From a virus: 61,408 nucleotides of DNA. Shown piece after piece: positions 1 to 61,408 of this stretch. The position numbers were made by a program, and so were the translations under genes. The stretch is taken from positions 1 to 61,408 of IMG/VR virus record IMGVR_UViG_3300029258_001409, one strand, 5' to 3'. A model generated the notes under the pieces. It made no database searches and was not told where the DNA came from. It saw only the letters and a program-made list of their open reading frames with translations. Positions within the stretch are counted from its first letter, which is position 1, and every line of letters begins with the position of its first letter.

Positions 1-144
1 CGGTTGGTCTATGGGTATGCCCTGGTGGGCGACGGCACCCCAGGGAACATGGCGCTGCCGAAACGCATGGCCGTGACCCATGCGAGGCTCAAAGCCAGTG
101 GGACCGGGAAGAATGTCCAACTCTGGAGGCGGGAAGTTGAACCC
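1..144. repeat. Terminal direct repeat, copy 1
   Basis: The first 144 bases are identical to the last 144 bases of the window. This is what a circular genome, or a contig closed on itself, looks like when linearised at an arbitrary point. A 144-bp physical terminal repeat is also possible, but the repeat lies inside a coding sequence that reads through the junction, which favours circularity or circular permutation. Confidence 0.97.
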
Positions 145-249
145 AGGAACGGGACCTGGGAGGGGGTCTGTATTTACTATCGGCATGTTGACCCGACCAT
201 CCCGGGGTATGCCGGGTTCTCGGTTCGACGTGTGAAGTGTGGGCGCTAA
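1..249 (+). CDS. Small early protein, 3' part (starts at 61253 across the circle junction)
   Basis: The reading frame is open from base 1. Joined to the window's end, the gene starts at ATG 61253 behind the Shine-Dalgarno AGGGAGG and encodes about 86 residues beginning MVRRRLVYGYALVG. It is the first gene after the strong promoter at 61159, so it is probably an immediate-early protein. It is basic and carries no motif I recognise. A TTG at position 4 could be mistaken for its start. Confidence 0.75.
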   Translation, partial: RLVYGYALVGDGTPGNMALPKRMAVTHARLKASGTGKNVQLWRREVEPRNGTWEGVCIYYRHVDPTIPGYAGFSVRRVKCGR

Positions 250-293
250 AGTTCTTCATCTCTCATACCGATGTCTGGTGAGGAGGAAGGCGG

Positions 294-560
294 ATGGCGA
301 AAGATCGCTGGACCAAGGAGGACTGGATCGCTAGATGCGGGTACGCGACTCAGCTCCTGGCGCTTGTGGCCGGTAAGCACGAACATGAATGCCGGAGGGC
401 CGCGCGCTGTAGTGAATGTTGCGATGGTGCCTGTCGGGAGATCATGAATCTCGTGGATGACTTCCTCCGGCCTCCGAGGCATCGTCGCCACGGTCTCCCG
501 GAGCATCTTATAGCGGAAGTGCGGCGGCTTCAAGTTGACAGGGCGGAGCGGATGCCCTGA
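294..560 (+). CDS. Small Cys-rich protein (88 aa)
   Basis: The ATG follows a strong GAGGAGGAAGG site. The middle of the protein is a dense cysteine cluster (CRRAARCSECCDGAC, about residues 32-47), which could bind zinc. I do not recognise the family. It is one of a run of small cysteine-containing proteins in the early region, which often act by binding host proteins, but that role is inferred. Confidence 0.7.
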   Translation: MAKDRWTKEDWIARCGYATQLLALVAGKHEHECRRAARCSECCDGACREIMNLVDDFLRPPRHRRHGLPEHLIAEVRRLQVDRAERMP

Positions 561-577
561 CAGGAAGGAACGGCGCC

Positions 578-790
578 ATGGGGTTCATGTTCGCAGTGGG
601 AGAATGTGGGGCGTGCGGGAAACGATTCTCATTCAACCCGGACCTGGTTCCATCTGTCCGGGACAGCGAGGGGGTGAAACAGCCAATCTGTAAGGACTGC
701 ATAGACCGGGCGAACCCGGAGCGGATCAGGCGGGGACTCAATCCCATCACTCCACTTCCGGGCGCCTATGAACCTGGGGAATGCACATAG
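578..790 (+). CDS. Small zinc-ribbon protein (70 aa)
   Basis: The start has a good AGGAAGGA ribosome site. Two CxxC pairs (CGAC near residue 10 and CKDC near residue 38) form a classic zinc-ribbon layout with a 25-residue spacer. No enzymatic motif is visible. The function is unknown; a nucleic-acid or protein binding adaptor is likely. Confidence 0.7.
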   Translation: MGFMFAVGECGACGKRFSFNPDLVPSVRDSEGVKQPICKDCIDRANPERIRRGLNPITPLPGAYEPGECT

Positions 791-808
791 AGTCTGGGGG
801 CAGTTGTC

Positions 809-1186
809 ATGAGCGGAAAGCATGTTGGCGTGAAGATGCGTGGCCGCAGCGATAAATGGGTCACGCGCGTGGGTGGAGACAGAGGCGTGGATGTTGTAGG
901 GATCACTTCATGGGGGAAGATTTCTGTTTGGCTCCGGTATGTGGACGGGCGGCCCTGGGCCCAGATCCGTCTGGAGCCCGGGCCCGCAGAATCCGAGACA
1001 TCCCACCGGAAGGCTCCTGCCGTAGAGCTGTTCGATGGCCCGATTGACAGAGCGGCGCGCCAGAAGATGATTCCGGTTTCAGAGATGCACCGGCTCCTCT
1101 CGACGCTTCTTGCCCCGAATGGCGATCGTGATGTTGAGTATGTCGAGGAGCGTCTGGCGATTCTCGGGATCGGGGGTGCGTCTTGA
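809..1186 (+). CDS. Hypothetical protein (125 aa)
   Basis: The gene starts at ATG behind CTGGGGGC and ends in a TTGA overlap with the next gene. The N-terminal half is basic and beta-rich (KHVGVKMRGRSDKWVTRVGG), and the C-terminal half looks helical. I do not recognise it. Confidence 0.65.
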   Translation: MSGKHVGVKMRGRSDKWVTRVGGDRGVDVVGITSWGKISVWLRYVDGRPWAQIRLEPGPAESETSHRKAPAVELFDGPIDRAARQKMIPVSEMHRLLSTLLAPNGDRDVEYVEERLAILGIGGAS

Positions 1187-1422
1187 AAAAGCGTGTCTCC
1201 GACCGGGCGATCAAAGACAAGGCCAAGGAACACCCGGACTGGCATTGGTGCGACGCCTGGCCGGGTCGTTGCTGGTCGAATCGAGGAGAGTGGACCGGCG
1301 ATCCCGCCAAGGCCCACAAGAAACCAATCTGCCGCACATGCCTGACGCTGGGGGAGCAGGCGAAGAACATTCGGAGAATCGAGAGCATGAGTCGGGCGAA
1401 CCGAAAGAAGTGGGGGAAATAG
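1183..1422 (+). CDS. Small basic Cys protein (79 aa)
   Basis: The TTG start overlaps the previous stop (TTGA), a coupling type frequent in this genome. The protein is strongly basic. It has a tryptophan/cysteine segment (HWCDAWPGRCW) followed by CRTC, so a zinc site of two cysteine pairs is possible. The family is unknown. Confidence 0.6.
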   Translation: MKKRVSDRAIKDKAKEHPDWHWCDAWPGRCWSNRGEWTGDPAKAHKKPICRTCLTLGEQAKNIRRIESMSRANRKKWGK

Positions 1423-1493
1423 CGGACACCCTGGTCTCAATAGCAGTAGCACTGGGTGAATCACCAGATTTCTTCTTCCGGGCTGGAGGACAC

Positions 1494-2060
1494 ATGGGAA
1501 AGAAGATGGACAAACCAATGATTCGGAACCGCATGGGCAAGCCGGTTGACTTGACCGAGATCGCACTTCGCTGGTGGCGTTTCTGCGAAAAGCACCTGCT
1601 CACATGCGATCGCTCGATCAGGTGCAGGCTGGGCCGCCGATTTCAGGATTGGAGGGTAGGGCAGAATCTCCCTCCGATGCCTGACCGGGCGATAGCCCAC
1701 GGGGCCCAGGATAGACCGCCCCTGCTTACCCGAACGATGTACGACATTACGCAGAGCCTTCCCCGCGAATGGGGCGATCGGCCTCCGGTTCTTATCACGT
1801 CGCCACTGCTGGCGAAACTCAACGAACTGGAGGACCCGCCCAAGGCATTCGACGCGTTCTGTGTCCTGTTTGCCGGATGGGCGATGAGATGGGAGCAGGA
1901 CGGCGGCGGGGCGAGGCCGGGCGTGTTTAGCGCCTCTCTAGCGAGCATTGGCATCGAGGAGAACATCGCTGGACGGTTGTTCCCAGATGTGCGGTGGGAG
2001 GTCTGGCTGGCCGGAGAGACATACCCGGGAGGAGTGTGGGGCTATGGCGAGAGCAGCTAG
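1494..2060 (+). CDS. Hypothetical protein (188 aa)
   Basis: The frame is open from 1110, but the upstream part runs out of frame over the preceding genes. ATG 1494, seven bases after GGAGGA, is the best start. The protein has charged and tryptophan-rich stretches (IALRWWRFCEKH) and no recognised domain. Its last 17 bases overlap the next gene. Confidence 0.6.
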   Translation: MGKKMDKPMIRNRMGKPVDLTEIALRWWRFCEKHLLTCDRSIRCRLGRRFQDWRVGQNLPPMPDRAIAHGAQDRPPLLTRTMYDITQSLPREWGDRPPVLITSPLLAKLNELEDPPKAFDAFCVLFAGWAMRWEQDGGGARPGVFSASLASIGIEENIAGRLFPDVRWEVWLAGETYPGGVWGYGESS

Positions 2061-2259
2061 AAAAAGGGGCGGCGCCCGCATGAGGTCTGGCGGCTGGGTG
2101 CGATTCGTTTTGAACCTGCGGCCCGCCGAGTACAGGAAACTCGAATCCCTCTCGAAGGGGACGGGTGGTGAAGTTTCCATGGCGGAATTCGTCAGGCGGG
2201 CGATCCGTGGGCAGTATGCCGTCCAGAAGCGGGGCGATATGGAAGGTGGTAGAGCATGA
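2044..2259 (+). CDS. Ribbon-helix-helix DNA-binding protein (71 aa)
   Basis: ATG 2044 follows GGGAGGAG and overlaps the end of the upstream gene. Residues about 20-65 fit the ribbon-helix-helix (CopG/Arc) plan: a short beta strand (VRFVLNLRP), a first helix (AEYRKLESLSKG) and a second helix (SMAEFVRRAIRGQY). Such proteins dimerise and repress promoters, so this is a likely early regulator. The N-terminus is very basic. Confidence 0.65.
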   Translation: MARAARKRGGARMRSGGWVRFVLNLRPAEYRKLESLSKGTGGEVSMAEFVRRAIRGQYAVQKRGDMEGGRA

Positions 2260-2594
2260 CGGTCGAATCAGATCGGAATCAGGAACAGCGGGAAGAAACG
2301 CCGGATTTCGTGTCGGCAGACATGATGATCCGGTTCCATCGGGCGGAGAATGACCAGACGCCCATAGAATACGAATTCCCCTTGGACGCCGAGAGTGCCC
2401 AGACCATCTGGGATTTCCTCCAGGCGGAGCGGACGCCGTTCATGGCGCTGTTTGCATTCATGCACCATGTGGTCGAGCAGATCGTCCGTTCGGTGGATGA
2501 CGAGGACGAGGAGGACGCTGGAGGTATGTCCATCGAGGGGCACGCCCAGGAGGACCCGGAGAATCCTCTTGACTCGCCTGACCGCCAGGAATAG
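2256..2594 (+). CDS. Acidic hypothetical protein (112 aa)
   Basis: It is coupled to the ribbon-helix-helix gene by an ATGA overlap. The middle is a hydrophobic helix (FMALFAFMHHVVEQIV), followed by a run of acidic residues (VDDEDEEDAGG). The acidic tail could mimic DNA or bind the basic RHH protein, but neither is shown. It is the last gene before a terminator. Confidence 0.6.
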   Translation: MTVESDRNQEQREETPDFVSADMMIRFHRAENDQTPIEYEFPLDAESAQTIWDFLQAERTPFMALFAFMHHVVEQIVRSVDDEDEEDAGGMSIEGHAQEDPENPLDSPDRQE

Positions 2595-2647
2595 GCTTTC
2601 CACGTCTTCTGTGTAGGCAGCGCGGCGGACAGATCCAAGTGACAAGC

Positions 2648-2685
2648 GGTGCGCCTGAGAAATCGGGCGCACCGTTCACTTTTTT
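2648..2685 (+). terminator. Intrinsic terminator after the first early operon
   Basis: A perfect 8-bp stem (GGTGCGCC/GGCGCACC, 2648-2655 with 2666-2673) closes a 10-nt loop. A six-base T run follows at 2680-2685 after a 6-nt spacer. It lies between the acidic protein gene and the promoter of the Cro-like gene, where an operon boundary is expected. Confidence 0.6.
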
Positions 2686-2686
2686 C

Positions 2687-2715
2687 TTGACGTTCTGGTC
2701 GGGATTCAGTAGGGT
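2687..2715 (+). promoter_or_regulatory. Sigma70-like promoter for the Cro-like gene
   Basis: TTGACG (2687-2692) and TAGGGT (2710-2715) are separated by exactly 17 bases, directly after a terminator and 25 bases before the ATG at 2741. The -35 matches consensus at five of six positions and the -10 is moderate. Confidence 0.6.
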
Positions 2716-2740
2716 GGGATTCTGAAAGGGGGATCACTCG

Positions 2741-2977
2741 ATGCCGTTGAGTGTTCGCGCTGGAAAGGCGCTCGGGGAGCAGGTGCGAGTGGGGCGGATG
2801 CAGGCCGGGCTTGACGTGGCGACCTTCGCGAAGAAGATGGGGCGATCGCCATCATGGGTCGTCCGCATCGAGAGAAACGCATCCAGCCTAACCGTGAAAA
2901 CCCTCAAGCGCATTTCCGAGATTCAGAACCTACCGATGGAATTCTACTTTCGCCCGTTGGTTGGGAGGACCGAATAG
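2741..2977 (+). CDS. Cro/CI-type helix-turn-helix regulator (78 aa)
   Basis: Residues about 12-65 form a single XRE-family helix-turn-helix domain (VGRMQAGLDVATFAKKMG, then SPSWVVRIERN). No dimerisation or cleavage domain follows, so the size suits a Cro-like repressor rather than a CI repressor. It has its own promoter and sits alone between two structured intergenic segments, so it is probably an early transcriptional switch. No integrase accompanies it. Confidence 0.75.
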   Translation: MPLSVRAGKALGEQVRVGRMQAGLDVATFAKKMGRSPSWVVRIERNASSLTVKTLKRISEIQNLPMEFYFRPLVGRTE

Positions 2978-3004
2978 GGAGGGGAACGGTGCGAAAAATG
3001 GGGC

Positions 3005-3041
3005 GGCCCAGGCTCTCGCTTGTGAGGGTCGAACCTGGGCC
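3005..3041. repeat. Inverted repeat downstream of the Cro-like gene
   Basis: GGCCCAGG (3005-3012) and CCTGGGCC (3034-3041) are perfect complements around a 21-nt loop that contains a further CTC/GAG pairing. There is no T run after it, so it is not a standard terminator. It could be an operator or an RNA hairpin in the leader of the next gene. Confidence 0.4.
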
Positions 3042-3097
3042 AGGTCTCCGTAGAGCCTTTGCAGTTGTCGTGGTCACTGTACGAAGGGGTGGTTCAG

Positions 3098-3403
3098 TTG
3101 TCAAGCAACAAGTTGGACGAACGATCTATTCCCGCCATTCGCCTCAGACAGGCCAATGTCGATCTGGCACGACGCGGACTTGGCATCCTCACTGGCGCCC
3201 TGAAGAAGGAATCCGAGATTGCCGGACAGGACCAAGCCGCTCTCCTCAAGAGCATGAAGGGTCTCACCGGGGCCCTCTGGTCAAAACTCCGATCATACGA
3301 CGAAGGGCTGGCGCAGACGCAGCAGCTATCGCTGGGGAGCGACCAGCCGCCCAGGGGCAAACCGTCAAGGACGAAGGGGGGTGATCCTGACTCGAAGCGG
3401 TAG
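3098..3403 (+). CDS. Hypothetical helical protein (101 aa)
   Basis: TTG 3098 lies eight bases after GAAGGGG. GTG 3089 and a start at 3059 are alternatives in the same frame. The protein looks entirely helical (AIRLRQANVDLARRGLGILT, then QAALLKSMKGLTGALWSKLR) with a basic, disordered tail. I do not recognise it. Confidence 0.5.
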   Translation: MSSNKLDERSIPAIRLRQANVDLARRGLGILTGALKKESEIAGQDQAALLKSMKGLTGALWSKLRSYDEGLAQTQQLSLGSDQPPRGKPSRTKGGDPDSKR

Positions 3404-3423
3404 TGCGGTCGCAGGGACCGCAC
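3403..3423. repeat. Short perfect hairpin
   Basis: GTGCGGTC (3403-3410) and GACCGCAC (3416-3423) form an 8-bp stem with a 5-nt loop that starts in the upstream stop codon. There is no T run. It adjoins the larger inverted repeat at 3431-3492. Confidence 0.5.
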
Positions 3424-3430
3424 ACAATCA

Positions 3431-3492
3431 GGCCAGCGCACGGCATCTTTCGGGTTGGCATTCCCGAGGAGTGCTAGGGTCGTGCGCTGGCC
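3431..3492. repeat. 12-bp perfect inverted repeat with nested hairpin
   Basis: GGCCAGCGCACG (3431-3442) pairs perfectly with CGTGCGCTGGCC (3481-3492). The 38-nt interval holds a smaller stem (TCGGG 3450-3454 with CCCGA 3463-3467) and a TGCTAGGGT element (3472-3480) resembling an extended -10. It sits 26 bases before the next ATG. It may be a structured leader, an operator or a cruciform site; there is no terminator T run. Confidence 0.5.
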
Positions 3493-3517
3493 GACCATCC
3501 CAACGGTGGAGGGAATC

Positions 3518-3922
3518 ATGAAAATCAGACTTGCGTTGCCGGGAGCGTTCTTTCTGCTCGTTGTGTTTATTCTCGTTGGCCTTGCAGCTCTCAACATCAT
3601 GTATGGTGGCGTCTCCGTTGCTGTAGTGGAGGAGACCACCTGGTCGGAAGTCAAAGCGGCCTTCCGGGAAGATCCCCGGGCATTCCTCGAACAACTCCTG
3701 TCCGATTTCGAAAGCGAGGAGGACCTGGTCGCGTGGCTTGAAGAAAACGCCGACGACATGGGCGGATATATCGACGAGAAGGGCCTGGAGTGGAAATGCT
3801 TTGGAGTGAACGGCTGGGAAGTCTGCATCGTGATTCGGAGAACCCCGGCGCCGGAAATCGCCGCTGATCCGATGGATGGAATCATCTGGGAAGACTTGAT
3901 CGGGCCCAGACTGGAGAAGTGA
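3518..3922 (+). CDS. Single-pass membrane or exported protein (134 aa)
   Basis: ATG 3518 follows GGTGGAGGG. The N-terminus is a short basic start and one long hydrophobic segment (residues about 6-28, FFLLVVFILVGLAAL), with no clear signal-peptidase site. The rest is acidic and soluble (VKAAFREDPRAFLEQLLSDF). It may be a membrane-anchored early protein such as an exclusion factor, but no family is recognised. Confidence 0.6.
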   Translation: MKIRLALPGAFFLLVVFILVGLAALNIMYGGVSVAVVEETTWSEVKAAFREDPRAFLEQLLSDFESEEDLVAWLEENADDMGGYIDEKGLEWKCFGVNGWEVCIVIRRTPAPEIAADPMDGIIWEDLIGPRLEK

Positions 3923-4335
3923 TGCCGAGGGCAACCCTCGACGAGGAAAGCTGGCCCTTCTCCATGTGGAGCGGGATTCTGCATCCGAAGCATCGGGTGA
4001 TTGACCCGGCGCTTCCGGTGTTCATGACTTTCGTGGACTGGACGACGGCACAGGACGAGCGGGAGCCGAACGGTGAGCGGTTGGGCTGGGTGAAGGGGGG
4101 GAAGCCCATCAGCTACCGGGAGATTGCGGAGGCCAGGGGACTCTCTAAGAGTGCGGTCCATCGCCAGATCCAGATGCTCCTCGGAAGGAATACCGCCAAC
4201 AGGGTCTACGTTTTCCAGGTCGCAGTACCCGGAGGATTCGCCTACAAGGTCAGGAAATCGAAGAAGCTCTGGTACAGGACAAAGAACGCTTCGCTCAGTC
4301 CAGGGAGGAAGCGCCGGAAAGAGCATGGTGGATAA
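3922..4335 (+). CDS. Winged-helix DNA-binding protein, candidate replication initiator (137 aa)
   Basis: The ATG overlaps the previous stop (TGATG). The N-terminus (WSGILHPKHRVIDPALPVF) precedes a helix-turn-helix at about residues 55-85 (SYREIAEARGLSKSAVHRQI), and the C-terminus is basic. The helix-turn-helix resembles those of phage replisome organisers and plasmid initiators. Immediately downstream are DnaA-box-like sites, three 21-bp repeats and an AT-rich block, so initiation at this origin, or repression at these operators, is the likely role. Confidence 0.55.
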   Translation: MPRATLDEESWPFSMWSGILHPKHRVIDPALPVFMTFVDWTTAQDEREPNGERLGWVKGGKPISYREIAEARGLSKSAVHRQIQMLLGRNTANRVYVFQVAVPGGFAYKVRKSKKLWYRTKNASLSPGRKRRKEHGG

Positions 4336-4370
4336 CTCTGTTGGTAACCTGTGGACAGTCAGAGTAGGTG

Positions 4371-4430
4371 TCCCATTTTCGAGACGCGCTGTCCCGCTCG
4401 TGGGACGCGCTGTCCCGCTCGTGGGACGCG
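4371..4430. repeat. Three tandem 21-bp iteron-like repeats
   Basis: Copies begin at 4371, 4392 and 4413 with exact 21-base spacing. Copies two and three share TCCCGCTCGTGGGACGCG exactly, while the first is degenerate in its left half. Each contains the partly palindromic core TCCC-GCTCGT-GGGA. Seventeen bases of the unit recur in inverse orientation at 61120-61136 beside the early promoter, so one protein probably binds both places. Confidence 0.75.
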
Positions 4431-4436
4431 TATAAT
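4431..4436 (+). promoter_or_regulatory. TATAAT element abutting the 21-bp repeats
   Basis: This is a perfect -10 hexamer, but no -35 is visible because the third repeat occupies that position. Transcription would begin about six bases before the ATG at 4449, giving an almost leaderless message. That makes it either an activator-dependent promoter or the AT-rich unwinding block of an origin. Confidence 0.4.
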
Positions 4437-4448
4437 AAGGAACTTACA

Positions 4449-5276
4449 ATGAGCATTGACAGAAAGCAGGGACTCTTGCAGTCTCTACACCCCTCTGGCT
4501 TGTCCACAATCTCATGCCAAGACCTGATTCTTCAGAACATCGAACCCTCGAATATCCCTATTCCCTGCTGCTCAGTTCCCCCGACTGGCGTTGGTGCCTG
4601 GAGGATCGAAAAGCGATGGGTTGACCAGACCGCGGCGGACCAGGGTAATAGCCATGACCAACTACTCCACATGGGTTTCCGAAGGCTCCCGCTCGGTCCT
4701 GGATTGTTCACGGTGCTCCGTCATTTCAACAAACTCGTCATGTCAGATCATCTCGAACACCGACTCGAGCTCTGTGAACCATATCTTCATGCCCACGGGC
4801 GTGTGCTCTTGAATGGCCTCGGGATGGGCCTCCTGCTCGATGCCATCCTCGGCACCCGCGCCTTCGTTAGGTTCGGGACGAGCATCCTGGTCACAGAGAT
4901 CGCCCCGGAAGTGATCCAGATGGTTGCAGAGCCTCTACTGGTGAAGCACTTTGGATCATTCAGGCGCCGCTACAGAACCGAGGGCCCTTCCGTGTATGCC
5001 GAGAAGTTCGGACTGCGGGCTGAAGTGATCTGCACCGACGCGACGAAGATCCCGATTCTCGGCCACTTCGACATGATCTGGCATGACATCTGGACGGACT
5101 ACCGCCCAGAGAACTTCGATGAGATGAGGATGATGCTCCGGCGCTGGCGCCACAAGGTCAGCGGCTTCCACGGTTGCTGGGGATACGAGACCCACCGGAG
5201 CCTGAGAAGGCGCTGGGGTAAGACATGGCAGAGGAGACCGGAATGGCCGAAGAAATCGCCCAAGTTGTCGGGATAG
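4449..5276 (+). CDS. SAM-dependent methyltransferase-like protein (275 aa)
   Basis: A class I methyltransferase fold is suggested by a glycine-rich motif I (LLNGLGMGLLLD, residues 120-131), a following strand with an acidic end (ILVTEIAPEVIQ) and motif IV-like IWHDIWTDY. The layout is closest to spermidine-synthase-like methyltransferases and lacks the (N/D)PPY motif of amino-DNA methylases, so the substrate is unknown. The extreme C-terminus, rich in R, K and W, overlaps the resolvase gene by 52 bases. It lies directly after the repeat region. Confidence 0.55.
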   Translation: MSIDRKQGLLQSLHPSGLSTISCQDLILQNIEPSNIPIPCCSVPPTGVGAWRIEKRWVDQTAADQGNSHDQLLHMGFRRLPLGPGLFTVLRHFNKLVMSDHLEHRLELCEPYLHAHGRVLLNGLGMGLLLDAILGTRAFVRFGTSILVTEIAPEVIQMVAEPLLVKHFGSFRRRYRTEGPSVYAEKFGLRAEVICTDATKIPILGHFDMIWHDIWTDYRPENFDEMRMMLRRWRHKVSGFHGCWGYETHRSLRRRWGKTWQRRPEWPKKSPKLSG

Positions 5277-5932
5277 ATCCGTCGAGCCGCCCTGGCTTCG
5301 TGAGACTGGCCGCTGAGGATCGTATCGTAGCTGCCGTCGTGGGGCAGAATCCCGGGAATTGGGGAAAGGACAAGCTCCGCAAGAATGATCCTCCTCGGGA
5401 CCGGCTTGATCGTCCCAACGGAATCGCCTGGTTGTTCGAGGAGATCGACGACCTGGTGGGCTACGGGGGCGATCTGTACATGGGCGAGTTTGAGCCGGAG
5501 CATGGCTTCAAGGCCGGGCTTGTTCTTATCGAAGACTGGACACCCTGGTCTGGCTCGGGGAAGTCGCATCTGAGCCCAAGCCAGATTGCCGTAGTCGAGG
5601 CCCTGGCGGCTTACCTTCGGTATCGGAACTTTCGAATCCGCCTTGTCAATCCCGCTCGTGTGAAGGCCGCTTTCAACGTGCGCCCCGGCATGAGCGATCC
5701 GAAGGGCCGGGTGCGGTCGATACTGAGGCGGACGACCAATATCGGGAAGTTCCTTGATCCATTGACTTACAAGTGGGAGAGAGAGGCCATTGGCGATGCT
5801 GCTGCGGTGGCGATCGCCGGATGGAGAGACTACAAGAGAGACCTATTCGTCGAGGAAGCGGTCCAGAGAGAGGAGAGGCGCCGTGGGAATCGGAGAAGAC
5901 CCGGAAGAGCTCGCAGAAGATCGAAGGCTTGA
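5225..5932 (+). CDS. RuvC-like Holliday junction resolvase (235 aa)
   Basis: The protein starts with the RuvC strand and first catalytic aspartate (VVGIDPSSRPGFVRL, D18). A glutamate follows a hydrophobic strand (LVLIED, E103) and the C-terminal metal ligand sits in GDAAAVAIAGW (D191), matching the RuvC order D-E-D. The tail is very basic (RRRGNRRRPGRARRRSKA), suiting DNA binding. Phage RuvC-like enzymes clear branched DNA before packaging. ATG 5243 is an alternative start. Confidence 0.6.
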   Translation: MAEETGMAEEIAQVVGIDPSSRPGFVRLAAEDRIVAAVVGQNPGNWGKDKLRKNDPPRDRLDRPNGIAWLFEEIDDLVGYGGDLYMGEFEPEHGFKAGLVLIEDWTPWSGSGKSHLSPSQIAVVEALAAYLRYRNFRIRLVNPARVKAAFNVRPGMSDPKGRVRSILRRTTNIGKFLDPLTYKWEREAIGDAAAVAIAGWRDYKRDLFVEEAVQREERRRGNRRRPGRARRRSKA

Positions 5933-6395
5933 GCAGGAGCAGTGGAGGAGGGACTTTGCCGAGACCCTGGAGGCCCTCGCGGGGCAACTGAAGCGCCTGG
6001 CATCCCGCGATAGCTGCCATTCTCTGCCGGATCACTGTCACATCAACCTGACAATGCCGATTCGCAGAGATCAGTTGGAACCTCTCCTGCTTGCGCTTTC
6101 CGTTTCTGGTGTTGGCGATGAGGCCGACATCCCCGAGATTGGAGATTTCATTTTCCCGGATGATGCTGGATGGCCGTTCCGTGTGAAATTCTACCGTGGC
6201 GAGATGCGCTATTGGCTCCATACTCTCGTCTCTGCGCCAGGATCTAAGACGGGGCAGATCTGGCGGCGCTTTCACCCGCTGGATCTGGACCACTGGCGGC
6301 ATCTATTGAAGAAGGCCCTTCCCAAGAGCAAGGCAGCAGAGCACATGGTCCATGATATTGAGAGGGCGCCGATCATTCCGGGGGTGGGGAGCTGA
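5883..6395 (+). CDS. Hypothetical protein (170 aa)
   Basis: GTG 5883 behind GGAGAGGC is preferred over the upstream in-frame ATGs, which lie inside the resolvase gene. A helical, charged N-terminus (ELAEDRRLEQEQWRRDFAET) precedes a mixed domain with FRVKFYRGEMRYWLH. No family is recognised. It ends in a TGATG overlap with the next gene. Confidence 0.55.
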   Translation: MGIGEDPEELAEDRRLEQEQWRRDFAETLEALAGQLKRLASRDSCHSLPDHCHINLTMPIRRDQLEPLLLALSVSGVGDEADIPEIGDFIFPDDAGWPFRVKFYRGEMRYWLHTLVSAPGSKTGQIWRRFHPLDLDHWRHLLKKALPKSKAAEHMVHDIERAPIIPGVGS

Positions 6396-6604
6396 TGCCA
6401 AGGACGACGTATCTCGCGAAGACCTTCACAGCGGGGTGTTTCATCTGCCATGGCGGGGATGCTGCCTGGCATTCGGCAAACGCCCAGGCCCTGGCCGCCA
6501 GACACCACGATCTAACGGGCCATGAGACCTGGTGTAACATCGTGTTGCAATGGACCTATGGGGAGCATGGTGATGGAGAGCCGACAGAGGACAAGACGGA
6601 GTGA
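6395..6604 (+). CDS. Small zinc-finger-like protein (69 aa)
   Basis: The ATG overlaps the previous stop. A C2H2-like arrangement is visible: CFIC at about residues 15-18, then HH and a further His and Cys within 30 residues (ARHHDLTGHETWC). It is probably a zinc-binding protein of unknown role. Confidence 0.55.
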   Translation: MPRTTYLAKTFTAGCFICHGGDAAWHSANAQALAARHHDLTGHETWCNIVLQWTYGEHGDGEPTEDKTE

Positions 6605-6896
6605 CCCGGAGACTTCCCGGGAAGCCGCAGACCACATGGAGCGCACCGGGAAGGCGAAGACCCACAAGATGATGTGCCTGGCAGTGGTCCAGGAAAAGCC
6701 CGGATTGACGGCGGCTGAGATCGCCGTGGAGGCCGGGTTGGAGCGCCATGAGGCGAGCCGGCGGCTCCCGAATCTGCGCGACGAGGACCATTCTGTCTAC
6801 AACGGTGCGGCCCGAGAATGCACCGTGGTGGGGAACCGTTCCATGACGTGGTATCCCTGCCTTGCCGGGCAGGGAAAATTGGCGCTCGGGAGGTAG
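6567..6896 (+). CDS. Winged-helix protein (109 aa)
   Basis: ATG 6567 or 6573 is likely; the frame extends upstream into the previous gene. The N-terminus SDPETSREAADHM is typical of small phage winged-helix proteins. A helix-turn-helix follows (LTAAEIAVEAGLERHEASRR) with a beta wing ending in MTWYP. It is likely a DNA-binding regulator or accessory replication factor. Confidence 0.55.
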   Translation: MVMESRQRTRRSDPETSREAADHMERTGKAKTHKMMCLAVVQEKPGLTAAEIAVEAGLERHEASRRLPNLRDEDHSVYNGAARECTVVGNRSMTWYPCLAGQGKLALGR

Positions 6897-6898
6897 TG

Positions 6899-7183
6899 AT
6901 GCCACATCCGCTCATAGAGAAGGGGCGCGAGTTGCGTGGGCAGCTTTACTGGAGATACCCCACCGACTGCTGCGACTTTGATTGCACGGTGCGGCTCGTC
7001 CACTGCTTCGAGAGGGAAAACTTCTATCGGTTTGTTAGTCTTTGTGGGAAAAGCGTTCGGACTACCGTTGGAATGGGCCCCTGGGGCGCTAGGCAGATAA
7101 GACCACTGCTCGACGCCATCGAGGAAGGACTGGTGCATCTGTGTCCCCGGTGCAAGTATCTGGAGGACCAGATCAGGGGCTGA
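6899..7183 (+). CDS. Small Cys-containing protein (94 aa)
   Basis: ATG 6899 follows CGGGAGGTAGTG, two bases after the previous stop. Cysteines occur as CCDFDC near residue 22 and CPRC near residue 85, so a zinc site is possible. The function is unknown. Confidence 0.6.
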   Translation: MPHPLIEKGRELRGQLYWRYPTDCCDFDCTVRLVHCFERENFYRFVSLCGKSVRTTVGMGPWGARQIRPLLDAIEEGLVHLCPRCKYLEDQIRG

Positions 7184-7311
7184 CAATGCGGGTCCCAAGT
7201 CGAATGGGGGGAGATCGTTGACTGGTGGGCCTCCCTGGAAGCCTCAGAGCATTCTGTGAGGTATCACTGGTCGGGGGTCTCCGCCGTACCGAAGAAAAGG
7301 AGGGGCAGAGG

Positions 7312-7584
7312 ATGGCAATTCAGGTGTTCAGGATTGGCGAGGCATACTGGTTTGCGGGCGAGACCGCCGAGGAGTGCATTGCCTTCGCGAAAAAGGAAAA
7401 CATGATTGAGGACGAGGAGGCCGACGACGTTGAACTCGTGTCAGATGAAGATATGAAGGAGTTGAAGTTTATCCATAATCCCGGCTTCCCCGACGAGAGC
7501 GAATGCACGTTCCGGGAACAGCTCGACAAGATGATCGCCAAGGGCGAGACATTCCCGGCCTTCTTCGCTGCGTCGGAGTTTTGA
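7312..7584 (+). CDS. Acidic hypothetical protein (90 aa)
   Basis: ATG 7312 follows AAGGAGGGGCAGAGG; GTG 7225 in the same frame is a weaker alternative. The protein is strongly acidic (IEDEEADDVELVSDEDMKEL) and pairs a beta start (IQVFRIGEAYWFAG) with helices. I do not recognise it. Confidence 0.6.
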   Translation: MAIQVFRIGEAYWFAGETAEECIAFAKKENMIEDEEADDVELVSDEDMKELKFIHNPGFPDESECTFREQLDKMIAKGETFPAFFAASEF

Positions 7585-7594
7585 GGGAGGGCCA

Positions 7595-8527
7595 ATGAAC
7601 GACGGCAAGTATTGGGATATCGCGTGGAACCCGGTGACAGGATGCTCACCGCAGGGCGTGGGTTGTTCGAACTGTTGGGCGCGATCCATGGCGAAGCGGT
7701 TCTGGAAGGATCGACGTTTTGGGGATGTGCGATTCCATCGGGACCGCCTCAACAATCCCAAGCATTGGAAGAAGCCCAGGACGATAGCGGTCTCCTGGAT
7801 GGGAGACTTGTTCCACGAGCGGGTCGCGTATGAATGGCTCTCTCCGATTTTCGATGTCATGGCGGAGTCTCCGCAGCATACGTTTCTGGTTCTGACGAAG
7901 CGCGCGGAGCGTTGCCGGGATGTCCTGACGAGACACATCGAGTGCTCCACCAACGTATGGGTCGGGTGTTCTGTTTCGAATCAGCCCGAGGCAGAAGATC
8001 TGGTGCCTTACATTCTCGACATCCCTAATGTAGTCCATTGGTTGTCAATCGAGCCCATGATCGGCCCGGTCAGTCTTGCGTCCCTGCCCTGTAACGTCCG
8101 CCCGCTTTCTCCGACATCCAGACTGCACCGTGACTATTTCTGTGCGCTCCGTGGAGCGGGATACGATAGCCAGCGGGACGAGTACACGGACAACTGGCAA
8201 TACCCGAGTCTCGACCTGGTCGTTGTCGGTGGCGAGACGGGTCCCGGCGCCCGGCCAATGCCGAGAGATGCGGCTTATGGGATTCTCCGGGAATGCCGGA
8301 ACAGCGGGACGCCTTTCTTCTTCAAGAGCTGGGGAGATTACGAGGCGCTTGAGGATGGGTCGTACCGACGCTGGCCTCGGGGCCACAAGGCACTTCGAGG
8401 ACGCATCCTGGATGGCCGAACATTCGACCAGTGGCCGGATGGAAAGATCCGTTGCTGGAAACCTGGGCCCGATCTGGCCTGTATCGTTCGGCGTCCTCCG
8501 GGTGTTGTTTGCGGGGGGAGGAGATAG
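7595..8527 (+). CDS. DUF5131 (phage Gp37/Gp68) family protein (310 aa)
   Basis: It carries the family's hallmarks: WNPVTGC at residues 11-17, a three-cysteine cluster (C17, C24, C27), WMGDLFHE, FLVLTKRAER, the segment VHWLSIEPMIGP, GGETGPGARPM and FFFKSWGDY. The family is often annotated as radical-SAM-like and occurs in phages and mobile elements, but its reaction is not established. It lies just upstream of a MazG-like hydrolase, which hints at nucleotide or tRNA chemistry. The length is normal. Confidence 0.85.
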   Translation: MNDGKYWDIAWNPVTGCSPQGVGCSNCWARSMAKRFWKDRRFGDVRFHRDRLNNPKHWKKPRTIAVSWMGDLFHERVAYEWLSPIFDVMAESPQHTFLVLTKRAERCRDVLTRHIECSTNVWVGCSVSNQPEAEDLVPYILDIPNVVHWLSIEPMIGPVSLASLPCNVRPLSPTSRLHRDYFCALRGAGYDSQRDEYTDNWQYPSLDLVVVGGETGPGARPMPRDAAYGILRECRNSGTPFFFKSWGDYEALEDGSYRRWPRGHKALRGRILDGRTFDQWPDGKIRCWKPGPDLACIVRRPPGVVCGGRR

Positions 8528-8531
8528 TCAC

Positions 8532-8876
8532 ATGGAAAAGGCAATGCCCGAAGAAGTAGCCGAGGCTTTCTTCTCGGATCTCTATGGGGGACCCCACCAC
8601 ATACCGTCCAAGCTCAAGAGATTCGGTCTCGGGTGGGCGGTGATCTTCCACGGGGATCTCGCAAGTTACGATGGCGACATGCTGACCAGGCTCGTGTTCA
8701 TGGCGCACGACCATTGTGTGAGAGCCTCGGTTCAGTCTGGCCGAGGCGGACGGGGGATGATCGCGATTCATCCGAGGATCAGGGCCGGGCGCTTGATGCA
8801 GAGGCATCCGACGCTGGAGGAGGCCGTGGAGCAATGGAGGAAGTTCCACAAGCCCATCGAGGAGGAAACCGAGTGA
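8532..8876 (+). CDS. Hypothetical protein (114 aa)
   Basis: ATG 8532 follows GGGGAGGAGA; the longer open frame upstream lies inside the DUF5131 gene. Its features include HHIPSKLKRFGLGWAVIFHG and a C-terminal helix with a repeated WRKFHKP element. The family is unknown. It is coupled to the MazG-like gene by a GTGA overlap. Confidence 0.55.
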   Translation: MEKAMPEEVAEAFFSDLYGGPHHIPSKLKRFGLGWAVIFHGDLASYDGDMLTRLVFMAHDHCVRASVQSGRGGRGMIAIHPRIRAGRLMQRHPTLEEAVEQWRKFHKPIEEETE

Positions 8877-9307
8877 GGGATCTGAGTCCAGATTTCCTGG
8901 CGGCCATGCGGGAGAAACTGGAATTCGGGCGGATAAAGGGCCATCGAGGGTGGGACGAGCACTGGAAAGATTGCGGGAAGACCTTCCATCCAACAGGTCC
9001 CTTTGGATTCCTGATGAGGAGGCTCCGAGAGGAGGTTGGGGAGCTGACCGAGGCGCTGACCAGAGGAGACAAGGATCATATTCGCTCTGAGGCGGCAGAT
9101 GTCGCGAACATGGCGATGATGGTGGCCGACATCGAGGGGGCGCTGAGGGATTGGAAGGGGCCGAAGGCAGGTCCAATCACCGTGGACGAGTCGCAATTTC
9201 TTGAGCCTGGACAGGCGCTGTTCATTGGAAGGATTGGAAGGCTGGGAGTCATGCGAATCGAGGGGTTGCAAAAGAATCCTGGTGGTAAAGATGACGAAAC
9301 GACATGA
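8873..9307 (+). CDS. MazG-like nucleotide pyrophosphohydrolase (144 aa)
   Basis: GTG 8873 sits behind a strong GGAGGAAAC site and overlaps the previous stop. Residues about 40-85 show the all-alpha NTP pyrophosphatase signature: LREEVGELTEAL, then a second acidic helix with E-x3-D (SEAADVANMAMM). Such enzymes hydrolyse (d)NTPs to NMP and pyrophosphate, and in phages may adjust nucleotide pools or alarmone signals. A short C-terminal extension is unassigned. Confidence 0.75.
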   Translation: MRDLSPDFLAAMREKLEFGRIKGHRGWDEHWKDCGKTFHPTGPFGFLMRRLREEVGELTEALTRGDKDHIRSEAADVANMAMMVADIEGALRDWKGPKAGPITVDESQFLEPGQALFIGRIGRLGVMRIEGLQKNPGGKDDETT

Positions 9308-9488
9308 TTGGATCATCGCGTGCGATGGCACAGACCCGAAATTTCCGTATGGATTCGCCTGTCTCCGTTGCCGGAAGCGGGAGGAGCTTCCACCAGGCCG
9401 GATGCGATTGACAGACTACCTTGAGAAACTTCGTAGGTTCGAGGAGCGGCACAAGGACTGCAAAGAGCCGGGAACGGAGGGTGAGTGA
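9291..9488 (+). CDS. Small Cys/His protein (65 aa)
   Basis: ATG 9291 overlaps the MazG-like gene by 17 bases. CLRC near residue 24 and H-x2-C near the C-terminus could form a zinc site. The function is unknown. Confidence 0.55.
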   Translation: MTKRHDWIIACDGTDPKFPYGFACLRCRKREELPPGRMRLTDYLEKLRRFEERHKDCKEPGTEGE

Positions 9489-9856
9489 CGAGCGAGCGAG
9501 TGACGCCAGAGGAAGTTCAGGAGATGCGGGGGCTGGAGTCGCAGCCGGGCGGGATAGATATTGTGGCCCTGCGCCTTCTCTCCCTCATCAACGAGTGGGC
9601 GGGGCGGGCGGTGGGTTTTGCTGATCGGTGGAGCGAAGTGGACGATGCCGGGGTGTGGCAGATTGAATCACTGCTTGAGGGGTTTATTGACGCCATCGCC
9701 GAGTTTGCGCCCGAACGGTTCTGTGTCGGGTGTGGGAAGCGGCTAACGGATGAGGAGGTCGAGATGCCCGTAGTCACACAGGCGGGAAGTGGGCGGGCCT
9801 TCTGTGATGGCTGCCCGGAACTCTACGGGCAAGCGCCCGAGCGGGAAACGGGGTGA
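9485..9856 (+). CDS. Zinc-ribbon hypothetical protein (123 aa)
   Basis: The GTG start overlaps the previous stop (GTGA). The N-terminal two thirds are helical and acidic. The C-terminus carries CVGCGKRL and CDGC about 28 residues apart, a zinc-ribbon layout. The function is unknown. Confidence 0.6.
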   Translation: MTSERVTPEEVQEMRGLESQPGGIDIVALRLLSLINEWAGRAVGFADRWSEVDDAGVWQIESLLEGFIDAIAEFAPERFCVGCGKRLTDEEVEMPVVTQAGSGRAFCDGCPELYGQAPERETG

Positions 9857-9859
9857 GTG

Positions 9860-10135
9860 ATGGGGCGAGAAGACTTGCGGGACGTAGAGATCGAACTGGA
9901 GGAAGCGGCCGAGCATGTGCGGGCAGCGGCACGCTACCTGGAAAGGGATCTCCCCGAGGGCACGTTGGTAAGATTCAAGTGCGGCAACATGGTCAGGGAA
10001 CATGAGGCCATTGTCCTGGCGACAACCCTGATATTTCTCAGCCCTCGGGTCTGGATTCAGAACCAGGAGACGGGCGTGTCTAGGTGGATTCCTATGTCGG
10101 CGATCCAGTTCATGAAGGCTGCACGCACCGCGTAG
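9860..10135 (+). CDS. Hypothetical protein (91 aa)
   Basis: GTG 9857 and ATG 9860 are adjacent candidate starts right after the previous stop. A charged helix (VEIELEEAAEHVRAAARYLE) precedes a beta-rich part containing VRFKCGN and WIPMSAIQF. The second part resembles small SH3-like barrels, but I cannot assign it. Confidence 0.6.
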   Translation: MGREDLRDVEIELEEAAEHVRAAARYLERDLPEGTLVRFKCGNMVREHEAIVLATTLIFLSPRVWIQNQETGVSRWIPMSAIQFMKAARTA

Positions 10136-10154
10136 GAACACAATGGAGGGGCCG

Positions 10155-10373
10155 ATGCACCAGGAATTCGACTGGAGCGATTGGATTCCCCTCTCGGGTG
10201 GAACGGGGGGAGAGGTAAGGGCCAGCGCAAAGCATACGCTTCAATTCATGATAGACCAACTGGAGCGATCAAGAGTACCGTGGAGGTGGCGTGAGACTGT
10301 TTACCAGGACGGGTCGAGCAGGTTTGTTCTTTGGAGGCCGCGACCGGAAGGATGGAAAGGGCGGGCCTGGTGA
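10155..10373 (+). CDS. Small tryptophan-rich protein (72 aa)
   Basis: ATG 10155 is preceded by GGAGGGG, whereas ATG 10143 has no ribosome site. It is rich in tryptophan and arginine (WSDWIPL, WRWRETVY). No family is recognised. Confidence 0.5.
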   Translation: MHQEFDWSDWIPLSGGTGGEVRASAKHTLQFMIDQLERSRVPWRWRETVYQDGSSRFVLWRPRPEGWKGRAW

Positions 10374-10653
10374 CATTCCGGTCAAGATCGAGAAGCGAAA
10401 GCGAGTTGTCACGGCGGTCGATTTCCCAAAGAGGTCTCTGGTTGGAATTCCTCATGGCGTCTCCTGGTGGGAAATGAGATGCGAGGCAATGTGCATTGCC
10501 GAGCTTCGCCTTGAGTATCGAGACGGGAGAATCGAGGAGCGGTTTCTGTATGAGCACGGTCCATCCATGATGATTCCCGGGCCCATGCGATCTGTCTCGT
10601 TTGGGGGGGCGGGCCCCGATCGGTTGTGGGCGCCTCCGGGAATGCACCTGTAG
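10291..10653 (+). CDS. Hypothetical protein (120 aa)
   Basis: GTG 10291 follows GTGGAGGTGG and overlaps the previous gene by 83 bases. TTG 10324 is an alternative. From about residue 30 it looks like a compact beta-rich domain (KRVVTAVDFPK, CIAELRLEYRDGRIEERF). The first 30 residues are low in structure and may not be real. Confidence 0.45.
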   Translation: MRLFTRTGRAGLFFGGRDRKDGKGGPGDIPVKIEKRKRVVTAVDFPKRSLVGIPHGVSWWEMRCEAMCIAELRLEYRDGRIEERFLYEHGPSMMIPGPMRSVSFGGAGPDRLWAPPGMHL

Positions 10654-10673
10654 ATCGAGTGGGGGGACGATCA

Positions 10674-11237
10674 ATGGCCGGAGAGAGGATCACTATCTGG
10701 GGCCCGACGCCCGAGAAGATGAAGGAAATGCGTGCCCTCATCGCCGAGTTCGCTGCGAAAGGGGACTCTCCGCTACTGAGCGACGAATGGCGTGGGCTTC
10801 TCGAATGCGCTCTCGAACTTCAGAAGATGGTTGATGGGTGGGCCTGGGATGCCGACGCGATAATCGAGGCGGGCAGCATTCTCGGTGGAGATCAAGAAGC
10901 AGTCGGTCTGGCACAGCTTCTCATCCAGGACATTCACAGATTCCACCACCCAGATTCGGGAGAAGACCCGGATCGGGACCCGAGGGCGCCAACCTTTCTA
11001 TCGGTCGGCCAGGAACTGCACCCGGAGGATGCCGAGAAGGCGAAAGATCTGGACCGATTCCTCAATCAGAAGCACGAGGGTTGCGGTGGTAGGCTGATGC
11101 TGGGGAAGCGGGGAACCTATCTCGGCGGGCGCGACATCTGGGTGTGTCTCCGATGTGGACGTTGGTGTTTTGCTCAGACACCACGGCTGGAGCGTGAGCG
11201 CGGATGGCATGACCGAAATGCTCGCCCAGACTACTAG
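10674..11237 (+). CDS. Hypothetical protein with C-terminal zinc ribbon (187 aa)
   Basis: ATG 10674 is the first start that clears the previous gene. A helical N-terminus (PEKMKEMRALIAEFAAKG) leads to a C-terminal zinc site, HEGCGGRL near residue 140 and CLRCGRWC near 165. The function is unknown. Confidence 0.6.
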   Translation: MAGERITIWGPTPEKMKEMRALIAEFAAKGDSPLLSDEWRGLLECALELQKMVDGWAWDADAIIEAGSILGGDQEAVGLAQLLIQDIHRFHHPDSGEDPDRDPRAPTFLSVGQELHPEDAEKAKDLDRFLNQKHEGCGGRLMLGKRGTYLGGRDIWVCLRCGRWCFAQTPRLERERGWHDRNARPDY

Positions 11238-11282
11238 AAGGCAGCGGTTGAATTCACCCCTGGGGTTAAGAGGAGGCCCGGC

Positions 11283-12038
11283 ATGGCGCGTAGGGGAATG
11301 TTGCACTTTGCACTGATCGAGAGCGAGACGCCGAACCCGGAACAGAGGGAGTATGACATTGCCGAGGAAATTGCTCGGTTCACAGTACCAGGCAGTCTCC
11401 GGTCTTGTTTCACGCATGTCCTGAAGATGAACAAGGATGAGAGCTGGCGAGACCTGGAGCGGGAGCGGGATCTTGCGAGGATGATTCTCCTGGGCGCTAT
11501 ATTCCTCCAGGCCAGCCGACGGCGCGGTGGGAAACGATCTGGGCTCATGCTGGCCCGTACCGTGGAAGCGCTCGCTGCTGTTTCATATCCCGGGAACGAG
11601 GAGAAGCAGTTGCAATTCGCGGCAAGTCTGTTTGGGCCCCTGCACACCAAAGAGGGAGAAGTAAGGACGCTGCGCGAGAGGGTGGACCTTCCTCCACGCG
11701 GTAAAGAGGCGGACGGCGTTCTCATTGTTTATCCTGGGCCATCCGGTCACGATTGGCTCGTGGTGCCGCTCTGGCCGGGCCCGGGAACTTGGAGCCATAA
11801 GCTCAGAGGAAACGTGTGTAGTGCGGGTGTCAGGATTGCGAGGCACCACCAGGCTACATCTGGTTCTGTTGAAGCGTTGGCGGCAGGAACCACTGGATCA
11901 GTTTGTTTCGACATCCCGCTCCCGCCAGTGGGGGACGCGAGGTCTGCCGTAGATCGAATGAAAGCAGCAATCGACGTGCTCACGACTCTCGTAATTCACA
12001 TGGAAGTCGAGACTGAGGCGATCGAGGATGGAGAGTAG
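11283..12038 (+). CDS. Hypothetical protein (251 aa)
   Basis: ATG 11283 follows AAGAGGAGG. A helical N-terminal half (ERERDLARMILLGAIFLQAS) precedes a beta-rich half with VLIVYPGPSGHDWLVVPL. It is one of the larger unassigned early genes and I cannot name a family. The next gene begins 12 bases after its stop. Confidence 0.6.
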   Translation: MARRGMLHFALIESETPNPEQREYDIAEEIARFTVPGSLRSCFTHVLKMNKDESWRDLERERDLARMILLGAIFLQASRRRGGKRSGLMLARTVEALAAVSYPGNEEKQLQFAASLFGPLHTKEGEVRTLRERVDLPPRGKEADGVLIVYPGPSGHDWLVVPLWPGPGTWSHKLRGNVCSAGVRIARHHQATSGSVEALAAGTTGSVCFDIPLPPVGDARSAVDRMKAAIDVLTTLVIHMEVETEAIEDGE

Positions 12039-12049
12039 AGGTAAATCAC

Positions 12050-12406
12050 GTGGCGTTTCGAGCGTGGGATGGGGTTCTGGTGATTGAAAACGAATTCGAG
12101 GGGCGCCGTCTCATGGCGCAGGAGATTGCTGCGTTTCATGCAGGCACCCTCTTGGACGAACAGGCATTGCTGACCCAGGCGGGTATTCGTGTGAGGGGAG
12201 GCAGGAGAAACCGGGGGGACTCTCGGAAGGCCGAGAACGTGACCATGCTGGATCTCAGCATGAACCCGTTCTGCCCAGAGTGCAATACCCGCCTGGAATT
12301 CATCAGCGAGGATACCGCGGTGTGTCATGGATGTGGCCTGGGGGGCGCGACCCTGCTGGCGCGCATCGAGCAGAGGAGGACCGATCCCGATGCCACGATC
12401 TGGTGA
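12050..12406 (+). CDS. Hypothetical protein with zinc ribbon (118 aa)
   Basis: The GTG start follows GAGAGG. CPEC near residue 75 and CHGC near 92 form a short zinc ribbon with a 17-residue spacer, preceded by a charged helical part. The function is unknown. Confidence 0.6.
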   Translation: MAFRAWDGVLVIENEFEGRRLMAQEIAAFHAGTLLDEQALLTQAGIRVRGGRRNRGDSRKAENVTMLDLSMNPFCPECNTRLEFISEDTAVCHGCGLGGATLLARIEQRRTDPDATIW

Positions 12407-12941
12407 CACCTGTATCGCATGTCTCACCGAGCTCATTGTCTCGGTATTCCAGATGTCGCCTGTTTCCTTCGGGCTGCCAGACCACAATGAGGTCGAGTCG
12501 ACGCGGCCCCGGCTCATCCTCAAGGGCAAGACGGTCGATGAACGGTTAGAGGAGTTCCGGGAGATGCTATGCCTGGATCGTGAGATGTGCGCCTCGTTGC
12601 GGTACATCGAGAGCTGTCAGTCTTCGAAGGGGGGATTCGACGTGAGCGGATTGAGCGGAAGCCCGACTCCAGAACTGAGGGTAAGCAATGTCCAGCAGGA
12701 GATGGAAAGGCTCTTTGGGAGCGCGTCAGAGCTGGAGTCGATTGTCCAGTCTCTCGATGAGCGCCTGGGCCCCATTCTATCGACCGGCGGTGAGATCATT
12801 CGCGGTTCAGACCCTCGGCTGATAACAACCGAGAAAGAGCCCGACCTGGTGGAGCACGCCAAGTCTATCCGTTCCGCTAGAATCAGAGTCAACGCCCAGG
12901 TCGAGCATCTTCGCCTGATGCTGGAGAGAGTGGAACTGTAA
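12390..12941 (+). CDS. Helical hypothetical protein (183 aa)
   Basis: ATG 12390 lies behind GAGGAGG and overlaps the previous stop by 17 bases. The protein is largely helical (TVDERLEEFREMLCLDREM), with a C-terminal coiled-coil-like helix ending LMLERVEL. The last 27 bases, including the TA of its stop, recur exactly 334 bases downstream at 13248-13274, a trace of a local duplication. Confidence 0.6.
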   Translation: MPRSGDTCIACLTELIVSVFQMSPVSFGLPDHNEVESTRPRLILKGKTVDERLEEFREMLCLDREMCASLRYIESCQSSKGGFDVSGLSGSPTPELRVSNVQQEMERLFGSASELESIVQSLDERLGPILSTGGEIIRGSDPRLITTEKEPDLVEHAKSIRSARIRVNAQVEHLRLMLERVEL

Positions 12942-12955
12942 GGGGGGGGGGCGGT

Positions 12956-13252
12956 ATGAAACGAACCGATGCTATGAGGGCCCATATGGCCTGGCGCAGA
13001 TCTCTTTTCACGGATGGGCTGCGGGCTGAATTCGTGCGGGACCCGCGTGAGTCGATATGGTGTCCTTACTGCGAGGAGCAATATGACGACGATGACTATC
13101 ACTGCGTTACGATGTGGGGAGAGCCGGAGACCAAGACCGGGTTCCATGAAGTCACATGCAACCACTGCGGGAGAGACTTCTTTGTAAATGAGAGAGTGCG
13201 CCGAACATACAAATCCACCACCGCAGAGCTGATGGTCCACGATGAAACCTGA
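12956..13252 (+). CDS. Zinc-ribbon protein, duplicated copy A (98 aa)
   Basis: It is clearly paralogous to the next gene. Both share MKR-x-DA-x-RA, the tripeptide WR(R/K)SL, then RESIWCPYC, a CVT-x2-GEPET-x2-G-x-HEVTC segment and a closing CxHCG motif. The four cysteines form one zinc ribbon. Its stop codon lies inside a copied fragment of the upstream gene's 3' end. The function is unknown. Confidence 0.7.
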   Translation: MKRTDAMRAHMAWRRSLFTDGLRAEFVRDPRESIWCPYCEEQYDDDDYHCVTMWGEPETKTGFHEVTCNHCGRDFFVNERVRRTYKSTTAELMVHDET

Positions 13253-13274
13253 TGCTGGAGAGAGTGGAACTGTA
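13248..13274. repeat. 27-bp copy of the upstream gene's 3' end
   Basis: These bases are identical to 12914-12940, the last codons of the 183-aa gene and the TA of its stop. The copies are 334 bases apart and each is followed by a G-rich ribosome site and MKR. This marks the junction of a tandem duplication of about 334 bp that produced the two zinc-ribbon genes. Confidence 0.9.
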
Positions 13275-13285
13275 GCGGGGGGACG

Positions 13286-13597
13286 ATGAAAAGATACGAT
13301 GCGGCCAGGGCCTACATGTTGTGGCGTAAATCCCTCGGCGTTGAGGGGCCCGTGGATATGGCGGCGTTTGCGCCCCCCCCAAGAGAATCTATCTGGTGCC
13401 CCTACTGCGACGAACGCTACGAGGACGAGGGGGATGAATGCGTGACACTCCATGGCGAGCCTGAGACTAGGAGCGGCTACCACGAAGTGACCTGCGCTCA
13501 CTGCGGGGCGGACTTTGCAGTTGAAGAAGGTGTGTACCGCTGGTACGAGTCGCACCAGCTAACGCACGGAGTCGTGGAGGACTCATGCAAGCCCTGA
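13286..13597 (+). CDS. Zinc-ribbon protein, duplicated copy B (103 aa)
   Basis: This is the second copy of the tandem pair, with the same CPYC and CAHC pairs. It carries a short insertion after the first helix (GPVDMAAFAPPP) and a slightly longer C-terminus. The copies are well diverged in protein while the 27-bp junction stayed exact. The function is unknown. Confidence 0.7.
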   Translation: MKRYDAARAYMLWRKSLGVEGPVDMAAFAPPPRESIWCPYCDERYEDEGDECVTLHGEPETRSGYHEVTCAHCGADFAVEEGVYRWYESHQLTHGVVEDSCKP

Positions 13598-14040
13598 GCA
13601 TCCAGCAGCCCTGGGCATGGCTCATTGTCGAAGGGATCAAGGACATCGAGAACAGAAACTGGCCCACGGCGTTCAGGGGCCCGTTTTTGGTTCATGCGGG
13701 AAAGCGATTTGATAAGGCGGCCTACGAATGGCTTCGGATGCAGCCGATGTTCAGCGACGACAGGATCAGGCTTCCGCTGCCGACGGAGTATCGGCGCGGG
13801 GGCATCATCGGAAAAGTCGATCTTGTTGGTTGCGTCACTGCTCACGACAGCCTATGGTTTCATGGTCGGTATGGATTCGTGCTCAAGAATCCGGCTACTC
13901 TGCCATTCCTGGAGTTCCCCGGCAAGCTGGGCTGGTTCTCGGTCCCCATGAATGAGCAGTGGGAAGAATGGTTTCAATTCACTTGGGAAGAAGCGGATGG
14001 ACAGCAGCAAGGAATGGCTGATGGCAGCGCAGGCCCTTGA
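13585..14040 (+). CDS. ASCH-domain protein (151 aa)
   Basis: The ASCH signature is plain: ALSIQQPWAWLIVEG at the N-terminus, IENRNW, a strand FLVHAGK, GGIIGKVDLVGCV and a closing FVLKNP. ASCH is a PUA-like beta-barrel that binds RNA or modified nucleosides; bacterial relatives include N4-acetylcytidine amidohydrolase. In phages it is common in early clusters, with no settled role. It overlaps the neighbouring genes on both sides. Confidence 0.85.
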   Translation: MQALSIQQPWAWLIVEGIKDIENRNWPTAFRGPFLVHAGKRFDKAAYEWLRMQPMFSDDRIRLPLPTEYRRGGIIGKVDLVGCVTAHDSLWFHGRYGFVLKNPATLPFLEFPGKLGWFSVPMNEQWEEWFQFTWEEADGQQQGMADGSAGP

Positions 14041-14296
14041 GATTATTAAGAAAACCCCCAGCTATGAGGACTTTCTTCGCGACAATCTGAGATTCATTCA
14101 GGAGGCGGTTCTTCAATATTGGCTGGAGCATGGCGAGTCTCCCCATGTGATTGTTTCTCCGGTCGAGGCAGAAAAGATTGGAGAGGGCCCTGACAGGCGC
14201 TACATCTACCAGCCAACCGTCCAGATTCAGATCGAGCGGCCACGAAATGAGAAGGAAGCGAACCAGCCGCCACTCGTTGGGCATTGGTGGAATTGA
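13997..14296 (+). CDS. Hypothetical protein (99 aa)
   Basis: ATG 13997 behind GGGAAGAAG is preferred; ATG 13952 would lengthen the overlap with the ASCH gene. It has a helical start (WLMAAQALEIIKK) and a beta segment (HVIVSPVEAEKIG). It is the last early gene before a 445-base stretch without a confident protein gene. Confidence 0.5.
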   Translation: MDSSKEWLMAAQALEIIKKTPSYEDFLRDNLRFIQEAVLQYWLEHGESPHVIVSPVEAEKIGEGPDRRYIYQPTVQIQIERPRNEKEANQPPLVGHWWN

Positions 14297-14328
14297 GAGT
14301 GGAAAGCTCTCCAGTAGGTGAAATTCGA

Positions 14329-14357
14329 TTGACGGGAAAGGGGGGCGTTGGTAAGCT
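14329..14357 (+). promoter_or_regulatory. Putative promoter of the small RNA
   Basis: TTGACG (14329-14334) and TAAGCT (14352-14357) are 17 bases apart. The -35 equals that of the 2687 promoter, while the -10 is weak. Transcription would start near 14364 and run into a strong terminator at 14498 with no clear gene between. Confidence 0.45.
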
Positions 14358-14363
14358 GACATC

Positions 14364-14498
14364 GAATCCAGAACGAGTCTGACTGCTACCAGTCACCGGC
14401 CATGGCTGAGCGGGTAGGTATCCCCGCGACCATGGCCGGGCGGGGTTGGGCCCTGGGGGAGCGTTGCGCGGGTAGCGCCCTCCAGGGCTTTTCTTTTT
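14364..14498 (+). ncRNA. Candidate structured small RNA (about 135 nt)
   Basis: The segment between the putative promoter and terminator is highly structured. GGCCATGG (14398-14405) pairs perfectly with CCATGGCC (14430-14437), and inside it GCGGG (14410-14414) pairs with CCCGC (14423-14427). The asymmetric internal loop, CTGA opposite GA, resembles a kink-turn with a two-nucleotide bulge. A second stem forms the terminator. A start codon within the first stem could make a 98-aa read-through protein, but that would translate the hairpins. Confidence 0.45.
14450..14498 (+). terminator. Intrinsic terminator
   Basis: GCCCTGGGGG (14450-14459) pairs with the CCCTCCAGGGC arm (14478-14488), giving about ten pairs with one G-U. 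TTTTCTTTTT follows immediately at 14489-14498. This is a canonical strong terminator separating the early region from the membrane-protein cluster. Confidence 0.75.
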
Positions 14499-14554
14499 CC
14501 AGAAGGGGGATGTGGCGATGTCGGAGCGACCGGGTGGAGGAGAAAGGCCGCGAG

Positions 14555-14698
14555 ATGGCGGCGGCAAAGGCAAAGGGCGTGAAGGCGGCAGGCGCGAAGG
14601 ACAGCACCAGGGCGATTGTTCAAAGGGCGGCCCTGGACATGGGCAGGGTGGCGGTCGTGGGGGTGGATCTGGCCGCACAGACTGAGCGAAATAGGTAG
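14555..14698 (+). CDS. Possible small Ala/Lys-rich protein (47 aa)
   Basis: ATG 14555 lies after GGAGGAGAAAGG and encodes a basic N-terminus (MAAAKAKGVKAAGAK) followed by a hydrophobic strand (VAVVGVDLAA). A different frame from ATG 14518 to 14685 encodes a 55-aa Gly/Arg-rich peptide. Only one is likely real, and codon choice favours this frame. Confidence is low. Confidence 0.35.
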   Translation: MAAAKAKGVKAAGAKDSTRAIVQRAALDMGRVAVVGVDLAAQTERNR

Positions 14699-14741
14699 GA
14701 CAAAAGTATCACAAAGGTACGACAGAAAAGGGGGTGCCCCG

Positions 14742-15167
14742 GTGAGGTTCAGAATGTTCGTCATGATTATGATGGCAGCGGCGATCTGCGCCCTGGGCTT
14801 CTTTCTCGGGACAGTTGCAAGCATCGACGTGCCGGAGGCTCAGGCCGGTTCGTGTCTGGGGCCACCGGCCTTCGGCGCCTACCCCGAGGAGGACCTGAAT
14901 ATCAATGTCGCCCTGGTCGATGACCCGGCGAATGCCTACCGCCTGAACACCTTCGAAGATCCGCATCCCATCAATGAGCTGACTGTGATCTGCCGAGCGG
15001 GAACCGTCTATGTGCGCGTGTTCGGGGAGTACCATGACAGCAGCACCTGGAGGCAGGTCTTTGCCGGACAGGGGCGGATCATCTCCAGGTGCTCGATAGA
15101 CTCGGTGAAGGTGAAGGCAGGAGAGACCGGAGGAATCGGAGACATTGAATTACGCGGGGGATTCTGA
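14742..15167 (+). CDS. Exported or membrane-anchored protein (141 aa)
   Basis: GTG 14742 after AAAAGGGGG gives a short basic N-region, a hydrophobic stretch (MIMMAAAICALGFFLGTVAS) and a possible AxA site (VPEAQAGS). The mature part is beta-rich with three cysteines and no known domain. It is the first of five consecutive genes with export or membrane signals. Confidence 0.6.
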   Translation: MRFRMFVMIMMAAAICALGFFLGTVASIDVPEAQAGSCLGPPAFGAYPEEDLNINVALVDDPANAYRLNTFEDPHPINELTVICRAGTVYVRVFGEYHDSSTWRQVFAGQGRIISRCSIDSVKVKAGETGGIGDIELRGGF

Positions 15168-15169
15168 GG

Positions 15170-15412
15170 ATGGAGCAGTTGAGGCCATGGACCATGAGGG
15201 ACATTGCATCATTCGTGGTCGGAGTGATCTGCCTTCTCGTGTTTCTGGCCCTGTTCTTTCCCAACCCCGAGATTGGGGACCCCGAGAGTCATCAGCATTT
15301 CTACGGAGGAGGGGGACATGAGTACCAGGTGGGCGATTCTCTTGAGTCTGGTGGTTGTGCTGGCGGGATGCTACCTGAATCTGTCCTGGGAGAGCTTACC
15401 GCCGAGATGTGA
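15170..15412 (+). CDS. Small membrane protein (80 aa)
   Basis: ATG 15170 begins two bases after the previous stop. One transmembrane helix (residues about 14-30, FVVGVICLLVFLALFF) is followed by a His/Gly-rich segment. The last 95 bases overlap the lipoprotein gene in another frame, an arrangement like inner/outer spanin pairs. However, this protein lacks the coiled coil expected of an inner spanin. Confidence 0.5.
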   Translation: MEQLRPWTMRDIASFVVGVICLLVFLALFFPNPEIGDPESHQHFYGGGGHEYQVGDSLESGGCAGGMLPESVLGELTAEM

Positions 15413-15725
15413 GGCCCAGGAAGCGGAAATGGTGAAATGGGCCTGGCCGGTTTACTACCCGGACAATGAGTACCGATCCACGAGGCCGGGCAGTTGTGGA
15501 GATGCCGCGGTGCCATTGGCCCGAGGCGCCATTGTCATGTACGACACGGGGCGTGTGGAGCTCAGAATCGACGGCTACGAACCGAGGGACATGCCGAAGC
15601 TCCGACCTCCGATACCGCCGCTTGAGATTGCATACTGGTCTCCCAGCGTGCTCGTGAGATGGGACGGCCAGGTCTGGGTTCATCGGGAGAGTGCGAAGAT
15701 CGAGGAGTGGGTTAAGGTCGAGTGA
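15318..15725 (+). CDS. Phage-encoded lipoprotein (135 aa)
   Basis: ATG 15318 after GGAGGGGG starts a lipoprotein signal: basic MSTR, hydrophobic AILLSLVVV and the lipobox LAGC with Cys at about residue 18. The mature part is soluble, proline-rich and contains VYYPDNEY and a beta-rich C-terminus. Lipoproteins made by phages commonly block superinfection or act as outer spanins. Its distance from the endolysin favours exclusion, but this is inference. Confidence 0.65.
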   Translation: MSTRWAILLSLVVVLAGCYLNLSWESLPPRCEAQEAEMVKWAWPVYYPDNEYRSTRPGSCGDAAVPLARGAIVMYDTGRVELRIDGYEPRDMPKLRPPIPPLEIAYWSPSVLVRWDGQVWVHRESAKIEEWVKVE

Positions 15726-15733
15726 GAGGATGT

Positions 15734-16060
15734 ATGGGGAAGACGAGGCTGCAACGGATATACGCGGCGATCGAGCGGTGGACCCCAACGAGATTGGGGA
15801 TCATCGAAAACAGGTGGATCGGGTTCCATTTCATGAGGGATGGGGCCGCGGCGGCTGGTGTTCGTGCAGTGGTGGGGCCGGGAGTGCATGTGATGTGGAT
15901 CGTGGTGTTGTCGGCCGCGGTCTATGAAGCAGTGGAACTATGGAGGGATGGGATACCGGACTGTCCCGAACCGGGGGAGGAGGTAAAGTGGTGGGCGTGG
16001 GATACGGCGGGAGATCTTTTCTCGGCGGTATTCCAAGCGACGTTGGGGGCGTTTCTGTAA
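15734..16060 (+). CDS. Membrane protein (108 aa)
   Basis: ATG 15734 is preceded by GAGAGGATGT; GTG 15722 is the alternative start. Hydrophobic segments at about residues 34-60 (AVVGPGVHVMWIVVLSAAVY) and near the C-terminus (LFSAVFQATLGAFL) suggest one or two membrane passes. The family is unknown. Confidence 0.5.
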   Translation: MGKTRLQRIYAAIERWTPTRLGIIENRWIGFHFMRDGAAAAGVRAVVGPGVHVMWIVVLSAAVYEAVELWRDGIPDCPEPGEEVKWWAWDTAGDLFSAVFQATLGAFL

Positions 16061-16078
16061 ACAGGAGTGATCGGACTG

Positions 16079-18319
16079 ATGGGTAATGCATGGCAGAAGG
16101 CTCGATCAAAGCAGGCGAGGGAAGAAGCGGCCAAGTCGGACAGGAGGAAGAAGATCATCAGGCGTGCCGTCATCGGCGCCATCATCTTCTGTGCCGCGTG
16201 TGCGATCATCGGCCTGGTGGCAGGAGACCGCGCCGGTGGAGAGACCATCGAGCTGCAGAACGGGAACAAGCCGGACCCTCTCTATGATGGGATCGAGGAT
16301 ACGTGGATCTGCTCTGGATACCCGTCCTACAACTTCGGGGCGGATGACACGCTACGGCTGGGGTGGGTCCACTTCGTCGGGGGGGACGAATCGGACTCCT
16401 GCCGCATACTGATCCGACCCGATTTCTCAGTTCTCGGATCGAATGCTGCTGTGAATCGAGTGACCCTGGAGCTGACGATTCTCGATGCCCCTAGTGTGTC
16501 ATCATGGACAACTCCGAACATTGCCACGACAACGGCGCGGGAATACTTCTCGACATCGCATGTCCCCTGGTGGGGTGAGGGCGATAACGACTGGCAGGCC
16601 GCCGACCAGGGCGAAGCGAACTGGATGTGCTACAAGGAAGGCTATACGCCGGACTCATCCTGGTGCTCGTGGGGGGCAAGCGAGACCAGTTGGTATTACG
16701 AACCCGGGGAGTGCGGCGACCGGACGCCATCTATGGACGAAATTTCGACGTATCCCGGCGTCGATGTCGTCCACACCTTCGACGTGACTCGCGACTGGAA
16801 CTTTGCGTGTTATGACTCGTTTGATCCGAGCGGGTATGTGTTATGGGACCCGATGGTGGAGGGCATGGGCCGATCCATGAACGCCCATTGCTACGCGTCC
16901 TCTGAATACCCAGACGCGACAAAGCGCCCGAAGTTCATCATCGACTTCACGGATACCACCACGGTCAGGACTGGCGGCGGTGGGATGTTTATGCTGGGAG
17001 GCGTGGATGACCATAGCCAGCGCACATCTGGGGCCCTGCTCCCGACCACCTGGTCGGAGACCACGATCGCCAAAAAGACAGTCGGGATTCGTATCTGCGG
17101 CATAGGGGATGCACATGTCGGTGGGCATCCACCTGGCGGGGATCTCGCCCTCGATTATGCCGGACGCCTGGAACAGTTGAAGCAGCAGTTTGCCTGGTGC
17201 AGTGCTCTCGATGATCCTCCCGCTGTTGCTATTTTCGATGTCGGCGACATGGTGATCGACAACACCCAGAACGCAGATTATTCCGAAGCCCTCGATGACC
17301 ATTTGAGCCCATCGACCACCTGGGAGCCAGTTGGGGGGAATTGGGAGCCTGCCCAGGCATCGGGTGACTCTCTTGGGTTCAAGGGCCTGATGGAGTTCGA
17401 TCCCCCAGACAATCGAGTGAATCCCTTCTGGGATGGCCGCATGTTCAGAATATCCGAGTATGGAGCAGGATCGCTCTACCTCGTGACGCTCTCGAACGTC
17501 AGGGGCGGTTTCGAGGGAGATGAGTGCTATGTCTATGGGACTCCGGGCGCCTATACGTGCTGCCCCGCAGATGACGGCCTGCACCGGCCAGGATCGGACC
17601 AGTACAGTTTCGTGAACTGGTGTGCTACATCTCTGCCGGGTGACTCGTGGAAGATCGGCACCGCCCACAACGGTGTCTATGGATGCGAGGTCTATCAGTC
17701 CATCCGGCCCAACCAGAGAGAGGCGAGGCACGCGGGTGGATATGGTGCCATCCTGGAGGCGGGGGGGTTCGATCTGATCGTCACGGGCGATCAGCATGTC
17801 GGCTACCGAACAGAGCGAATCCAAGCCGCCGTCGCAGACTCGGGAGGGTGGCCGGCGGACAGTCCGATGGTCTATCTGGATGAATCCAGCACAGTGTATC
17901 TCGGTGTGGGAGGAGCAAGAGATCGGATGTCAGATACGCCCTGGTGGCCCAGGTGGTATTGGGATGATCCGCCCGACTCGATCTGGAGAACCGGCTGGTT
18001 CCCGGACCACAAGACGGGCAAGCCCGATTCCGTCATGGTCGCTCGTGGCTATCTCATCAACTGGTATCAGGGCAATCTGGAGTACAAGCACGGGCAGTTC
18101 ACCTACCGTGAGGCGGACACCACGACCTATGTATTCGACATGGTGATGAACTGCACGCGGGCATTCTGCCGCATCGTGGATATCGGCTACAATCTGGCGC
18201 CGGAAACGGTGCTCGACCAATGGGTCATGGTCAGGGAAGGGGGGAACACGGTCTGGAACGCTCCGCGGGCCCCAAGGGAGTTCGTGGAGCGGGATACTCT
18301 CGACGATTTCGAACTGTAG
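16079..18319 (+). CDS. Membrane-anchored DNRLRE plus metallophosphoesterase protein (746 aa)
   Basis: ATG 16079 lies 11 bases after AGGAG. A basic N-terminus and one transmembrane helix (VIGAIIFCAACAIIGLVAG, about residues 31-49) would place the rest outside the inner membrane. Next comes a DNRLRE-like beta domain (DDTLRLGW, SCRILIRPDFSVL, HTFDVTRDW, KRPKFIIDF). A calcineurin-like phosphoesterase follows, with ligands D344 and H346 (GDAHVGG), D390 (VGDMVID), H530 (GTAHNG) and H573 (GDQHVG); the usual GNHE motif is not obvious. Many Cys and Trp residues suit an extracellular enzyme. Substrate unknown. Confidence 0.6.
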   Translation: MGNAWQKARSKQAREEAAKSDRRKKIIRRAVIGAIIFCAACAIIGLVAGDRAGGETIELQNGNKPDPLYDGIEDTWICSGYPSYNFGADDTLRLGWVHFVGGDESDSCRILIRPDFSVLGSNAAVNRVTLELTILDAPSVSSWTTPNIATTTAREYFSTSHVPWWGEGDNDWQAADQGEANWMCYKEGYTPDSSWCSWGASETSWYYEPGECGDRTPSMDEISTYPGVDVVHTFDVTRDWNFACYDSFDPSGYVLWDPMVEGMGRSMNAHCYASSEYPDATKRPKFIIDFTDTTTVRTGGGGMFMLGGVDDHSQRTSGALLPTTWSETTIAKKTVGIRICGIGDAHVGGHPPGGDLALDYAGRLEQLKQQFAWCSALDDPPAVAIFDVGDMVIDNTQNADYSEALDDHLSPSTTWEPVGGNWEPAQASGDSLGFKGLMEFDPPDNRVNPFWDGRMFRISEYGAGSLYLVTLSNVRGGFEGDECYVYGTPGAYTCCPADDGLHRPGSDQYSFVNWCATSLPGDSWKIGTAHNGVYGCEVYQSIRPNQREARHAGGYGAILEAGGFDLIVTGDQHVGYRTERIQAAVADSGGWPADSPMVYLDESSTVYLGVGGARDRMSDTPWWPRWYWDDPPDSIWRTGWFPDHKTGKPDSVMVARGYLINWYQGNLEYKHGQFTYREADTTTYVFDMVMNCTRAFCRIVDIGYNLAPETVLDQWVMVREGGNTVWNAPRAPREFVERDTLDDFEL

Positions 18320-18342
18320 CGGGGGACTAAGCGAGGGGGCAG

Positions 18343-18978
18343 ATGGGGAAGAAATCGCCATTCTTCAAACAGAGCAAGAGAAGGTTCAAGCGGCACTCGA
18401 CAACGAGGACCGAACAGACTCTGGAATTCACGATCTGGGGCGCTGGGCTGGTGGTCAACGAGCTCCTGGCCGATGCAGAGCAGATGGCTATGCAGGCCGC
18501 AGCCATGTCACAGAAGCTGTCCGGGATCGCAACCGTTCTCAGGAACTATGTGGAGACGGCAAGGGCGCTGCATACGGGCTACAAGCCCGACGGGTCCAGA
18601 GTCACGGGGGACGAAGCCAGAATCGCGCTCATGGCAATGAGAGCGCAGATGTACGGCAAGGGGGCTGGTGACGGTGAAGGCGAAGAAGAAAGCCAAGAAA
18701 ACCTCTACCAGGTCCCGGGGGAAAGACCGGAAGAAGCGCAAGGTGAATCCCAAAACGACGGCCAGCCGGAAACCAGCGGCGGTGAAGCGGAAGGACGTAT
18801 CCAGGAGGGCGAAACGGGTAGCCAGCCCGTGGCCCCAGGAGGCGATCCTGCGATTTCAGCAACTGCGGGCGCACGGCGGAGCCGAGAGCAGCTTCCGGGC
18901 GATCCGGGAGACGTTGGGGGCGGAGTTCGGGAAGAAACCCGCGCTGAAAACGCTGGAGCGGTGGACGGCGAAGTTTGA
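18343..18978 (+). CDS. Hypothetical protein upstream of the terminase (211 aa as read)
   Basis: ATG 18343 begins a basic N-terminus and a helical region (AEQMAMQAAAMSQKLSGIA). From about residue 108 the frame turns into a Gly/Glu/Gln-rich tail because it overlaps the basic start of the next gene for 311 bases. A one-base backward shift in the GGGGG at 18660-18664 would end it at TGA 18669, overlapping the next GTG start. The true length may therefore be about 109 aa. Confidence 0.5.
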   Translation: MGKKSPFFKQSKRRFKRHSTTRTEQTLEFTIWGAGLVVNELLADAEQMAMQAAAMSQKLSGIATVLRNYVETARALHTGYKPDGSRVTGDEARIALMAMRAQMYGKGAGDGEGEEESQENLYQVPGERPEEAQGESQNDGQPETSGGEAEGRIQEGETGSQPVAPGGDPAISATAGARRSREQLPGDPGDVGGGVREETRAENAGAVDGEV

Positions 18979-19441
18979 TGACGAGATTCGGTCGATCCAA
19001 CGGGAATTGGAGGTCGAGCGTAAGGCATGGGTCCTGAAGGAGGAGCGGGCGCGGCTCGAATACCTGACGGGACTCGCACAGAAGGGAATGAACATCTCCG
19101 ACAATGTGATGGCGGAGGTCATTCCCGCAATCCGCAGGGGAGACATGGACCCGTCGAAGTTCCTGGCGTGGCTCGTGTCCATCTCTACGGAAGCACGGCT
19201 GGAACAGAAGGGCAAAGACGGTGATGGGATGGGCGCGGGAGGACCCGAGGGGGGATCGGGGACTGCCAATGCAGAATTCCTGATGGCGCTGGTCAGAGAG
19301 GCGCACAATGACCCCGAGAACGCGAAGGGCCTCCTCCAGGCAGCCCTTGGAGTGGGCGAAAGTCTGGCAGCCAATCACCCAGACATTGCCGAGCGGCTGG
19401 GCCGAACGCATCCTGGCCGAGACGGCGAGGCTCCTGGGTAA
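18668..19441 (+). CDS. terS: Putative terminase small subunit (257 aa)
   Basis: GTG 18668 starts a very basic N-terminal tail (about 50 residues). A helix-turn-helix-like region follows (about residues 60-100, containing FRAIRETLGAEF and ALKTLERW), then a charged helix and an oligomerisation-like C-terminal part. Size, DNA-binding region and position directly before the large subunit fit a small terminase that recognises packaging DNA. There is no diagnostic signature, so the call rests mainly on synteny. Confidence 0.55.
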   Translation: MTVKAKKKAKKTSTRSRGKDRKKRKVNPKTTASRKPAAVKRKDVSRRAKRVASPWPQEAILRFQQLRAHGGAESSFRAIRETLGAEFGKKPALKTLERWTAKFDDEIRSIQRELEVERKAWVLKEERARLEYLTGLAQKGMNISDNVMAEVIPAIRRGDMDPSKFLAWLVSISTEARLEQKGKDGDGMGAGGPEGGSGTANAEFLMALVREAHNDPENAKGLLQAALGVGESLAANHPDIAERLGRTHPGRDGEAPG

Positions 19442-21095
19442 TCGAGCATACCTGGAAGGCGATCCCATGGCGTGGGCGGTTGCCAACCGGGTTCTGCGCG
19501 GCCGCCCGTTTTCCTATTCCGCCCTCGGACGCCGCCCCTACATCCGCGAGTACATCTTCGATCGCTCCCCCAACAAGGATACCATCAAGAGCCGCCAGAT
19601 GGAGGTCTCCGAGACCGAGGAGAACGATAATCTCTTTCTCTGCGACGCGGTCCCCTATGCCGTGGTGATGCATGTCTTCCCCACCGACAAGCTGGCGAAT
19701 CGCTTTGGCCGAGAGCGTCTGTCACTCGCAATCAAGGACAGCCCAACCCTCTCTCAGCGGGTCCGGGACACCAGGGCGGCGGGTGGCGCAGACAACGTGA
19801 CTATGAAGCAGATCGGGAACAGCTTCTACACGCTGGTCTCCTCCTGGTGCGACTTCGCTGGCCGGTCCCCGTCTTGTGACAAGATCACGTATGACGAGTA
19901 CGACGCGGCGAACCCCAAGAGCGAGCAGATCTTTGCAGAGAGTACGAGTCACAGCGAGATCGGCCACAAGCACAGGATCAGCACTCCCACCTTCCCGAAT
20001 TGGGGCATCCACAAGAGATTCCTGGAGGGCACCCAGCACACATGGCTCTACAGATGCCCATGCGGCAGAGATGACCAGATCCTCTGGCCGGACTGCATCC
20101 TGGAGGTTCCGAAGAAGAAGAATCCCGAGGAGTTGTTCGCCCGCCCCGGCGATCGTCACTACTTCGGTTGTCCGAAATGCGGAAAGGGCATAGATCGCTC
20201 GATCCACCTGGACGAGACCGGGGGCAAGTTCGGCGGTCATTGGGTGGCGCTCAATAAGTCCGCCCCCCCGAGGCGGTCATCCTGGAAGCTCACCCAGCTC
20301 ATGGCTCCGTGGATTCACGCCGATACCCTCGTAGACAAGAGAGCGAACGAGGTTCGGTACGAGAACCAATGGCGAAACGAGGTTCTGGGAGAGCCCTACG
20401 TCTCTGAGGATGTGACCCTCACCGTTGAAGCTGTCCTGGCCTGCTGTAGAGCAGACTTCGGCTGGGTGGACGGCTCCCAGGGCCCATGGACGCATGGAGA
20501 GGTCGCTGCTGGCGTCGATTGGGGGGATGTCTCCTGGTTCGTAGCCCGGTGCAACTACGATACGACGGGCAAGTCGAGACTCCTGTATATCGAGATGATC
20601 GACTCCACGAACCCGCTCGACCACCCAAAGCGAGTCGCCGAGCTCTTGAGGCTCCTGAACGTGAGTCTGCTCGTGTGTGACTCCGGGTATGGCCGGGATC
20701 GGAACCAGCTCCTGTTCAACTGGTTCCCGGGGAAGGTGTTTGCCTCATTCTACGCCCAGGCCGAGGGCGGTTCGAGAATCTTCCGGCCAGCCTGGCAGCC
20801 CGCCCAGCGGAAGGTCTCTCTACACCGGACGGCGACGCTCAAGATGGTCTGCCATGATTTCCTGATGGACCAGATTGACCTTCCCCGGAATGAAGGGCCC
20901 AGGACAGACCTGCTTCACACGTTCGCCCGGCATCATGCGAATCTCCAGCTCGTGAAGAACTACGACCCAGATAAGGACACGGTAGAGGAGCGCATGGCCG
21001 CCAGCGGCCCCGACCACTTCGCACATGCGAACGCCTTGGCGATGGTTGCAGAGGAGCGGATCACAGGGATCACGAAGCGCGCCCTGCTCATGTAG
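19308..21095 (+). CDS. terL: Terminase large subunit (595 aa)
   Basis: This is the packaging ATPase and nuclease. The ATPase has a degenerate Walker A (KSRQMEVSET, near residue 95), Walker B ITYDEYDA and the coupling segment STPTFPNWG. A four-cysteine zinc ribbon follows (CPCG, CPKC). The RNase H-like nuclease supplies D in AGVDWGD, D in LLVCDSGYG and D in GPDHFAHA. The first 134 bases overlap the small subunit gene, and the true start may lie further in, since homology-like sequence begins near WAERILAETARLL. Confidence 0.9.
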   Translation: MTPRTRRASSRQPLEWAKVWQPITQTLPSGWAERILAETARLLGNRAYLEGDPMAWAVANRVLRGRPFSYSALGRRPYIREYIFDRSPNKDTIKSRQMEVSETEENDNLFLCDAVPYAVVMHVFPTDKLANRFGRERLSLAIKDSPTLSQRVRDTRAAGGADNVTMKQIGNSFYTLVSSWCDFAGRSPSCDKITYDEYDAANPKSEQIFAESTSHSEIGHKHRISTPTFPNWGIHKRFLEGTQHTWLYRCPCGRDDQILWPDCILEVPKKKNPEELFARPGDRHYFGCPKCGKGIDRSIHLDETGGKFGGHWVALNKSAPPRRSSWKLTQLMAPWIHADTLVDKRANEVRYENQWRNEVLGEPYVSEDVTLTVEAVLACCRADFGWVDGSQGPWTHGEVAAGVDWGDVSWFVARCNYDTTGKSRLLYIEMIDSTNPLDHPKRVAELLRLLNVSLLVCDSGYGRDRNQLLFNWFPGKVFASFYAQAEGGSRIFRPAWQPAQRKVSLHRTATLKMVCHDFLMDQIDLPRNEGPRTDLLHTFARHHANLQLVKNYDPDKDTVEERMAASGPDHFAHANALAMVAEERITGITKRALLM

Positions 21096-21104
21096 GAGAG
21101 GATC

Positions 21105-23933
21105 ATGGAGTACGACTTCAAGAAAGCAATCTACGACAGCTCCTACGCTAGCGAAATGGCAGCGCAGCGAGAGTTCGCATTGGCCCGGCGCGTGGCCGAG
21201 GCGCGGGCCGAGGTCGCTCGTGCGGTCTCCACATCTGCCTCGGGAACGGACTGGATGCCTCCCGACCAGGCGGACCTGATGAAGGCGATCAGCTCAGTAC
21301 GGAATGAATCCAGGATCGCCTCGATCATGGGAACACTGATCGACCCCCGCGCCGTGTCTCACGACCATAGCGGCGCCCGCAAGAAGCCGACCCTCATGGA
21401 CTTCAATATCCTCCGGCGCCTGTCCTACGCGTGCGAACCCATTCGAGTTGCCATCGAATACCGGAAGACTCAGATCCGCATGGCAAAGTGGCGGGTCTGC
21501 CTGGCTGACGAGGATGAGGAGGCCACCGACCAGCAGGAAGCCCAGATGAAAGAAATCGAGCGGCTTCTGAAGCGGAAAAACAGGAACAAGGACTCTCTCT
21601 CTCGCACCCTGGAGAAAGCGACGGAAGACCTGCTGGCGCTCGATGCGGGATGTGTCCAGGTGGTGCCCTCCAGGGCGGGCAAGTATGGCGAGATGGTCGC
21701 GATGGACGGTGCAACCATCCGACCGAAGGTGACGAAGAAAGGCATTCTCGATCCGAAGACTCCCTACATCCAGTGGATCGAGAATCAGATCACGGGGAAG
21801 TTCCGGGCCCTGGGGCTCCCGGGAATGACGCAGGGGACCCTCGATAAACCAGCCATGATCTACATGATGCAAAACCCCGTCACGAACATCTTCATGAACG
21901 GCTACGGGGTATCTCCCATCGAGATGTTGATTACGGCAGTCACCGCCCTGGTCCACGGAAGCCGGTACAACGCGGATTACTTCTACGGGCCCAAGGTGCC
22001 CGAAGGGCTGCTGTATCTCGGGAGTGCGGCTACACAGAAGGACGTGACGTACTTCCGGTACTTCTGGGAGCACGAGCTTTCCCAGGGGTGGGCCATTCCG
22101 GTCGTCGGCGGCGGCTACCGCCCGGATCACACACACGCGCCGACTCCTCCACAGTTCATCCCGTTCCATCGCAGCCCGAAAGAGATGCAGTTCCATGAGT
22201 ACATCCAGTGGCTCACGCGGCTTGTGTGCGCCGCCTTCCAGATTCCGGTAGAGGAGATCGGCCTGGCGCAGCGGAGTTACGGGCCCGGCCAGAGCGGCCC
22301 GATGTTCGAGGCCAACAAGGAACCCACCCTGGACACCAGCCGGGATTGGGGACTGAAGCCTCTCCTACAGCTCATCGCGTATGAAATCACAGAGGTCGTC
22401 CAGCATTTCTGGGGAGACGAGTATCGGTTCGACTTCGTGTTGCCGCATGTGAAGGACAACGCCAAGGAAGCCACCCGAGTTGAGGTCCTGACGAAGGCGG
22501 GTCTATTCCACGAGGATGCAAGGCAGCTTTTCCTCGAAAACCAGAAGCGGGAAATTGCGGGGCTCGATCCGCTATCGGAGGACCAGTGGAAGCAGATCCA
22601 GGAAGCCAGAGAGAAGGCACAGAAGGAAGCGCAGGAACAGCAGATTGCCATGCAGCAGCAGATGGCAGGCCCAGGGGCAACCCCCGGCGCGAATGGTGAG
22701 GGAGGGGAGGGCAAGGAAGGGCCGTCGGGAGTCCCCCGGGTGGCAGGTGCATCGGGAGTTGACCGTCCCGATACGACGCCGCAACGCCCCTCTCGGCGGC
22801 CCGCTACATCTACCGAGGACGAGGAGAAGAAGAAGCGCGAGCGGGAGAAGAAGCGATCCGCCATCGTAAAGCCAAGGCCGATCGTGGCGAAGGCCCTTGG
22901 CCTTCCTGGAGGCGGACTGATTCACGATCTGTCCCGAGATGACTTCTTCGATGACCAGGAGACCGAGGACCTGGCGAGGGAGTGGGAGTCTGAGATCCGA
23001 CGGATTCTCATGAACATGGTCGAGGACCTGGGGGATCTCCTGGGTGTGGGCCGGAGCATCGACCTGGGCCCGCTTGCGAAGGCCCTCGATCCACCCACAG
23101 GGGGGATGCTGGCCGGAGAACTGCCCTGGGACGAAGTAGAGAAGATCATGGACCGGCACCTGAACGGGATCTGGATGACGGTCCAGGACAAGGCTTACGT
23201 CGACGCGGTCACAGCCGGGGCCATCCGGGAGCCATCGGCGATTTACACGCCGCTCCTGGCGCCGGTCTCCCTGCCGAAATCGTTCAACTTCCCGACCAGG
23301 GCCTACATGGTGGGTCAGAAGATCGCCGCCACGGTGCTCAGGGGGCAGGGGTTGTTTTCGGGAGGCGCCCGGACCCTCGTGCGACCCGAGGAGATCGACT
23401 GGTTGAGGCAGCACACCTTCTGGCTCATCAAAGGACAGACCCAGAAGGTGAAAAACCAGATCCAGCGGGTGATGATGGAGGAGCGGCACAAGGGAACTCA
23501 CCCGTTCCAGATCAAGACCAAGATGACCGACATGATCGGCGACTTCATGACGGACTATCGCCGGATCACTCGCACGGAGACCAGCCGGTCGCAAACCCAG
23601 GCATTCTACAAGGAACTTCTGGCGGCTGGAGAGGAAGAATGTACGTTTCTGCCTCACGCTGGCGCGTGTCGGCATTGCCAGAGGCTGATCGAAGGTCGGG
23701 TGTTCCGAATCAAAGACATCATGCACGTGACGAACTTCAACAAGCGGGTGGATGAATGGGAGCCGTGTTGTCCGCTCCATCCGAATTGCAAACATAGACC
23801 TAGCCCGGTTGTGTCCGGTCGATTGTCCCTGACCGAGCGGGAGCCGGGGAAGGAGCTCAAAGAGGACTACAATGTCGCGGTGAGGGAGTTGGAGGAGGCC
23901 CTGGCGGCGTCCGGGGCGAAGGTTCCATTCTAA
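21105..23933 (+). CDS. Portal protein fused to a MuF-like minor head protein (942 aa)
   Basis: Residues about 90-520 form a portal (YACEPIRVAIEYRKTQIRMA, GYGVSPIEMLITAVTAL, TRLVCAAFQIPVEEIG). A disordered Gln/Gly/Glu linker follows (residues about 500-590). The C-terminus from about 780 is a MuF/SPP1 gp7-like domain (YRRITRTETSRSQTQAF, then a Cys/His-rich end with HAGACRHCQRL and HPNCKHRPSP). The portal is the packaging ring; MuF proteins are internal head proteins. Between them lies IVAKALGLPGG (from residue 593), resembling the separators of the downstream polyprotein. Confidence 0.85.
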   Translation: MEYDFKKAIYDSSYASEMAAQREFALARRVAEARAEVARAVSTSASGTDWMPPDQADLMKAISSVRNESRIASIMGTLIDPRAVSHDHSGARKKPTLMDFNILRRLSYACEPIRVAIEYRKTQIRMAKWRVCLADEDEEATDQQEAQMKEIERLLKRKNRNKDSLSRTLEKATEDLLALDAGCVQVVPSRAGKYGEMVAMDGATIRPKVTKKGILDPKTPYIQWIENQITGKFRALGLPGMTQGTLDKPAMIYMMQNPVTNIFMNGYGVSPIEMLITAVTALVHGSRYNADYFYGPKVPEGLLYLGSAATQKDVTYFRYFWEHELSQGWAIPVVGGGYRPDHTHAPTPPQFIPFHRSPKEMQFHEYIQWLTRLVCAAFQIPVEEIGLAQRSYGPGQSGPMFEANKEPTLDTSRDWGLKPLLQLIAYEITEVVQHFWGDEYRFDFVLPHVKDNAKEATRVEVLTKAGLFHEDARQLFLENQKREIAGLDPLSEDQWKQIQEAREKAQKEAQEQQIAMQQQMAGPGATPGANGEGGEGKEGPSGVPRVAGASGVDRPDTTPQRPSRRPATSTEDEEKKKREREKKRSAIVKPRPIVAKALGLPGGGLIHDLSRDDFFDDQETEDLAREWESEIRRILMNMVEDLGDLLGVGRSIDLGPLAKALDPPTGGMLAGELPWDEVEKIMDRHLNGIWMTVQDKAYVDAVTAGAIREPSAIYTPLLAPVSLPKSFNFPTRAYMVGQKIAATVLRGQGLFSGGARTLVRPEEIDWLRQHTFWLIKGQTQKVKNQIQRVMMEERHKGTHPFQIKTKMTDMIGDFMTDYRRITRTETSRSQTQAFYKELLAAGEEECTFLPHAGACRHCQRLIEGRVFRIKDIMHVTNFNKRVDEWEPCCPLHPNCKHRPSPVVSGRLSLTEREPGKELKEDYNVAVRELEEALAASGAKVPF

Positions 23934-23948
23934 CGGCAAGGGGGATTT

Positions 23949-24101
23949 ATGGGGCGTGGATTCACGATGGATGAATTCAAGGAAGCCTACGAGGAGCGAA
24001 TGGCGATCATGACCATCGACGGGGGACTCACGGAAGAAGAAGCGGCTCCCCTGGCGATGGAGTGTATCGAGCGGGAGAATGAGCGCCTGAAGGCTGATTA
24101 G
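23949..24101 (+). CDS. Small acidic protein (50 aa)
   Basis: ATG 23949 follows GGCAAGGGGG. The 50 residues (from MGRGFTMDEFKEAYEERMA to ECIERENERLKAD) are helical and acidic, with codon usage like its neighbours. It fills the gap between the portal and the next gene. The function is unknown. Confidence 0.6.
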   Translation: MGRGFTMDEFKEAYEERMAIMTIDGGLTEEEAAPLAMECIERENERLKAD

Positions 24102-24128
24102 CAGTAATGACAGGAGAGTGCCAGTGCG

Positions 24129-24758
24129 TTGCGGTTATGTCTGTTATGCCTGGTGGCACTGCTCTACCTGATTGTTGCTTCTGCCGTTGGTCGTCGGCTG
24201 AGATCCATGAGTGCATGGCTTCGGGCGGTGGAGAAGGGGGAGACCATGGAACGGAGCGAGGCGGAAAGAGAAGCAGGCGCCCTGGGAAGTGACCTGGGGG
24301 CGGAGGATCTGAATGAAATCCTCGAAAAGGCAAGGCAGTACCTGGTCGAGAATGAGGGCAAGGTCCTGGCGGTTGTGCCGATGGGCATCATCCCGGCTCA
24401 GGGGAGTGCTGAGTTCTTACGTTTCCAGAAGATACGGCCCGTGTGGGCGGCGAGGCTCCCTGTCCGTGTTGCCATCGAAACCGATCGTGGATTGGTCATT
24501 GGGGAGAAAGGGGACTTCCTCGTTGCCCCCGAAGACTTCTCCAAGGCGTGGCCGGTTCCAGCCGACGAGTTCGAGGAAACCCACGTTCCCTCGTCGTATC
24601 CGGGAGATCTTGCGTCAGGGATGAGGGACTGGCTGGGGGCGTTCCAGAAGACCGAGGCGGTCAATGAGCGGGGCGACAAACTGATTTCGGGCGCCATGGT
24701 TCACCACCTGGAGGCGTTCCTGGAGCAGGCCGTCGGCGTTCTCGATGGGAAGGGGTAG
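24129..24758 (+). CDS. Hypothetical protein, possible N-terminal membrane anchor (209 aa)
   Basis: From TTG 24129 (after ACAGGAGAG) the protein starts with a transmembrane-like segment (LCLLCLVALLYLIVASAV). Internal ATG 24246, directly after AAGGGGGAG, would give a soluble 170-aa product, and both may be made. The soluble part has a beta domain (VLAVVPMGIIPAQGSAEF, then RGLVIGEKGDFLVAPEDF). No family is recognised. Confidence 0.5.
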   Translation: MRLCLLCLVALLYLIVASAVGRRLRSMSAWLRAVEKGETMERSEAEREAGALGSDLGAEDLNEILEKARQYLVENEGKVLAVVPMGIIPAQGSAEFLRFQKIRPVWAARLPVRVAIETDRGLVIGEKGDFLVAPEDFSKAWPVPADEFEETHVPSSYPGDLASGMRDWLGAFQKTEAVNERGDKLISGAMVHHLEAFLEQAVGVLDGKG

Positions 24759-24762
24759 ACCA

Positions 24763-25038
24763 ATGATCCGGGTGAAGGCTCCTCCCGGGAGGGTCCCCAG
24801 GCGTTGGTTCGTGAGAAAGGCCGTGACCACCGAGGGGGAGGGACGGTCGAGGGCCACGCACCCCCTCCTGGGAGAGAGCCTTTCATCCCGAGTAGTGAAG
24901 TTGACGCCCAGGGCCTCGTGTCCGGGCGGAAAGATCCGATCGAAGGGCAAGGGCCGTGGCCTCGGGACCGGGAAGGGCCGGGGACCGCTACGGAAGAAGA
25001 AACGGGTTCGAAATGAGTCCACGTTGGGTGCCCAATGA
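24763..25038 (+). CDS. Small very basic protein (91 aa)
   Basis: ATG 24763 encodes an Arg/Lys/Gly-rich, probably disordered protein (GKIRSKGKGRGLGTGKGRG). Its N-terminus IRVKAPPG resembles the separators of the adjacent polyprotein. It could be a DNA-binding internal head protein. The sequence is low in complexity, so a different frame cannot be excluded. Confidence 0.4.
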   Translation: MIRVKAPPGRVPRRWFVRKAVTTEGEGRSRATHPLLGESLSSRVVKLTPRASCPGGKIRSKGKGRGLGTGKGRGPLRKKKRVRNESTLGAQ

Positions 25039-25105
25039 TGCCAGTTTCGAACCGCCGTAACGCATCATGCTTCAATAGGATACCGATCCCCATTCAACTT
25101 GGGGT

Positions 25106-28100
25106 ATGGGAAACGATGCGGAATTCGAACCGGGAATGGTCATGACAGTGATCGTGAAGGCAGTGCAGCGGAATCTCCCTCCTGGAGGGCAGTGGAAGAC
25201 GATCCGGGGCTCCCGCGTGTTCATCAAGGACGGGCGGGTCGTTGCCGGTCCAGCGGCGCTCCGCGGCATGGAGATGCGCCAGCAGCCAGCGGTGGCGGCG
25301 TCCGGGGCTGAAGAAGGAACGCTGCACCCCAAGTTCCCCATGGAGAAGATCCAGGCGGACCCGACGCAGGCCCGGAAGCACTTCGATGACGAGTCCCTGA
25401 GAGAGCTGGCCGAGTCGATCAAAGAGCATGGCCTGGTGCAGCCCGTCACTGTCCGCCCGATGGGCGATGACAAGTTCCAGATCGTCGCTGGAGAGCGCCG
25501 GTTCCGGGCCCACCAGCTCCTCGGGGCAAAGCACATCCGGGCACTGGTGGAGCCCATGGGGCAGGAGCGGGCCCGATCGGTTCAGCTCATCGAGAATCTA
25601 CAGCGGAAAGATCTGAATCCGATGGAGGAAGCCCACGGGTATGCCGATGCCATGGCCGAGAATCAATGGGACATCGAGCACCTGGCGAAGATGGTGAAGA
25701 AGTCCCCGGCGACTATCGAGGGAAAACTGTCCCTACGGAATCTCCTCCCCGAGTTCCAGGGCCTGGTCCAGAAGGGCCAGCTTTCGGAGACCCACGGGCG
25801 GCAGGTGGCGAAGCTGAAGCCGGACTGGCAGCGGAAGGCATTCCGGCAGATCGTGGATCGAGATCTGACCACCACCCAGACGAAAAAGGTGGTGGAAGGT
25901 CTTCTGGCATCCCAGCAGGCCGAGGAAGCCACCCAGGGGATGGGCCTGTTCAGCGCCGAGGTTATGGAGAAACTGGACACCATGACCACGAGGGAGCAGC
26001 GGGTCTTCGCAGACCGCCTCCAGCGATTCTTTGCCTCTGCGGAGCGGTTTCTGTCCGGTGTCCAGGATAAGCGCACCCAGGGACTCACCGGAGCGTTCCT
26101 GAAGGGCGATCTGGAGCGGAAGCGGGACATGATCCGGGCGATCCGCAAAGAGCTTCGGAGGGTCGAGGGCGAATTGGAAGCCCACATGGCCCGAGAGAAA
26201 GAGGGCGGCACGGCCAGGGCGAAGACCGCCGTGAATGTGGTCAGCAAGGTCAGGAAAGCCAAGAAGAAACGTCGCAGGCGCGTGACAAAGGCCCTCGCTC
26301 TCCCGGTAGTCGTGAAGGCGGCAGAGCGGAACCTGCCTTCTGGAGGGGAGTGGAAGACGATCCGGGGCTCCAGGGTCTACATCCATAATGGGCGGGTTGT
26401 GGCCGGGCCAGCGTCCCTTCATGGGCTTCAGATCGGGCAGGCGCCTAGATCGAAGGGTTCGCAGATGCCGTGGCCGAAGGAACCGACCTGGGCCAACGAT
26501 AAAACGGGCATTACGATGGTTCCGATCATCGGGGCGCAAGCGACCTTGGAGTCCTCCGGTGTGGGACTGATGGCTATGCGAGTCGAGCCGATCGCCGGGT
26601 GGAGGAAAACGCGCTATGTCGTTACGGACAACCCCACCCCGCCCCCTCAACTTGTTCTATTTCCTCAGTTGAGAGCGCGCGATACCTATTACCAGTATCA
26701 TGATGCGGCCACCTGGGCGGGTTTGAAGAAGAAGGCGCAGGCCCTTTGGGATGCCCAGGTCCAAGAGCATGAGAAGCGAACCGGAAAGGCTACCCGAGAG
26801 GGCAGTGAGTCCGAGATCTTCAGGGCCAGAATCGAGCGGGAGATTTCAGAAACGAAGGCCGGGAAGCGTCGGACGCCAATCGAGATGGGCCAGGTCCAGA
26901 GCGGTCAGGCCCTCAAGTTCCCGCCCATGGGTGGGGCGCCGCCGCCAGCAGTGAAGGTGCGGGGCCGCACGGGTGTCGCACGGCTCCAGGCCACGAAGGT
27001 GAAGCGCATTCCGGGATTCGTGAAGATCCGGGGGAGCTTCTGCAACACGCCGGAGCGGGCAGCCGGTATCTGTTCCGAGATTCGCCGGATCGACCGAGAG
27101 ACTGTCTGGACTGTCCACTGTGACGAGCGGGACCGGCCAACTTCGTGTGAATTGACATCCCTGGGGGCGATGGAGAAGACCACGTTCCACCCTCGGGACG
27201 TGCTGAAGATCTCCGCCCAGGTCGGGGCGAAGTCCGTCTGGCTGGTCCACAACCACCCGGCAGGAAACGTCACACCGTCTCTCGGCGATGTCCTCGCATT
27301 CAGGGCGTCACAACTCGCCGGAGAGGCCGTTGGGATCAAGGTGTCCGACCTGGTGGTCATCGGGAGCGGTGGACGGGCCACGAGCACGGCAAGGTTTGTC
27401 GAAACCTGCAAAGCGAATGGCCTGAGTCCTGACAGTGACGCCTCCTGGGAGGAGAACCACGGGCGCTTCCTGGAGATTGGTCAGCAGGTGTCCTTCAAGG
27501 TATCGGAGCAGAAGAAGGCTGAGCCGGTTGTTCCGCAGGTCGGCGGGACACTTTGGAGGGGGAAACTCCCCGAGGGAATGTCCGAGACCGTAGCTACCGA
27601 CCAGGAGGCCGCGCGCCTGGTGGGCCATGCGAGCAACCCGAACAAGTTCTCCGTCGTGGCGATCCACGGGAACCTGGACGGAGCGGTCAACTGCGTCGAG
27701 GTCTATGCGGCCAAGGGGCGGGAGCCGGGGCACATTCAGCGGGCGATGCAGGATGCCATTGACGGGATTCCCCAGACATCGGTTCGAACATCGAGTTCGC
27801 ATGTCTTCATCGGCTTTGGGTTCCCCGAGGGTGGGCCCGGAGGATCATTCCTCCGGGATGCTCAGGGAAAGCCCACGGCAGCCGGAGAAGTCATCATCGG
27901 GTCCGGGCCCGAGATGCTGAAGGGTGTCGGCCAGAAGCTCAACAGCGCGTTCATTCGAGTGGCCGATGTGGTGAGCGTCGAGGGCGATCGCTGGGCGGCA
28001 AGAACCACGCTGGGCAGGCAGAACGCCTTCCAGCGGTATCCATGGGATGTGCCGGACCCGCACCCGAGAAATGAGGAGTTTACCCAGGAGCAGTATGCGT

Positions 28101-31100
28101 TCGTGGGGGAGCCGCCATTCCACGAGCAGCGGGGCAAGCTACGGTCCCTGGCGAAATCCGTGGTGGTGAAGGCTGGCTGGGATGAATCGAAGCACCCGAG
28201 GGGGAGCACTGGCCGGTTCATCCGTGGGTTCGACCGGATGATTCGAGATCTGAAGGACAAGCGGGCTACATCGCTCCGCCATGTGCTTGCCGGGGCCAAA
28301 GACAGTACCGTCGTGCGATTCACGAAGCCACCGACGGTCGGCGTAGAAACGGCACAGGGGAAGAATCTCCTCTACAGAGAGGCGATCGTCCACCCGAGTG
28401 CGAAGTTCCCGGGCCGGTGGCAGATCACCTGGTTCGATACATACACACCCCAGGACGATGCCTCATGGGAGCCGAGCGGGGATGAGGAGTATCCAACGCG
28501 GAAAGCGGCGCTGAGAAGCATTGCCGGTGTCGGGACTCTTTCATTCGGCTATCCGGGGGAGTGGAAGGTGGCGCCCTTTGCTCGATCCATCATCGTCAGA
28601 TCAGCCTGGGATGAATCGAAGCACCCGCGAGTTCCAAAAGGGCAATCGGCTGGAGGTCAGTTCGGGATGTTCGGCGGCGCGGTGTCGTCGAAGGGCAAAA
28701 AGATCGTCCGGGTCCTGAGTGTGGTGGACACGCGTCAGTACGAAGAGCTGGGAGACAAGTTCCGGGCAATCCCTGGTTCTGGCCAGGAGAGCACCTGTTC
28801 CAGATGTGGGCGGACTCACGAGATCCATGCTGAGGTCGAGCTGGAGGATGGCAGCAGGGCGGTCGTGGGAACCGGCTGCATGAAGAAATCGGAGATGGCC
28901 GTCGCCTCGAAGGTGAAAAGCCTCACGAACACGGTGAAGACGATCGCCCGGAACCGCGCCAAGCTCGAGGCCCTGAAGGCAGAGAAGGCGCGGTGGGATG
29001 CTGCCTACGAAAAGATCGAGAAGAAACCTTTGCCGAAGATGACCGAGGCGACGAAGCCGATGCCCTACACGAAGCCCGAGCAGGGCCGGAACATGGTCGA
29101 ATTCAGTATGGGCCGCGGGGAAGGCCGGGCGACGACATTCTACGAAGTCTTGAATTCCAGGCACTCGGAGGACCCCGAGTACATCGAGAGTCGGTTACGT
29201 CGCTCCCGGAAAGACGCGATTGAGCGGCTTCCCGATGAATGGAGGAGGAAGCAAGTGCGGCTGCTGCTTGGGGAGAGCATGTGGAAGCCAAGGCCGGGGA
29301 CACTTGCCATCGAGGACCTGGAGAAGCGAATTGCCAAGCTGCAGAAGAAGGTAGATGAGGCAACGGCGCCGGTGGTTGTGAAGGCCGCCTGGGACGAATC
29401 CCGCCACCTAAGAGTTCCCAGAGGACAGGCGGCGGGCGGCCAGTTCATGGGCGGGGGAGCGGGAGCGATCTCCGAGAAGATCGTCCAGGTGATCGACACC
29501 GGGAAGACGCCGGACTACACAGACCTGAGCGGGGCTGGCGTCGTGGTCGAGGGCGAGATCGCCGCCACGCACATCACCGACGATCCCAGCGGGATCATCG
29601 AGATCCTGAAACAGGGGGGAAGGTTAGACCAGGGCGAAAAGGTGTGGCGAGAGCTGGGAGAGGGCCTGTATGCGAGTTCTGCCCCGCAGCTCTGGGTGGG
29701 CCGGGCGCCCGCGAAGTGGGAATTCCTTCAGGACCTGAAGCCCGAACAGAGGCGGGCGCTGGGGAATGCAATTCTGCAACACCCTCACATGACTGAACCG
29801 CACTACCTGACCGAATCCGAGCGGGATGTGGTCAAACGGGACGTGGGCTACGTGGTAGAGGGGAAGATGCACCCCGACATCCTGTCCATGTTCGCCGACC
29901 AGCCCTACAACATCGAGATATGGAGGCCGGAGTTCCTGAAGCCCCTGGGGATCGAGCCTTCGAACCGGCAACCCCTGGAGGTCCCCGTGAGGTTTCAGGG
30001 CAAGTTCGCCGAGCTCAGCGGATACCCGACAGAGGAAGAGCTGGCCCGGATGAAGGCTGCGGGATTCGCCGGGGCATTTCTACGCTCTGGATGGTCGCAC
30101 ATGCCGCAGATCGTGGTTTGGGACTCCTCGGCAGTTCGGAAGTTCGGAGAGTATGAACGCCCGTCGAAGGTCGTTGTGAAGGCTCTCCAGGGGCTCCCTC
30201 CTGGAGGGGAGTGGAAGACGATCCGGGGCTCCCGGGTCTACATCCACAACGGACGCATCGTGGCGGGCCCGGCAGCTCTCCAGGGCTTCGAGATGGGCCA
30301 GGCGAAGCAGACGGGGATCGCCCAGGGGGAGATTGATTTCTCGAAGCCAGCCGAAGGCGGGGACTCCTCACAGAAGCGCACCAGGACGCGAGCGAAGCCC
30401 GCCAAGGCAAAAGCACCGGCAGTACGACGTAGGAGTCGCCCGAAACACCTGGGAGGCTCTGGCATCAACGACGTGGGAGAGAAGATCGGCGGGGCCCGGA
30501 AGGACATCTGGTGGGACATAGCAGCCGGGCCCAGCAGCGGCGATCTCAAGGAATTGGAGAAGAACCCGGTTGAGGCACGCAGGCTCGTGTGCAAAGAGAA
30601 GATTCTTGGAAAGTTCACAGTGGATGCCCAGAGAGATCTGGGGAGGACCGGGGGAGCCGCTTACTTCTGGAAGAAGATCCACGGGGCCATCCTGGTGCGC
30701 CCATCCGATGACCCGATGCATCGGGCCCGGTACATGAGAGGCTGTCATCTGCTCCAGGAGGCTACCCAGAAGGCCAGAACCGTTGTGGACATGAAAGAAG
30801 CCATGTCGGGCCTGGTGGATCTCTGGAACAAGGACGAGGACGAGAGGGCGGCGCTCGGTAGCCTGGGCAAGAAATTCCGAACCCATGCCCTCGGGGGCGG
30901 ATACTCGAACACCCGGTGGAAGATCATGCGGGACGCCACGCACTATGAGGCGATGGAAAACGATCCCGACATGATCGCTCTCCTGGACCTGGTGAAGAAG
31001 CCGGAGGAGTTCCAGGCGCGGCTCCAGAAGAAGAATCCGATGCTGGCGGCCCAACTCAAGGCCCGCCCATCGCTCATGGGACAGGTACTGGCCCGCATCG

Positions 31101-34100
31101 ACCCCTGGGGGTGGGCTACGAAGGCAGATGGGGGCACTGGAGAGAGGAAGAAACGGAAGCGGGTCATCCGGCCCGTTCCCCAGGAGGCGCGCAGGAGCGG
31201 AAAGAAGCTGCATCAGTATCCCGTCCCCTCGCCCGAGGAATTGATCGAGCAGTACGGCCTCCGGGGAGCCGAGTTCGGCAATTGGGTGAACGATCGCCAT
31301 AGGCAATGGCATGTATGGCAGGCCCACATGGCATTCGGGGATCTCGCCCAGGTCCTCGGAATCGAACCGGCGCAGGTGAGCGGTCGGGGGAACCTGGGAA
31401 TCGGATTCGGGGCCCGAGGGACCGGATGGGCTGCGGCGCATTACGAACCGGCCAAGGTCGTAATGAACCTCACGAGAAACCGTGGCGGCGGATGCCTCGC
31501 ACATGAGTGGGGTCACTTCCTCGATAACTTCCTGGCCGGGGCGCGAGCGAAAAAGCCCTCCACCAGATGGATCAGTCACTTTGGCGACCGCGTGGCGCTC
31601 GGCAAGGAACGAACGATCGACAAGGATCTGGAAAAGGCGATCACAGGCGTGATGAAGGCAATCAAAGAGAAGCCCGTGGACACCAGATCCGAGAAGACGC
31701 AGTACACCGCCATCTCGAAGCGCGGAATTGAGCAGGCCGAGAAAGCAATGCCGCCACATCTGCGGGCCACCGACGAGAATTCCGCTCAGATCATGCGCGC
31801 CCTGAATCTGTTCCGGGAGTGGGTGGGCCCGACGCACAAGCCCCATGCTGTCATGGGCGGGAGGAAAAGGAAACCGACGATCGCCGAGGCCGTGAGGATG
31901 ATCTACACCACGCCCGGGCTCAACATTACCCGGAAGTCTCCGACAACGGTAGCCGCGGAAATGAAGCGGGCACTATTCAAGGGCCCCGAGGCTCTACCGA
32001 AGGCGAAGTTCACGAAGGACGACCATGCCGCGGTCGACGCGCTGGTCCATGCCCTCTCGCCCAAGAGCAAGCTCAGCAGCTACGCGCTGATTCGCTGGGC
32101 TCGGGACATGGACGATGCGTACAAGGCCGCTGACAATACCATGAAATGGGTGGAGTCCAGGAAGCAGATCTCCGAAAAACACACGCTGACCACCACATCT
32201 GACTTCCTGCGACGTTCCCGGAAGCTCTCGAAGTCAGGTGACTATTGGCAGCGTCCCCATGAGATGTTCGCCAGGGCATTCGAAGCCTACGTGCAAGACC
32301 GCCTTGGAGCCATGGGGGCTGAGAACACCTATCTCGTGTTCGGGACGCGCGAGGGGGACTACGATCCAGATATCCCGCATCCCTACCCGCTCGGAGAGGA
32401 GCGGAAGGCCATCAACGCCTCGATGGACAATCTCCTGAAGGTGCTGAGGAAGAAGAAGCGTCTGCTGAAGGCGCTGGTCGATACCGCCGCCTTCGCATTC
32501 TCCGGTCATCCGGTGGTCGTGAAGGCATTCATGCTGAAGCCGGGAGAGACATTCCCCGTCTGGAGGACGATCCGCGGCACGAAGGTCCAGATTGGCCCAG
32601 GTGGAGTCATCATGAAGGGCCCGGATGCTCTGCGGGGTACGAAGGTCACGGGCCTGGGGGTCTCGGAGAAACCGAAGATTGCTGGGGTGAAGGTCCGGGG
32701 AGGGCGATCATTCCAGGAGACACTGCGGGGCCCGGGAGAGGCCAAGTGGATCACTCTTGCGCCATCGACCTACACGATGGGAGAGGAGCGGCTGCATCGC
32801 GTCAAGGTGAAGGGTGAGTGGATTGTCTCCGGGCGATTCAAGGGGATGCGCGTGGAGGACATGGTTCGTCACGGGCGCCTGAGAGAATCGAAGCGGTACA
32901 TCTACGACCCCGAGACCGGCGCCGTGGAGAAGATGCAAGTCAGGGCTGCTGACGGGCGCATGTACTGGCGAGTCAAGGGGCAGGCGATGGCGATACGGAA
33001 AGGCAATCGCCTCCTGGTCATGCTTCCGGCCAGCATGACGAAGGAACGAGTGACACTGGAGAAGATGGGCTTCGGCAAGCGCAGCGGAAACCAGTTCTGG
33101 GTGACGCCGAAGGACTTCGACCAGGTGGCCGATGTGTTGGGCGGCTTGTCGCTCGACCACCATGCGGATCACTTCCTGAAATCCTTCGCTGACCAGGAGG
33201 CCAAGCGTGAGTCCTACCGCGAAGCCGAGAGCATGAAGGAACTCCAGGCGTTCAACATGGGCCAGGTTCCCGGCCTGCGCCCGAACGGAGATCCGAGGAC
33301 CGGCATCGGCAGAATCGACCACCTTCACGAGTACCAACTGAGGGGCATCCACTGGTTCTGCAATACAGGTTCCGGGATTATGGGCTGGGACATGGGCATG
33401 GGGAAAACGATTGGCTCGATCGCGGCGATGATGCGTCTTTCCGCAGACGGGAAATTGAAAGAGAACGGCAGAAATGGCCGCGTGCTTGTCATTGTGCCGC
33501 CCAACCTCAGAGATAACTTCGCCGAGGATGTGGGCAAGTACACCAGCGCGTCTGTATCGCTCGATGGCAAGGACCCGAGCGCCATGTTCCAGGTAACATC
33601 CTACGAGATGTTTACCCGACATCCCGAGCGGTTCAAGGGGCAGTGGGGCGCCCTCGTGATGGACGAGGCCCATTACATCAAGCGGGACTCGAAACGGACC
33701 CGCCAGATCCACGCGAGCCTCATGGATGTGCCCTTCAAGATGGCATTGACGGGGACGCCGATGACGGTCTCTCCGCTGGATCTCTACAACATCGTGGCGT
33801 TCGTTGCCCCGGAAGGACTCTACAGCCAGACGGAGTTCAAGCAGAAGTTCATGCTCATGGAGGGCGGTCGCTGCATTGGGATCAATCCTGAGCACCTGGA
33901 CGAGCTCCGCGGGTGGGCGAAGAAGTATTGCCTCTACCTGCGGGCGGAGGACTGGCTGAAGAAACTCCCGAAGGCCACTCCAGTCAATCAGTCTCATGTG
34001 AACATCGGAATGACGCCGGGCCAGGCACGGCTCTACGAGCGGTGGACGAAGGTGAACGAGCGTATCGAGGCGAAGATGTATGCCCGCCTCCAGGCCGAAA

Positions 34101-34924
34101 CCGGACAGAAGAATCCGACCATGACGGATGAAGACCGGGATCGGCTGAGGAAGATGGTATCTGACACGATCAGCGTGAAGGGGAAGCGCGTTCGAGTGCA
34201 GGGCGAGCGGGTATGGCAGACACTCAGGACGATCGAGAACACTCCGGGAGCGATAGATCCGAGACTGGCCGGTGAGAACCCCAAGCTGGACGCCATGATG
34301 GAGCTCATCCAACAGCATCAGGCGAAACCCAAGATGCGCTCCGGGGAACCAACCAAGCGGGGGAAGACGATCATCTTTGCGGGCTCAGTGGCCCTACAGA
34401 AGGCCATCATTGAGCGGCTGAAGAAAGAGCATGGCGAGCAGTCGATGTGCGGGGTGGTTCACGACGGGAATTTCGTTGGCGGGCGGAGGGTGTCATCGAA
34501 GGACACGGCAGCGGTGGTGGATCACTTCAACAACGATCCTGATGCTCAATTCGTGGTGCTCTCGACCAAGCGGGGCAAGGAAGGGTTGAATCTCCAGTCT
34601 GCCAGCCAGGTGATTCATGTCGATCAGCCATTCACCCATGCAGATCACCGGCAGGCCACGGCACGCGCCGTGAGACAGGGCAATCAATATGAGTCCGTTG
34701 ACGTTCACACCATCGTGATTCATCCACCGAAGCACTTGGGCGTGGAGTCGGTGGACCAGGGCACGACCAGGAGGAATATCGAGCGGGAGCGCATGGTCAA
34801 TCAGCTCCTCGGCGGCGAGGTTCCGGCTTCGGCTGGCATGAGTTCGTCGCAATACAGGAGGGTATACAGCAGTGACATTGAAAAAGCAAAACAGCAGGGG
34901 GTCAGGGTCCGCCCCGCCGCCTAG
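25106..34924 (+). CDS. Giant polyvalent protein: ParB, JAB/RadC, LPD1-metallopeptidase, SNF2 helicase (3272 aa)
   Basis: In order: a ParB-like nuclease domain with GERRFRA (about 75-150) and ParB-type helices (150-290); a JAB/RadC-like domain with HNHPAGN (H715, H717); a small Cys4-like zinc finger (C1231, C1234); an unassigned 1428-1688 module; an IGGARKD-containing region; an LPD1 domain with metallopeptidase HEWGH (H2133-H2137); and an SNF2 helicase with GWDMGMGKT (K2767), DEAH (2853-2856) and a C-terminal RecA half. Seven V-V-V-K-A-like motifs (15, 401, 1019, 1162, 1423, 1689, 2470) separate the modules. Such proteins are thought to be packaged and injected with phage DNA to counter host defences. 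ATG 25136 is an alternative start. Confidence 0.9.
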   Translation: MGNDAEFEPGMVMTVIVKAVQRNLPPGGQWKTIRGSRVFIKDGRVVAGPAALRGMEMRQQPAVAASGAEEGTLHPKFPMEKIQADPTQARKHFDDESLRELAESIKEHGLVQPVTVRPMGDDKFQIVAGERRFRAHQLLGAKHIRALVEPMGQERARSVQLIENLQRKDLNPMEEAHGYADAMAENQWDIEHLAKMVKKSPATIEGKLSLRNLLPEFQGLVQKGQLSETHGRQVAKLKPDWQRKAFRQIVDRDLTTTQTKKVVEGLLASQQAEEATQGMGLFSAEVMEKLDTMTTREQRVFADRLQRFFASAERFLSGVQDKRTQGLTGAFLKGDLERKRDMIRAIRKELRRVEGELEAHMAREKEGGTARAKTAVNVVSKVRKAKKKRRRRVTKALALPVVVKAAERNLPSGGEWKTIRGSRVYIHNGRVVAGPASLHGLQIGQAPRSKGSQMPWPKEPTWANDKTGITMVPIIGAQATLESSGVGLMAMRVEPIAGWRKTRYVVTDNPTPPPQLVLFPQLRARDTYYQYHDAATWAGLKKKAQALWDAQVQEHEKRTGKATREGSESEIFRARIEREISETKAGKRRTPIEMGQVQSGQALKFPPMGGAPPPAVKVRGRTGVARLQATKVKRIPGFVKIRGSFCNTPERAAGICSEIRRIDRETVWTVHCDERDRPTSCELTSLGAMEKTTFHPRDVLKISAQVGAKSVWLVHNHPAGNVTPSLGDVLAFRASQLAGEAVGIKVSDLVVIGSGGRATSTARFVETCKANGLSPDSDASWEENHGRFLEIGQQVSFKVSEQKKAEPVVPQVGGTLWRGKLPEGMSETVATDQEAARLVGHASNPNKFSVVAIHGNLDGAVNCVEVYAAKGREPGHIQRAMQDAIDGIPQTSVRTSSSHVFIGFGFPEGGPGGSFLRDAQGKPTAAGEVIIGSGPEMLKGVGQKLNSAFIRVADVVSVEGDRWAARTTLGRQNAFQRYPWDVPDPHPRNEEFTQEQYAFVGEPPFHEQRGKLRSLAKSVVVKAGWDESKHPRGSTGRFIRGFDRMIRDLKDKRATSLRHVLAGAKDSTVVRFTKPPTVGVETAQGKNLLYREAIVHPSAKFPGRWQITWFDTYTPQDDASWEPSGDEEYPTRKAALRSIAGVGTLSFGYPGEWKVAPFARSIIVRSAWDESKHPRVPKGQSAGGQFGMFGGAVSSKGKKIVRVLSVVDTRQYEELGDKFRAIPGSGQESTCSRCGRTHEIHAEVELEDGSRAVVGTGCMKKSEMAVASKVKSLTNTVKTIARNRAKLEALKAEKARWDAAYEKIEKKPLPKMTEATKPMPYTKPEQGRNMVEFSMGRGEGRATTFYEVLNSRHSEDPEYIESRLRRSRKDAIERLPDEWRRKQVRLLLGESMWKPRPGTLAIEDLEKRIAKLQKKVDEATAPVVVKAAWDESRHLRVPRGQAAGGQFMGGGAGAISEKIVQVIDTGKTPDYTDLSGAGVVVEGEIAATHITDDPSGIIEILKQGGRLDQGEKVWRELGEGLYASSAPQLWVGRAPAKWEFLQDLKPEQRRALGNAILQHPHMTEPHYLTESERDVVKRDVGYVVEGKMHPDILSMFADQPYNIEIWRPEFLKPLGIEPSNRQPLEVPVRFQGKFAELSGYPTEEELARMKAAGFAGAFLRSGWSHMPQIVVWDSSAVRKFGEYERPSKVVVKALQGLPPGGEWKTIRGSRVYIHNGRIVAGPAALQGFEMGQAKQTGIAQGEIDFSKPAEGGDSSQKRTRTRAKPAKAKAPAVRRRSRPKHLGGSGINDVGEKIGGARKDIWWDIAAGPSSGDLKELEKNPVEARRLVCKEKILGKFTVDAQRDLGRTGGAAYFWKKIHGAILVRPSDDPMHRARYMRGCHLLQEATQKARTVVDMKEAMSGLVDLWNKDEDERAALGSLGKKFRTHALGGGYSNTRWKIMRDATHYEAMENDPDMIALLDLVKKPEEFQARLQKKNPMLAAQLKARPSLMGQVLARIDPWGWATKADGGTGERKKRKRVIRPVPQEARRSGKKLHQYPVPSPEELIEQYGLRGAEFGNWVNDRHRQWHVWQAHMAFGDLAQVLGIEPAQVSGRGNLGIGFGARGTGWAAAHYEPAKVVMNLTRNRGGGCLAHEWGHFLDNFLAGARAKKPSTRWISHFGDRVALGKERTIDKDLEKAITGVMKAIKEKPVDTRSEKTQYTAISKRGIEQAEKAMPPHLRATDENSAQIMRALNLFREWVGPTHKPHAVMGGRKRKPTIAEAVRMIYTTPGLNITRKSPTTVAAEMKRALFKGPEALPKAKFTKDDHAAVDALVHALSPKSKLSSYALIRWARDMDDAYKAADNTMKWVESRKQISEKHTLTTTSDFLRRSRKLSKSGDYWQRPHEMFARAFEAYVQDRLGAMGAENTYLVFGTREGDYDPDIPHPYPLGEERKAINASMDNLLKVLRKKKRLLKALVDTAAFAFSGHPVVVKAFMLKPGETFPVWRTIRGTKVQIGPGGVIMKGPDALRGTKVTGLGVSEKPKIAGVKVRGGRSFQETLRGPGEAKWITLAPSTYTMGEERLHRVKVKGEWIVSGRFKGMRVEDMVRHGRLRESKRYIYDPETGAVEKMQVRAADGRMYWRVKGQAMAIRKGNRLLVMLPASMTKERVTLEKMGFGKRSGNQFWVTPKDFDQVADVLGGLSLDHHADHFLKSFADQEAKRESYREAESMKELQAFNMGQVPGLRPNGDPRTGIGRIDHLHEYQLRGIHWFCNTGSGIMGWDMGMGKTIGSIAAMMRLSADGKLKENGRNGRVLVIVPPNLRDNFAEDVGKYTSASVSLDGKDPSAMFQVTSYEMFTRHPERFKGQWGALVMDEAHYIKRDSKRTRQIHASLMDVPFKMALTGTPMTVSPLDLYNIVAFVAPEGLYSQTEFKQKFMLMEGGRCIGINPEHLDELRGWAKKYCLYLRAEDWLKKLPKATPVNQSHVNIGMTPGQARLYERWTKVNERIEAKMYARLQAETGQKNPTMTDEDRDRLRKMVSDTISVKGKRVRVQGERVWQTLRTIENTPGAIDPRLAGENPKLDAMMELIQQHQAKPKMRSGEPTKRGKTIIFAGSVALQKAIIERLKKEHGEQSMCGVVHDGNFVGGRRVSSKDTAAVVDHFNNDPDAQFVVLSTKRGKEGLNLQSASQVIHVDQPFTHADHRQATARAVRQGNQYESVDVHTIVIHPPKHLGVESVDQGTTRRNIERERMVNQLLGGEVPASAGMSSSQYRRVYSSDIEKAKQQGVRVRPAA

Positions 34925-34931
34925 CGAGGAC

Positions 34932-35225
34932 ATGGTTCCCGTAACTACACGAGCGCAGGAAGCGGGAGACGTGCAGCTCTTGTCTGAGTCCGGTCCCTTC
35001 CCGCTCGACGCGTATCGAAATCTTCAGAATCGGAACCAGGCCCTGGGGTGCCTGATCTGGTTTTCGGAGGAGTACAACCGCCGCAATCTGCGTGTGGAGG
35101 ACGGGCTGACAGACGAGCAGATTCGGGGGCTTTGGAGGGATCTGTACGAGGCTTGTGTTCGATTCAAGGTGCCCCTGGACGGGGAGCACATGGCGAGAGC
35201 GAAAAAGCTGGGGGTCCTACGATGA
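34932..35225 (+). CDS. Hypothetical protein (97 aa)
   Basis: ATG 34932 after AGCGAGGA clears the polyprotein stop; GTG 34872 would overlap it by 53 bases. The protein is helical (ALGCLIWFSEEYNRRNL, LWRDLYEACVRFKVP). It ends in an ATGA overlap with the next gene. The family is unknown. Confidence 0.55.
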   Translation: MVPVTTRAQEAGDVQLLSESGPFPLDAYRNLQNRNQALGCLIWFSEEYNRRNLRVEDGLTDEQIRGLWRDLYEACVRFKVPLDGEHMARAKKLGVLR

Positions 35226-36352
35226 TTCGCATTCAGGCATCACCGACGACAACCAAGTCTGTCCATCTTCGAAAGGGCGAGACCTATCCCGTATGGAGAA
35301 CTGTCCGTGGTGCGAAGGTCCGCATTCGGGATGCCTCTGGGACGGTCTCCGCAGGACCCGCGGCCCTGAAGGGAAGGAAGATCGGCGGGGCAAAGGTATC
35401 GAGGGCGGAGAGGGTGCCCCGAGCAGAGCGCCGGTCGGCCATGCGATCGCATCTGGCATCCCAGGAGAGCGCAGCGAAGTGGAATCGGACCCTTCGCCAG
35501 AAGGGCATCACGAGCACCACACACAGCAGCGAGACCTATGTTCCCCCGCGACCTGGTCGGGCCGGGATGATTATTCCTCCTGGTCGGAGATCCACACCCA
35601 GACACACACCGGCCCTCCCCGGCGTGAAGCGCAAGGGACTTCTCGGATCGACGCGCACGAAGCGTGCTCCCTCCCCCGGCTCCGGGAAGGCAAAGGCGAT
35701 GGAGATGGAGCAGGTGGAGCGCAGAAAGGCGACATCGAAAGAGCCTGAAGAGCGTGAGGCCACCCTTCGGGCCGAACAGGAGGGAAAGGCCGCTAAGGCG
35801 AAACGGAAGACCATGCGACGGGCCCAGGAGCGGTATGCGGATCGCCTGACGAAGAAACATGGCCCGGATGTCGAGGCGGCGAAGCGGGAAGCCACCGCTG
35901 AGGCATCCACCAGGATTCGACCGAAGCCGCTCTCCCCGAGTGAGAAGGCCGCCGTGAAGAAACAGCCTCCATGGCCCAGCCCGAGAGAGTCGATTGCCTC
36001 TGGGGCTCGGAACATCATCGGGAAGCGATCCGTGAAGCGTAAGACCGCCCTTGGGGGCGGAGGTCGCGTGGCGTCGGTGCCGAAACCCGGATCGAAGAAA
36101 GCCATCGAAATGGGCCAAGTGAGAAGTGCCGGCCGCGGTGGGTTTTCGAATCCAGAGGCCCAGGCGGCCAGGATCGCGAATACGAATGCGGCACAGTCGA
36201 TCGAGAGCCATATCAGTTTCGCCGATCGAATGGCCCAGACGGGGGCGACGCCCAACGAGAGGATCGGCTGGCAGCAGGTAGCGAATGCCCTGCGGACGAT
36301 GAAGCGCCGCGGGGAATATACGGTCGGCGTGGGGGTCCACGCGAGGGGATAG
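35222..36352 (+). CDS. Basic protein with a polyprotein-type linker module (376 aa)
   Basis: Residues about 10-50 (KSVHLRKGETYPVWRTVRGA, then AGPAALKG) closely match the linker that begins the SNF2 part of the polyvalent protein (GETFPVWRTIRG). The rest is Lys/Arg/Ala-rich and probably disordered, apart from a short C-terminal helical segment. The EMEQV and EMGQV motifs also recur from the polyprotein. It is probably an internal head protein and a fellow protease substrate. Confidence 0.55.
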   Translation: MIRIQASPTTTKSVHLRKGETYPVWRTVRGAKVRIRDASGTVSAGPAALKGRKIGGAKVSRAERVPRAERRSAMRSHLASQESAAKWNRTLRQKGITSTTHSSETYVPPRPGRAGMIIPPGRRSTPRHTPALPGVKRKGLLGSTRTKRAPSPGSGKAKAMEMEQVERRKATSKEPEEREATLRAEQEGKAAKAKRKTMRRAQERYADRLTKKHGPDVEAAKREATAEASTRIRPKPLSPSEKAAVKKQPPWPSPRESIASGARNIIGKRSVKRKTALGGGGRVASVPKPGSKKAIEMGQVRSAGRGGFSNPEAQAARIANTNAAQSIESHISFADRMAQTGATPNERIGWQQVANALRTMKRRGEYTVGVGVHARG

Positions 36353-36356
36353 GGCC

Positions 36357-36680
36357 ATGCTCGTTATCAAGGGCTGCACGGGTCATCTCTCGAAGCATGA
36401 CCCGGAGCATTGGGAAAAGGCCAAGAGAGCGGTCCAGAAGCAGTATGGGATCAGCTCCGGGGATCGCTTCTGGTCAATCGTCAATACGGTCTATCAGAAC
36501 ATGAGTCACTACATCCCGAAGGGCGAGAAGGGGAAGTACCGCTGGAAGCCCACCGGAGGGAAGACCTCCACCGGGATGCCGAAAGCGACGAAGGTGCGGA
36601 TCAAGAAGGCTCCCATCCGCAAACTGAAATCGAGGGTGAAGATCAAACCGGCGCCGGAGAAAGAGCGCCGGGCTGCGTAG
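36357..36680 (+). CDS. Small basic phage protein (107 aa)
   Basis: ATG 36357 follows GGGGATAGGG by a few bases. The N-terminal half is a conserved-looking helical segment (AKRAVQKQYGISSGDRFWSI, VNTVYQNM) of the kind found in small head-region phage proteins. The C-terminal half is a basic tail (KVRIKKAPIRKLKSRVKIK). The function is unknown. Confidence 0.6.
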   Translation: MLVIKGCTGHLSKHDPEHWEKAKRAVQKQYGISSGDRFWSIVNTVYQNMSHYIPKGEKGKYRWKPTGGKTSTGMPKATKVRIKKAPIRKLKSRVKIKPAPEKERRAA

Positions 36681-36691
36681 GAGGGATCTCG

Positions 36692-38254
36692 ATGGATGGC
36701 AACCAGCTCTGGCAGATAATCAGCGGAATGATGGCCGCCCAGGGGGTCGAGGACATCCCGATCCAACTGACGGTCACGAAATCAGCCGAGGCCACGGATG
36801 ACGGTCCATGGCTGATCGAGGGAGAAGCAGGTGGAGATGGGTTGGATCTGATCCGAGAGTCGTTGGATATGGGCTTCATCGCCAAGACGCTCGGGTATCT
36901 GAAGGCCCATGGGAAACTCACTTGGGACCATTCCAACTTGCTCCACCCGGACCCGGAGAAGCGAGGAGTTGATCCCGAAGACCTGGTTGGAGAAATCAGG
37001 GATGCCGGGGTCAGAAAGGCTGCGGATGGATCGGTTGTGCTCTGGGTGAAGGGAGAGCTCAACAAGGCCAAGAAGAAGGCCCGGGATCTCTGGGACTACT
37101 TCAAGGGCGGTCAGAAGCTCGGAATGAGCATAGAGGGAATCCGACTGGCGACGAAGAACATGGTGGGCCAGGACGGACCCTTTTTGCGGCTCACGCCGCT
37201 TATCACCAACGTGGCTCTGACGTACAAGCCCATGTATCCGGGAACCTGGGCGATGGCGTTCAAGGCGCTGCACGATGGTAACGTGGAATCGGTGGTCGCT
37301 GGTTTGGCCCCCGACTCCGAAACCGGGTCAGATCTGACCCAGCAACAGGAGGGATTTCAGATGCAGAGAGGACAGGCAGGAACGGCGTTCGGGCTTCCGG
37401 GGGCAGTCGCACCGGGCGAGGCCGGACACGTTGCGGACCCGTCATTCCGGGAGCCGATGACGCTGCTTGAGGCGTTGACCAGCGTGTTGCAGCAGGGACT
37501 TCCGGCACTGAAAACGGTGTCGGGCGTTCTCGACGCCAATCGGGACCGGGAAATCATGGGCGATGCCGTGGCGGGCCTGGATGGCATGATCTTCCAGGTC
37601 ATGGAGGAGCTGGCCGTCATCAAGGCCATGATTTCATTCGAAGATCGCCATCCCGAGATTGCCGGGGATGCCACTCTCAAGGCCGCCGCCTTTTCCGGTG
37701 ACGGCGATGGGGATGGCGACGGCGACGAGGAGGGAAGCATCGAGGGCGACCTGGGCGGGGATGGCGACGAGGAGGGCGATGGAGGCGGAGAGGGAAGCGC
37801 CCCGACCGTCGGCGAGGATGTCATCAAGGCCGCCATGCAGCTTGGGGCCCACGCTGCCATGGAGAAAATGGAACCCGTTCTGAAGGCTCTCGGCGGTCGT
37901 CTCGAAGCGATTGAGGGGATGCCGGTGGAGCGTGCCGGAATCGGCGGATCGCCGGACGGTGAACCTCTCGGTCTCACCACTCCGCTGAATGCGGGTGGCG
38001 GAGCCGATGGCGGGTTGCCTCCGTGGCTGCCGCCGCAGCCCGGCGCCGGAATGCGCGGCGATACCGTCGCCCTCAAGAGCGGGCACAATGTCGCATTTTC
38101 CGACATCATGCGCGAAGCGTCCCGGGAGAACGGTTCTGTTCCCCCGGAGGCCGTTGCACACCTGGTCATGCGGAAGGGCGGCATGAAAGGCGGAGAGGAA
38201 TTGATCCCGGGTCTCGAAATTCCGGTGGCAGACGACTCGGCTCCCTGGGGCTAG
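36692..38254 (+). CDS. Prohead protease with C-terminal scaffold region (520 aa)
   Basis: ATG 36692 after GGAGGGATCTCG begins an HK97-type (S78/U35-like) serine protease. It has GKLTWDHSN with the catalytic His (H80), ELNKAKKKARDLWDY and GQKLGMSIEG with the nucleophile (S146). The protease spans about residues 20-195. The remaining 320 residues are acidic and low-complexity with helical parts, typical of a scaffold. A TVTKS motif at 27-31 resembles the polyprotein separators and may be a self-cleavage site. It precedes the major capsid gene. Confidence 0.85.
   Translation: MDGNQLWQIISGMMAAQGVEDIPIQLTVTKSAEATDDGPWLIEGEAGGDGLDLIRESLDMGFIAKTLGYLKAHGKLTWDHSNLLHPDPEKRGVDPEDLVGEIRDAGVRKAADGSVVLWVKGELNKAKKKARDLWDYFKGGQKLGMSIEGIRLATKNMVGQDGPFLRLTPLITNVALTYKPMYPGTWAMAFKALHDGNVESVVAGLAPDSETGSDLTQQQEGFQMQRGQAGTAFGLPGAVAPGEAGHVADPSFREPMTLLEALTSVLQQGLPALKTVSGVLDANRDREIMGDAVAGLDGMIFQVMEELAVIKAMISFEDRHPEIAGDATLKAAAFSGDGDGDGDGDEEGSIEGDLGGDGDEEGDGGGEGSAPTVGEDVIKAAMQLGAHAAMEKMEPVLKALGGRLEAIEGMPVERAGIGGSPDGEPLGLTTPLNAGGGADGGLPPWLPPQPGAGMRGDTVALKSGHNVAFSDIMREASRENGSVPPEAVAHLVMRKGGMKGGEELIPGLEIPVADDSAPWG
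37347..37353 (+). promoter_or_regulatory. Internal Shine-Dalgarno for the nested scaffold
   Basis: AGGAGGG lies seven bases before the in-frame ATG 37361, inside the protease-scaffold gene. A near-perfect ribosome site at this place strongly suggests independent initiation. Confidence 0.7.
37361..38254 (+). CDS. Nested scaffolding protein (297 aa)
   Basis: Translation from ATG 37361, in the same frame as the protease, would produce only the C-terminal scaffold, as in lambda C/Nu3. The product has a helical part (MTLLEALTSVLQQGLPALK), a long Asp/Glu/Gly run (about residues 113-145) and a C-terminal helix-loop region. Scaffolds guide capsid assembly and are then removed by the protease. Confidence 0.65.
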   Translation: MQRGQAGTAFGLPGAVAPGEAGHVADPSFREPMTLLEALTSVLQQGLPALKTVSGVLDANRDREIMGDAVAGLDGMIFQVMEELAVIKAMISFEDRHPEIAGDATLKAAAFSGDGDGDGDGDEEGSIEGDLGGDGDEEGDGGGEGSAPTVGEDVIKAAMQLGAHAAMEKMEPVLKALGGRLEAIEGMPVERAGIGGSPDGEPLGLTTPLNAGGGADGGLPPWLPPQPGAGMRGDTVALKSGHNVAFSDIMREASRENGSVPPEAVAHLVMRKGGMKGGEELIPGLEIPVADDSAPWG

Positions 38255-38326
38255 ATCGCTTGTCGGTGGAGTTTCGGTGAGTGTTCGTAGGTGATGTTCT
38301 GCAACACGAAATAGGAGGCTTGTTCC

Positions 38327-39772
38327 ATGTACAACACTCTGGCAGGACCGGGAGGGATCTCCGCACAGGTATCGGCGGACCCGACCCGGTGGGCGGCAAG
38401 GGCCGATGCTCTCGGGCTGGGCATGGCCCCCGACACATTGAAAGCCCTTACCACGGTGGGTGCGGACAGAACGCGCTCAACGCACGCCATGATCGGGGAG
38501 AGTCTGGACCCCGTTGTCAAGGTGCTGACCGCGCGCTCGCCGTACCACACACCCTTCCTGACCAGGCTGCGGACCCGTCGGGCATTCTCGACGGTTGAGG
38601 AGTTCAACCGCCTCACCAGCCTGGGAGACAAGGGTTCATTCATGCCGGAAGGTGCGCTTCCCCGAGAGGCCACCAGCCAGTATGAGCGGGCAGTCGCGAA
38701 CATGCGATTCGCCGGTCAGACGGGCGTTATCACGGGCCCGATGATGGCAGCGGCCCGCGCCAAGTTCGGCAACATGAAGTCAATCGAGATGGTGAACAGG
38801 ACGAACCGGATTCTCCTCGACACTGAGGATGCTCTTTTCTGGGGAAACTCCTCCACCATCCCCTACGCGTTCGATGGTGTGTTTGCCCAGATCGGAGCTG
38901 CGGGTGCGAATCACCTGAGCATTGATCTGCGCGGAAAACCCATCGACACCTACTACGTCAGTCGCGCGTGCCGGATGATCTGGCAGAGGCATGGGGTCCC
39001 GACTCTCATGATGTTCTCCCCGCGCGAGGAGGAGTACGTTTCCAGACTCCAGAATCCGCACCGGAGAATCGAGGGGACGGACGTTGGGCCGGTCACGGCA
39101 GGGATGGTGGTCAACAAGTTCAAGAGTCCGTTCGGGCTCGTGGACATGATCTATGACCTGTTCCTGGCCGAGCCGACCGAGCCGAGGACCGAAGCCGCAC
39201 AGTGCGAGGACATGGCTCCTCCGGTCATCAGTACGGTGGTTGCGGCGGCTGCCGCGTCCGAAGCCACATCCAAGCTCCCCGCGGGAAGCTACACCTACAG
39301 CGCGGCGGGCATCAATATGTTCGGAGAAGGCCCGGAGAAAGCCATTGTTGGCACGGTGGACCCGACTGCGGGACAGAAAGTCACAGTTACGATCCCGAGT
39401 GACGACAGCAACAGCGGCTATGTGACAAAGACCGAGTACGGCGTGACCTACGACAACAAGCCGACGGCATACAAGATTTACCGTGGGCTTGGCAGTGGGG
39501 CCCGCCAGTACGTCACAACGGTCGCATGGGCTGGGACGGGTGTGGATACGACCTATGTGGATCTCGATACCTATATGGCCGGGACCACGAGGGCGCTCGT
39601 CATGTCCGAAGCGGCAATCGCCCTGGCATACCTCCAGCGGCTCCAGACGTTTGATCTGGCGCGCGTGACGGATGCCGAGCGTTTCATGATCGTGCAGTAC
39701 CTGGGGCCGTTGGTGTATGCGCCTCAGTGGATTGTGGAGATTCTGAACATCGGAGAACCGCCCACTCCATAG
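38327..39772 (+). CDS. Major capsid protein with Ig/FN3-like insertion (481 aa)
   Basis: ATG 38327 follows ATAGGAGGC. Position after the protease and scaffold, and regions such as FNRLTSLGDKGSFMPEG and TLMMFSPREEEYVS, fit an HK97-fold capsid protein. Residues about 296-412 form an Ig/FN3-like insertion (PAGSYTYSAAGINMFGEGP, TAYKIYRGLGSG), after which the capsid fold resumes (LQTFDLARVTDAERFMIVQ). Such insertions decorate the shell. DPVVKVLT at residues 61-68 could be a protease site releasing a 65-residue N-terminal peptide, but this is weak. Confidence 0.8.
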   Translation: MYNTLAGPGGISAQVSADPTRWAARADALGLGMAPDTLKALTTVGADRTRSTHAMIGESLDPVVKVLTARSPYHTPFLTRLRTRRAFSTVEEFNRLTSLGDKGSFMPEGALPREATSQYERAVANMRFAGQTGVITGPMMAAARAKFGNMKSIEMVNRTNRILLDTEDALFWGNSSTIPYAFDGVFAQIGAAGANHLSIDLRGKPIDTYYVSRACRMIWQRHGVPTLMMFSPREEEYVSRLQNPHRRIEGTDVGPVTAGMVVNKFKSPFGLVDMIYDLFLAEPTEPRTEAAQCEDMAPPVISTVVAAAAASEATSKLPAGSYTYSAAGINMFGEGPEKAIVGTVDPTAGQKVTVTIPSDDSNSGYVTKTEYGVTYDNKPTAYKIYRGLGSGARQYVTTVAWAGTGVDTTYVDLDTYMAGTTRALVMSEAAIALAYLQRLQTFDLARVTDAERFMIVQYLGPLVYAPQWIVEILNIGEPPTP

Positions 39773-39852
39773 GTGTTCAATGGGCGGTAGCCCGCACCTG
39801 TGAAGTGATTCCGGGAGCGGGGGCCGTGGTGTCCCCGCTCCCAGGAGTAATC

Positions 39853-40362
39853 GTGCAGCAGCGCATACAGCCGGAAGTGGATTTCGAACTGGAAGCAGCC
39901 CTCGATGAAGTCAACCAGGAGGGGAAACCACCTGGGCCCATGCTTGGGCGATGGCTTGGGATGGAGAATGTACTGCGACTCCCGGCAGAGCAGGCAATCC
40001 AGCTCTTGCAGTATCAGGATGATCCCATCCGACTGAATAAATGGATTCAGGCGGAATGCGACCAGAGGAACCCGCCACCGGATAGAAGAATGGTCACAGA
40101 GGCCATGCTGGCACACCTGACGAGGATTCAGACAAACTCCCAGGATGTCCAGACCGGCCTACGCTTGATGTCGATGAGAGGAGGGGGAATCAATGTCTCT
40201 TTTCGTGAAGTTGGACGAGCGGCAATGGGTGGGATCAATGGGCGGATCGTTACCCCAGGGGCCGCCCCTGCCGGACAGGGTAGCCATTATCTGTATCGAG
40301 GGGAAGACCCACAAGATCCAGTTCGTGGGCCACGTCGCAGAAGTGACGAAGGCGGAAGCTGA
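39853..40362 (+). CDS. Hypothetical head-region protein (169 aa as read)
   Basis: GTG 39853 after CCAGGAG is the best start. The helical N-terminal two thirds contain FELEAALDEVNQEGK and AEQAIQLLQYQDDP. The final 57 codons overlap the next gene out of frame and look non-native. A one-base backward shift near GGGGG at 40183-40187 would end it at TGA 40206. The function is unknown. Confidence 0.5.
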   Translation: MQQRIQPEVDFELEAALDEVNQEGKPPGPMLGRWLGMENVLRLPAEQAIQLLQYQDDPIRLNKWIQAECDQRNPPPDRRMVTEAMLAHLTRIQTNSQDVQTGLRLMSMRGGGINVSFREVGRAAMGGINGRIVTPGAAPAGQGSHYLYRGEDPQDPVRGPRRRSDEGGS

Positions 40363-40645
40363 CCACCTGACGACGAACTTCCCGTACTACAAGATCGTCC
40401 AGAAGCCGAAGGGCTTCGAGGCGCCCAAGGTCGAGGGCGAGTCCGACGGGGCCGGTGAATCGACCGAGGGTACGGGCGAGGATGGCGGAGAGGGCACCAG
40501 CGACTCGGGTGATGGTGAGGGCGAGCCCAAGGAACCGACGGAGCATCCGAAAAAGGAAACCAGGACCACCACGGAGACGGGTCCTGGTGCTCCCTCCGGT
40601 GGCAAGGGGAAGGGGAAGGACAAGCCCGCCGACAAAAAGAAGTAG
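40193..40645 (+). CDS. Head-region protein with acidic/basic low-complexity tail (150 aa)
   Basis: ATG 40193 follows GAGGAGGGGG. A compact N-terminal beta domain (residues about 1-75, IICIEGKTHKIQFVGHVAEV) is followed by a long Glu/Gly/Asp then Lys-rich tail (GKGKGKDKPADKKK). It may be a head decoration or completion protein. The family is not recognised. Confidence 0.55.
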   Translation: MSLFVKLDERQWVGSMGGSLPQGPPLPDRVAIICIEGKTHKIQFVGHVAEVTKAEADHLTTNFPYYKIVQKPKGFEAPKVEGESDGAGESTEGTGEDGGEGTSDSGDGEGEPKEPTEHPKKETRTTTETGPGAPSGGKGKGKDKPADKKK

Positions 40646-40724
40646 GGGCAACGGGGATCTCGATGCGTAGAGCCGGGCAACAATGCTCAGATGATTCTGC
40701 GCGTGACACGTGGAGGAATTGACG

Positions 40725-41162
40725 ATGACTATGCGGCAGCAGGTAAGCATGGAGAAGCTGATTCGGTCATGCCCGACGCTCAATGGGCACCAGGCGGCCC
40801 AGCTTTTCGAGCAGTTCGTCTCAATCTGTGTCTGGGATGACGAGCTGGCGGCGGATCAGGTCCTCCTGGTCCTGCCGAAGGTGGCCTTCGATTATGAGAT
40901 CGTTGGCTACAATGTGTTCGTGACAACGGCGCCGACCACGTCGGCCCTGAAGTTCGCCTTCAAGGACGGCGTTGTCGAGAATACGGACCACGTCCCGGAG
41001 ATCGCCGCTACTGAGACCAGCGTGGCCTGGCGGGTGGGCGACGATTCGAAGGCGGCCATTGCGGTGACCGCGGGCAACGCGCTCACCATGTTCGTGAAGG
41101 CGGTCGGCTCGGGTACGGCTGGTGGGTATCCGAACATCACGCTGACCATTCGCAGGAAGTAG
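40725..41162 (+). CDS. Beta-rich head-region protein (145 aa)
   Basis: ATG 40725 follows GTGGAGGAATT. After a short helical start it is beta-rich (VLPKVAFDYEIVGYNVFVTT, ending NITLTIRRK). Its position between capsid and connector genes suggests a decoration or head-vertex protein, but no family match is evident. Confidence 0.5.
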   Translation: MTMRQQVSMEKLIRSCPTLNGHQAAQLFEQFVSICVWDDELAADQVLLVLPKVAFDYEIVGYNVFVTTAPTTSALKFAFKDGVVENTDHVPEIAATETSVAWRVGDDSKAAIAVTAGNALTMFVKAVGSGTAGGYPNITLTIRRK

Positions 41163-41169
41163 GTGGACC

Positions 41170-41538
41170 ATGCACAACAGTATGCTGGCCTTCGTCGAGT
41201 CGCTGTACCGCGGCGAGCCGGTTAACTACTACAAGGCTACTGGCGGCGGGGCGCCGTCCGAAGCAGTCGTTGTGGCCGCCTCGGATGCGAATGAAATCAT
41301 CACGATCCTTGCTATCCGCGTGGCCGTGTCCGGCGCTACGACCATCACGATCGAGTCGAAGGGCGAATCTGACAGCGTGACGCTGTTCAAGGGGGAGTGT
41401 TCTACCTCCCACGGCATTGATTGGGTGGTCCCCGACCGGCGCACTCGTAAGGGAGACTCAATTGTCCTGACGAGCAGCGCGGATGAGTCGATTTCGGTGA
41501 CGGCAAGTATCGGACGCAGGCAGGACGTGGACTCGTAG
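41170..41538 (+). CDS. Beta-rich head-region protein (122 aa)
   Basis: It starts seven bases after the previous stop. Alternating strands (IITILAIRVAVSGATTITIE, then DSIVLTSSADESISVTASI) resemble the preceding protein's C-terminal half, so the two may be related decoration proteins. The function is not established. Confidence 0.5.
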   Translation: MHNSMLAFVESLYRGEPVNYYKATGGGAPSEAVVVAASDANEIITILAIRVAVSGATTITIESKGESDSVTLFKGECSTSHGIDWVVPDRRTRKGDSIVLTSSADESISVTASIGRRQDVDS

Positions 41539-41554
41539 AAGGGGGGTGGTCTGC

Positions 41555-42538
41555 TTGGCTGCCCTTGTGTTCTGGAGGACGCCCTGTGGCGGAGTCGATG
41601 ATGCCGAGAAAGACGCGTACTGGATTGAAGTATCCCAGCGCGCGAGGGGTTCAGCAGACGATTGGGTAGTGCTCGACGGGCGCATTCCGCTCCTGGATAA
41701 GTCGGACAATTTCACGACGATGTACCACGATGCCGACGGAGTAGCACCAGGAGAGGAAGGCGAGCGGGAGTATCGCGTTCGTTTTCTCAATCGCGTTGGC
41801 GGGGAAATTCCTGGAACAACCCCGATCAGTCCGATTTATGGTGTCGAACCCGAGGGCATCACTCCGCTGGATGTGCGGAAGATGTGCCAGGGCCTCGACA
41901 TCGGAGAGACCACGGACGATTGGATTCACGATCGCATCGTGGGTGCCCGCTTCTGGCTGGAGAGCATGATCCGAAAGAAGATGGTGCCCACCACCAAGCA
42001 TGAGGAGCAAGACGGCACTGGGGCCCCGTGTGTACATCTCATGGAACGCCCACTCATTTCGGTGGAGCGGTTCTATCTCGAAGTCGCCCAGGTGGGTTTC
42101 CAGATGGAGATCCCGCTGGATTGGCTGCGCATAGACAATGAGATTTCCTACGTGACGGTGATCTTCCCAGCTCACGCTCAGGCAATGCTTATGGGCACCG
42201 GGATGCCGTTTCCTTACTCACAGGGCCTCGCTACGTTCGCTCCGATCCGTCACCTGATCCGGGTGGACTACACACACGGGCTCAGCCCCGTGCCCCCGAA
42301 TCTCAGGGAGGCATGGCTGAAGCAGTCTGCGATCGAGGTCCTCCAGGTGGTCGGAGATGCCAAGGGTGGCGGGATCGCGTCGAAAGCGATGGACGGTGTA
42401 AGTGTCTCCTACACGGCTAGCGCGACCACACATCTCTACTCGGCAAGAATCAAATGGTATCAGGACGACATCGCACGGATTCTGGCGAGACTCGATGAAG
42501 TGTTTTACACGGTTGGGAAGCTCAGGTGGCCCGGATGA
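41555..42538 (+). CDS. Head-tail adaptor (gp6-like) with N-terminal FN3-like part (327 aa)
   Basis: TTG 41555 lies behind GAAGGGGGG; GTG 41546 is possible. The first 90 residues look like an FN3-type beta sandwich (YWIEVSQRARGS, REYRVRFLNRVGG). From about residue 100 a connector-like helical domain follows (DVRKMCQGLDIGETTDDWIH, ARFWLESMIRKKM), with a beta insertion and C-terminal helices. Position and layout fit the adaptor ring beneath the portal. Confidence 0.6.
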   Translation: MAALVFWRTPCGGVDDAEKDAYWIEVSQRARGSADDWVVLDGRIPLLDKSDNFTTMYHDADGVAPGEEGEREYRVRFLNRVGGEIPGTTPISPIYGVEPEGITPLDVRKMCQGLDIGETTDDWIHDRIVGARFWLESMIRKKMVPTTKHEEQDGTGAPCVHLMERPLISVERFYLEVAQVGFQMEIPLDWLRIDNEISYVTVIFPAHAQAMLMGTGMPFPYSQGLATFAPIRHLIRVDYTHGLSPVPPNLREAWLKQSAIEVLQVVGDAKGGGIASKAMDGVSVSYTASATTHLYSARIKWYQDDIARILARLDEVFYTVGKLRWPG

Positions 42539-43287
42539 AGTCTCTACCATGCCAGAGGTTTGATCGCTCGAAGATCCGGCCCCATGCCTTCACTAGGAGG
42601 GAGGGGCGGTCGGACGATGATGCGTTCATCGACTTCCATGGTGTCCTTGCAACCTGGGAGAAGTCGATGCGCTGTGGCTGTATCTCGAAAAGCGGACAGC
42701 CGGACTATCGCTGTCCTACATGCTTCGGGTCTGGGTGGTCCTACTATGATCCGGTGCTGGTCAAGATCATCATCACGGGGATTTCGCTCAGGAAGCAGCT
42801 CCGGGAGGCCGGGGAGTTCCAGCCCGGTTTCGCCCAGGGGTCTCTCAGCGCCAGGCACAAAGTAGGTCCGCATGACCGCTTCACGATCGAGAGTCGGCTG
42901 GTTATCACTGTGGACCCGATGACGCGGGGCACCGATGAGATGGATGCGATCCGGTATCCGCAAACAGCGATCCAGGACATCCTCTCTATCCGGGATGCCA
43001 ACGGCGTCTACCTGGAGATGGGGAAAACATCTGAGGGGGAGACCGCTGATTTCCGAAGGTTCGGGAATACGATTCATTGGCTTCCGGGCGCCCGGGCCCC
43101 GGAGGAGGGATCGGTCTACAGCGTCCGGTTCGAGCATTATCCGATCTTTGTTGTCATCAATCCGCCGCAGGCCCGCGGAGAGGCTGAGGAGCAGTTCCCG
43201 TGGAAGCTGGACCTGAGACGGTTGGAGTACATGAGGGGCGAGACCGCCATCTCGGGCGGTAGGCCAGGGGGTACGGTGATTCGATAA
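42535..43287 (+). CDS. Head-closure or connector protein (250 aa)
   Basis: ATG 42535 overlaps the previous stop (ATGA). A cysteine cluster near residue 45 (CGCISKSGQ, then CPTCFGSGW) resembles the zinc knuckle of phage connector proteins. Beta-rich sequence follows (RFTIESRLVITVDP). The gene order adaptor, closure, tail completion supports a neck role. Confidence 0.55.
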   Translation: MKSLPCQRFDRSKIRPHAFTRREGRSDDDAFIDFHGVLATWEKSMRCGCISKSGQPDYRCPTCFGSGWSYYDPVLVKIIITGISLRKQLREAGEFQPGFAQGSLSARHKVGPHDRFTIESRLVITVDPMTRGTDEMDAIRYPQTAIQDILSIRDANGVYLEMGKTSEGETADFRRFGNTIHWLPGARAPEEGSVYSVRFEHYPIFVVINPPQARGEAEEQFPWKLDLRRLEYMRGETAISGGRPGGTVIR

Positions 43288-43970
43288 TGTACACCATTCG
43301 CGTATCCGTGGATTATGCCAAGCTGACGCGTGCTGCACTTCGAGCGGGAACGCCGATGGTGGAGACGGAGGCCGCTGTACGCAAGGCGGCGCTATTCGCC
43401 CAGAGGAAGTTCCAGGAGAACCTTGGGGACAAGGGAGGAAAGCACGTCACCTGGTCGGGCGGGTCCTTTGTGATCCACAAGGTCACGGGGACCTACCAGG
43501 GATCAATCACGATGATCTGGCCCTTCGAGGGGATGACAACGCAGGCATGGGTGGGGCCTCGTGGCTGCGCCTATGCGAGTGCGATCGAGAAGGGCTACGA
43601 GGGGTTCAGCATCAAAGACCGGATGCTGGCGACCTCTCCCAAGGTGAAACATACGAAGGACGGACACCGATACATCATCATTCCGCTTTGGTACAAGGGC
43701 GGGAAGAAAAGGGCCAAGGCGGAGTTCGGGAGCACAGAGGAGGCGGCCAGGCATGGCGTAGTTCGAACGTCCAGGAAGCGGTTCCACTCGCAGTGGACGA
43801 AATTCAGAGTCATGAGCGATCGTCCTGGGTCGGCGAAGTGGTTCCATCCAGGTGCGGACCCGAGACCCGTCGGGAGGGCAACGATGGAGTTCGTAAGGCC
43901 GCAGTATGAAATGCTCGTGAAGACGGGGCTGGCAAAGGATCTGAAACGCATCGTATCTGGGGGGGCCTGA
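43287..43970 (+). CDS. Neck/tail-completion protein, HK97 gp10-like (227 aa)
   Basis: The ATG overlaps the preceding TAA. The protein opens with helical YAKLTRAALRAG and AVRKAALFAQRKFQENL, typical of gp10-like minor tail proteins. A beta domain follows, containing QAWVGPRGCAYASAIEKGY and WFHPGADPRPVG. It probably joins head and tail. Confidence 0.6.
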   Translation: MYTIRVSVDYAKLTRAALRAGTPMVETEAAVRKAALFAQRKFQENLGDKGGKHVTWSGGSFVIHKVTGTYQGSITMIWPFEGMTTQAWVGPRGCAYASAIEKGYEGFSIKDRMLATSPKVKHTKDGHRYIIIPLWYKGGKKRAKAEFGSTEEAARHGVVRTSRKRFHSQWTKFRVMSDRPGSAKWFHPGADPRPVGRATMEFVRPQYEMLVKTGLAKDLKRIVSGGA

Positions 43971-44584
43971 TGGCAATTACCCTGATTGGTGGATTCGACG
44001 CAGACCTGAAGGGCTTTGTCTATGACGTATTCGAGGCCCTCTTGGAGGCAGACGAGCGCCCACCACTAACCCAGATTCTTGCCGATCAGGAGCTTGCCCA
44101 GAGATTGACCGGACAGGAGATTCACCTGAAGCGGACAGCCGCGCTCACGCCATTCGATATACCCGCTATCGTGATCCGGCTGCTTCCCGAGACGCCCACT
44201 GAGGAGTTCATCGGAATGGGCATTGAGGAGGAGCGGCAGGCCAACGTCGATGGCAAGTGGGAGGCCCATTTCGGGGCCCGCTACCGGATGGCGGTAGCAC
44301 TCGATTGCGTGAGTCTGAATTCCAAGCTTCGGGATGATCTCTACCGGCTGCTGAAGGTCCTGGCAATGATCGCTGCCTACAACATTTCCCGGGACAAGTC
44401 ATGCGGTCTTCAGAACCCGCGGCTTCTTCCCCAGGGAGAGGGACAAGATGAATTCGCCGAGGACCCCAACATCGTCTATCACGCATCGGTAGTTCTTGAG
44501 GCCGAGTACGAGCTGGGCGTTACGGATGCGGCGGATGCGGTAGGCACCGTGCAAGTTGGAACGATAACCCCGACACAGGGATAG
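43970..44584 (+). CDS. Tail terminator-like protein (204 aa)
   Basis: It starts in an ATG-TGA overlap. Its position between the gp10-like protein and the sheath, and its alpha/beta pattern (IPAIVIRLLPETP, ARYRMAVALDCVSLNSKLRD), fit the tail terminator that caps the tube. The sequence signature is weak, so the call leans on gene order. Confidence 0.5.
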   Translation: MAITLIGGFDADLKGFVYDVFEALLEADERPPLTQILADQELAQRLTGQEIHLKRTAALTPFDIPAIVIRLLPETPTEEFIGMGIEEERQANVDGKWEAHFGARYRMAVALDCVSLNSKLRDDLYRLLKVLAMIAAYNISRDKSCGLQNPRLLPQGEGQDEFAEDPNIVYHASVVLEAEYELGVTDAADAVGTVQVGTITPTQG

Positions 44585-44592
44585 GGGGCACC

Positions 44593-44967
44593 ATGACCAC
44601 ATCTGAGGAAACGACGAGGGGGCCTTCACTCACGACCTGGCAGGAGTTCTGCCATCGAGCGGGACTGCCGCCTGCCGCTGCGGGCGGATTCATCGCTACG
44701 GTTGGCAAGACGATGCGACCCAGGGCGGAGTGGAAGCGATTGTTGGAGGCGTACCGGCAGTGGCCGGTGGGCAAACACACATGGGACGAATGGCTGGCTA
44801 GCTGGCTGGAGGCCCACAAAAGCGAGGTGACGAATCGTGCCGACGTTTCAGGGAAAGACCTATCTGGTTCCGCAAGCAGTGGCTCACGTGGACGTAAGCG
44901 CAGCGGCCAAGGGGGCGCTGGGGCTGCTAAACGTGGCAGCGGTGATCGGGGAAGCGACGGGCGGTAA
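44593..44967 (+). CDS. Hypothetical protein before the sheath (124 aa as read)
   Basis: The N-terminal 80 residues form a plausible helical domain (TTWQEFCHRAGLP, WKRLLEAYRQWPVG, DEWLASWLEAHKSE). The last 44 overlap the sheath gene in another frame and are Ser/Gly/Arg-rich. It may be a small tail or neck protein whose true end lies near 44830. Confidence 0.5.
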   Translation: MTTSEETTRGPSLTTWQEFCHRAGLPPAAAGGFIATVGKTMRPRAEWKRLLEAYRQWPVGKHTWDEWLASWLEAHKSEVTNRADVSGKDLSGSASSGSRGRKRSGQGGAGAAKRGSGDRGSDGR

Positions 44968-46576
44968 GCCGGGCGATGTGTTCACGTACAACAACTTTGC
45001 CCAGCTCCAGTCCGTCCATCGTTCCGGTCCCGCGGTCGATGGTTCAAGGCTCTTGTTCCAGCCCTCGGACAGGACCGGGGGCGCAACGCTTGTCCGCTTC
45101 GTCCGGGTAAACCCGGCAACGCAGTTTGCGGGGACGATCGCAGACAGCGTTCCAGAAACCACCATCAATCTTCTGTCGTCGGACTACGGATCATGGCAGT
45201 CCGGCGTGAAGTGGAAGATCGAGGCAGGGGAGGCGGGAGACTGGCAGGGGCAGGATGTCACCTTCCAGTTTGGTGATGACACCGTGACTGTCGATCAGCT
45301 CGGGAAGGCGCTCCGGGTCAAGTACACCGAGACCTGTACGACCGCGGTGCTCAACATCTCGGGGAATGTCCTCACGACCACGATTACAGGCGGCTCGTAT
45401 GAGACCGTGGACAACTTCAGCCTCGATCTGACGGCAACGCAGTATGACACGATCGCAAAGGTCTATGCTGCGTTTGCTGAGCACCCGAGATACGACGCTG
45501 AGCTGAACCCGAATGCTCACGACGGCATGACCGCCGTTGCATCGCAGTATTTCAACACGCAGACCGACCAGGACATCAAAGCGGTGTGGGGGATGCAGAC
45601 GGCCCATCCATATCTGATGGTGGATTGGATCAACACGCATGTCCCGTGGGTCACGGCAACGGCGGCGAAAACGACCGTCCCGGATGTTGTCGATTGGGAT
45701 ACGTGGAGCAGCGGAGGAAGCGAAGGCACCACACTTACCAGCCATTGGGAAAACGCGCTCACCGCGCTGGAGGAAACGGCTACACAGCTCCTGTGGGTTG
45801 CCAGCGAAAGTAACACAATCCATGCCCTTCTGAAGGCGCACTGTCGCGCGCTGGGCAACCGCATTGGCTTTGTGGGCGGCGCTGCCGGTGAGACCGTGGC
45901 CCAGGCCGTAACCAGGGCCGGGGCGCTTAACTCCGATCGCATGGTGCTGGGTTTCCCTGGGGTGAAGCTCTATGATGCGACTCTGACGATCGCCACATTG
46001 TCGCCCATGTATACGGCTGCGATGCTCTGTGGCCTTCACGCCGGAGTTCCCATCTACGAGCCCATCACACACAAGTATCTGGCGATCCTCGGGTTGGAGA
46101 AGGACCTGACGCTTGCAGATCGGCAGACCCTCCAGTTGGGCGGCGTCTGCTGTGTGAATCAAAACTTCTCTCGGGTTACGGGACGATCGACGGGGTACTG
46201 GTGCTCCAAGGGTTGCTCCACGGTTCAGAGTAATCTGTCAATCTGGAACGCTGATGGGACCACGCCGGAGCCCAGCTTGAGACGCATCTGCGATGCCCTG
46301 AAGATCACAATCGAGGACCTGGTCAACGAAACCTTCGTTGGCCGGTCCAGTCGATACCTGTTGGCGAACCTCCAGGCGTATGTCCAGTCTCTGCTCGATG
46401 AGTTTGAGGCTGCCGGATGGTTGACGCCAACCCTTGATCCTGATACGGGTCAGGAGCTGCCGGGATGGAGGAATGTTCAGGTGCGCCAGCAGGGCGATGC
46501 CTGGTATGTGGACTTCGAAGTTAACCTGACGACTCCGGCCAACTTCGTGTTCGTTACGGCTCACGTGCTGCCCTAG
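44837..46576 (+). CDS. Contractile tail sheath protein (579 aa)
   Basis: The GTG start lies inside the previous gene. Length, position before the tube, and a C-terminal region with SLRRICDALKITIEDLVNE, FEAAGWLTP and WYVDFEVNLTTPANFVFVT are characteristic of myovirus sheath subunits. The middle holds a variable surface domain. Sheath subunits surround the tube and contract on injection, so this gene fixes the phage as a myovirus. Confidence 0.85.
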   Translation: MPTFQGKTYLVPQAVAHVDVSAAAKGALGLLNVAAVIGEATGGKPGDVFTYNNFAQLQSVHRSGPAVDGSRLLFQPSDRTGGATLVRFVRVNPATQFAGTIADSVPETTINLLSSDYGSWQSGVKWKIEAGEAGDWQGQDVTFQFGDDTVTVDQLGKALRVKYTETCTTAVLNISGNVLTTTITGGSYETVDNFSLDLTATQYDTIAKVYAAFAEHPRYDAELNPNAHDGMTAVASQYFNTQTDQDIKAVWGMQTAHPYLMVDWINTHVPWVTATAAKTTVPDVVDWDTWSSGGSEGTTLTSHWENALTALEETATQLLWVASESNTIHALLKAHCRALGNRIGFVGGAAGETVAQAVTRAGALNSDRMVLGFPGVKLYDATLTIATLSPMYTAAMLCGLHAGVPIYEPITHKYLAILGLEKDLTLADRQTLQLGGVCCVNQNFSRVTGRSTGYWCSKGCSTVQSNLSIWNADGTTPEPSLRRICDALKITIEDLVNETFVGRSSRYLLANLQAYVQSLLDEFEAAGWLTPTLDPDTGQELPGWRNVQVRQQGDAWYVDFEVNLTTPANFVFVTAHVLP

Positions 46577-46626
46577 TACAGCTGCGCTGGGCATGATGAA
46601 GGATCATCAACGCTTGGGGGAGAGAA

Positions 46627-47049
46627 ATGCCGAATTCGACGAGGAACCCCACGCTGACCGGGAACATGCTGATCTTGACGATCAACGGGGTTGCCGTGGG
46701 CCGTGGAGCGGGATTGGACGTGACCGAGAACTTCGGAACGGAGCCGATCCCGGAGCTTGGAATCATCCACTACAACGAGCAGGTGCCGATGCGGTACATG
46801 CTGACCGTGAACATGCGCTCGTTTGCGATTGACGGGGAGTCGCTGGAATCGCTGGGCATCGTCCCGGATCGCGATAGTGTGGTCACGTTCCCGGCCATCG
46901 ACGTTGTGGTGGTAAACAAAGAGACGGGGGCACTCGTGGCAACCGTCGAGCACTGCATCATTACGACCAAGGGGTTGAATCTCGGGCCGAATGCAATCGT
47001 TGGCCGGAATGCCTCCTGGATTGGTCGCAATCTTCGCTGGGCGGCGTAG
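46627..47049 (+). CDS. Tail tube protein (140 aa)
   Basis: ATG 46627 follows TTGGGGGAGAA. A beta-barrel pattern (TGNMLILTINGVAVGRGAGL, YMLTVNMRSFAIDGESLES) and position after the sheath fit the tube protein of contractile tails. The size is typical. Confidence 0.75.
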   Translation: MPNSTRNPTLTGNMLILTINGVAVGRGAGLDVTENFGTEPIPELGIIHYNEQVPMRYMLTVNMRSFAIDGESLESLGIVPDRDSVVTFPAIDVVVVNKETGALVATVEHCIITTKGLNLGPNAIVGRNASWIGRNLRWAA

Positions 47050-47073
47050 TGCTCAGCGGATAACACGGGGGAC

Positions 47074-47463
47074 ATGATGGGATGCTGGCAAAGCAGCTCC
47101 GATTGGGGCGAGTACAAGATCTCATGGAGAGGTCTGACGTTCGAGGATGAAGTGGCAATCGCGAGCGGGATCGCGTCTGCCACTGGCAATGTGGTTCCAG
47201 CCGAAGGGAGCCCTGGGGAAGTCGCCTATATTCTGGCCGAGATGATGGTGACTCTCTCCAGGGCCTTCGTGGCATTCGAAAGGAAGGATGGAAAAGAGCC
47301 GACACCGGAGGACAACGAGCGGTTCGCGAAGTTTCCAAAGAATCTGAAGTGGCGCCAGGTCAAGGCTCTGATGGGTCTGTATCGAGAGGCTGAAGCCCCC
47401 TTTCGTGACAGAGATGCTGACGAACCTGGACCGGCTGGCGGAGAGGCTGGCGGCAAGCCCTGA
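47074..47463 (+). CDS. Tail assembly chaperone, short form (129 aa)
   Basis: Position between tube and tape measure, and an acidic helical sequence (GEVAYILAEMMVTLSRAFVA), fit the gpG-type chaperone that coats the tape measure protein. Its 3' end contains GCC CCC TTT at 47395-47403. A +1 slip at CCC-T would fuse residue 109 to the next open frame. Confidence 0.7.
   Translation: MMGCWQSSSDWGEYKISWRGLTFEDEVAIASGIASATGNVVPAEGSPGEVAYILAEMMVTLSRAFVAFERKDGKEPTPEDNERFAKFPKNLKWRQVKALMGLYREAEAPFRDRDADEPGPAGGEAGGKP
47398..47402 (+). promoter_or_regulatory. Candidate +1 frameshift site (CCC-T)
   Basis: The Pro codon CCC (47398-47400) is followed by T, allowing a +1 slip to CCT, the shift type known from Listeria phage PSA. 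The downstream frame (from TTC 47402) encodes the second chaperone domain, whose own start has no ribosome site. Confidence 0.5.
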
Positions 47464-47725
47464 GTTCGCGTTTCGTCAGTTCTACGGATTACCGCCACTC
47501 GATCCCCGGTTTCTCGGGATGTCTCATTGGGACATCCTGGTGGAGCTCCGGGCGCTCGAATTGTGGCGTGAGGACACGGGTGACGAGGAGTACAATCGCT
47601 GGTTCCAGCGAGTCCAGCAGGACCCGGAGGAATTCAGGCGGACAAGGGAGGAGGACCAGGCCCTGATCGACAGATTGGGTCTGGGCAGGGGTAAGGCCGA
47701 TGCCAACGGGACCGACACAGGATGA
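47402..47725 (+). CDS. Tail assembly chaperone, frameshift extension (107 aa)
   Basis: The frame is open from TTC 47402 and reads FVTEMLTNLDRLAERL, then PEFAFRQFYGLPP and WDILVELRALELW, typical of the second half of tail chaperones. GTG 47405 and ATG 47414 lack a ribosome site. It is most likely made as a 216-residue fusion with the upstream protein by a +1 frameshift. Confidence 0.65.
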   Translation, partial: FVTEMLTNLDRLAERLAASPEFAFRQFYGLPPLDPRFLGMSHWDILVELRALELWREDTGDEEYNRWFQRVQQDPEEFRRTREEDQALIDRLGLGRGKADANGTDTG

Positions 47726-49751
47726 GCTCGATGTAGGTATGAAGTTCGTGGCCGAGGGGTCTACGATCAAACCGACCCTCGATGACATCAAGCATACCAT
47801 TGACCAATGGGCTCGGGAGGTTGGGGAAGCCACGCAGGAGGGTTTCGCAACCAAGGACCGGATGGAGGACATTTCGAAACTCCATCGGTTTGCAAGGGAC
47901 GACCTGAAACAGTGGGCCCAGGAAGCCCGCCAGATCGCCCAGCAAGACATCGCCCGGCTCAAAGAGGAAATGCGAGCTGCTGGTGGAACCCGGAAGATGG
48001 ACCTCAAGGATCAGATCGCCCAGCGGAAAGAATACGCTCGGATGGACGAGGATCTGGTCCGGGAACATGCCGCCAAGATCGCCATGCTGAAGCGGAAGAC
48101 CGAGGGCCTGGAAGATCTACCGGAGGGGCCCACGTCGCTCGTGGATCGCATGGGGGGAGTCGCTGGCGCCGCCAGGGGCCCACTCGGGATGGGAAAGATG
48201 CTGGCCGGGGCCATGGGGTTCGGCGGAGTCCTGGGGGCGGGCGTTTTCCTCGCCCAGGGCATTGCCCAGGCACGGGAACTCGACAAGGAGCTCGTTCGCG
48301 TCACCAGGCGGATCGGAGACGTTCAGAAGGCCGCCTATGACGTAGGCAGGGAGTTTGCCTATACCCGCCAGCAGATGCTCCCCTTGCTAGAGGCGTTTGC
48401 GGAAGCATCCACCTACGCTGCCAGCATGAGGGGGAAGGGGGAGGGCCCGCTGGAGGAAGGCGTCTACGCAGCGACGGGCCTCGCCCGGTATTGGGGAGTT
48501 CAGCCGCAGAGAATGGCCCAGACCCTGGGGCGGCTTCAATACCTTACGGGCTTGAAGGCTGATGAACGCTTCCTCGGGCGCCTGAGCAGTCATCTCACCG
48601 AGACATTCGGCCCAGACCGAGCGAGATTGCTCGCCATGAGCACTCTCGAAGAAATTTCTGGCATGGTCTCCGAGGCGCGGGGCATGGGAATTCTGACCCC
48701 GGACCCCAATCTCGCGGCCGGATACCTGTCTCAGCTCCAGAGGCTCCAGAAAGACCGCCATTTCCCGTTTCTCCAGGGTTACGGGGCGAATGTCCTCAGC
48801 AAGCTCAATCAGGCCATCATGTCCTCCGCTGGCCCGCTCAGGGCGTCTCTCGAAGCTGCCCTCCGGGAACAAGGGATCTCAGAGCCTCCTGTTTGGCTGG
48901 AGCAGCTAGGCAAAGGAATCTATGGTGAAATGGGCCCAGAGATGCTTCACGGGGCTCTCGGGCTCATTTCGTCCCGGTATTGGGAGACGAACCCGGAAAC
49001 CGGGGAGCGTCGCCGGACGCCTGGCTGGAAGGGTATTGCCGCCAAGTGGTTCGGAGACAGGATTGGCTCCGAAGAGCTGGGGTTCTTGATCGAGAACCTG
49101 GAAGCACTCAGGCCGGAAGCTGTCCGGGGCTTCGCTAGTCGAGCAGGAGAAGACATCCTGAAGGAACTCCGGGACACCAAGACACAAACGATCAGCCAGT
49201 GGGACCGCATCGAGAGCTCCCTATCGGAGATCCAGTCCGCAGTCGGCATGGAGATCGCCGGGACCCTTCTGCCGAAGATCGTCGGCGTCATGGAACGATT
49301 CACCACGGGCCCGCTGGCGAGGATTCTCTTTGGTCCATCGGACGAAGATCGCAGAAAACAGGTCGAAGGAATGATCGGGCGCCTGAATACGCCGCTGGGA
49401 AGGACTCAGTTGGAGGCTGCCCTGAACGCCGCGGCTGGGATCGGTGTCGGGGGGGAGCTTGGGGTTGCTCAGGCCCTCATGGGCGGCGCAGCGATGAAGT
49501 GGCCCTCTTTGTTTGCCTGGATGGCGCCAGAGCGAGCTTTCGCACCGGCGGCCTCTATGCAGATGATTGACCAGCTCCGGGCCTCCTGGGGCATGGTCCC
49601 TCCGGGAGGGGACATCGGTTCATGGCAGCGCATCCAGAGGCTTTTCAACGGCGTTGGGGAGGCCGCTGGACATGCTACCACGAATCTACTCGAGCTGGGT
49701 GTCACCGCGGATCCTTTCACGGAACCGACGCAGCCCGTGAATGAATGGTGA
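47700..49751 (+). CDS. Tape measure protein (683 aa)
   Basis: It is a long helical protein directly after the chaperones. An N-terminal coiled-coil region (about residues 20-140) is followed by a hydrophobic Gly/Ala-rich segment (MLAGAMGFGGVLGAGVFLAQ, about 163-182) and more helices. It sets tail length and is ejected with the DNA. By rough proportion, its size implies a tail of about 100 nm. Confidence 0.85.
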   Translation: MPTGPTQDELDVGMKFVAEGSTIKPTLDDIKHTIDQWAREVGEATQEGFATKDRMEDISKLHRFARDDLKQWAQEARQIAQQDIARLKEEMRAAGGTRKMDLKDQIAQRKEYARMDEDLVREHAAKIAMLKRKTEGLEDLPEGPTSLVDRMGGVAGAARGPLGMGKMLAGAMGFGGVLGAGVFLAQGIAQARELDKELVRVTRRIGDVQKAAYDVGREFAYTRQQMLPLLEAFAEASTYAASMRGKGEGPLEEGVYAATGLARYWGVQPQRMAQTLGRLQYLTGLKADERFLGRLSSHLTETFGPDRARLLAMSTLEEISGMVSEARGMGILTPDPNLAAGYLSQLQRLQKDRHFPFLQGYGANVLSKLNQAIMSSAGPLRASLEAALREQGISEPPVWLEQLGKGIYGEMGPEMLHGALGLISSRYWETNPETGERRRTPGWKGIAAKWFGDRIGSEELGFLIENLEALRPEAVRGFASRAGEDILKELRDTKTQTISQWDRIESSLSEIQSAVGMEIAGTLLPKIVGVMERFTTGPLARILFGPSDEDRRKQVEGMIGRLNTPLGRTQLEAALNAAAGIGVGGELGVAQALMGGAAMKWPSLFAWMAPERAFAPAASMQMIDQLRASWGMVPPGGDIGSWQRIQRLFNGVGEAAGHATTNLLELGVTADPFTEPTQPVNEW

Positions 49752-51084
49752 TGGGATGGAAGCACGGAAACTGATGGGCAATCCGTATGTTCGCGTGACC
49801 TTCGTGACGAAGCAGTCGGCGGGGCTCTCCGCTACGACGCGTGTGGTCTCGCTGTCGATGCGGAAGCATCTGCGGGAAGCGGCGGGCTCATTCACGTTGC
49901 AGATCAAGCCGCGGACACGCGGAGAGCTGGAGCAGTGGGAGAACCTTCTGGAGCCCATGGACATCATTCTGATTCAGTTCGACCCCGACTCTGCCGCCAT
50001 GCTCGGACTGATCGACCGCGTGGGCAAGGGGCGAGTTGTCGCTGAGGGCGGCCAAGTGACCCAGGGGCTGACCATCTCCGGGCGGGATTTCGGGAAGGCG
50101 TTCATCATGGATACGGTGGCCTACTTCCCGGCACTCGTGGGCTCTGACACTGTTTGGGAGGAACGCTTTCCACTTCCCCTCATGCGGATCACCACGAAGA
50201 GCTTCCGGGGAGGCACGGTCAAAGAGGCCCTGCAAAGCATCTGGAATGACAGTCCCGTGGCGAACAAGGAATACGCTCAGGCGGCAGGGGCCACGACATT
50301 GCGGCAGTACATTGACGTGGGCGAGAAGATCGAGACTTTCCCAGATAGTTTCGTCTGGAATGAAGCATTGGCGATGTTCACCGGATCAATCTGGAACTAC
50401 ATGGAAACGGTGCTCGATCGGGCATTTTACATGATGTATGTGGACACGGCTGCGGCTCTCTCCCCTCGCCCGAGGGCGCACCTGGTTGTCCGTCCGTTTC
50501 CGTTTGATGAGACCGGAGATTTCTCCTGGCGCAGCGCCCGGACATTCGCCAGGCCCGAGATGGCCTACCATGAATTTACGGCGGCTGACTTCCTCGAAGA
50601 CAACATCGCTCGATCCGACACGGACCAGCGGAGCGTGTTCCAGGTGATGCCCGAGGGTTGGATCATTGGTGCTGAAGAAATCCTTGAGAGTTTCGGCCCC
50701 CGCGTCGATGACGATCTGGTGAAGGCATACGGATGGCGTCCGATGATCGTTCGCACCCACCTGATGCCGGACGGTGCATTCACCTTCACAGACAACAACG
50801 AAAATGTGATGCTGGGCCAGAATACGACGGCGATCGACCATTGCGAGACGTTCAGGGACCGGCTCTATGACTGGCATCATGAGAATGCGAAGCTGTTTGG
50901 CGGGACAATCACCATCCGGGGATACCCGCTGGCGCACATTGGTGATTGGTGCCTAGCGCGATGGGATGGCCGATCGTACTTCATCGAAGGTGTGGAGCAT
51001 CAGTGGCGGATGGATCGGGCTCCGTTCAGGACAGTCCTGTCCGTGAGTCGTGGCAAAACGAGAATCATGCCGGGGGTGTCGTGA
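49741..51084 (+). CDS. Baseplate hub protein, gpD/gp27-like (447 aa)
   Basis: ATG 49741 and ATG 49756 are both possible starts. The N-terminal barrel (TRVVSLSMRKHLREAAGSFT, then MDIILIQF) and GLTISGRDFGKAF are typical of hub proteins of contractile tails. The C-terminal half contains VRTHLMPDGAFTF and a closing beta region. The hub joins the tube to the spike encoded next. Confidence 0.75.
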   Translation: MNGDGMEARKLMGNPYVRVTFVTKQSAGLSATTRVVSLSMRKHLREAAGSFTLQIKPRTRGELEQWENLLEPMDIILIQFDPDSAAMLGLIDRVGKGRVVAEGGQVTQGLTISGRDFGKAFIMDTVAYFPALVGSDTVWEERFPLPLMRITTKSFRGGTVKEALQSIWNDSPVANKEYAQAAGATTLRQYIDVGEKIETFPDSFVWNEALAMFTGSIWNYMETVLDRAFYMMYVDTAAALSPRPRAHLVVRPFPFDETGDFSWRSARTFARPEMAYHEFTAADFLEDNIARSDTDQRSVFQVMPEGWIIGAEEILESFGPRVDDDLVKAYGWRPMIVRTHLMPDGAFTFTDNNENVMLGQNTTAIDHCETFRDRLYDWHHENAKLFGGTITIRGYPLAHIGDWCLARWDGRSYFIEGVEHQWRMDRAPFRTVLSVSRGKTRIMPGVS

Positions 51085-52838
51085 TGTCTCGTAAGGATCT
51101 TGCACAAACAGCAGTGGTGAGGGCCAAGGTTCCAGGGCGCTTCAACCACATATCGGTCTCCAGGACGTTTCCTGCGCGCGTGGTAAAGCTGAATCCGGCA
51201 AACCTGACTGTTGACGTGGGGCTGGCCCTTGGCGGAAACCTGAAAGATGTGCCGGTCATCTGGGCTGCTGCTGGGTATACCCACGGCAAAGCAGTCCTTC
51301 CGCGCATCGGGGACTTGGTTCTCGTGTCATTCGGCTCGGGGAGCCCAATGTCTCCCCTGGTTGTCGGGAGCGTTGCAGAGCCTGTCCCGCAGACGAATGA
51401 GCTCTTGCCTCTATTCAATCGAGAGGACCTTGCTGGTGCTTCTGATCCATCCGACGATGTTTCGAAAGCAGGTTTTGGCTGTCCGACATGCAGCCCTGAG
51501 AAGCGCCGCCACAATTTCGAAGCAGTCATGGAGATCCTGGATGCTACCTGGACGCCTCTCGCAACCACAAAGGATGGGGAGCCCAATACCGTCGAGACGG
51601 ACTTATGGCTGGAAGCTCACCCCGCAGGCAATTTTTCTCGGATGGACGAGCGGGGCAATGTCGGACAGTGTGTCGAGGGCAATCTGGGTCTGATGATCCA
51701 GAATGGCGGGGCGTTCGTATTACGACAGAGCATTCGCCCGGGCCGGGACCTGGAAGGCGAAGTGCAGTTCGAATTCTTCGTCGATCGACTGACGGGAGAG
51801 GTCCTGTTCGTTCTGGACCCCAAGTCGCCGGAGGAGAAATACCGGCGCCGTGCAGTGATGACATTCCGTGCCGAGCGGGGTGTTCTGGTAAGCACGAACG
51901 AGGAGGACACATTCCCTCCCGACACGATTCACAATGGATACCTGTATTTCAGCGGGGGACGCGGGCTGGCCCTGAGCGCAGGGTTCGATACTGATGAGCT
52001 CGAAGTCCGAATGCCGGGCGGACGGGACAATGAGGATCGGATGTTTCTTTCCGCCAAGGAAGGCATGGCCTTAGACACAACTGGAGAGAAACCGGAGGCC
52101 GGGGAAAAGGAAATCAATCTCAAGGCCCAGGAGAAAATCACCCTCACATCCAAACTTGGCGACATCGAGGTTGAGTCGGAGCTGCAGAGCGTTCTCGTCA
52201 CCGCGCTTCAGAACTTCATCGCGACGGCGACTGCCGGGGATGCGAAACTCGTGGCTACCGCTGGGGGCATTTTGCTCCAGGCGCTTGTCGGGAACATAGA
52301 GGCGCAAGCCACCGCTGGCGACATCAAGGCCACGGCCACGGCGGGCGACATCGACGTGAAAGCAACCGCTGGAGACATCAGCATAGAGGCCACGGCCCAG
52401 GACATCACGCTGAAGGCCCCCCTTGGCACGATCAATGAGCAGGCCCTGACCCTTTTGAAGTTGTTCATCCCCCTGATCGGATATATGCAGATTGATTCGA
52501 TCGGGATCACGATCACCGTTTCGGTGGGCTCGTTGTTGCTAACTTCGCTCATTGGTCCGGCGACATTGAGCGCCGGGACGATCGTTTCGATCAATGCTGG
52601 CGGGTCAGTGGCCGTGAATGCCCCGCTGGTCGGCGTCACTGCTGGGCAGATGTATGTTGCTGCCTCGCAGATCTCTCTGGGCGGTGCTGGGCCTCTCCTG
52701 AGACTTCTAACCGAGGCGTTCATCGGTCTGTTCAATGCTCATGTTCATACGTGCCCACATGGCGGCACTACATCCGCTCCGGTAACTCCGATTACCGTTG
52801 CGCCGCCACAGGTCACGACGATTACAACGGCAACATAG
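51084..52838 (+). CDS. Baseplate central spike protein (584 aa)
   Basis: The ATG overlaps the hub stop (TGATG). An OB-fold like gpV lies at about residues 35-95 (KDVPVIWAAAGYTHGKAVLP, RIGDLVLVSFGSGS). A triple-stranded beta-helix region includes nine-residue repeats of the type ATAGDI-x3 (about residues 395-450). The tip has HVHTCPHGG, an HxH metal site as in gpV-type spikes. It is the membrane-piercing needle. Confidence 0.85.
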   Translation: MSRKDLAQTAVVRAKVPGRFNHISVSRTFPARVVKLNPANLTVDVGLALGGNLKDVPVIWAAAGYTHGKAVLPRIGDLVLVSFGSGSPMSPLVVGSVAEPVPQTNELLPLFNREDLAGASDPSDDVSKAGFGCPTCSPEKRRHNFEAVMEILDATWTPLATTKDGEPNTVETDLWLEAHPAGNFSRMDERGNVGQCVEGNLGLMIQNGGAFVLRQSIRPGRDLEGEVQFEFFVDRLTGEVLFVLDPKSPEEKYRRRAVMTFRAERGVLVSTNEEDTFPPDTIHNGYLYFSGGRGLALSAGFDTDELEVRMPGGRDNEDRMFLSAKEGMALDTTGEKPEAGEKEINLKAQEKITLTSKLGDIEVESELQSVLVTALQNFIATATAGDAKLVATAGGILLQALVGNIEAQATAGDIKATATAGDIDVKATAGDISIEATAQDITLKAPLGTINEQALTLLKLFIPLIGYMQIDSIGITITVSVGSLLLTSLIGPATLSAGTIVSINAGGSVAVNAPLVGVTAGQMYVAASQISLGGAGPLLRLLTEAFIGLFNAHVHTCPHGGTTSAPVTPITVAPPQVTTITTAT

Positions 52839-52850
52839 GAGATATTCCGA

Positions 52851-54464
52851 ATGGCCGGACTTCTCGATTCGCTTGCCAGAGGACAGTTGACGCTGAACAA
52901 GTATACCCTTGCATTGGCATCAGGAAGCGATGCCCCGAGGGCTTGGACTTTCTACGTCAACCCCGAGAGCGTGGTCGATGATTTCCCGTCCAGAACCATG
53001 ATCGGCCATACGCTGGCCGGGCCATTCGCCGAGGAGTACGGCAGAGCTTCCGGGACGATCACGGTATCGGGCACAACGGGATTCCGCTACAGACTTGGGC
53101 AGGATGGTGTTCTGGATGGGACTGCCCAGCTTCTCAAGATGTACGAGCTCTGGCGGGACTATCAAACCTCTAAAGAAGTCACAACATTCGCTCCCGCCTT
53201 CAACGATTACAAGGCATACTGGTTCGATTGGGACAAGGGGCTTCATTTCTGGGTGGTCATCGACCACTTCTCTATCCGCAAGTCCGCCGACAAGCCGCTG
53301 ATTTACCACTATGATCTTCGGATGCGGACACTCGGGAAGCCTTCTGAGGCAGATTCCGCGGGCGATGTCCTGGTGGACTACTTCCGCCAGTTAAACACAT
53401 CGTTTCAGCAGATCCACGAGCGCCTGGGGAGCGCGATCGACCTACTTCAGGGCGTTGCGTCATGGGCCGATACCGCGGGGATGATCTGGTTGGAGGCAAA
53501 CACCTTCGCCCAGGATCTCAATTCGCTCGCCGCTCAGGTCGCGAACGTGGTCAACGGCTTCACTGATGCTACAGGCGTTGACGCCTCGCTGGCAGCCTCT
53601 CTCGCTTCGCAGGCCCAGCAGCTTTGGGAGCAATTCCGGGACAATCAGCCGAGCGATCCCGAGATGAAAGAGGACCAGGCGGCGGTTCAGGAGGCGTTGA
53701 GGATGGCCGGGACCGGATGTAAGTTGGCCTCACGATGGTCGAGGCAGTTCTATGAGCCAGCCCCCCGTCCCTGGGGAGAGCCCACGGAGGAGGAGATTGC
53801 CGCCGATCCGGCTACCATCATCCAACAGTACCCCGCCCGCATTCAGTATGTCGCGCATTTCCATGAAACGATCATGGATCTGGCGGCCAGGTTTCTTGGG
53901 GATGCCGATCTCTGGCCGGTCATCGCTTTTGCGAATGATCTGGCTCCAGATCAGTTGGAGACCACGGACATAGGCGGAAGATTGCTGAGTATCCCTGCCC
54001 GGCAGGATGAGACGATCATTCCACTGAATCTCCTGGTCACGCGGACAATCTCCACGGATGACATCTATGGCACATCTCTCAAGCTGAATGCTGATTTCGA
54101 CTATGTTGTAGACGAGAATGGCGGCCTGAAAACGGTGAGCGGGCTTGAGAATCTGGCGCAGGCGCTGAGAATTGCCCTGGAGACCGGGCGGGGGGAGCTG
54201 GCGCACCATCCATTGTATGGGACCCATATTCGAGAGTACATCGGAGGGGGCCGCACGCTGATGACTGAATCGGCTTTGGCCGCAGAAGTGGTGCGGGCCA
54301 TGGAGACAGAACCTCGCGTGTCCAGTGTGATTGGAATTCCGACTCTCACTATCAACCAGGACATTATCAGAATCGAAGTGGATGTGCGACCGATAGCGTC
54401 TCCGAACCCGATGGTGTTCGGATACGATCTATTCATTGGCGGGCTGGTCGGTGGACTTGTATGA
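52851..54464 (+). CDS. Baseplate protein with LysM-like and gp25/gpW-like domains (537 aa)
   Basis: Three parts are visible. An N-terminal baseplate domain (FYVNPESVVDDFPSRTMIG) is followed by helical sequence. A LysM-like motif lies near residues 330-385 (YVAHFHETIMDLAARFLGDA, then LLSIPAR). The C-terminal gp25-type wedge domain (from about 400) has DFDYVVDENGGLKTVSG, ALRIALETGRGEL and HHPLYGTHI. The gp25 part initiates sheath assembly. Fusion of these usually separate genes is notable. Confidence 0.75.
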   Translation: MAGLLDSLARGQLTLNKYTLALASGSDAPRAWTFYVNPESVVDDFPSRTMIGHTLAGPFAEEYGRASGTITVSGTTGFRYRLGQDGVLDGTAQLLKMYELWRDYQTSKEVTTFAPAFNDYKAYWFDWDKGLHFWVVIDHFSIRKSADKPLIYHYDLRMRTLGKPSEADSAGDVLVDYFRQLNTSFQQIHERLGSAIDLLQGVASWADTAGMIWLEANTFAQDLNSLAAQVANVVNGFTDATGVDASLAASLASQAQQLWEQFRDNQPSDPEMKEDQAAVQEALRMAGTGCKLASRWSRQFYEPAPRPWGEPTEEEIAADPATIIQQYPARIQYVAHFHETIMDLAARFLGDADLWPVIAFANDLAPDQLETTDIGGRLLSIPARQDETIIPLNLLVTRTISTDDIYGTSLKLNADFDYVVDENGGLKTVSGLENLAQALRIALETGRGELAHHPLYGTHIREYIGGGRTLMTESALAAEVVRAMETEPRVSSVIGIPTLTINQDIIRIEVDVRPIASPNPMVFGYDLFIGGLVGGLV

Positions 54465-54489
54465 TTCACCCCGCCTGGAGGAGTGAACC

Positions 54490-55578
54490 GTGGGTGCGAA
54501 TCTGGTGGAGTTCAAAGATTTCCTGGAGTGCTGCGTTGACTTCATAGCGCATCTCGAAGCCAACGACAGCCCGATCACCGACTTCTCGATCGGAAGCCCC
54601 GCACGGACGGAAATGGAGGCGCATTGCGACGGCCTGGCTATGAATTGGTATGCTCTGCGAATTCTGGAGCGGGCGGCCTTCGCTGCGACGGCCACCGGGG
54701 ATGCCCTGGATGGTCATGCCTACACCTTCGGAGGGATGACCAGGCGTCCATCTATGCATTCGGCGGGTATCCTTCGCTTCGCCAGGACTGAAACCGGAGC
54801 CCCCCTGGAGGTCCCGGTGGGAACAGTATGTTCCACCAACACAGGGCTCCAGTTCATCACGATAGAGGCAGCCAACTTCGCAATAGGTGAGTCCGCCGCC
54901 GATGCTGCGGCAATCTCCACGAGCAATGGCATTTCTTCCAATGTCGGGGCCCATCGGATCACCGTAGTGATTTCGGCGGTCTCGGGGATAACGGGTGTCG
55001 ATAACCCCATCCCGTTCTCTGGTGGTTCTGATGAAGAAACAAACGAAGCCCTGCGCTCCCGCATCATCGCTGCGTTCGGTGTTCTGGCGCATGGGGTCCC
55101 AGAGAGCTACACCACCTGGGCCCTTGCTGCCGATTCGCTTGTATTCCGGGCTTCGGCCTGGGGCCAGTTGCGGGCATCTAACTCCGTGGATATCTACATC
55201 GCGAGTATTGACGGAGTGGCCGGCTCATCTTTGGTGGATGCTGTTCAGGCATATATCGACCCGCGGAGGCCCCTCACAAGCAATGTTCTAGTGGCTACTG
55301 CTGTCCTGGTGGATGTCGATGTCACATGCACGGTCTACAGCGACTGGTCCAAGGACTCTTCCGAGCTAGAGGCGGATGTCGAGGCAGCCATCATCGCCTA
55401 TCTCAATTGGCGAACCTGGGACTTCGGAGGCGAGGTTACAGTGGCGGGGATTCTGGGCGCCATAACGGCAGTCGATGGTGTACATGATGTGACTCTCAGT
55501 GTTCCGTCGGCCAACATCGCACTTGAGCCCGACGAGTTGGCTACTCCTGGTGTCATTGCAATCACGGTGGTGGAATGA
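54490..55578 (+). CDS. Baseplate J-like protein (362 aa)
   Basis: The GTG start lies after TGGAGGAG. The P2 gpJ/T4 gp6-type signature is clear: DFSIGSPARTEMEA, then GAHRITVVISAVSGI, SDEETNEALRSRI and the C-terminal DVEAAIIAYLNW. It forms the wedge ring of the baseplate. It follows the gp25-like gene, the usual order. Confidence 0.85.
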   Translation: MGANLVEFKDFLECCVDFIAHLEANDSPITDFSIGSPARTEMEAHCDGLAMNWYALRILERAAFAATATGDALDGHAYTFGGMTRRPSMHSAGILRFARTETGAPLEVPVGTVCSTNTGLQFITIEAANFAIGESAADAAAISTSNGISSNVGAHRITVVISAVSGITGVDNPIPFSGGSDEETNEALRSRIIAAFGVLAHGVPESYTTWALAADSLVFRASAWGQLRASNSVDIYIASIDGVAGSSLVDAVQAYIDPRRPLTSNVLVATAVLVDVDVTCTVYSDWSKDSSELEADVEAAIIAYLNWRTWDFGGEVTVAGILGAITAVDGVHDVTLSVPSANIALEPDELATPGVIAITVVE

Positions 55579-56630
55579 TGGGCAACGGCGAACCTGTAGT
55601 GAAGCGGGGTTTCATTGACGCGGGGCTCGATGGGCACCAACGCTGGCGCGCTGACTGGAGGAAGATCTTCAATGGGATGTTTGTCTCCAACGTCGGCTCC
55701 GGCAACACACTCTCGGGTTATGCCGATCGGTTAGGGGCGATACTCGGAATTCCCCGGCCAAGCGTCGTTCGTCCCCATAGCCAGACGGAGACCCGCCAGA
55801 CTCATGATTTCGAGTACCGGATCATGCTTTGTAATGCGATGGCGAATTGGGACCTCCGGGGATCTCCATCGGCTTTCAAGGAATATCTGGCCTGGTGGAC
55901 ATGGGTGAATCCCATCATCGAGGAGGCGTGGGTCGAGGGAGCCTGGGTTTGGGTTGTGGGAGAAAGATACGTCGGAACAGAGCCGCAGACCATTGTGGGG
56001 GGTGTCTTCGACATCTTCACCTGGATCTGGAACATGCACAGCGGGACTCCTGCGGAGAGGTACTTCATCACACAGGATCATCTGAAAACACACTTCCCCC
56101 TCCATACGAGCATGGGCTGGGGCCGCACGTCGAGCAACCAGTCAGGTGTGGCGGCTCCGGTCAACGGTCTCACCGGGTCAAGCGCGGAGGGCTATGGGCT
56201 CATGTCATTCGACGAGGGCCTCGATTCTTTTGTGATCGCCCCCTGGCAGATGGTGGGGTACGGTAGCCCGGGAACCTTCTACTGGCGCCCGCCTACGATA
56301 GACCGGGAGCAGGGGCACGAGGCCCAGGAATGGTTTGCTGACTGGCACACCCTGCTCAGGCATGACATTGCCCACCTGTTCACAATCTGGGGACAGTGGA
56401 GAGATGCCGACTCAGGTTCCGGGCCCTGGTCCGATTGGCAGGACGTAGATCTGAATGGCAACATCAACGGAAAACAGTTCGTGCAGTTGAAGATCTTCGT
56501 GGACATTGCTGGAGAGGAAGGCTGGGGCCAGAGCGAGAAGCAGGCGGTAGTGGATGGTTTCGCATTGGTGTACGCGTGCGCCAAGTGGCTCACCCCGGCA
56601 GAGGCAATCTGGCTTCGACCACCGGAGTAA
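55578..56630 (+). CDS. Tail protein I-like baseplate protein (350 aa)
   Basis: ATG 55575 and 55578 are consecutive starts overlapping the J stop. Position after J, and an N-terminus with LSGYADRLGAILGIPRP, suit a gpI-type protein that attaches tail fibres. The C-terminal half is Trp-rich and beta-like (GPWSDWQDVDLNGN, GKQFVQLKIFVDIAG). The match to gpI is by position and pattern only. Confidence 0.5.
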   Translation: MGNGEPVVKRGFIDAGLDGHQRWRADWRKIFNGMFVSNVGSGNTLSGYADRLGAILGIPRPSVVRPHSQTETRQTHDFEYRIMLCNAMANWDLRGSPSAFKEYLAWWTWVNPIIEEAWVEGAWVWVVGERYVGTEPQTIVGGVFDIFTWIWNMHSGTPAERYFITQDHLKTHFPLHTSMGWGRTSSNQSGVAAPVNGLTGSSAEGYGLMSFDEGLDSFVIAPWQMVGYGSPGTFYWRPPTIDREQGHEAQEWFADWHTLLRHDIAHLFTIWGQWRDADSGSGPWSDWQDVDLNGNINGKQFVQLKIFVDIAGEEGWGQSEKQAVVDGFALVYACAKWLTPAEAIWLRPPE

Positions 56631-56633
56631 ACG

Positions 56634-57062
56634 ATGCCGATCATCGAAAGAGCGGTTGCAGTCGTCTACAATGTTCTGGATCTCCCGCTGGACCTGGGAA
56701 CATTAGAGACGGGTTTGGCCCTCAATGCTTATGGTGAGATGTACGTGGAGTCTGGTTACGAGGACACAGACCTGGAATTCACCAGCGCCGTGTCAGATCT
56801 CGGTTCGGATTACTCCTCATACACCTTTGCGATAGACTGGTTTGGCTGGAAGCTGTCTGGCGCCACAGTGACCGTAACCGGCGAAGTTCGAGCGGGAAAT
56901 GTCGCCACCCCGGACGAGACTTGGACAAGCTGGAGCAGTATCGCCGTGGATGATCCGCCCGTAGCCAGCAAGCGGTATCAACAGATCCGCCTGACGATCA
57001 ACAGCGACGACACAGAGAGTTTTCGCCTGCATCGCATTCACTGGAAACGCTTCGAGTCGTGA
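56634..57062 (+). CDS. Tail fibre-associated beta protein (142 aa)
   Basis: It begins three bases after the previous stop. The sequence is beta-rich (ATVTVTGEVRAGNVATP, QQIRLTINSDDTESFRLHRI). It resembles the C-terminal half of the preceding protein, where a similar WSDWQDV and KQFVQLKI pattern occurs, so an internal duplication is possible. It is probably a distal tail component. Confidence 0.5.
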   Translation: MPIIERAVAVVYNVLDLPLDLGTLETGLALNAYGEMYVESGYEDTDLEFTSAVSDLGSDYSSYTFAIDWFGWKLSGATVTVTGEVRAGNVATPDETWTSWSSIAVDDPPVASKRYQQIRLTINSDDTESFRLHRIHWKRFES

Positions 57063-57074
57063 GAGGGGGCCGCC

Positions 57075-58352
57075 GTGAAGTATCTATCGTACATCGTATC
57101 GTTCGTGGTTCTGGTGCTTGCTGGTGCGTCGGCCCTCGCTCAATCGGTAGACAGAGAATCTGCATCTGTGCGGATCTCCGGCTGGGATGCTCCCGGTCTG
57201 AAGGTGGTCGCTTGTTTCCCCGCCGATGAGTCGATGGGCTCCTATGCCTCGATGGACACGGCCTACGATCGCGGCGCAGGAAACTATACATGGGACGATC
57301 TGGAGCCCGGCTGGTACGACATCTACATTGCCGGTCGGCTGGATAGCGCCTGGGCGAACAAGTGGATGCCTGCCTCCTATGCCTACAGCGCAACTTACGC
57401 GGACACTGCTCTTTGGGTTGCCGCAGGGGTTGTTGACTCGACCATGGTTGACGAAGCCGGTCTCTCCTACGATAACTTGAATCTCGACGGACGCCTGGTG
57501 AGTGCGGACATCGCCGATGGGACGATCGGTACGTTTGACCTCGCTGCCGATGCAGTGGACTCGACCGTGACCCAAAATGCCGGGCTCTCCTACGACGATC
57601 TGAACCTTGATGGGCGAGTTGTGACTACGGACTTGGCTTCCGCAGCGGTCGATTCGACAGTCACGGAAGATGCTGGGCTCTCCTACGACAATCTGAATCT
57701 GGACGGGCGGGTCGAAGTCTCAGACCTTGGAATATGGGATGACCAGGTGGTCTGGATACTCGCAACGGATGAAACCGTGATGGTTGTTGGAACCCTTACC
57801 AACTGGAGCGGAAAGCGGGACGGGCAGGATGTGGGCAATTCGAATCTGGATGTGAGGTTTGTCCATGACAGTGACCCCGGTGCTGGCCGAGCGGTAAACA
57901 TCGTTGGGTATTGGGAAGCGGATGGATACCCGGCCCTCGGTGCTGGCGGCTGGCTGATGAAGATTCACAACGCCATGCGCGGGGAAACCCTCAATCCCGG
58001 ATTCGTCGCAGACTGTGATTCCAGCTACAAGTTCGCCGCCAAGTTCAAAAAAGGTCATGTGCAGATCGGCCAGAGTAACGCCGAGACGCTGTGGGTTGAA
58101 TCGAGAACTTGGTGGGGGCCGAATACGGATCGAGGCCAGGCGACGATCCCCGCCACGAATGACTCTATCTTTGTCGCCTTTCCGGGGATGGGGAGTCTGT
58201 ACCTGATTCATCTTACTCCCCTCGGCTGTCCTGCCTGCGGATGGTATGCCCAGAAGATTATTCCCGATGGTTTTGCAATTCGGACCACTTGCTGTACGCC
58301 TTGGGACCTGCCTTTCTCGTGGACGGTCGAGCGGGTCGGGACCAAGAACTAG
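57075..58352 (+). CDS. Tail fibre-like protein with N-terminal signal peptide (425 aa)
   Basis: GTG 57075 after GAGAGGGGG gives a textbook signal peptide (YLSYIVSFVVLVLAGASALA, predicted cut after ALA). Then come a small beta domain (GWYDIYIAGRLDSAWANKW), three repeats of the form VDST-x4-AGLSYD-(N/D)-LNLDGR (residues about 117-215) and a C-terminal globular part with a cysteine-rich end. The repeats are typical of trimeric phage fibres. A Sec signal on a fibre is unusual. Confidence 0.6.
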   Translation: MKYLSYIVSFVVLVLAGASALAQSVDRESASVRISGWDAPGLKVVACFPADESMGSYASMDTAYDRGAGNYTWDDLEPGWYDIYIAGRLDSAWANKWMPASYAYSATYADTALWVAAGVVDSTMVDEAGLSYDNLNLDGRLVSADIADGTIGTFDLAADAVDSTVTQNAGLSYDDLNLDGRVVTTDLASAAVDSTVTEDAGLSYDNLNLDGRVEVSDLGIWDDQVVWILATDETVMVVGTLTNWSGKRDGQDVGNSNLDVRFVHDSDPGAGRAVNIVGYWEADGYPALGAGGWLMKIHNAMRGETLNPGFVADCDSSYKFAAKFKKGHVQIGQSNAETLWVESRTWWGPNTDRGQATIPATNDSIFVAFPGMGSLYLIHLTPLGCPACGWYAQKIIPDGFAIRTTCCTPWDLPFSWTVERVGTKN

Positions 58353-58364
58353 GAGGGATTACCG

Positions 58365-59600
58365 ATGAAACGCGGGAAGCACCCAGATGGGCTGATGCAC
58401 GATCACACGTCGCTGGATTGGAACACGGAAACGATGGTGGACTGCATTGCTCTCCGGCAGCAGCGCATGAGACATATCCCGCCCTGGTCCATGTACGCCG
58501 GGGCCGCGGTTCGCGGTCAGGGGGTCCTCGAAGGCTTCACGGCAGCTATCAAGCAACCAAGTACGCTCATGAAAATTACTGTCCAGCCGGGGAAGGCCAT
58601 CGACATCAATGGCGAGGTCATCACCATGACTGAGGCGGTGGATCTCGACATACCGGATGCGGATGAGATTCGCTGGTGGTTCGTCTGGGTCCGATACAAG
58701 GAAGTGAACAGCACCGTTGGGGACTTCAAGTCTGGGTATAGCCCGTCAACCACGCGCGTGACAGACAGCTATGAATTCGTCATGGAGTATGTCACCTGTG
58801 ACACGGGATATCAGATCTACGGTCCTCCGGGCATGGACAACACGGCGTTTCCTACGGAGGAGGAATGGCCCTCCCCGCCGTCCTCTGATTGCATCCTGAT
58901 CTGCTGTGTTTCCACTGGCGTCGAAGAACCGGACGAGCTCGAATTCATCGAGGATCTTCGGATCTCTCCGGTTATTGCCCCGGCCCAGAACCTGAAGCTC
59001 ATAGACATTGGCCCCTCAGAATGGGTGGATCACAATTTCGATCCTCTCCGCGGCGATGATGCCGATACCGGCCAACGTGTATATCTCGGGACAAGTGCTG
59101 GCCTGACCGGATTCACTGCGATTCCGAGGGTGGTTCACCTGAAGACGAATCAGTATGGAATTGCAACTCTTTGGGGTTCGTTCGTGAGACCCCAGGATTA
59201 CGGGAGCGATGGGCATCTCCTGGTAATGCATTGGGACTCTGTTTCCGTCCTGGACATCACTGTCTTCGCGATGGAGTGGGACAACTCTATCGCATACCGA
59301 GCGAATCAAGGCTCTGCACATACGGAGATCCACGGGCAGCAGATTGCCGCCTTGGACACCACACGATCTGAACCAGGCGCCTACATGGAACAGGAGTCCT
59401 GGTGGGTCACGAAACTTCCTCTCGACTTATCCGGGATCATGCCCGGGTCTTTGATCGGCATCAAGGTGGAGAACGACAACAGTGGTTCTGATACGAGTGC
59501 CTTGGCCTTTTTCCAGTTCCGGTATGTCCCCCATGGTGCTGTGCTGGGGGGCTATTGGCAGGAGGCCGGGATTGTCTCTCGTCGGTACGCGAGATGGTAG
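58365..59600 (+). CDS. Tail or baseplate protein (411 aa)
   Basis: ATG 58365 follows TAGGAGGG. An N-terminal segment (MKITVQPGKAIDINGEVITM) resembles phage proteins that start with a beta domain carried on fibres. The C-terminal half is beta-sandwich-like (VVHLKTNQYGIATLWGSF, IKVENDNSGSDTSALAFFQF), possibly receptor binding. It is the last structural gene. Confidence 0.55.
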   Translation: MKRGKHPDGLMHDHTSLDWNTETMVDCIALRQQRMRHIPPWSMYAGAAVRGQGVLEGFTAAIKQPSTLMKITVQPGKAIDINGEVITMTEAVDLDIPDADEIRWWFVWVRYKEVNSTVGDFKSGYSPSTTRVTDSYEFVMEYVTCDTGYQIYGPPGMDNTAFPTEEEWPSPPSSDCILICCVSTGVEEPDELEFIEDLRISPVIAPAQNLKLIDIGPSEWVDHNFDPLRGDDADTGQRVYLGTSAGLTGFTAIPRVVHLKTNQYGIATLWGSFVRPQDYGSDGHLLVMHWDSVSVLDITVFAMEWDNSIAYRANQGSAHTEIHGQQIAALDTTRSEPGAYMEQESWWVTKLPLDLSGIMPGSLIGIKVENDNSGSDTSALAFFQFRYVPHGAVLGGYWQEAGIVSRRYARW

Positions 59601-59615
59601 ACAAGAGGGGGGATC

Positions 59616-59792
59616 ATGAACGGCGATAGGGAACTGGTGTTGGAGCGAGCCATTCGAACCAACGGAAGAACGGGGGAGGTTGTCCGGGCGATCAGACAGC
59701 GACTCTTATCTGGAGCAGCAGAATGCCCGAAACACGAAACCGAGGCGGAGAAACCATTGCCTCCTCCGTTGCCCGACTCGCCCAACAGGTAG
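59616..59792 (+). CDS. Small helical protein (58 aa)
   Basis: ATG 59616 follows AAGAGGGGGG. The protein is a charged helix (MNGDRELVLERAIRTNGRTG, then VVRAIRQRLLSG) with a proline-rich tail. It overlaps the next gene by 70 bases in another frame. The function is unknown. Confidence 0.5.
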   Translation: MNGDRELVLERAIRTNGRTGEVVRAIRQRLLSGAAECPKHETEAEKPLPPPLPDSPNR

Positions 59793-60106
59793 AAGATCAG
59801 GCCCTGACGACCAAGGACGCATTCTCTGTAGTTCGAGACGAGCTGCATGACCAGGAGGAGCGGATTCGCCGGGGGGAGATCTTTGACGCGAAGATCGAGG
59901 CGCGTTTGGCGGGTTGCCAAGAGAAAAGAATGATGGTATGCCCGTTCTGCGGAATGAGTCAGGCGGCTACTTCCCGGGCCCAGAAGATTCTTGGAACAAC
60001 GCGAAGGTCCCTTCCTGGCGCGGGTGCCGGTGGGGGAATCTGGGTACTGCTGGAGGTCCTGCAACGATATGGCCCGGACTGGCTGAAAACGATTCTGGGG
60101 GGCTGA
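59723..60106 (+). CDS. Lysis-region protein with coiled coil and C-terminal hydrophobic segment (127 aa)
   Basis: A coiled-coil-like helix (VARLAQQVEDQALTT, VVRDELHDQEERIRRGE) precedes CPFC and a Gly-rich hydrophobic end (GAGAGGGIWVLLEVL). Next to the endolysin, it could be a holin accessory or spanin-like protein. The evidence is positional. Confidence 0.45.
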   Translation: MPETRNRGGETIASSVARLAQQVEDQALTTKDAFSVVRDELHDQEERIRRGEIFDAKIEARLAGCQEKRMMVCPFCGMSQAATSRAQKILGTTRRSLPGAGAGGGIWVLLEVLQRYGPDWLKTILGG

Positions 60107-60107
60107 T

Positions 60108-60623
60108 GTGCAGATTTCGTTGGGGGAATTGAATACCGGGGTGCCGAGCGCGAAGAACGACATCAGGCTATCCGAGCATCTACACGCATCGGAGTTGGCC
60201 TGCAAGGGGCGTGTTCATTGCGGGTCTGCCTGGGTCTTCATCCCATCCATCCCGATCCTGTTCGAACTCTCTCGGCAAGCCACCGCAGAGTGGTTCAATC
60301 GGGGCGCCGAGGTTCCCTTGATTGTCAACAGTGGATACCGCTGCGCCAAGTGGAATGAGAGAGAGGGAGGGTGGGCTGCGAGTCGCCACCTGGTCGGCGA
60401 AGCCTTGGATCTACGAGTTCCCGCGTGTGTTCTGGGCGACGATGCCCGGATTTACCAATGGGCCACCATGCTCAAGCGATTCTGGCCGAGAACGGCGCTC
60501 TACCAGCGTTCAGGAGAGGGGTATTCTGGGTTTGTCCACGTTGACCTGGGGGTCGTTCCCGGTCAATTCGACACGGAAGTGCGGGTGTGGTCTAATCCGC
60601 CGAGAGGGGGGAGGGCGTCATGA
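60108..60623 (+). CDS. Endolysin, peptidase M15-like (171 aa)
   Basis: The M15 (D-Ala-D-Ala carboxypeptidase type) zinc site is intact: NSGYRCAKWN, HLVGEALD with H94 and D101, and HVDLG with H144. M15 endolysins cut peptidoglycan cross-links at the end of infection. The GTG start follows the previous stop directly. There is no signal peptide, so export would need a holin. Confidence 0.8.
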   Translation: MQISLGELNTGVPSAKNDIRLSEHLHASELACKGRVHCGSAWVFIPSIPILFELSRQATAEWFNRGAEVPLIVNSGYRCAKWNEREGGWAASRHLVGEALDLRVPACVLGDDARIYQWATMLKRFWPRTALYQRSGEGYSGFVHVDLGVVPGQFDTEVRVWSNPPRGGRAS

Positions 60624-61057
60624 AAAGGAAGTTTGGCGTTGGTGACATCTGGAACATTCTCTCACTGCTGAGGAAGCTCAGGAATGATCCGGTCTGGCCG
60701 TTGGCGTTTGGTTTCGTGATGGCCGTCATCGGGTTTTTCAAGGATCGTCAGAGCCCGGTGACGAGGCAGGCGCTTGCCACGGCATTCTGGAACCTGGTGG
60801 TGTATGTCGTCAGCCGGTTCGATCCTTCCGTCTTGGGACCCATCATGTACACGGCGGGCAAGGCGGGGTCCAGGGAAATGAACCTCAAGATGCAGAATTG
60901 GGAACCGATCGAAGCGAAGGCCCAGGAAGCGACGCTCGTGGCTGTCGTCGAAGGGTTCCGTGGAATGGACGAGGACGATCCCAGCCGCGAGTCGGCTGCT
61001 CGCACGATTGCTCTCAACAAGGCTTTGGTTGCCTACCGAGCATCGACCGCAGCATAG
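60620..61057 (+). CDS. Putative holin or lysis membrane protein (145 aa)
   Basis: It is coupled to the endolysin by an ATGA overlap. Two hydrophobic segments (residues about 24-40, VWPLAFGFVMAVIGFF; and about 52-66, ALATAFWNLVVYVV) give a holin-like topology, followed by a soluble helical C-terminus of 75 residues, longer than usual. It is the last gene before the terminator. Confidence 0.5.
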   Translation: MKRKFGVGDIWNILSLLRKLRNDPVWPLAFGFVMAVIGFFKDRQSPVTRQALATAFWNLVVYVVSRFDPSVLGPIMYTAGKAGSREMNLKMQNWEPIEAKAQEATLVAVVEGFRGMDEDDPSRESAARTIALNKALVAYRASTAA

Positions 61058-61083
61058 ACCTGCCTCTCCGTGCTGTGGACCAG

Positions 61084-61119
61084 GGCGCCGGTCATCTACC
61101 CGACCGGCGCCTTCCTGTT
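61084..61119 (+). terminator. Strong terminator of the late operon
   Basis: GGCGCCGGTC (61084-61093) pairs perfectly with GACCGGCGCC (61102-61111) around an 8-nt loop, followed by TTCCTGTT. A 10-bp GC-rich stem right after the lysis genes and before the early promoter marks the end of late transcription. Confidence 0.75.
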
Positions 61120-61136
61120 GTCCCACGAGCGGGACA
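61120..61136. promoter_or_regulatory. Inverse copy of the 21-bp repeat core (candidate operator)
   Basis: These 17 bases are the exact reverse complement of 4390-4406 and 4411-4427 in the iteron-like array. The site lies 23 bases upstream of the early promoter's -35, suitable for a repressor or activator shared with the 4.4-kb region. Confidence 0.65.
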
Positions 61137-61158
61137 CAGCACCCCCCGAAAAAAGAGC

Positions 61159-61187
61159 TTGACATAGATATAGCATTATGCTATCAT
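61159..61187 (+). promoter_or_regulatory. Major early promoter
   Basis: A perfect TTGACA (61159-61164) and TATCAT (61182-61187) are separated by 17 bases. This is the best sigma70 promoter in the window and points at the first early gene (ATG 61253). Confidence 0.8.
61170..61184. promoter_or_regulatory. 15-nt palindromic operator within the early promoter
   Basis: ATAGCAT-T-ATGCTAT is a perfect inverted repeat lying between -35 and -10 and covering part of the -10. A dimeric repressor bound here would block polymerase. The Cro-like and ribbon-helix-helix proteins are candidates. Confidence 0.65.
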
Positions 61188-61193
61188 CATTAT

Positions 61194-61216
61194 GCCCCCG
61201 TGATGACGGCGGGGGC
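61194..61216 (+). promoter_or_regulatory. Leader hairpin of the early transcript
   Basis: GCCCCCG (61194-61200) and CGGGGGC (61210-61216) pair perfectly around a 9-nt loop at the very 5' end of the predicted early RNA. It may stabilise the message or regulate it. Confidence 0.5.
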
Positions 61217-61252
61217 TGGGTATCCGTTGGGGCTCTTTGCAGGGAGGTCTGT

Positions 61253-61408
61253 ATGGTGAGAAGACGGTTGGTCTATGGGTATGCCCTGGTGGGCGACGGC
61301 ACCCCAGGGAACATGGCGCTGCCGAAACGCATGGCCGTGACCCATGCGAGGCTCAAAGCCAGTGGGACCGGGAAGAATGTCCAACTCTGGAGGCGGGAAG
61401 TTGAACCC
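61253..61408 (+). CDS. Small early protein, 5' part (continues at base 1)
   Basis: ATG 61253 follows GCAGGGAGG by a few bases. The frame continues through the terminal repeat and ends at 249 on the circular map. This copy is cut by the window end. Confidence 0.75.
   Translation, partial: MVRRRLVYGYALVGDGTPGNMALPKRMAVTHARLKASGTGKNVQLWRREVEP
61265..61408. repeat. Terminal direct repeat, copy 2
   Basis: Identical to bases 1-144. The coding frame of the first early gene runs uninterrupted across it. Confidence 0.97.

What the first reader, a model, noticed from the sequence alone, without database searches (positions are those of the whole stretch)
25106..34924. Seven V-V-V-K-A separators divide a 3,272-aa polyvalent protein into modules
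Seen: the motif [VI][VI]V[KR][AS] occurs at residues 15, 401, 1019, 1162, 1423, 1689 and 2470. Each is preceded by a low-complexity or basic stretch and followed by one of two linker types, then a new domain (ParB, JAB/RadC, zinc finger, unassigned, LPD1-metallopeptidase, SNF2). Known: polyvalent phage proteins are believed to be injected with the DNA and to need processing. Inference: the motifs are cleavage sites, probably of the prohead protease encoded 1.8 kb downstream, so the head would carry at least seven separate effectors.
Basis: partly seen in the sequence, partly recalled or inferred. Interest (0 to 1): 0.88.

Follow-up and report, generated by a model that had tools for sequence, protein, structure and literature searches.

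The report
Phage effector polyprotein with cleavage sites
A giant phage protein looks like a chain of seven enzymes joined by cut sites for the phage's own capsid-maturation protease, and other phages use the same tags with differently coded cut sites, so a phage may pack a whole set of early-infection proteins from one gene.

Summary
[VI][VI]V[KR][AS] occurs at residues 15, 401, 1019, 1162, 1423, 1689 and 2470 of the 3,272-aa ORF (0.07 expected by shuffling), each followed by one of two tags: WKTIRG..V.I..G..V.GP..L.G, or WDESKHPR..G..F. The cleavage reading is well supported by indirect evidence. The protease is SPO1-type. In the same phage, [VIL]K|[AS] sites fill the scaffold part of the protease ORF and sit in the MCP N-terminus, and a similar site lies between the fused portal and MuF domains. 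A matrix trained only on scaffold and MCP sites ranks six of the seven separators in the top 32 of 11,287 positions. Across phages the tags are widespread. The residue before the cut differs by phage (K, D or N), but recurs in that phage's own head proteins: record G045 uses [LMV]AMD|[ASN] in portal, effector leader, scaffold and MCP (5 seen, 0.007 expected); record G043 uses N|[AS]. Best explanation: prohead proteases cut tagged polyvalent proteins into separate packaged modules. Cleavage, packaging and injection are not shown experimentally. The HEWGH metallopeptidase is a weaker rival. Novelty: new variant of a known kind.

The parts
25106..34924 (+). 3,272-aa polyvalent polyprotein ORF
25148..25162 (+). 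separator 1 VIVK|A (residues 15-19); would release an 18-aa leader
26306..26320 (+). separator 2 VVVK|A (residues 401-405)
28160..28174 (+). separator 3 VVVK|A (residues 1019-1023)
28589..28603 (+). separator 4 IIVR|S (residues 1162-1166); the weakest by matrix score
29372..29386 (+). separator 5 VVVK|A (residues 1423-1427)
30170..30184 (+). separator 6 VVVK|A (residues 1689-1693)
32513..32527 (+). separator 7 VVVK|A (residues 2470-2474)
25160..26317 (+). module 1: type-1 tag + ParB_N/HTH_ParB (residues 19-404)
26318..28171 (+). module 2: type-1 tag + RadC/JAB and an unassigned C-terminal part (residues 405-1022)
28172..28600 (+). module 3: type-2 tag + unassigned domain (residues 1023-1165)
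   Evidence: no match
28601..29383 (+). module 4: type-2 tag + Cys motif (CSRC...GTGC) and coiled-coil-like region (residues 1166-1426)
   Evidence: sequence; weak PADLOC LmuB match E 9e-4
29384..30181 (+). module 5: type-2 tag + unassigned domain (residues 1427-1692)
   Evidence: no family match; AlphaFold model uninformative
30182..32524 (+). module 6: type-1 tag + HEWGH metallopeptidase-like region and LPD1 (residues 1693-2473)
32525..34921 (+). module 7: type-1 tag + SNF2 helicase (residues 2474-3272)
36770..36784 (+). TVTK|S near the protease N-terminus, possible self-cleavage site (matrix rank 46)
37613..38080 (+). scaffold region holding five sites AVIK|A, ATLK|A, DVIK|A, PVLK|A, VALK|S (starts 37613, 37670, 37817, 37874, 38066)
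38432..38446 (+). MCP N-terminal site DTLK|A (MCP residues 36-40)
38327..39772 (+). major capsid protein, related to SPO1 gp6.1 (PDB 9vel)
22878..22907 (+). PIVAK|ALGLP between portal and MuF-like domains of the 942-aa fusion
21105..23933 (+). portal-MuF fusion protein
35222..36352 (+). separate 376-aa basic gene starting MIRIQASPTTTK|SVHLRKGETYPVWRTVRGAKV: leader + type-1 tag outside the polyprotein

Best explanation
The gene encodes a polyvalent polyprotein of seven tagged modules: ParB, RadC, an unassigned module, a Cys-motif module, another unassigned module, HEWGH metallopeptidase/LPD1, and SNF2 helicase. Each [VI][VI]V[KR][AS] is a cleavage site, cut after K/R, for the phage's own SPO1-type prohead protease. 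The polyprotein would be brought into the prohead as one chain. When the protease is activated it would trim the MCP N-terminus, chop the scaffold, probably separate portal from MuF, and release the seven modules, each starting with a type-1 or type-2 tag, to be ejected with the DNA. Shown here: the anatomy, the sequence relationship of protease and MCP to SPO1 proteins, the shared site signature, and its covariation with MCP and scaffold sites across phages. Inferred: actual cleavage, packaging in the head, injection and the role of the tags.
For: 1) One motif precedes two unrelated tags, so it has a role apart from either tag. 2) K[AS] is enriched in this phage's scaffold part (6 of 10 K; [VILMAT]K[AS] 5 seen, 0.63 expected, p~0.0007) and in SPO1 and Fi4S2 scaffolds, but not in tail proteins. 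3) A matrix trained only on scaffold and MCP sites puts six of seven separators in the top 32 of 11,287 positions, and the two best non-training positions are separators. 4) Protease matches SPO1-type maturation proteases (hhalign probability 97.4); MCP and terminase are SPO1-type; MCPs of the SPO1 group carry a K|A near the N-terminus. 5) P1 covaries between phages: G045 uses [LMV]AMD|[ASN] in portal, effector leader, scaffold and MCP (5 seen, 0.007 expected, none in 34 other ORFs); G043 uses N|[AS] in separators, MuF, protease, scaffold and MCP; scaffold-enriched P1 equals separator P1 in G043 (N), G016, G013, G018 (K) and weakly G022 (D); most phrog_264 MCPs from tag-bearing phages have xMD|[AS] (one YD|A) near the N-terminus beside D-type tag leaders. 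6) Upstream 6-mers are alike within records and not between them (8.67 against -1.88, p 2e-4). 7) Copies of the motif use different synonymous codons, against recent duplication as the only cause.
Against: No experimental cleavage data. K[AS] dipeptides are common, and the polyprotein as a whole is not enriched for them. The IIVR|S site scores low (rank 390), as do TTTK|S (109) and TVTK|S (46). The D-class phages are related to one another, so they are not independent counts; scaffold boundaries were set by eye. Several tag-bearing records (G006, L121, L057) show no clear matching MCP site, and G045 could not be judged by the scaffold-enrichment test. Large virion cargo proteins can be packaged and ejected without reported cutting (N4 vRNAP, crAss001 cargo). 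No SPO1-like locus among 80 carries the tags, and no close relative of the polyprotein was found, so conservation of the sites in orthologues is untested.
Confidence: 0.75

Rival explanations
1. The HEWGH metallopeptidase in module 6 cuts the polyprotein itself, during assembly or after injection, as Iyer et al. suggested for P1 DdrB.
For: HEWGH and LPD1 are present; autoprocessing by such domains is proposed in PMC5512222.
Against: Seven of eight other tagged polyproteins examined have no HExxH; the motif is shared with MCP and scaffold, the usual prohead-protease substrates.
Confidence: 0.07
2. The motif is not cut: with the tag it forms a binding signal for scaffold or MCP that brings the protein into the prohead (a repeated capsid-targeting sequence).
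For: In G045 and relatives one N-terminal leader precedes different tags and different proteins, as expected of a targeting signal; P1 DarB has such an N-terminal signal of at most 30 residues (PMC9024508).
Against: One signal would suffice for one chain, yet seven copies sit between domains; the same residues occur inside scaffold regions and at the MCP N-terminus with small P1' residues. The two roles can coexist, as in T4 internal proteins (own knowledge).
Confidence: 0.1
3. The motif is only a by-product of tag duplication and module shuffling by recombination.
For: Tags are repeated and modules are clearly shuffled between phages.
Against: Motif and tag copies differ at synonymous codons; the motif is shared by two unrelated tags and resembles sites in untagged proteins.
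Confidence: 0.05
4. A host protease cuts the chain after injection.
For: Ejection with unfolding and refolding in the host is proposed for crAss001 cargo, so cutting could follow entry.
Against: P1 tracks the phage's own head proteins, not a host feature, as far as tested.
Confidence: 0.03

Closest known systems
Polyvalent proteins of phages (Iyer, Burroughs, Aravind 2017, PMC5512222)
   Same: Several unrelated enzyme domains in one chain, in the head gene region; same domain types (ParB, RadC, MPTase/LPD1, helicase). The paper already proposes processing by MPTase or assemblin-like peptidases.
   Different: No recognition site or inter-domain tag turned up in the paper by term search; here a repeated site matching the phage's own MCP and scaffold sites maps the cuts.
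SPN3US gp245 prohead protease and its head-protein substrates (PMC10052503)
   Same: One prohead protease cuts many head proteins at one motif (A-X-E, Ser preferred at P1').
   Different: There, apart from self-cleavage, the reported cuts remove N-terminal propeptides; here a polyprotein would be cut into seven modules, after K/R.
P1 Dar proteins: DarA cut by Pro, DarB capsid-targeting N-terminus (PMC9024508, PMC12810830)
   Same: Head-packaged anti-restriction proteins; leader sequence; MCP (E120|S121) and DarA cut by the same protease.
   Different: Separate genes; DarA loses one N-terminal segment; no series of modules.
SPO1 (Herelleviridae) head module: protease gp3.2, scaffold gp3.3, MCP gp6.1
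   Same: Related protease, MCP and terminase; scaffold rich in K|S.
   Different: No polyprotein or tags in 80 SPO1-like loci; protease and scaffold are separate genes in SPO1.

Membership tests
Polyvalent proteins (Iyer 2017) | two or more biochemically unrelated domains in one polypeptide | tested here: met
Polyvalent proteins (Iyer 2017) | encoded among virion structural genes | tested here: met
   portal upstream, protease and MCP downstream
Polyvalent proteins (Iyer 2017) | delivered into the host with the DNA | not testable with these tools
   needs virion proteomics and an injection assay
SPO1-type head maturation protease | sequence relationship to SPO1-group proteases | tested here: met
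   hhalign probability 97.4, E 1.5e-11; phrog_1028 E 3e-4
SPO1-type head maturation protease | catalytic His and Ser at aligned positions | tested here: met
   H80 in TWDH and S146 in GMSIEG align with SPO1 FDH and GFSVEG
Pfam Peptidase_S78 (PF04586) | match to the Pfam profile | tested here: not met
   no PF04586 match to the window protease in the Pfam scan at E up to 1; it is therefore filed with SPO1-type proteases, not under PF04586
SPO1-type head maturation protease | assemblin-like fold | tested here: inconclusive
   single-sequence AlphaFold model, pLDDT 39
Prohead-protease substrates | site like that of MCP and scaffold of the same phage | tested here: met
   six of seven sites in the top 32 of 11,287 positions
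Prohead-protease substrates | cut in virions | not testable with these tools
   needs mass spectrometry
Capsid-targeting leader (T4 IPIII, P1 DarB type) | short N-terminal leader shared by different packaged proteins | tested here: inconclusive
   shared leader seen in G045 relatives; in the window only an 18-aa leader and a 12-aa leader that differ

The most novel reading that the evidence does not exclude
Tailed phages widely use a general polyprotein system: two interchangeable tags (WDESKHPR..G..F and W.T(I/V)..G..V.I..G..) mark head-packaged effectors, and each phage writes its own prohead-protease site before each tag, also inside portal and protease genes, so that effectors can be added to any head gene as cassettes and are freed during head maturation.
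Probability: 0.5. Interest if true: 0.88.

Novelty: new variant of a known kind. Interest (0 to 1): 0.78.

Why it matters
It gives a concrete, testable answer to how very large polyvalent proteins are made usable: the cut sites can be read from the sequence, because they match the phage's own MCP and scaffold sites. The tags give a search handle for head-packaged effectors, including small ones and those fused to portal or protease genes, and the site lets protease specificity be predicted phage by phage. If right, one phage gene delivers a set of seven early proteins.

Tried and rejected
No close relatives of the polyprotein, MCP or terminase in IMG/VR by single-sequence scans; an alignment scan found one 58%-identical terminase on a 6.7-kb contig without the region (L156). 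Type-1 tag pattern scans found nothing, so type-1 relatives were found only through the type-2 loci. Short tag queries against cultured phages gave nothing useful (the query was a made-up composite and its one match is not to the tag). Pfam S78 and Phage_capsid searches over 50 tag-bearing records found few. AlphaFold models of module 5 and of the protease were too poor to use, so no fold search was run. An early guess that G006 would show a D-type MCP site was not borne out. MCP frames were first misread for several loci and corrected with an HMM. No paper on K|S cleavage of SPO1-group MCPs was found in the library; that statement would rest on memory and was not used as evidence.

Full report
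Observation. The ORF at 25106-34924 is a single 3,272-aa frame. The motif [VI][VI]V[KR][AS] is at residues 15, 401, 1019, 1162, 1423, 1689 and 2470; shuffled versions average 0.07 matches, and the only other match in any ORF of the window is an antisense one. Four copies are followed by a type-1 tag (WKTIRGSRV.I..GR.VAGPA.L.G or a variant) and three by a type-2 tag (WDESKHPR...G..F). Domains found by Pfam lie between the sites: ParB, RadC, LPD1, SNF2. The statement that each site follows a basic or low-complexity stretch holds only for some.

The phage. The window is a whole IMG/VR record classed as linear. Terminase, MCP and protease are distant relatives of SPO1 proteins: terminase about 26% identity over 92%, MCP matching SPO1 gp6.1, PDB 9vel, E 4e-35, protease matching a profile of three SPO1-group proteases at 97.4% probability with the catalytic His and Ser aligned. 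The protease ORF continues into a scaffold-like part; the portal is fused to a MuF-like domain.

The site signature inside this phage. In the scaffold part six of ten lysines are followed by A or S, five of them after a hydrophobic residue (0.63 expected, p about 0.0007). The same enrichment marks the SPO1 and Fi4S2 scaffolds and is absent from tail proteins. The MCP has DTLK|ALTT near its N-terminus, and four MCPs of the SPO1 group have a K|A near theirs (MAFFT did not align the window's K with the others, so the match is by eye). A scoring matrix trained only on the five scaffold sites and the MCP site, then run over 11,287 positions of 18 proteins, puts two separators first among non-training positions, five in the top 15 and six in the top 32; the IIVRS site is rank 390. 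The portal-MuF junction PIVAK|ALGLPGG is rank 20. The neighbouring gene at 35222 begins with TTTK|S and a type-1 tag, and the protease has TVTK|S near its start; both score lower.

Other phages. The pattern WDESKHPR was found in 119 viral stretches before the scan stopped at its limit, often two to six times in one ORF. The residues just before the tag are similar within a record and different between records (mean BLOSUM 8.67 against -1.88 for shuffled, p 2e-4; part of this may come from tag duplication). Type-1 and type-2 tags are interchangeable: in G045 and its relatives the same leader MNTQQRAILSKARRLLAMD precedes either tag.

Covariation of P1. In G045 the motif [LMV]AMD|[ASN] occurs in the portal N-terminus, the effector leader, twice in the scaffold part behind the DUF2213 protease, and in the MCP N-terminus: five times against 0.007 expected, and in none of 34 other ORFs. 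In G043 the residue is N: KIKN|AEWDESKHPR twice, separating effector modules from the portal in one ORF, KIYN|A in the MuF protein, KLKN|A at the protease start, VIEN|A, TMLN|A, DMIN|A and QMQN|S in the scaffold, RLFN|S and RLLN|A in the MCP. MCPs of G043 and G045 belong to the same family (phrog_264), so the change is in the site, not in the capsid type. In the window, G016, G013 and G018 the residue most enriched before A/S in the scaffold is K, in G043 it is N, in G022 weakly D (p 0.14), in each case the residue used before the tags; G045 could not be judged by this test. Most other phrog_264 MCPs in tag-bearing phages show D-type sites (MD|[AS], one YD|A) beside D-type leaders; L121 and L057 show no clear site. 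Related phages are over-represented in this D class, so independent events are few: a K group of several phages, a D group, and one N phage.

Mechanism. The simplest account is that each phage's prohead protease cuts its MCP, scaffold and tagged proteins at one site type. In the window phage this would cut the polyprotein into an 18-aa leader and seven tagged modules. Precedents for one protease acting on several kinds of head protein are SPN3US gp245, motif A-X-E (PMC10052503), and P1 Pro acting on MCP and DarA (PMC12810830; PMC9024508). Polyvalent proteins as a class, and the idea that assemblin-like or MPTase peptidases process them, are from PMC5512222; term searches of that paper found no recognition site or tag described.

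Rivals. The HEWGH metallopeptidase could act instead, but seven of eight other tagged polyproteins lack HExxH. A pure targeting role for the motif is possible and could coexist with cutting. Duplication alone does not explain synonymous codon differences between copies or the presence of the motif before two unrelated tags. Not every giant cargo protein is cut, so a need for cutting cannot be assumed.

Verdict. Packaging, injection and the identity of modules 3 and 5 remain open.

Noticed in passing
window 21105-23933, site at 22878-22907: Portal and MuF-like domains are fused in one 942-aa ORF with a separator-like PIVAK|ALGLPGGG between them, resembling the start of the type-1 tag.
   Followed up: partly
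window 35222-36352: A separate very basic 376-aa gene starts with a short leader, TTTK|S and a type-1 tag; no family match.
   Followed up: partly
L141:3019-5106: Terminase ORF of record G043 seems to carry an intein-like insert in its P-loop (starts CIHGDS, ends NGIIHHN before SGKS); read by eye only.
   Followed up: no
window 16067-18319 and L156 ORF at 2: A large secreted-looking protein beside the terminase, seen also in the 58%-terminase relative L156; GDxH, GNHE and GDQH motifs suggest a metallophosphoesterase, by eye only.
   Followed up: no
L110 (7,465 bases): One ORF holds several ART-like modules between type-2 tags and a YSPNQPR..G..W variant, next to a protease-like ORF that itself carries two tags (KKAG and VVKAG before WDESKH).
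   Followed up: no
L084: Tags preceded by xxAAG (AIVAAG, AVTAAG, VLRAAG) suggest a further P1 class not tested against its MCP.
   Followed up: no
window 28601-29383 (module 4): Weak PADLOC match to LmuB (E 9e-4), overlapping the coiled-coil-like part; probably composition.
   Followed up: no
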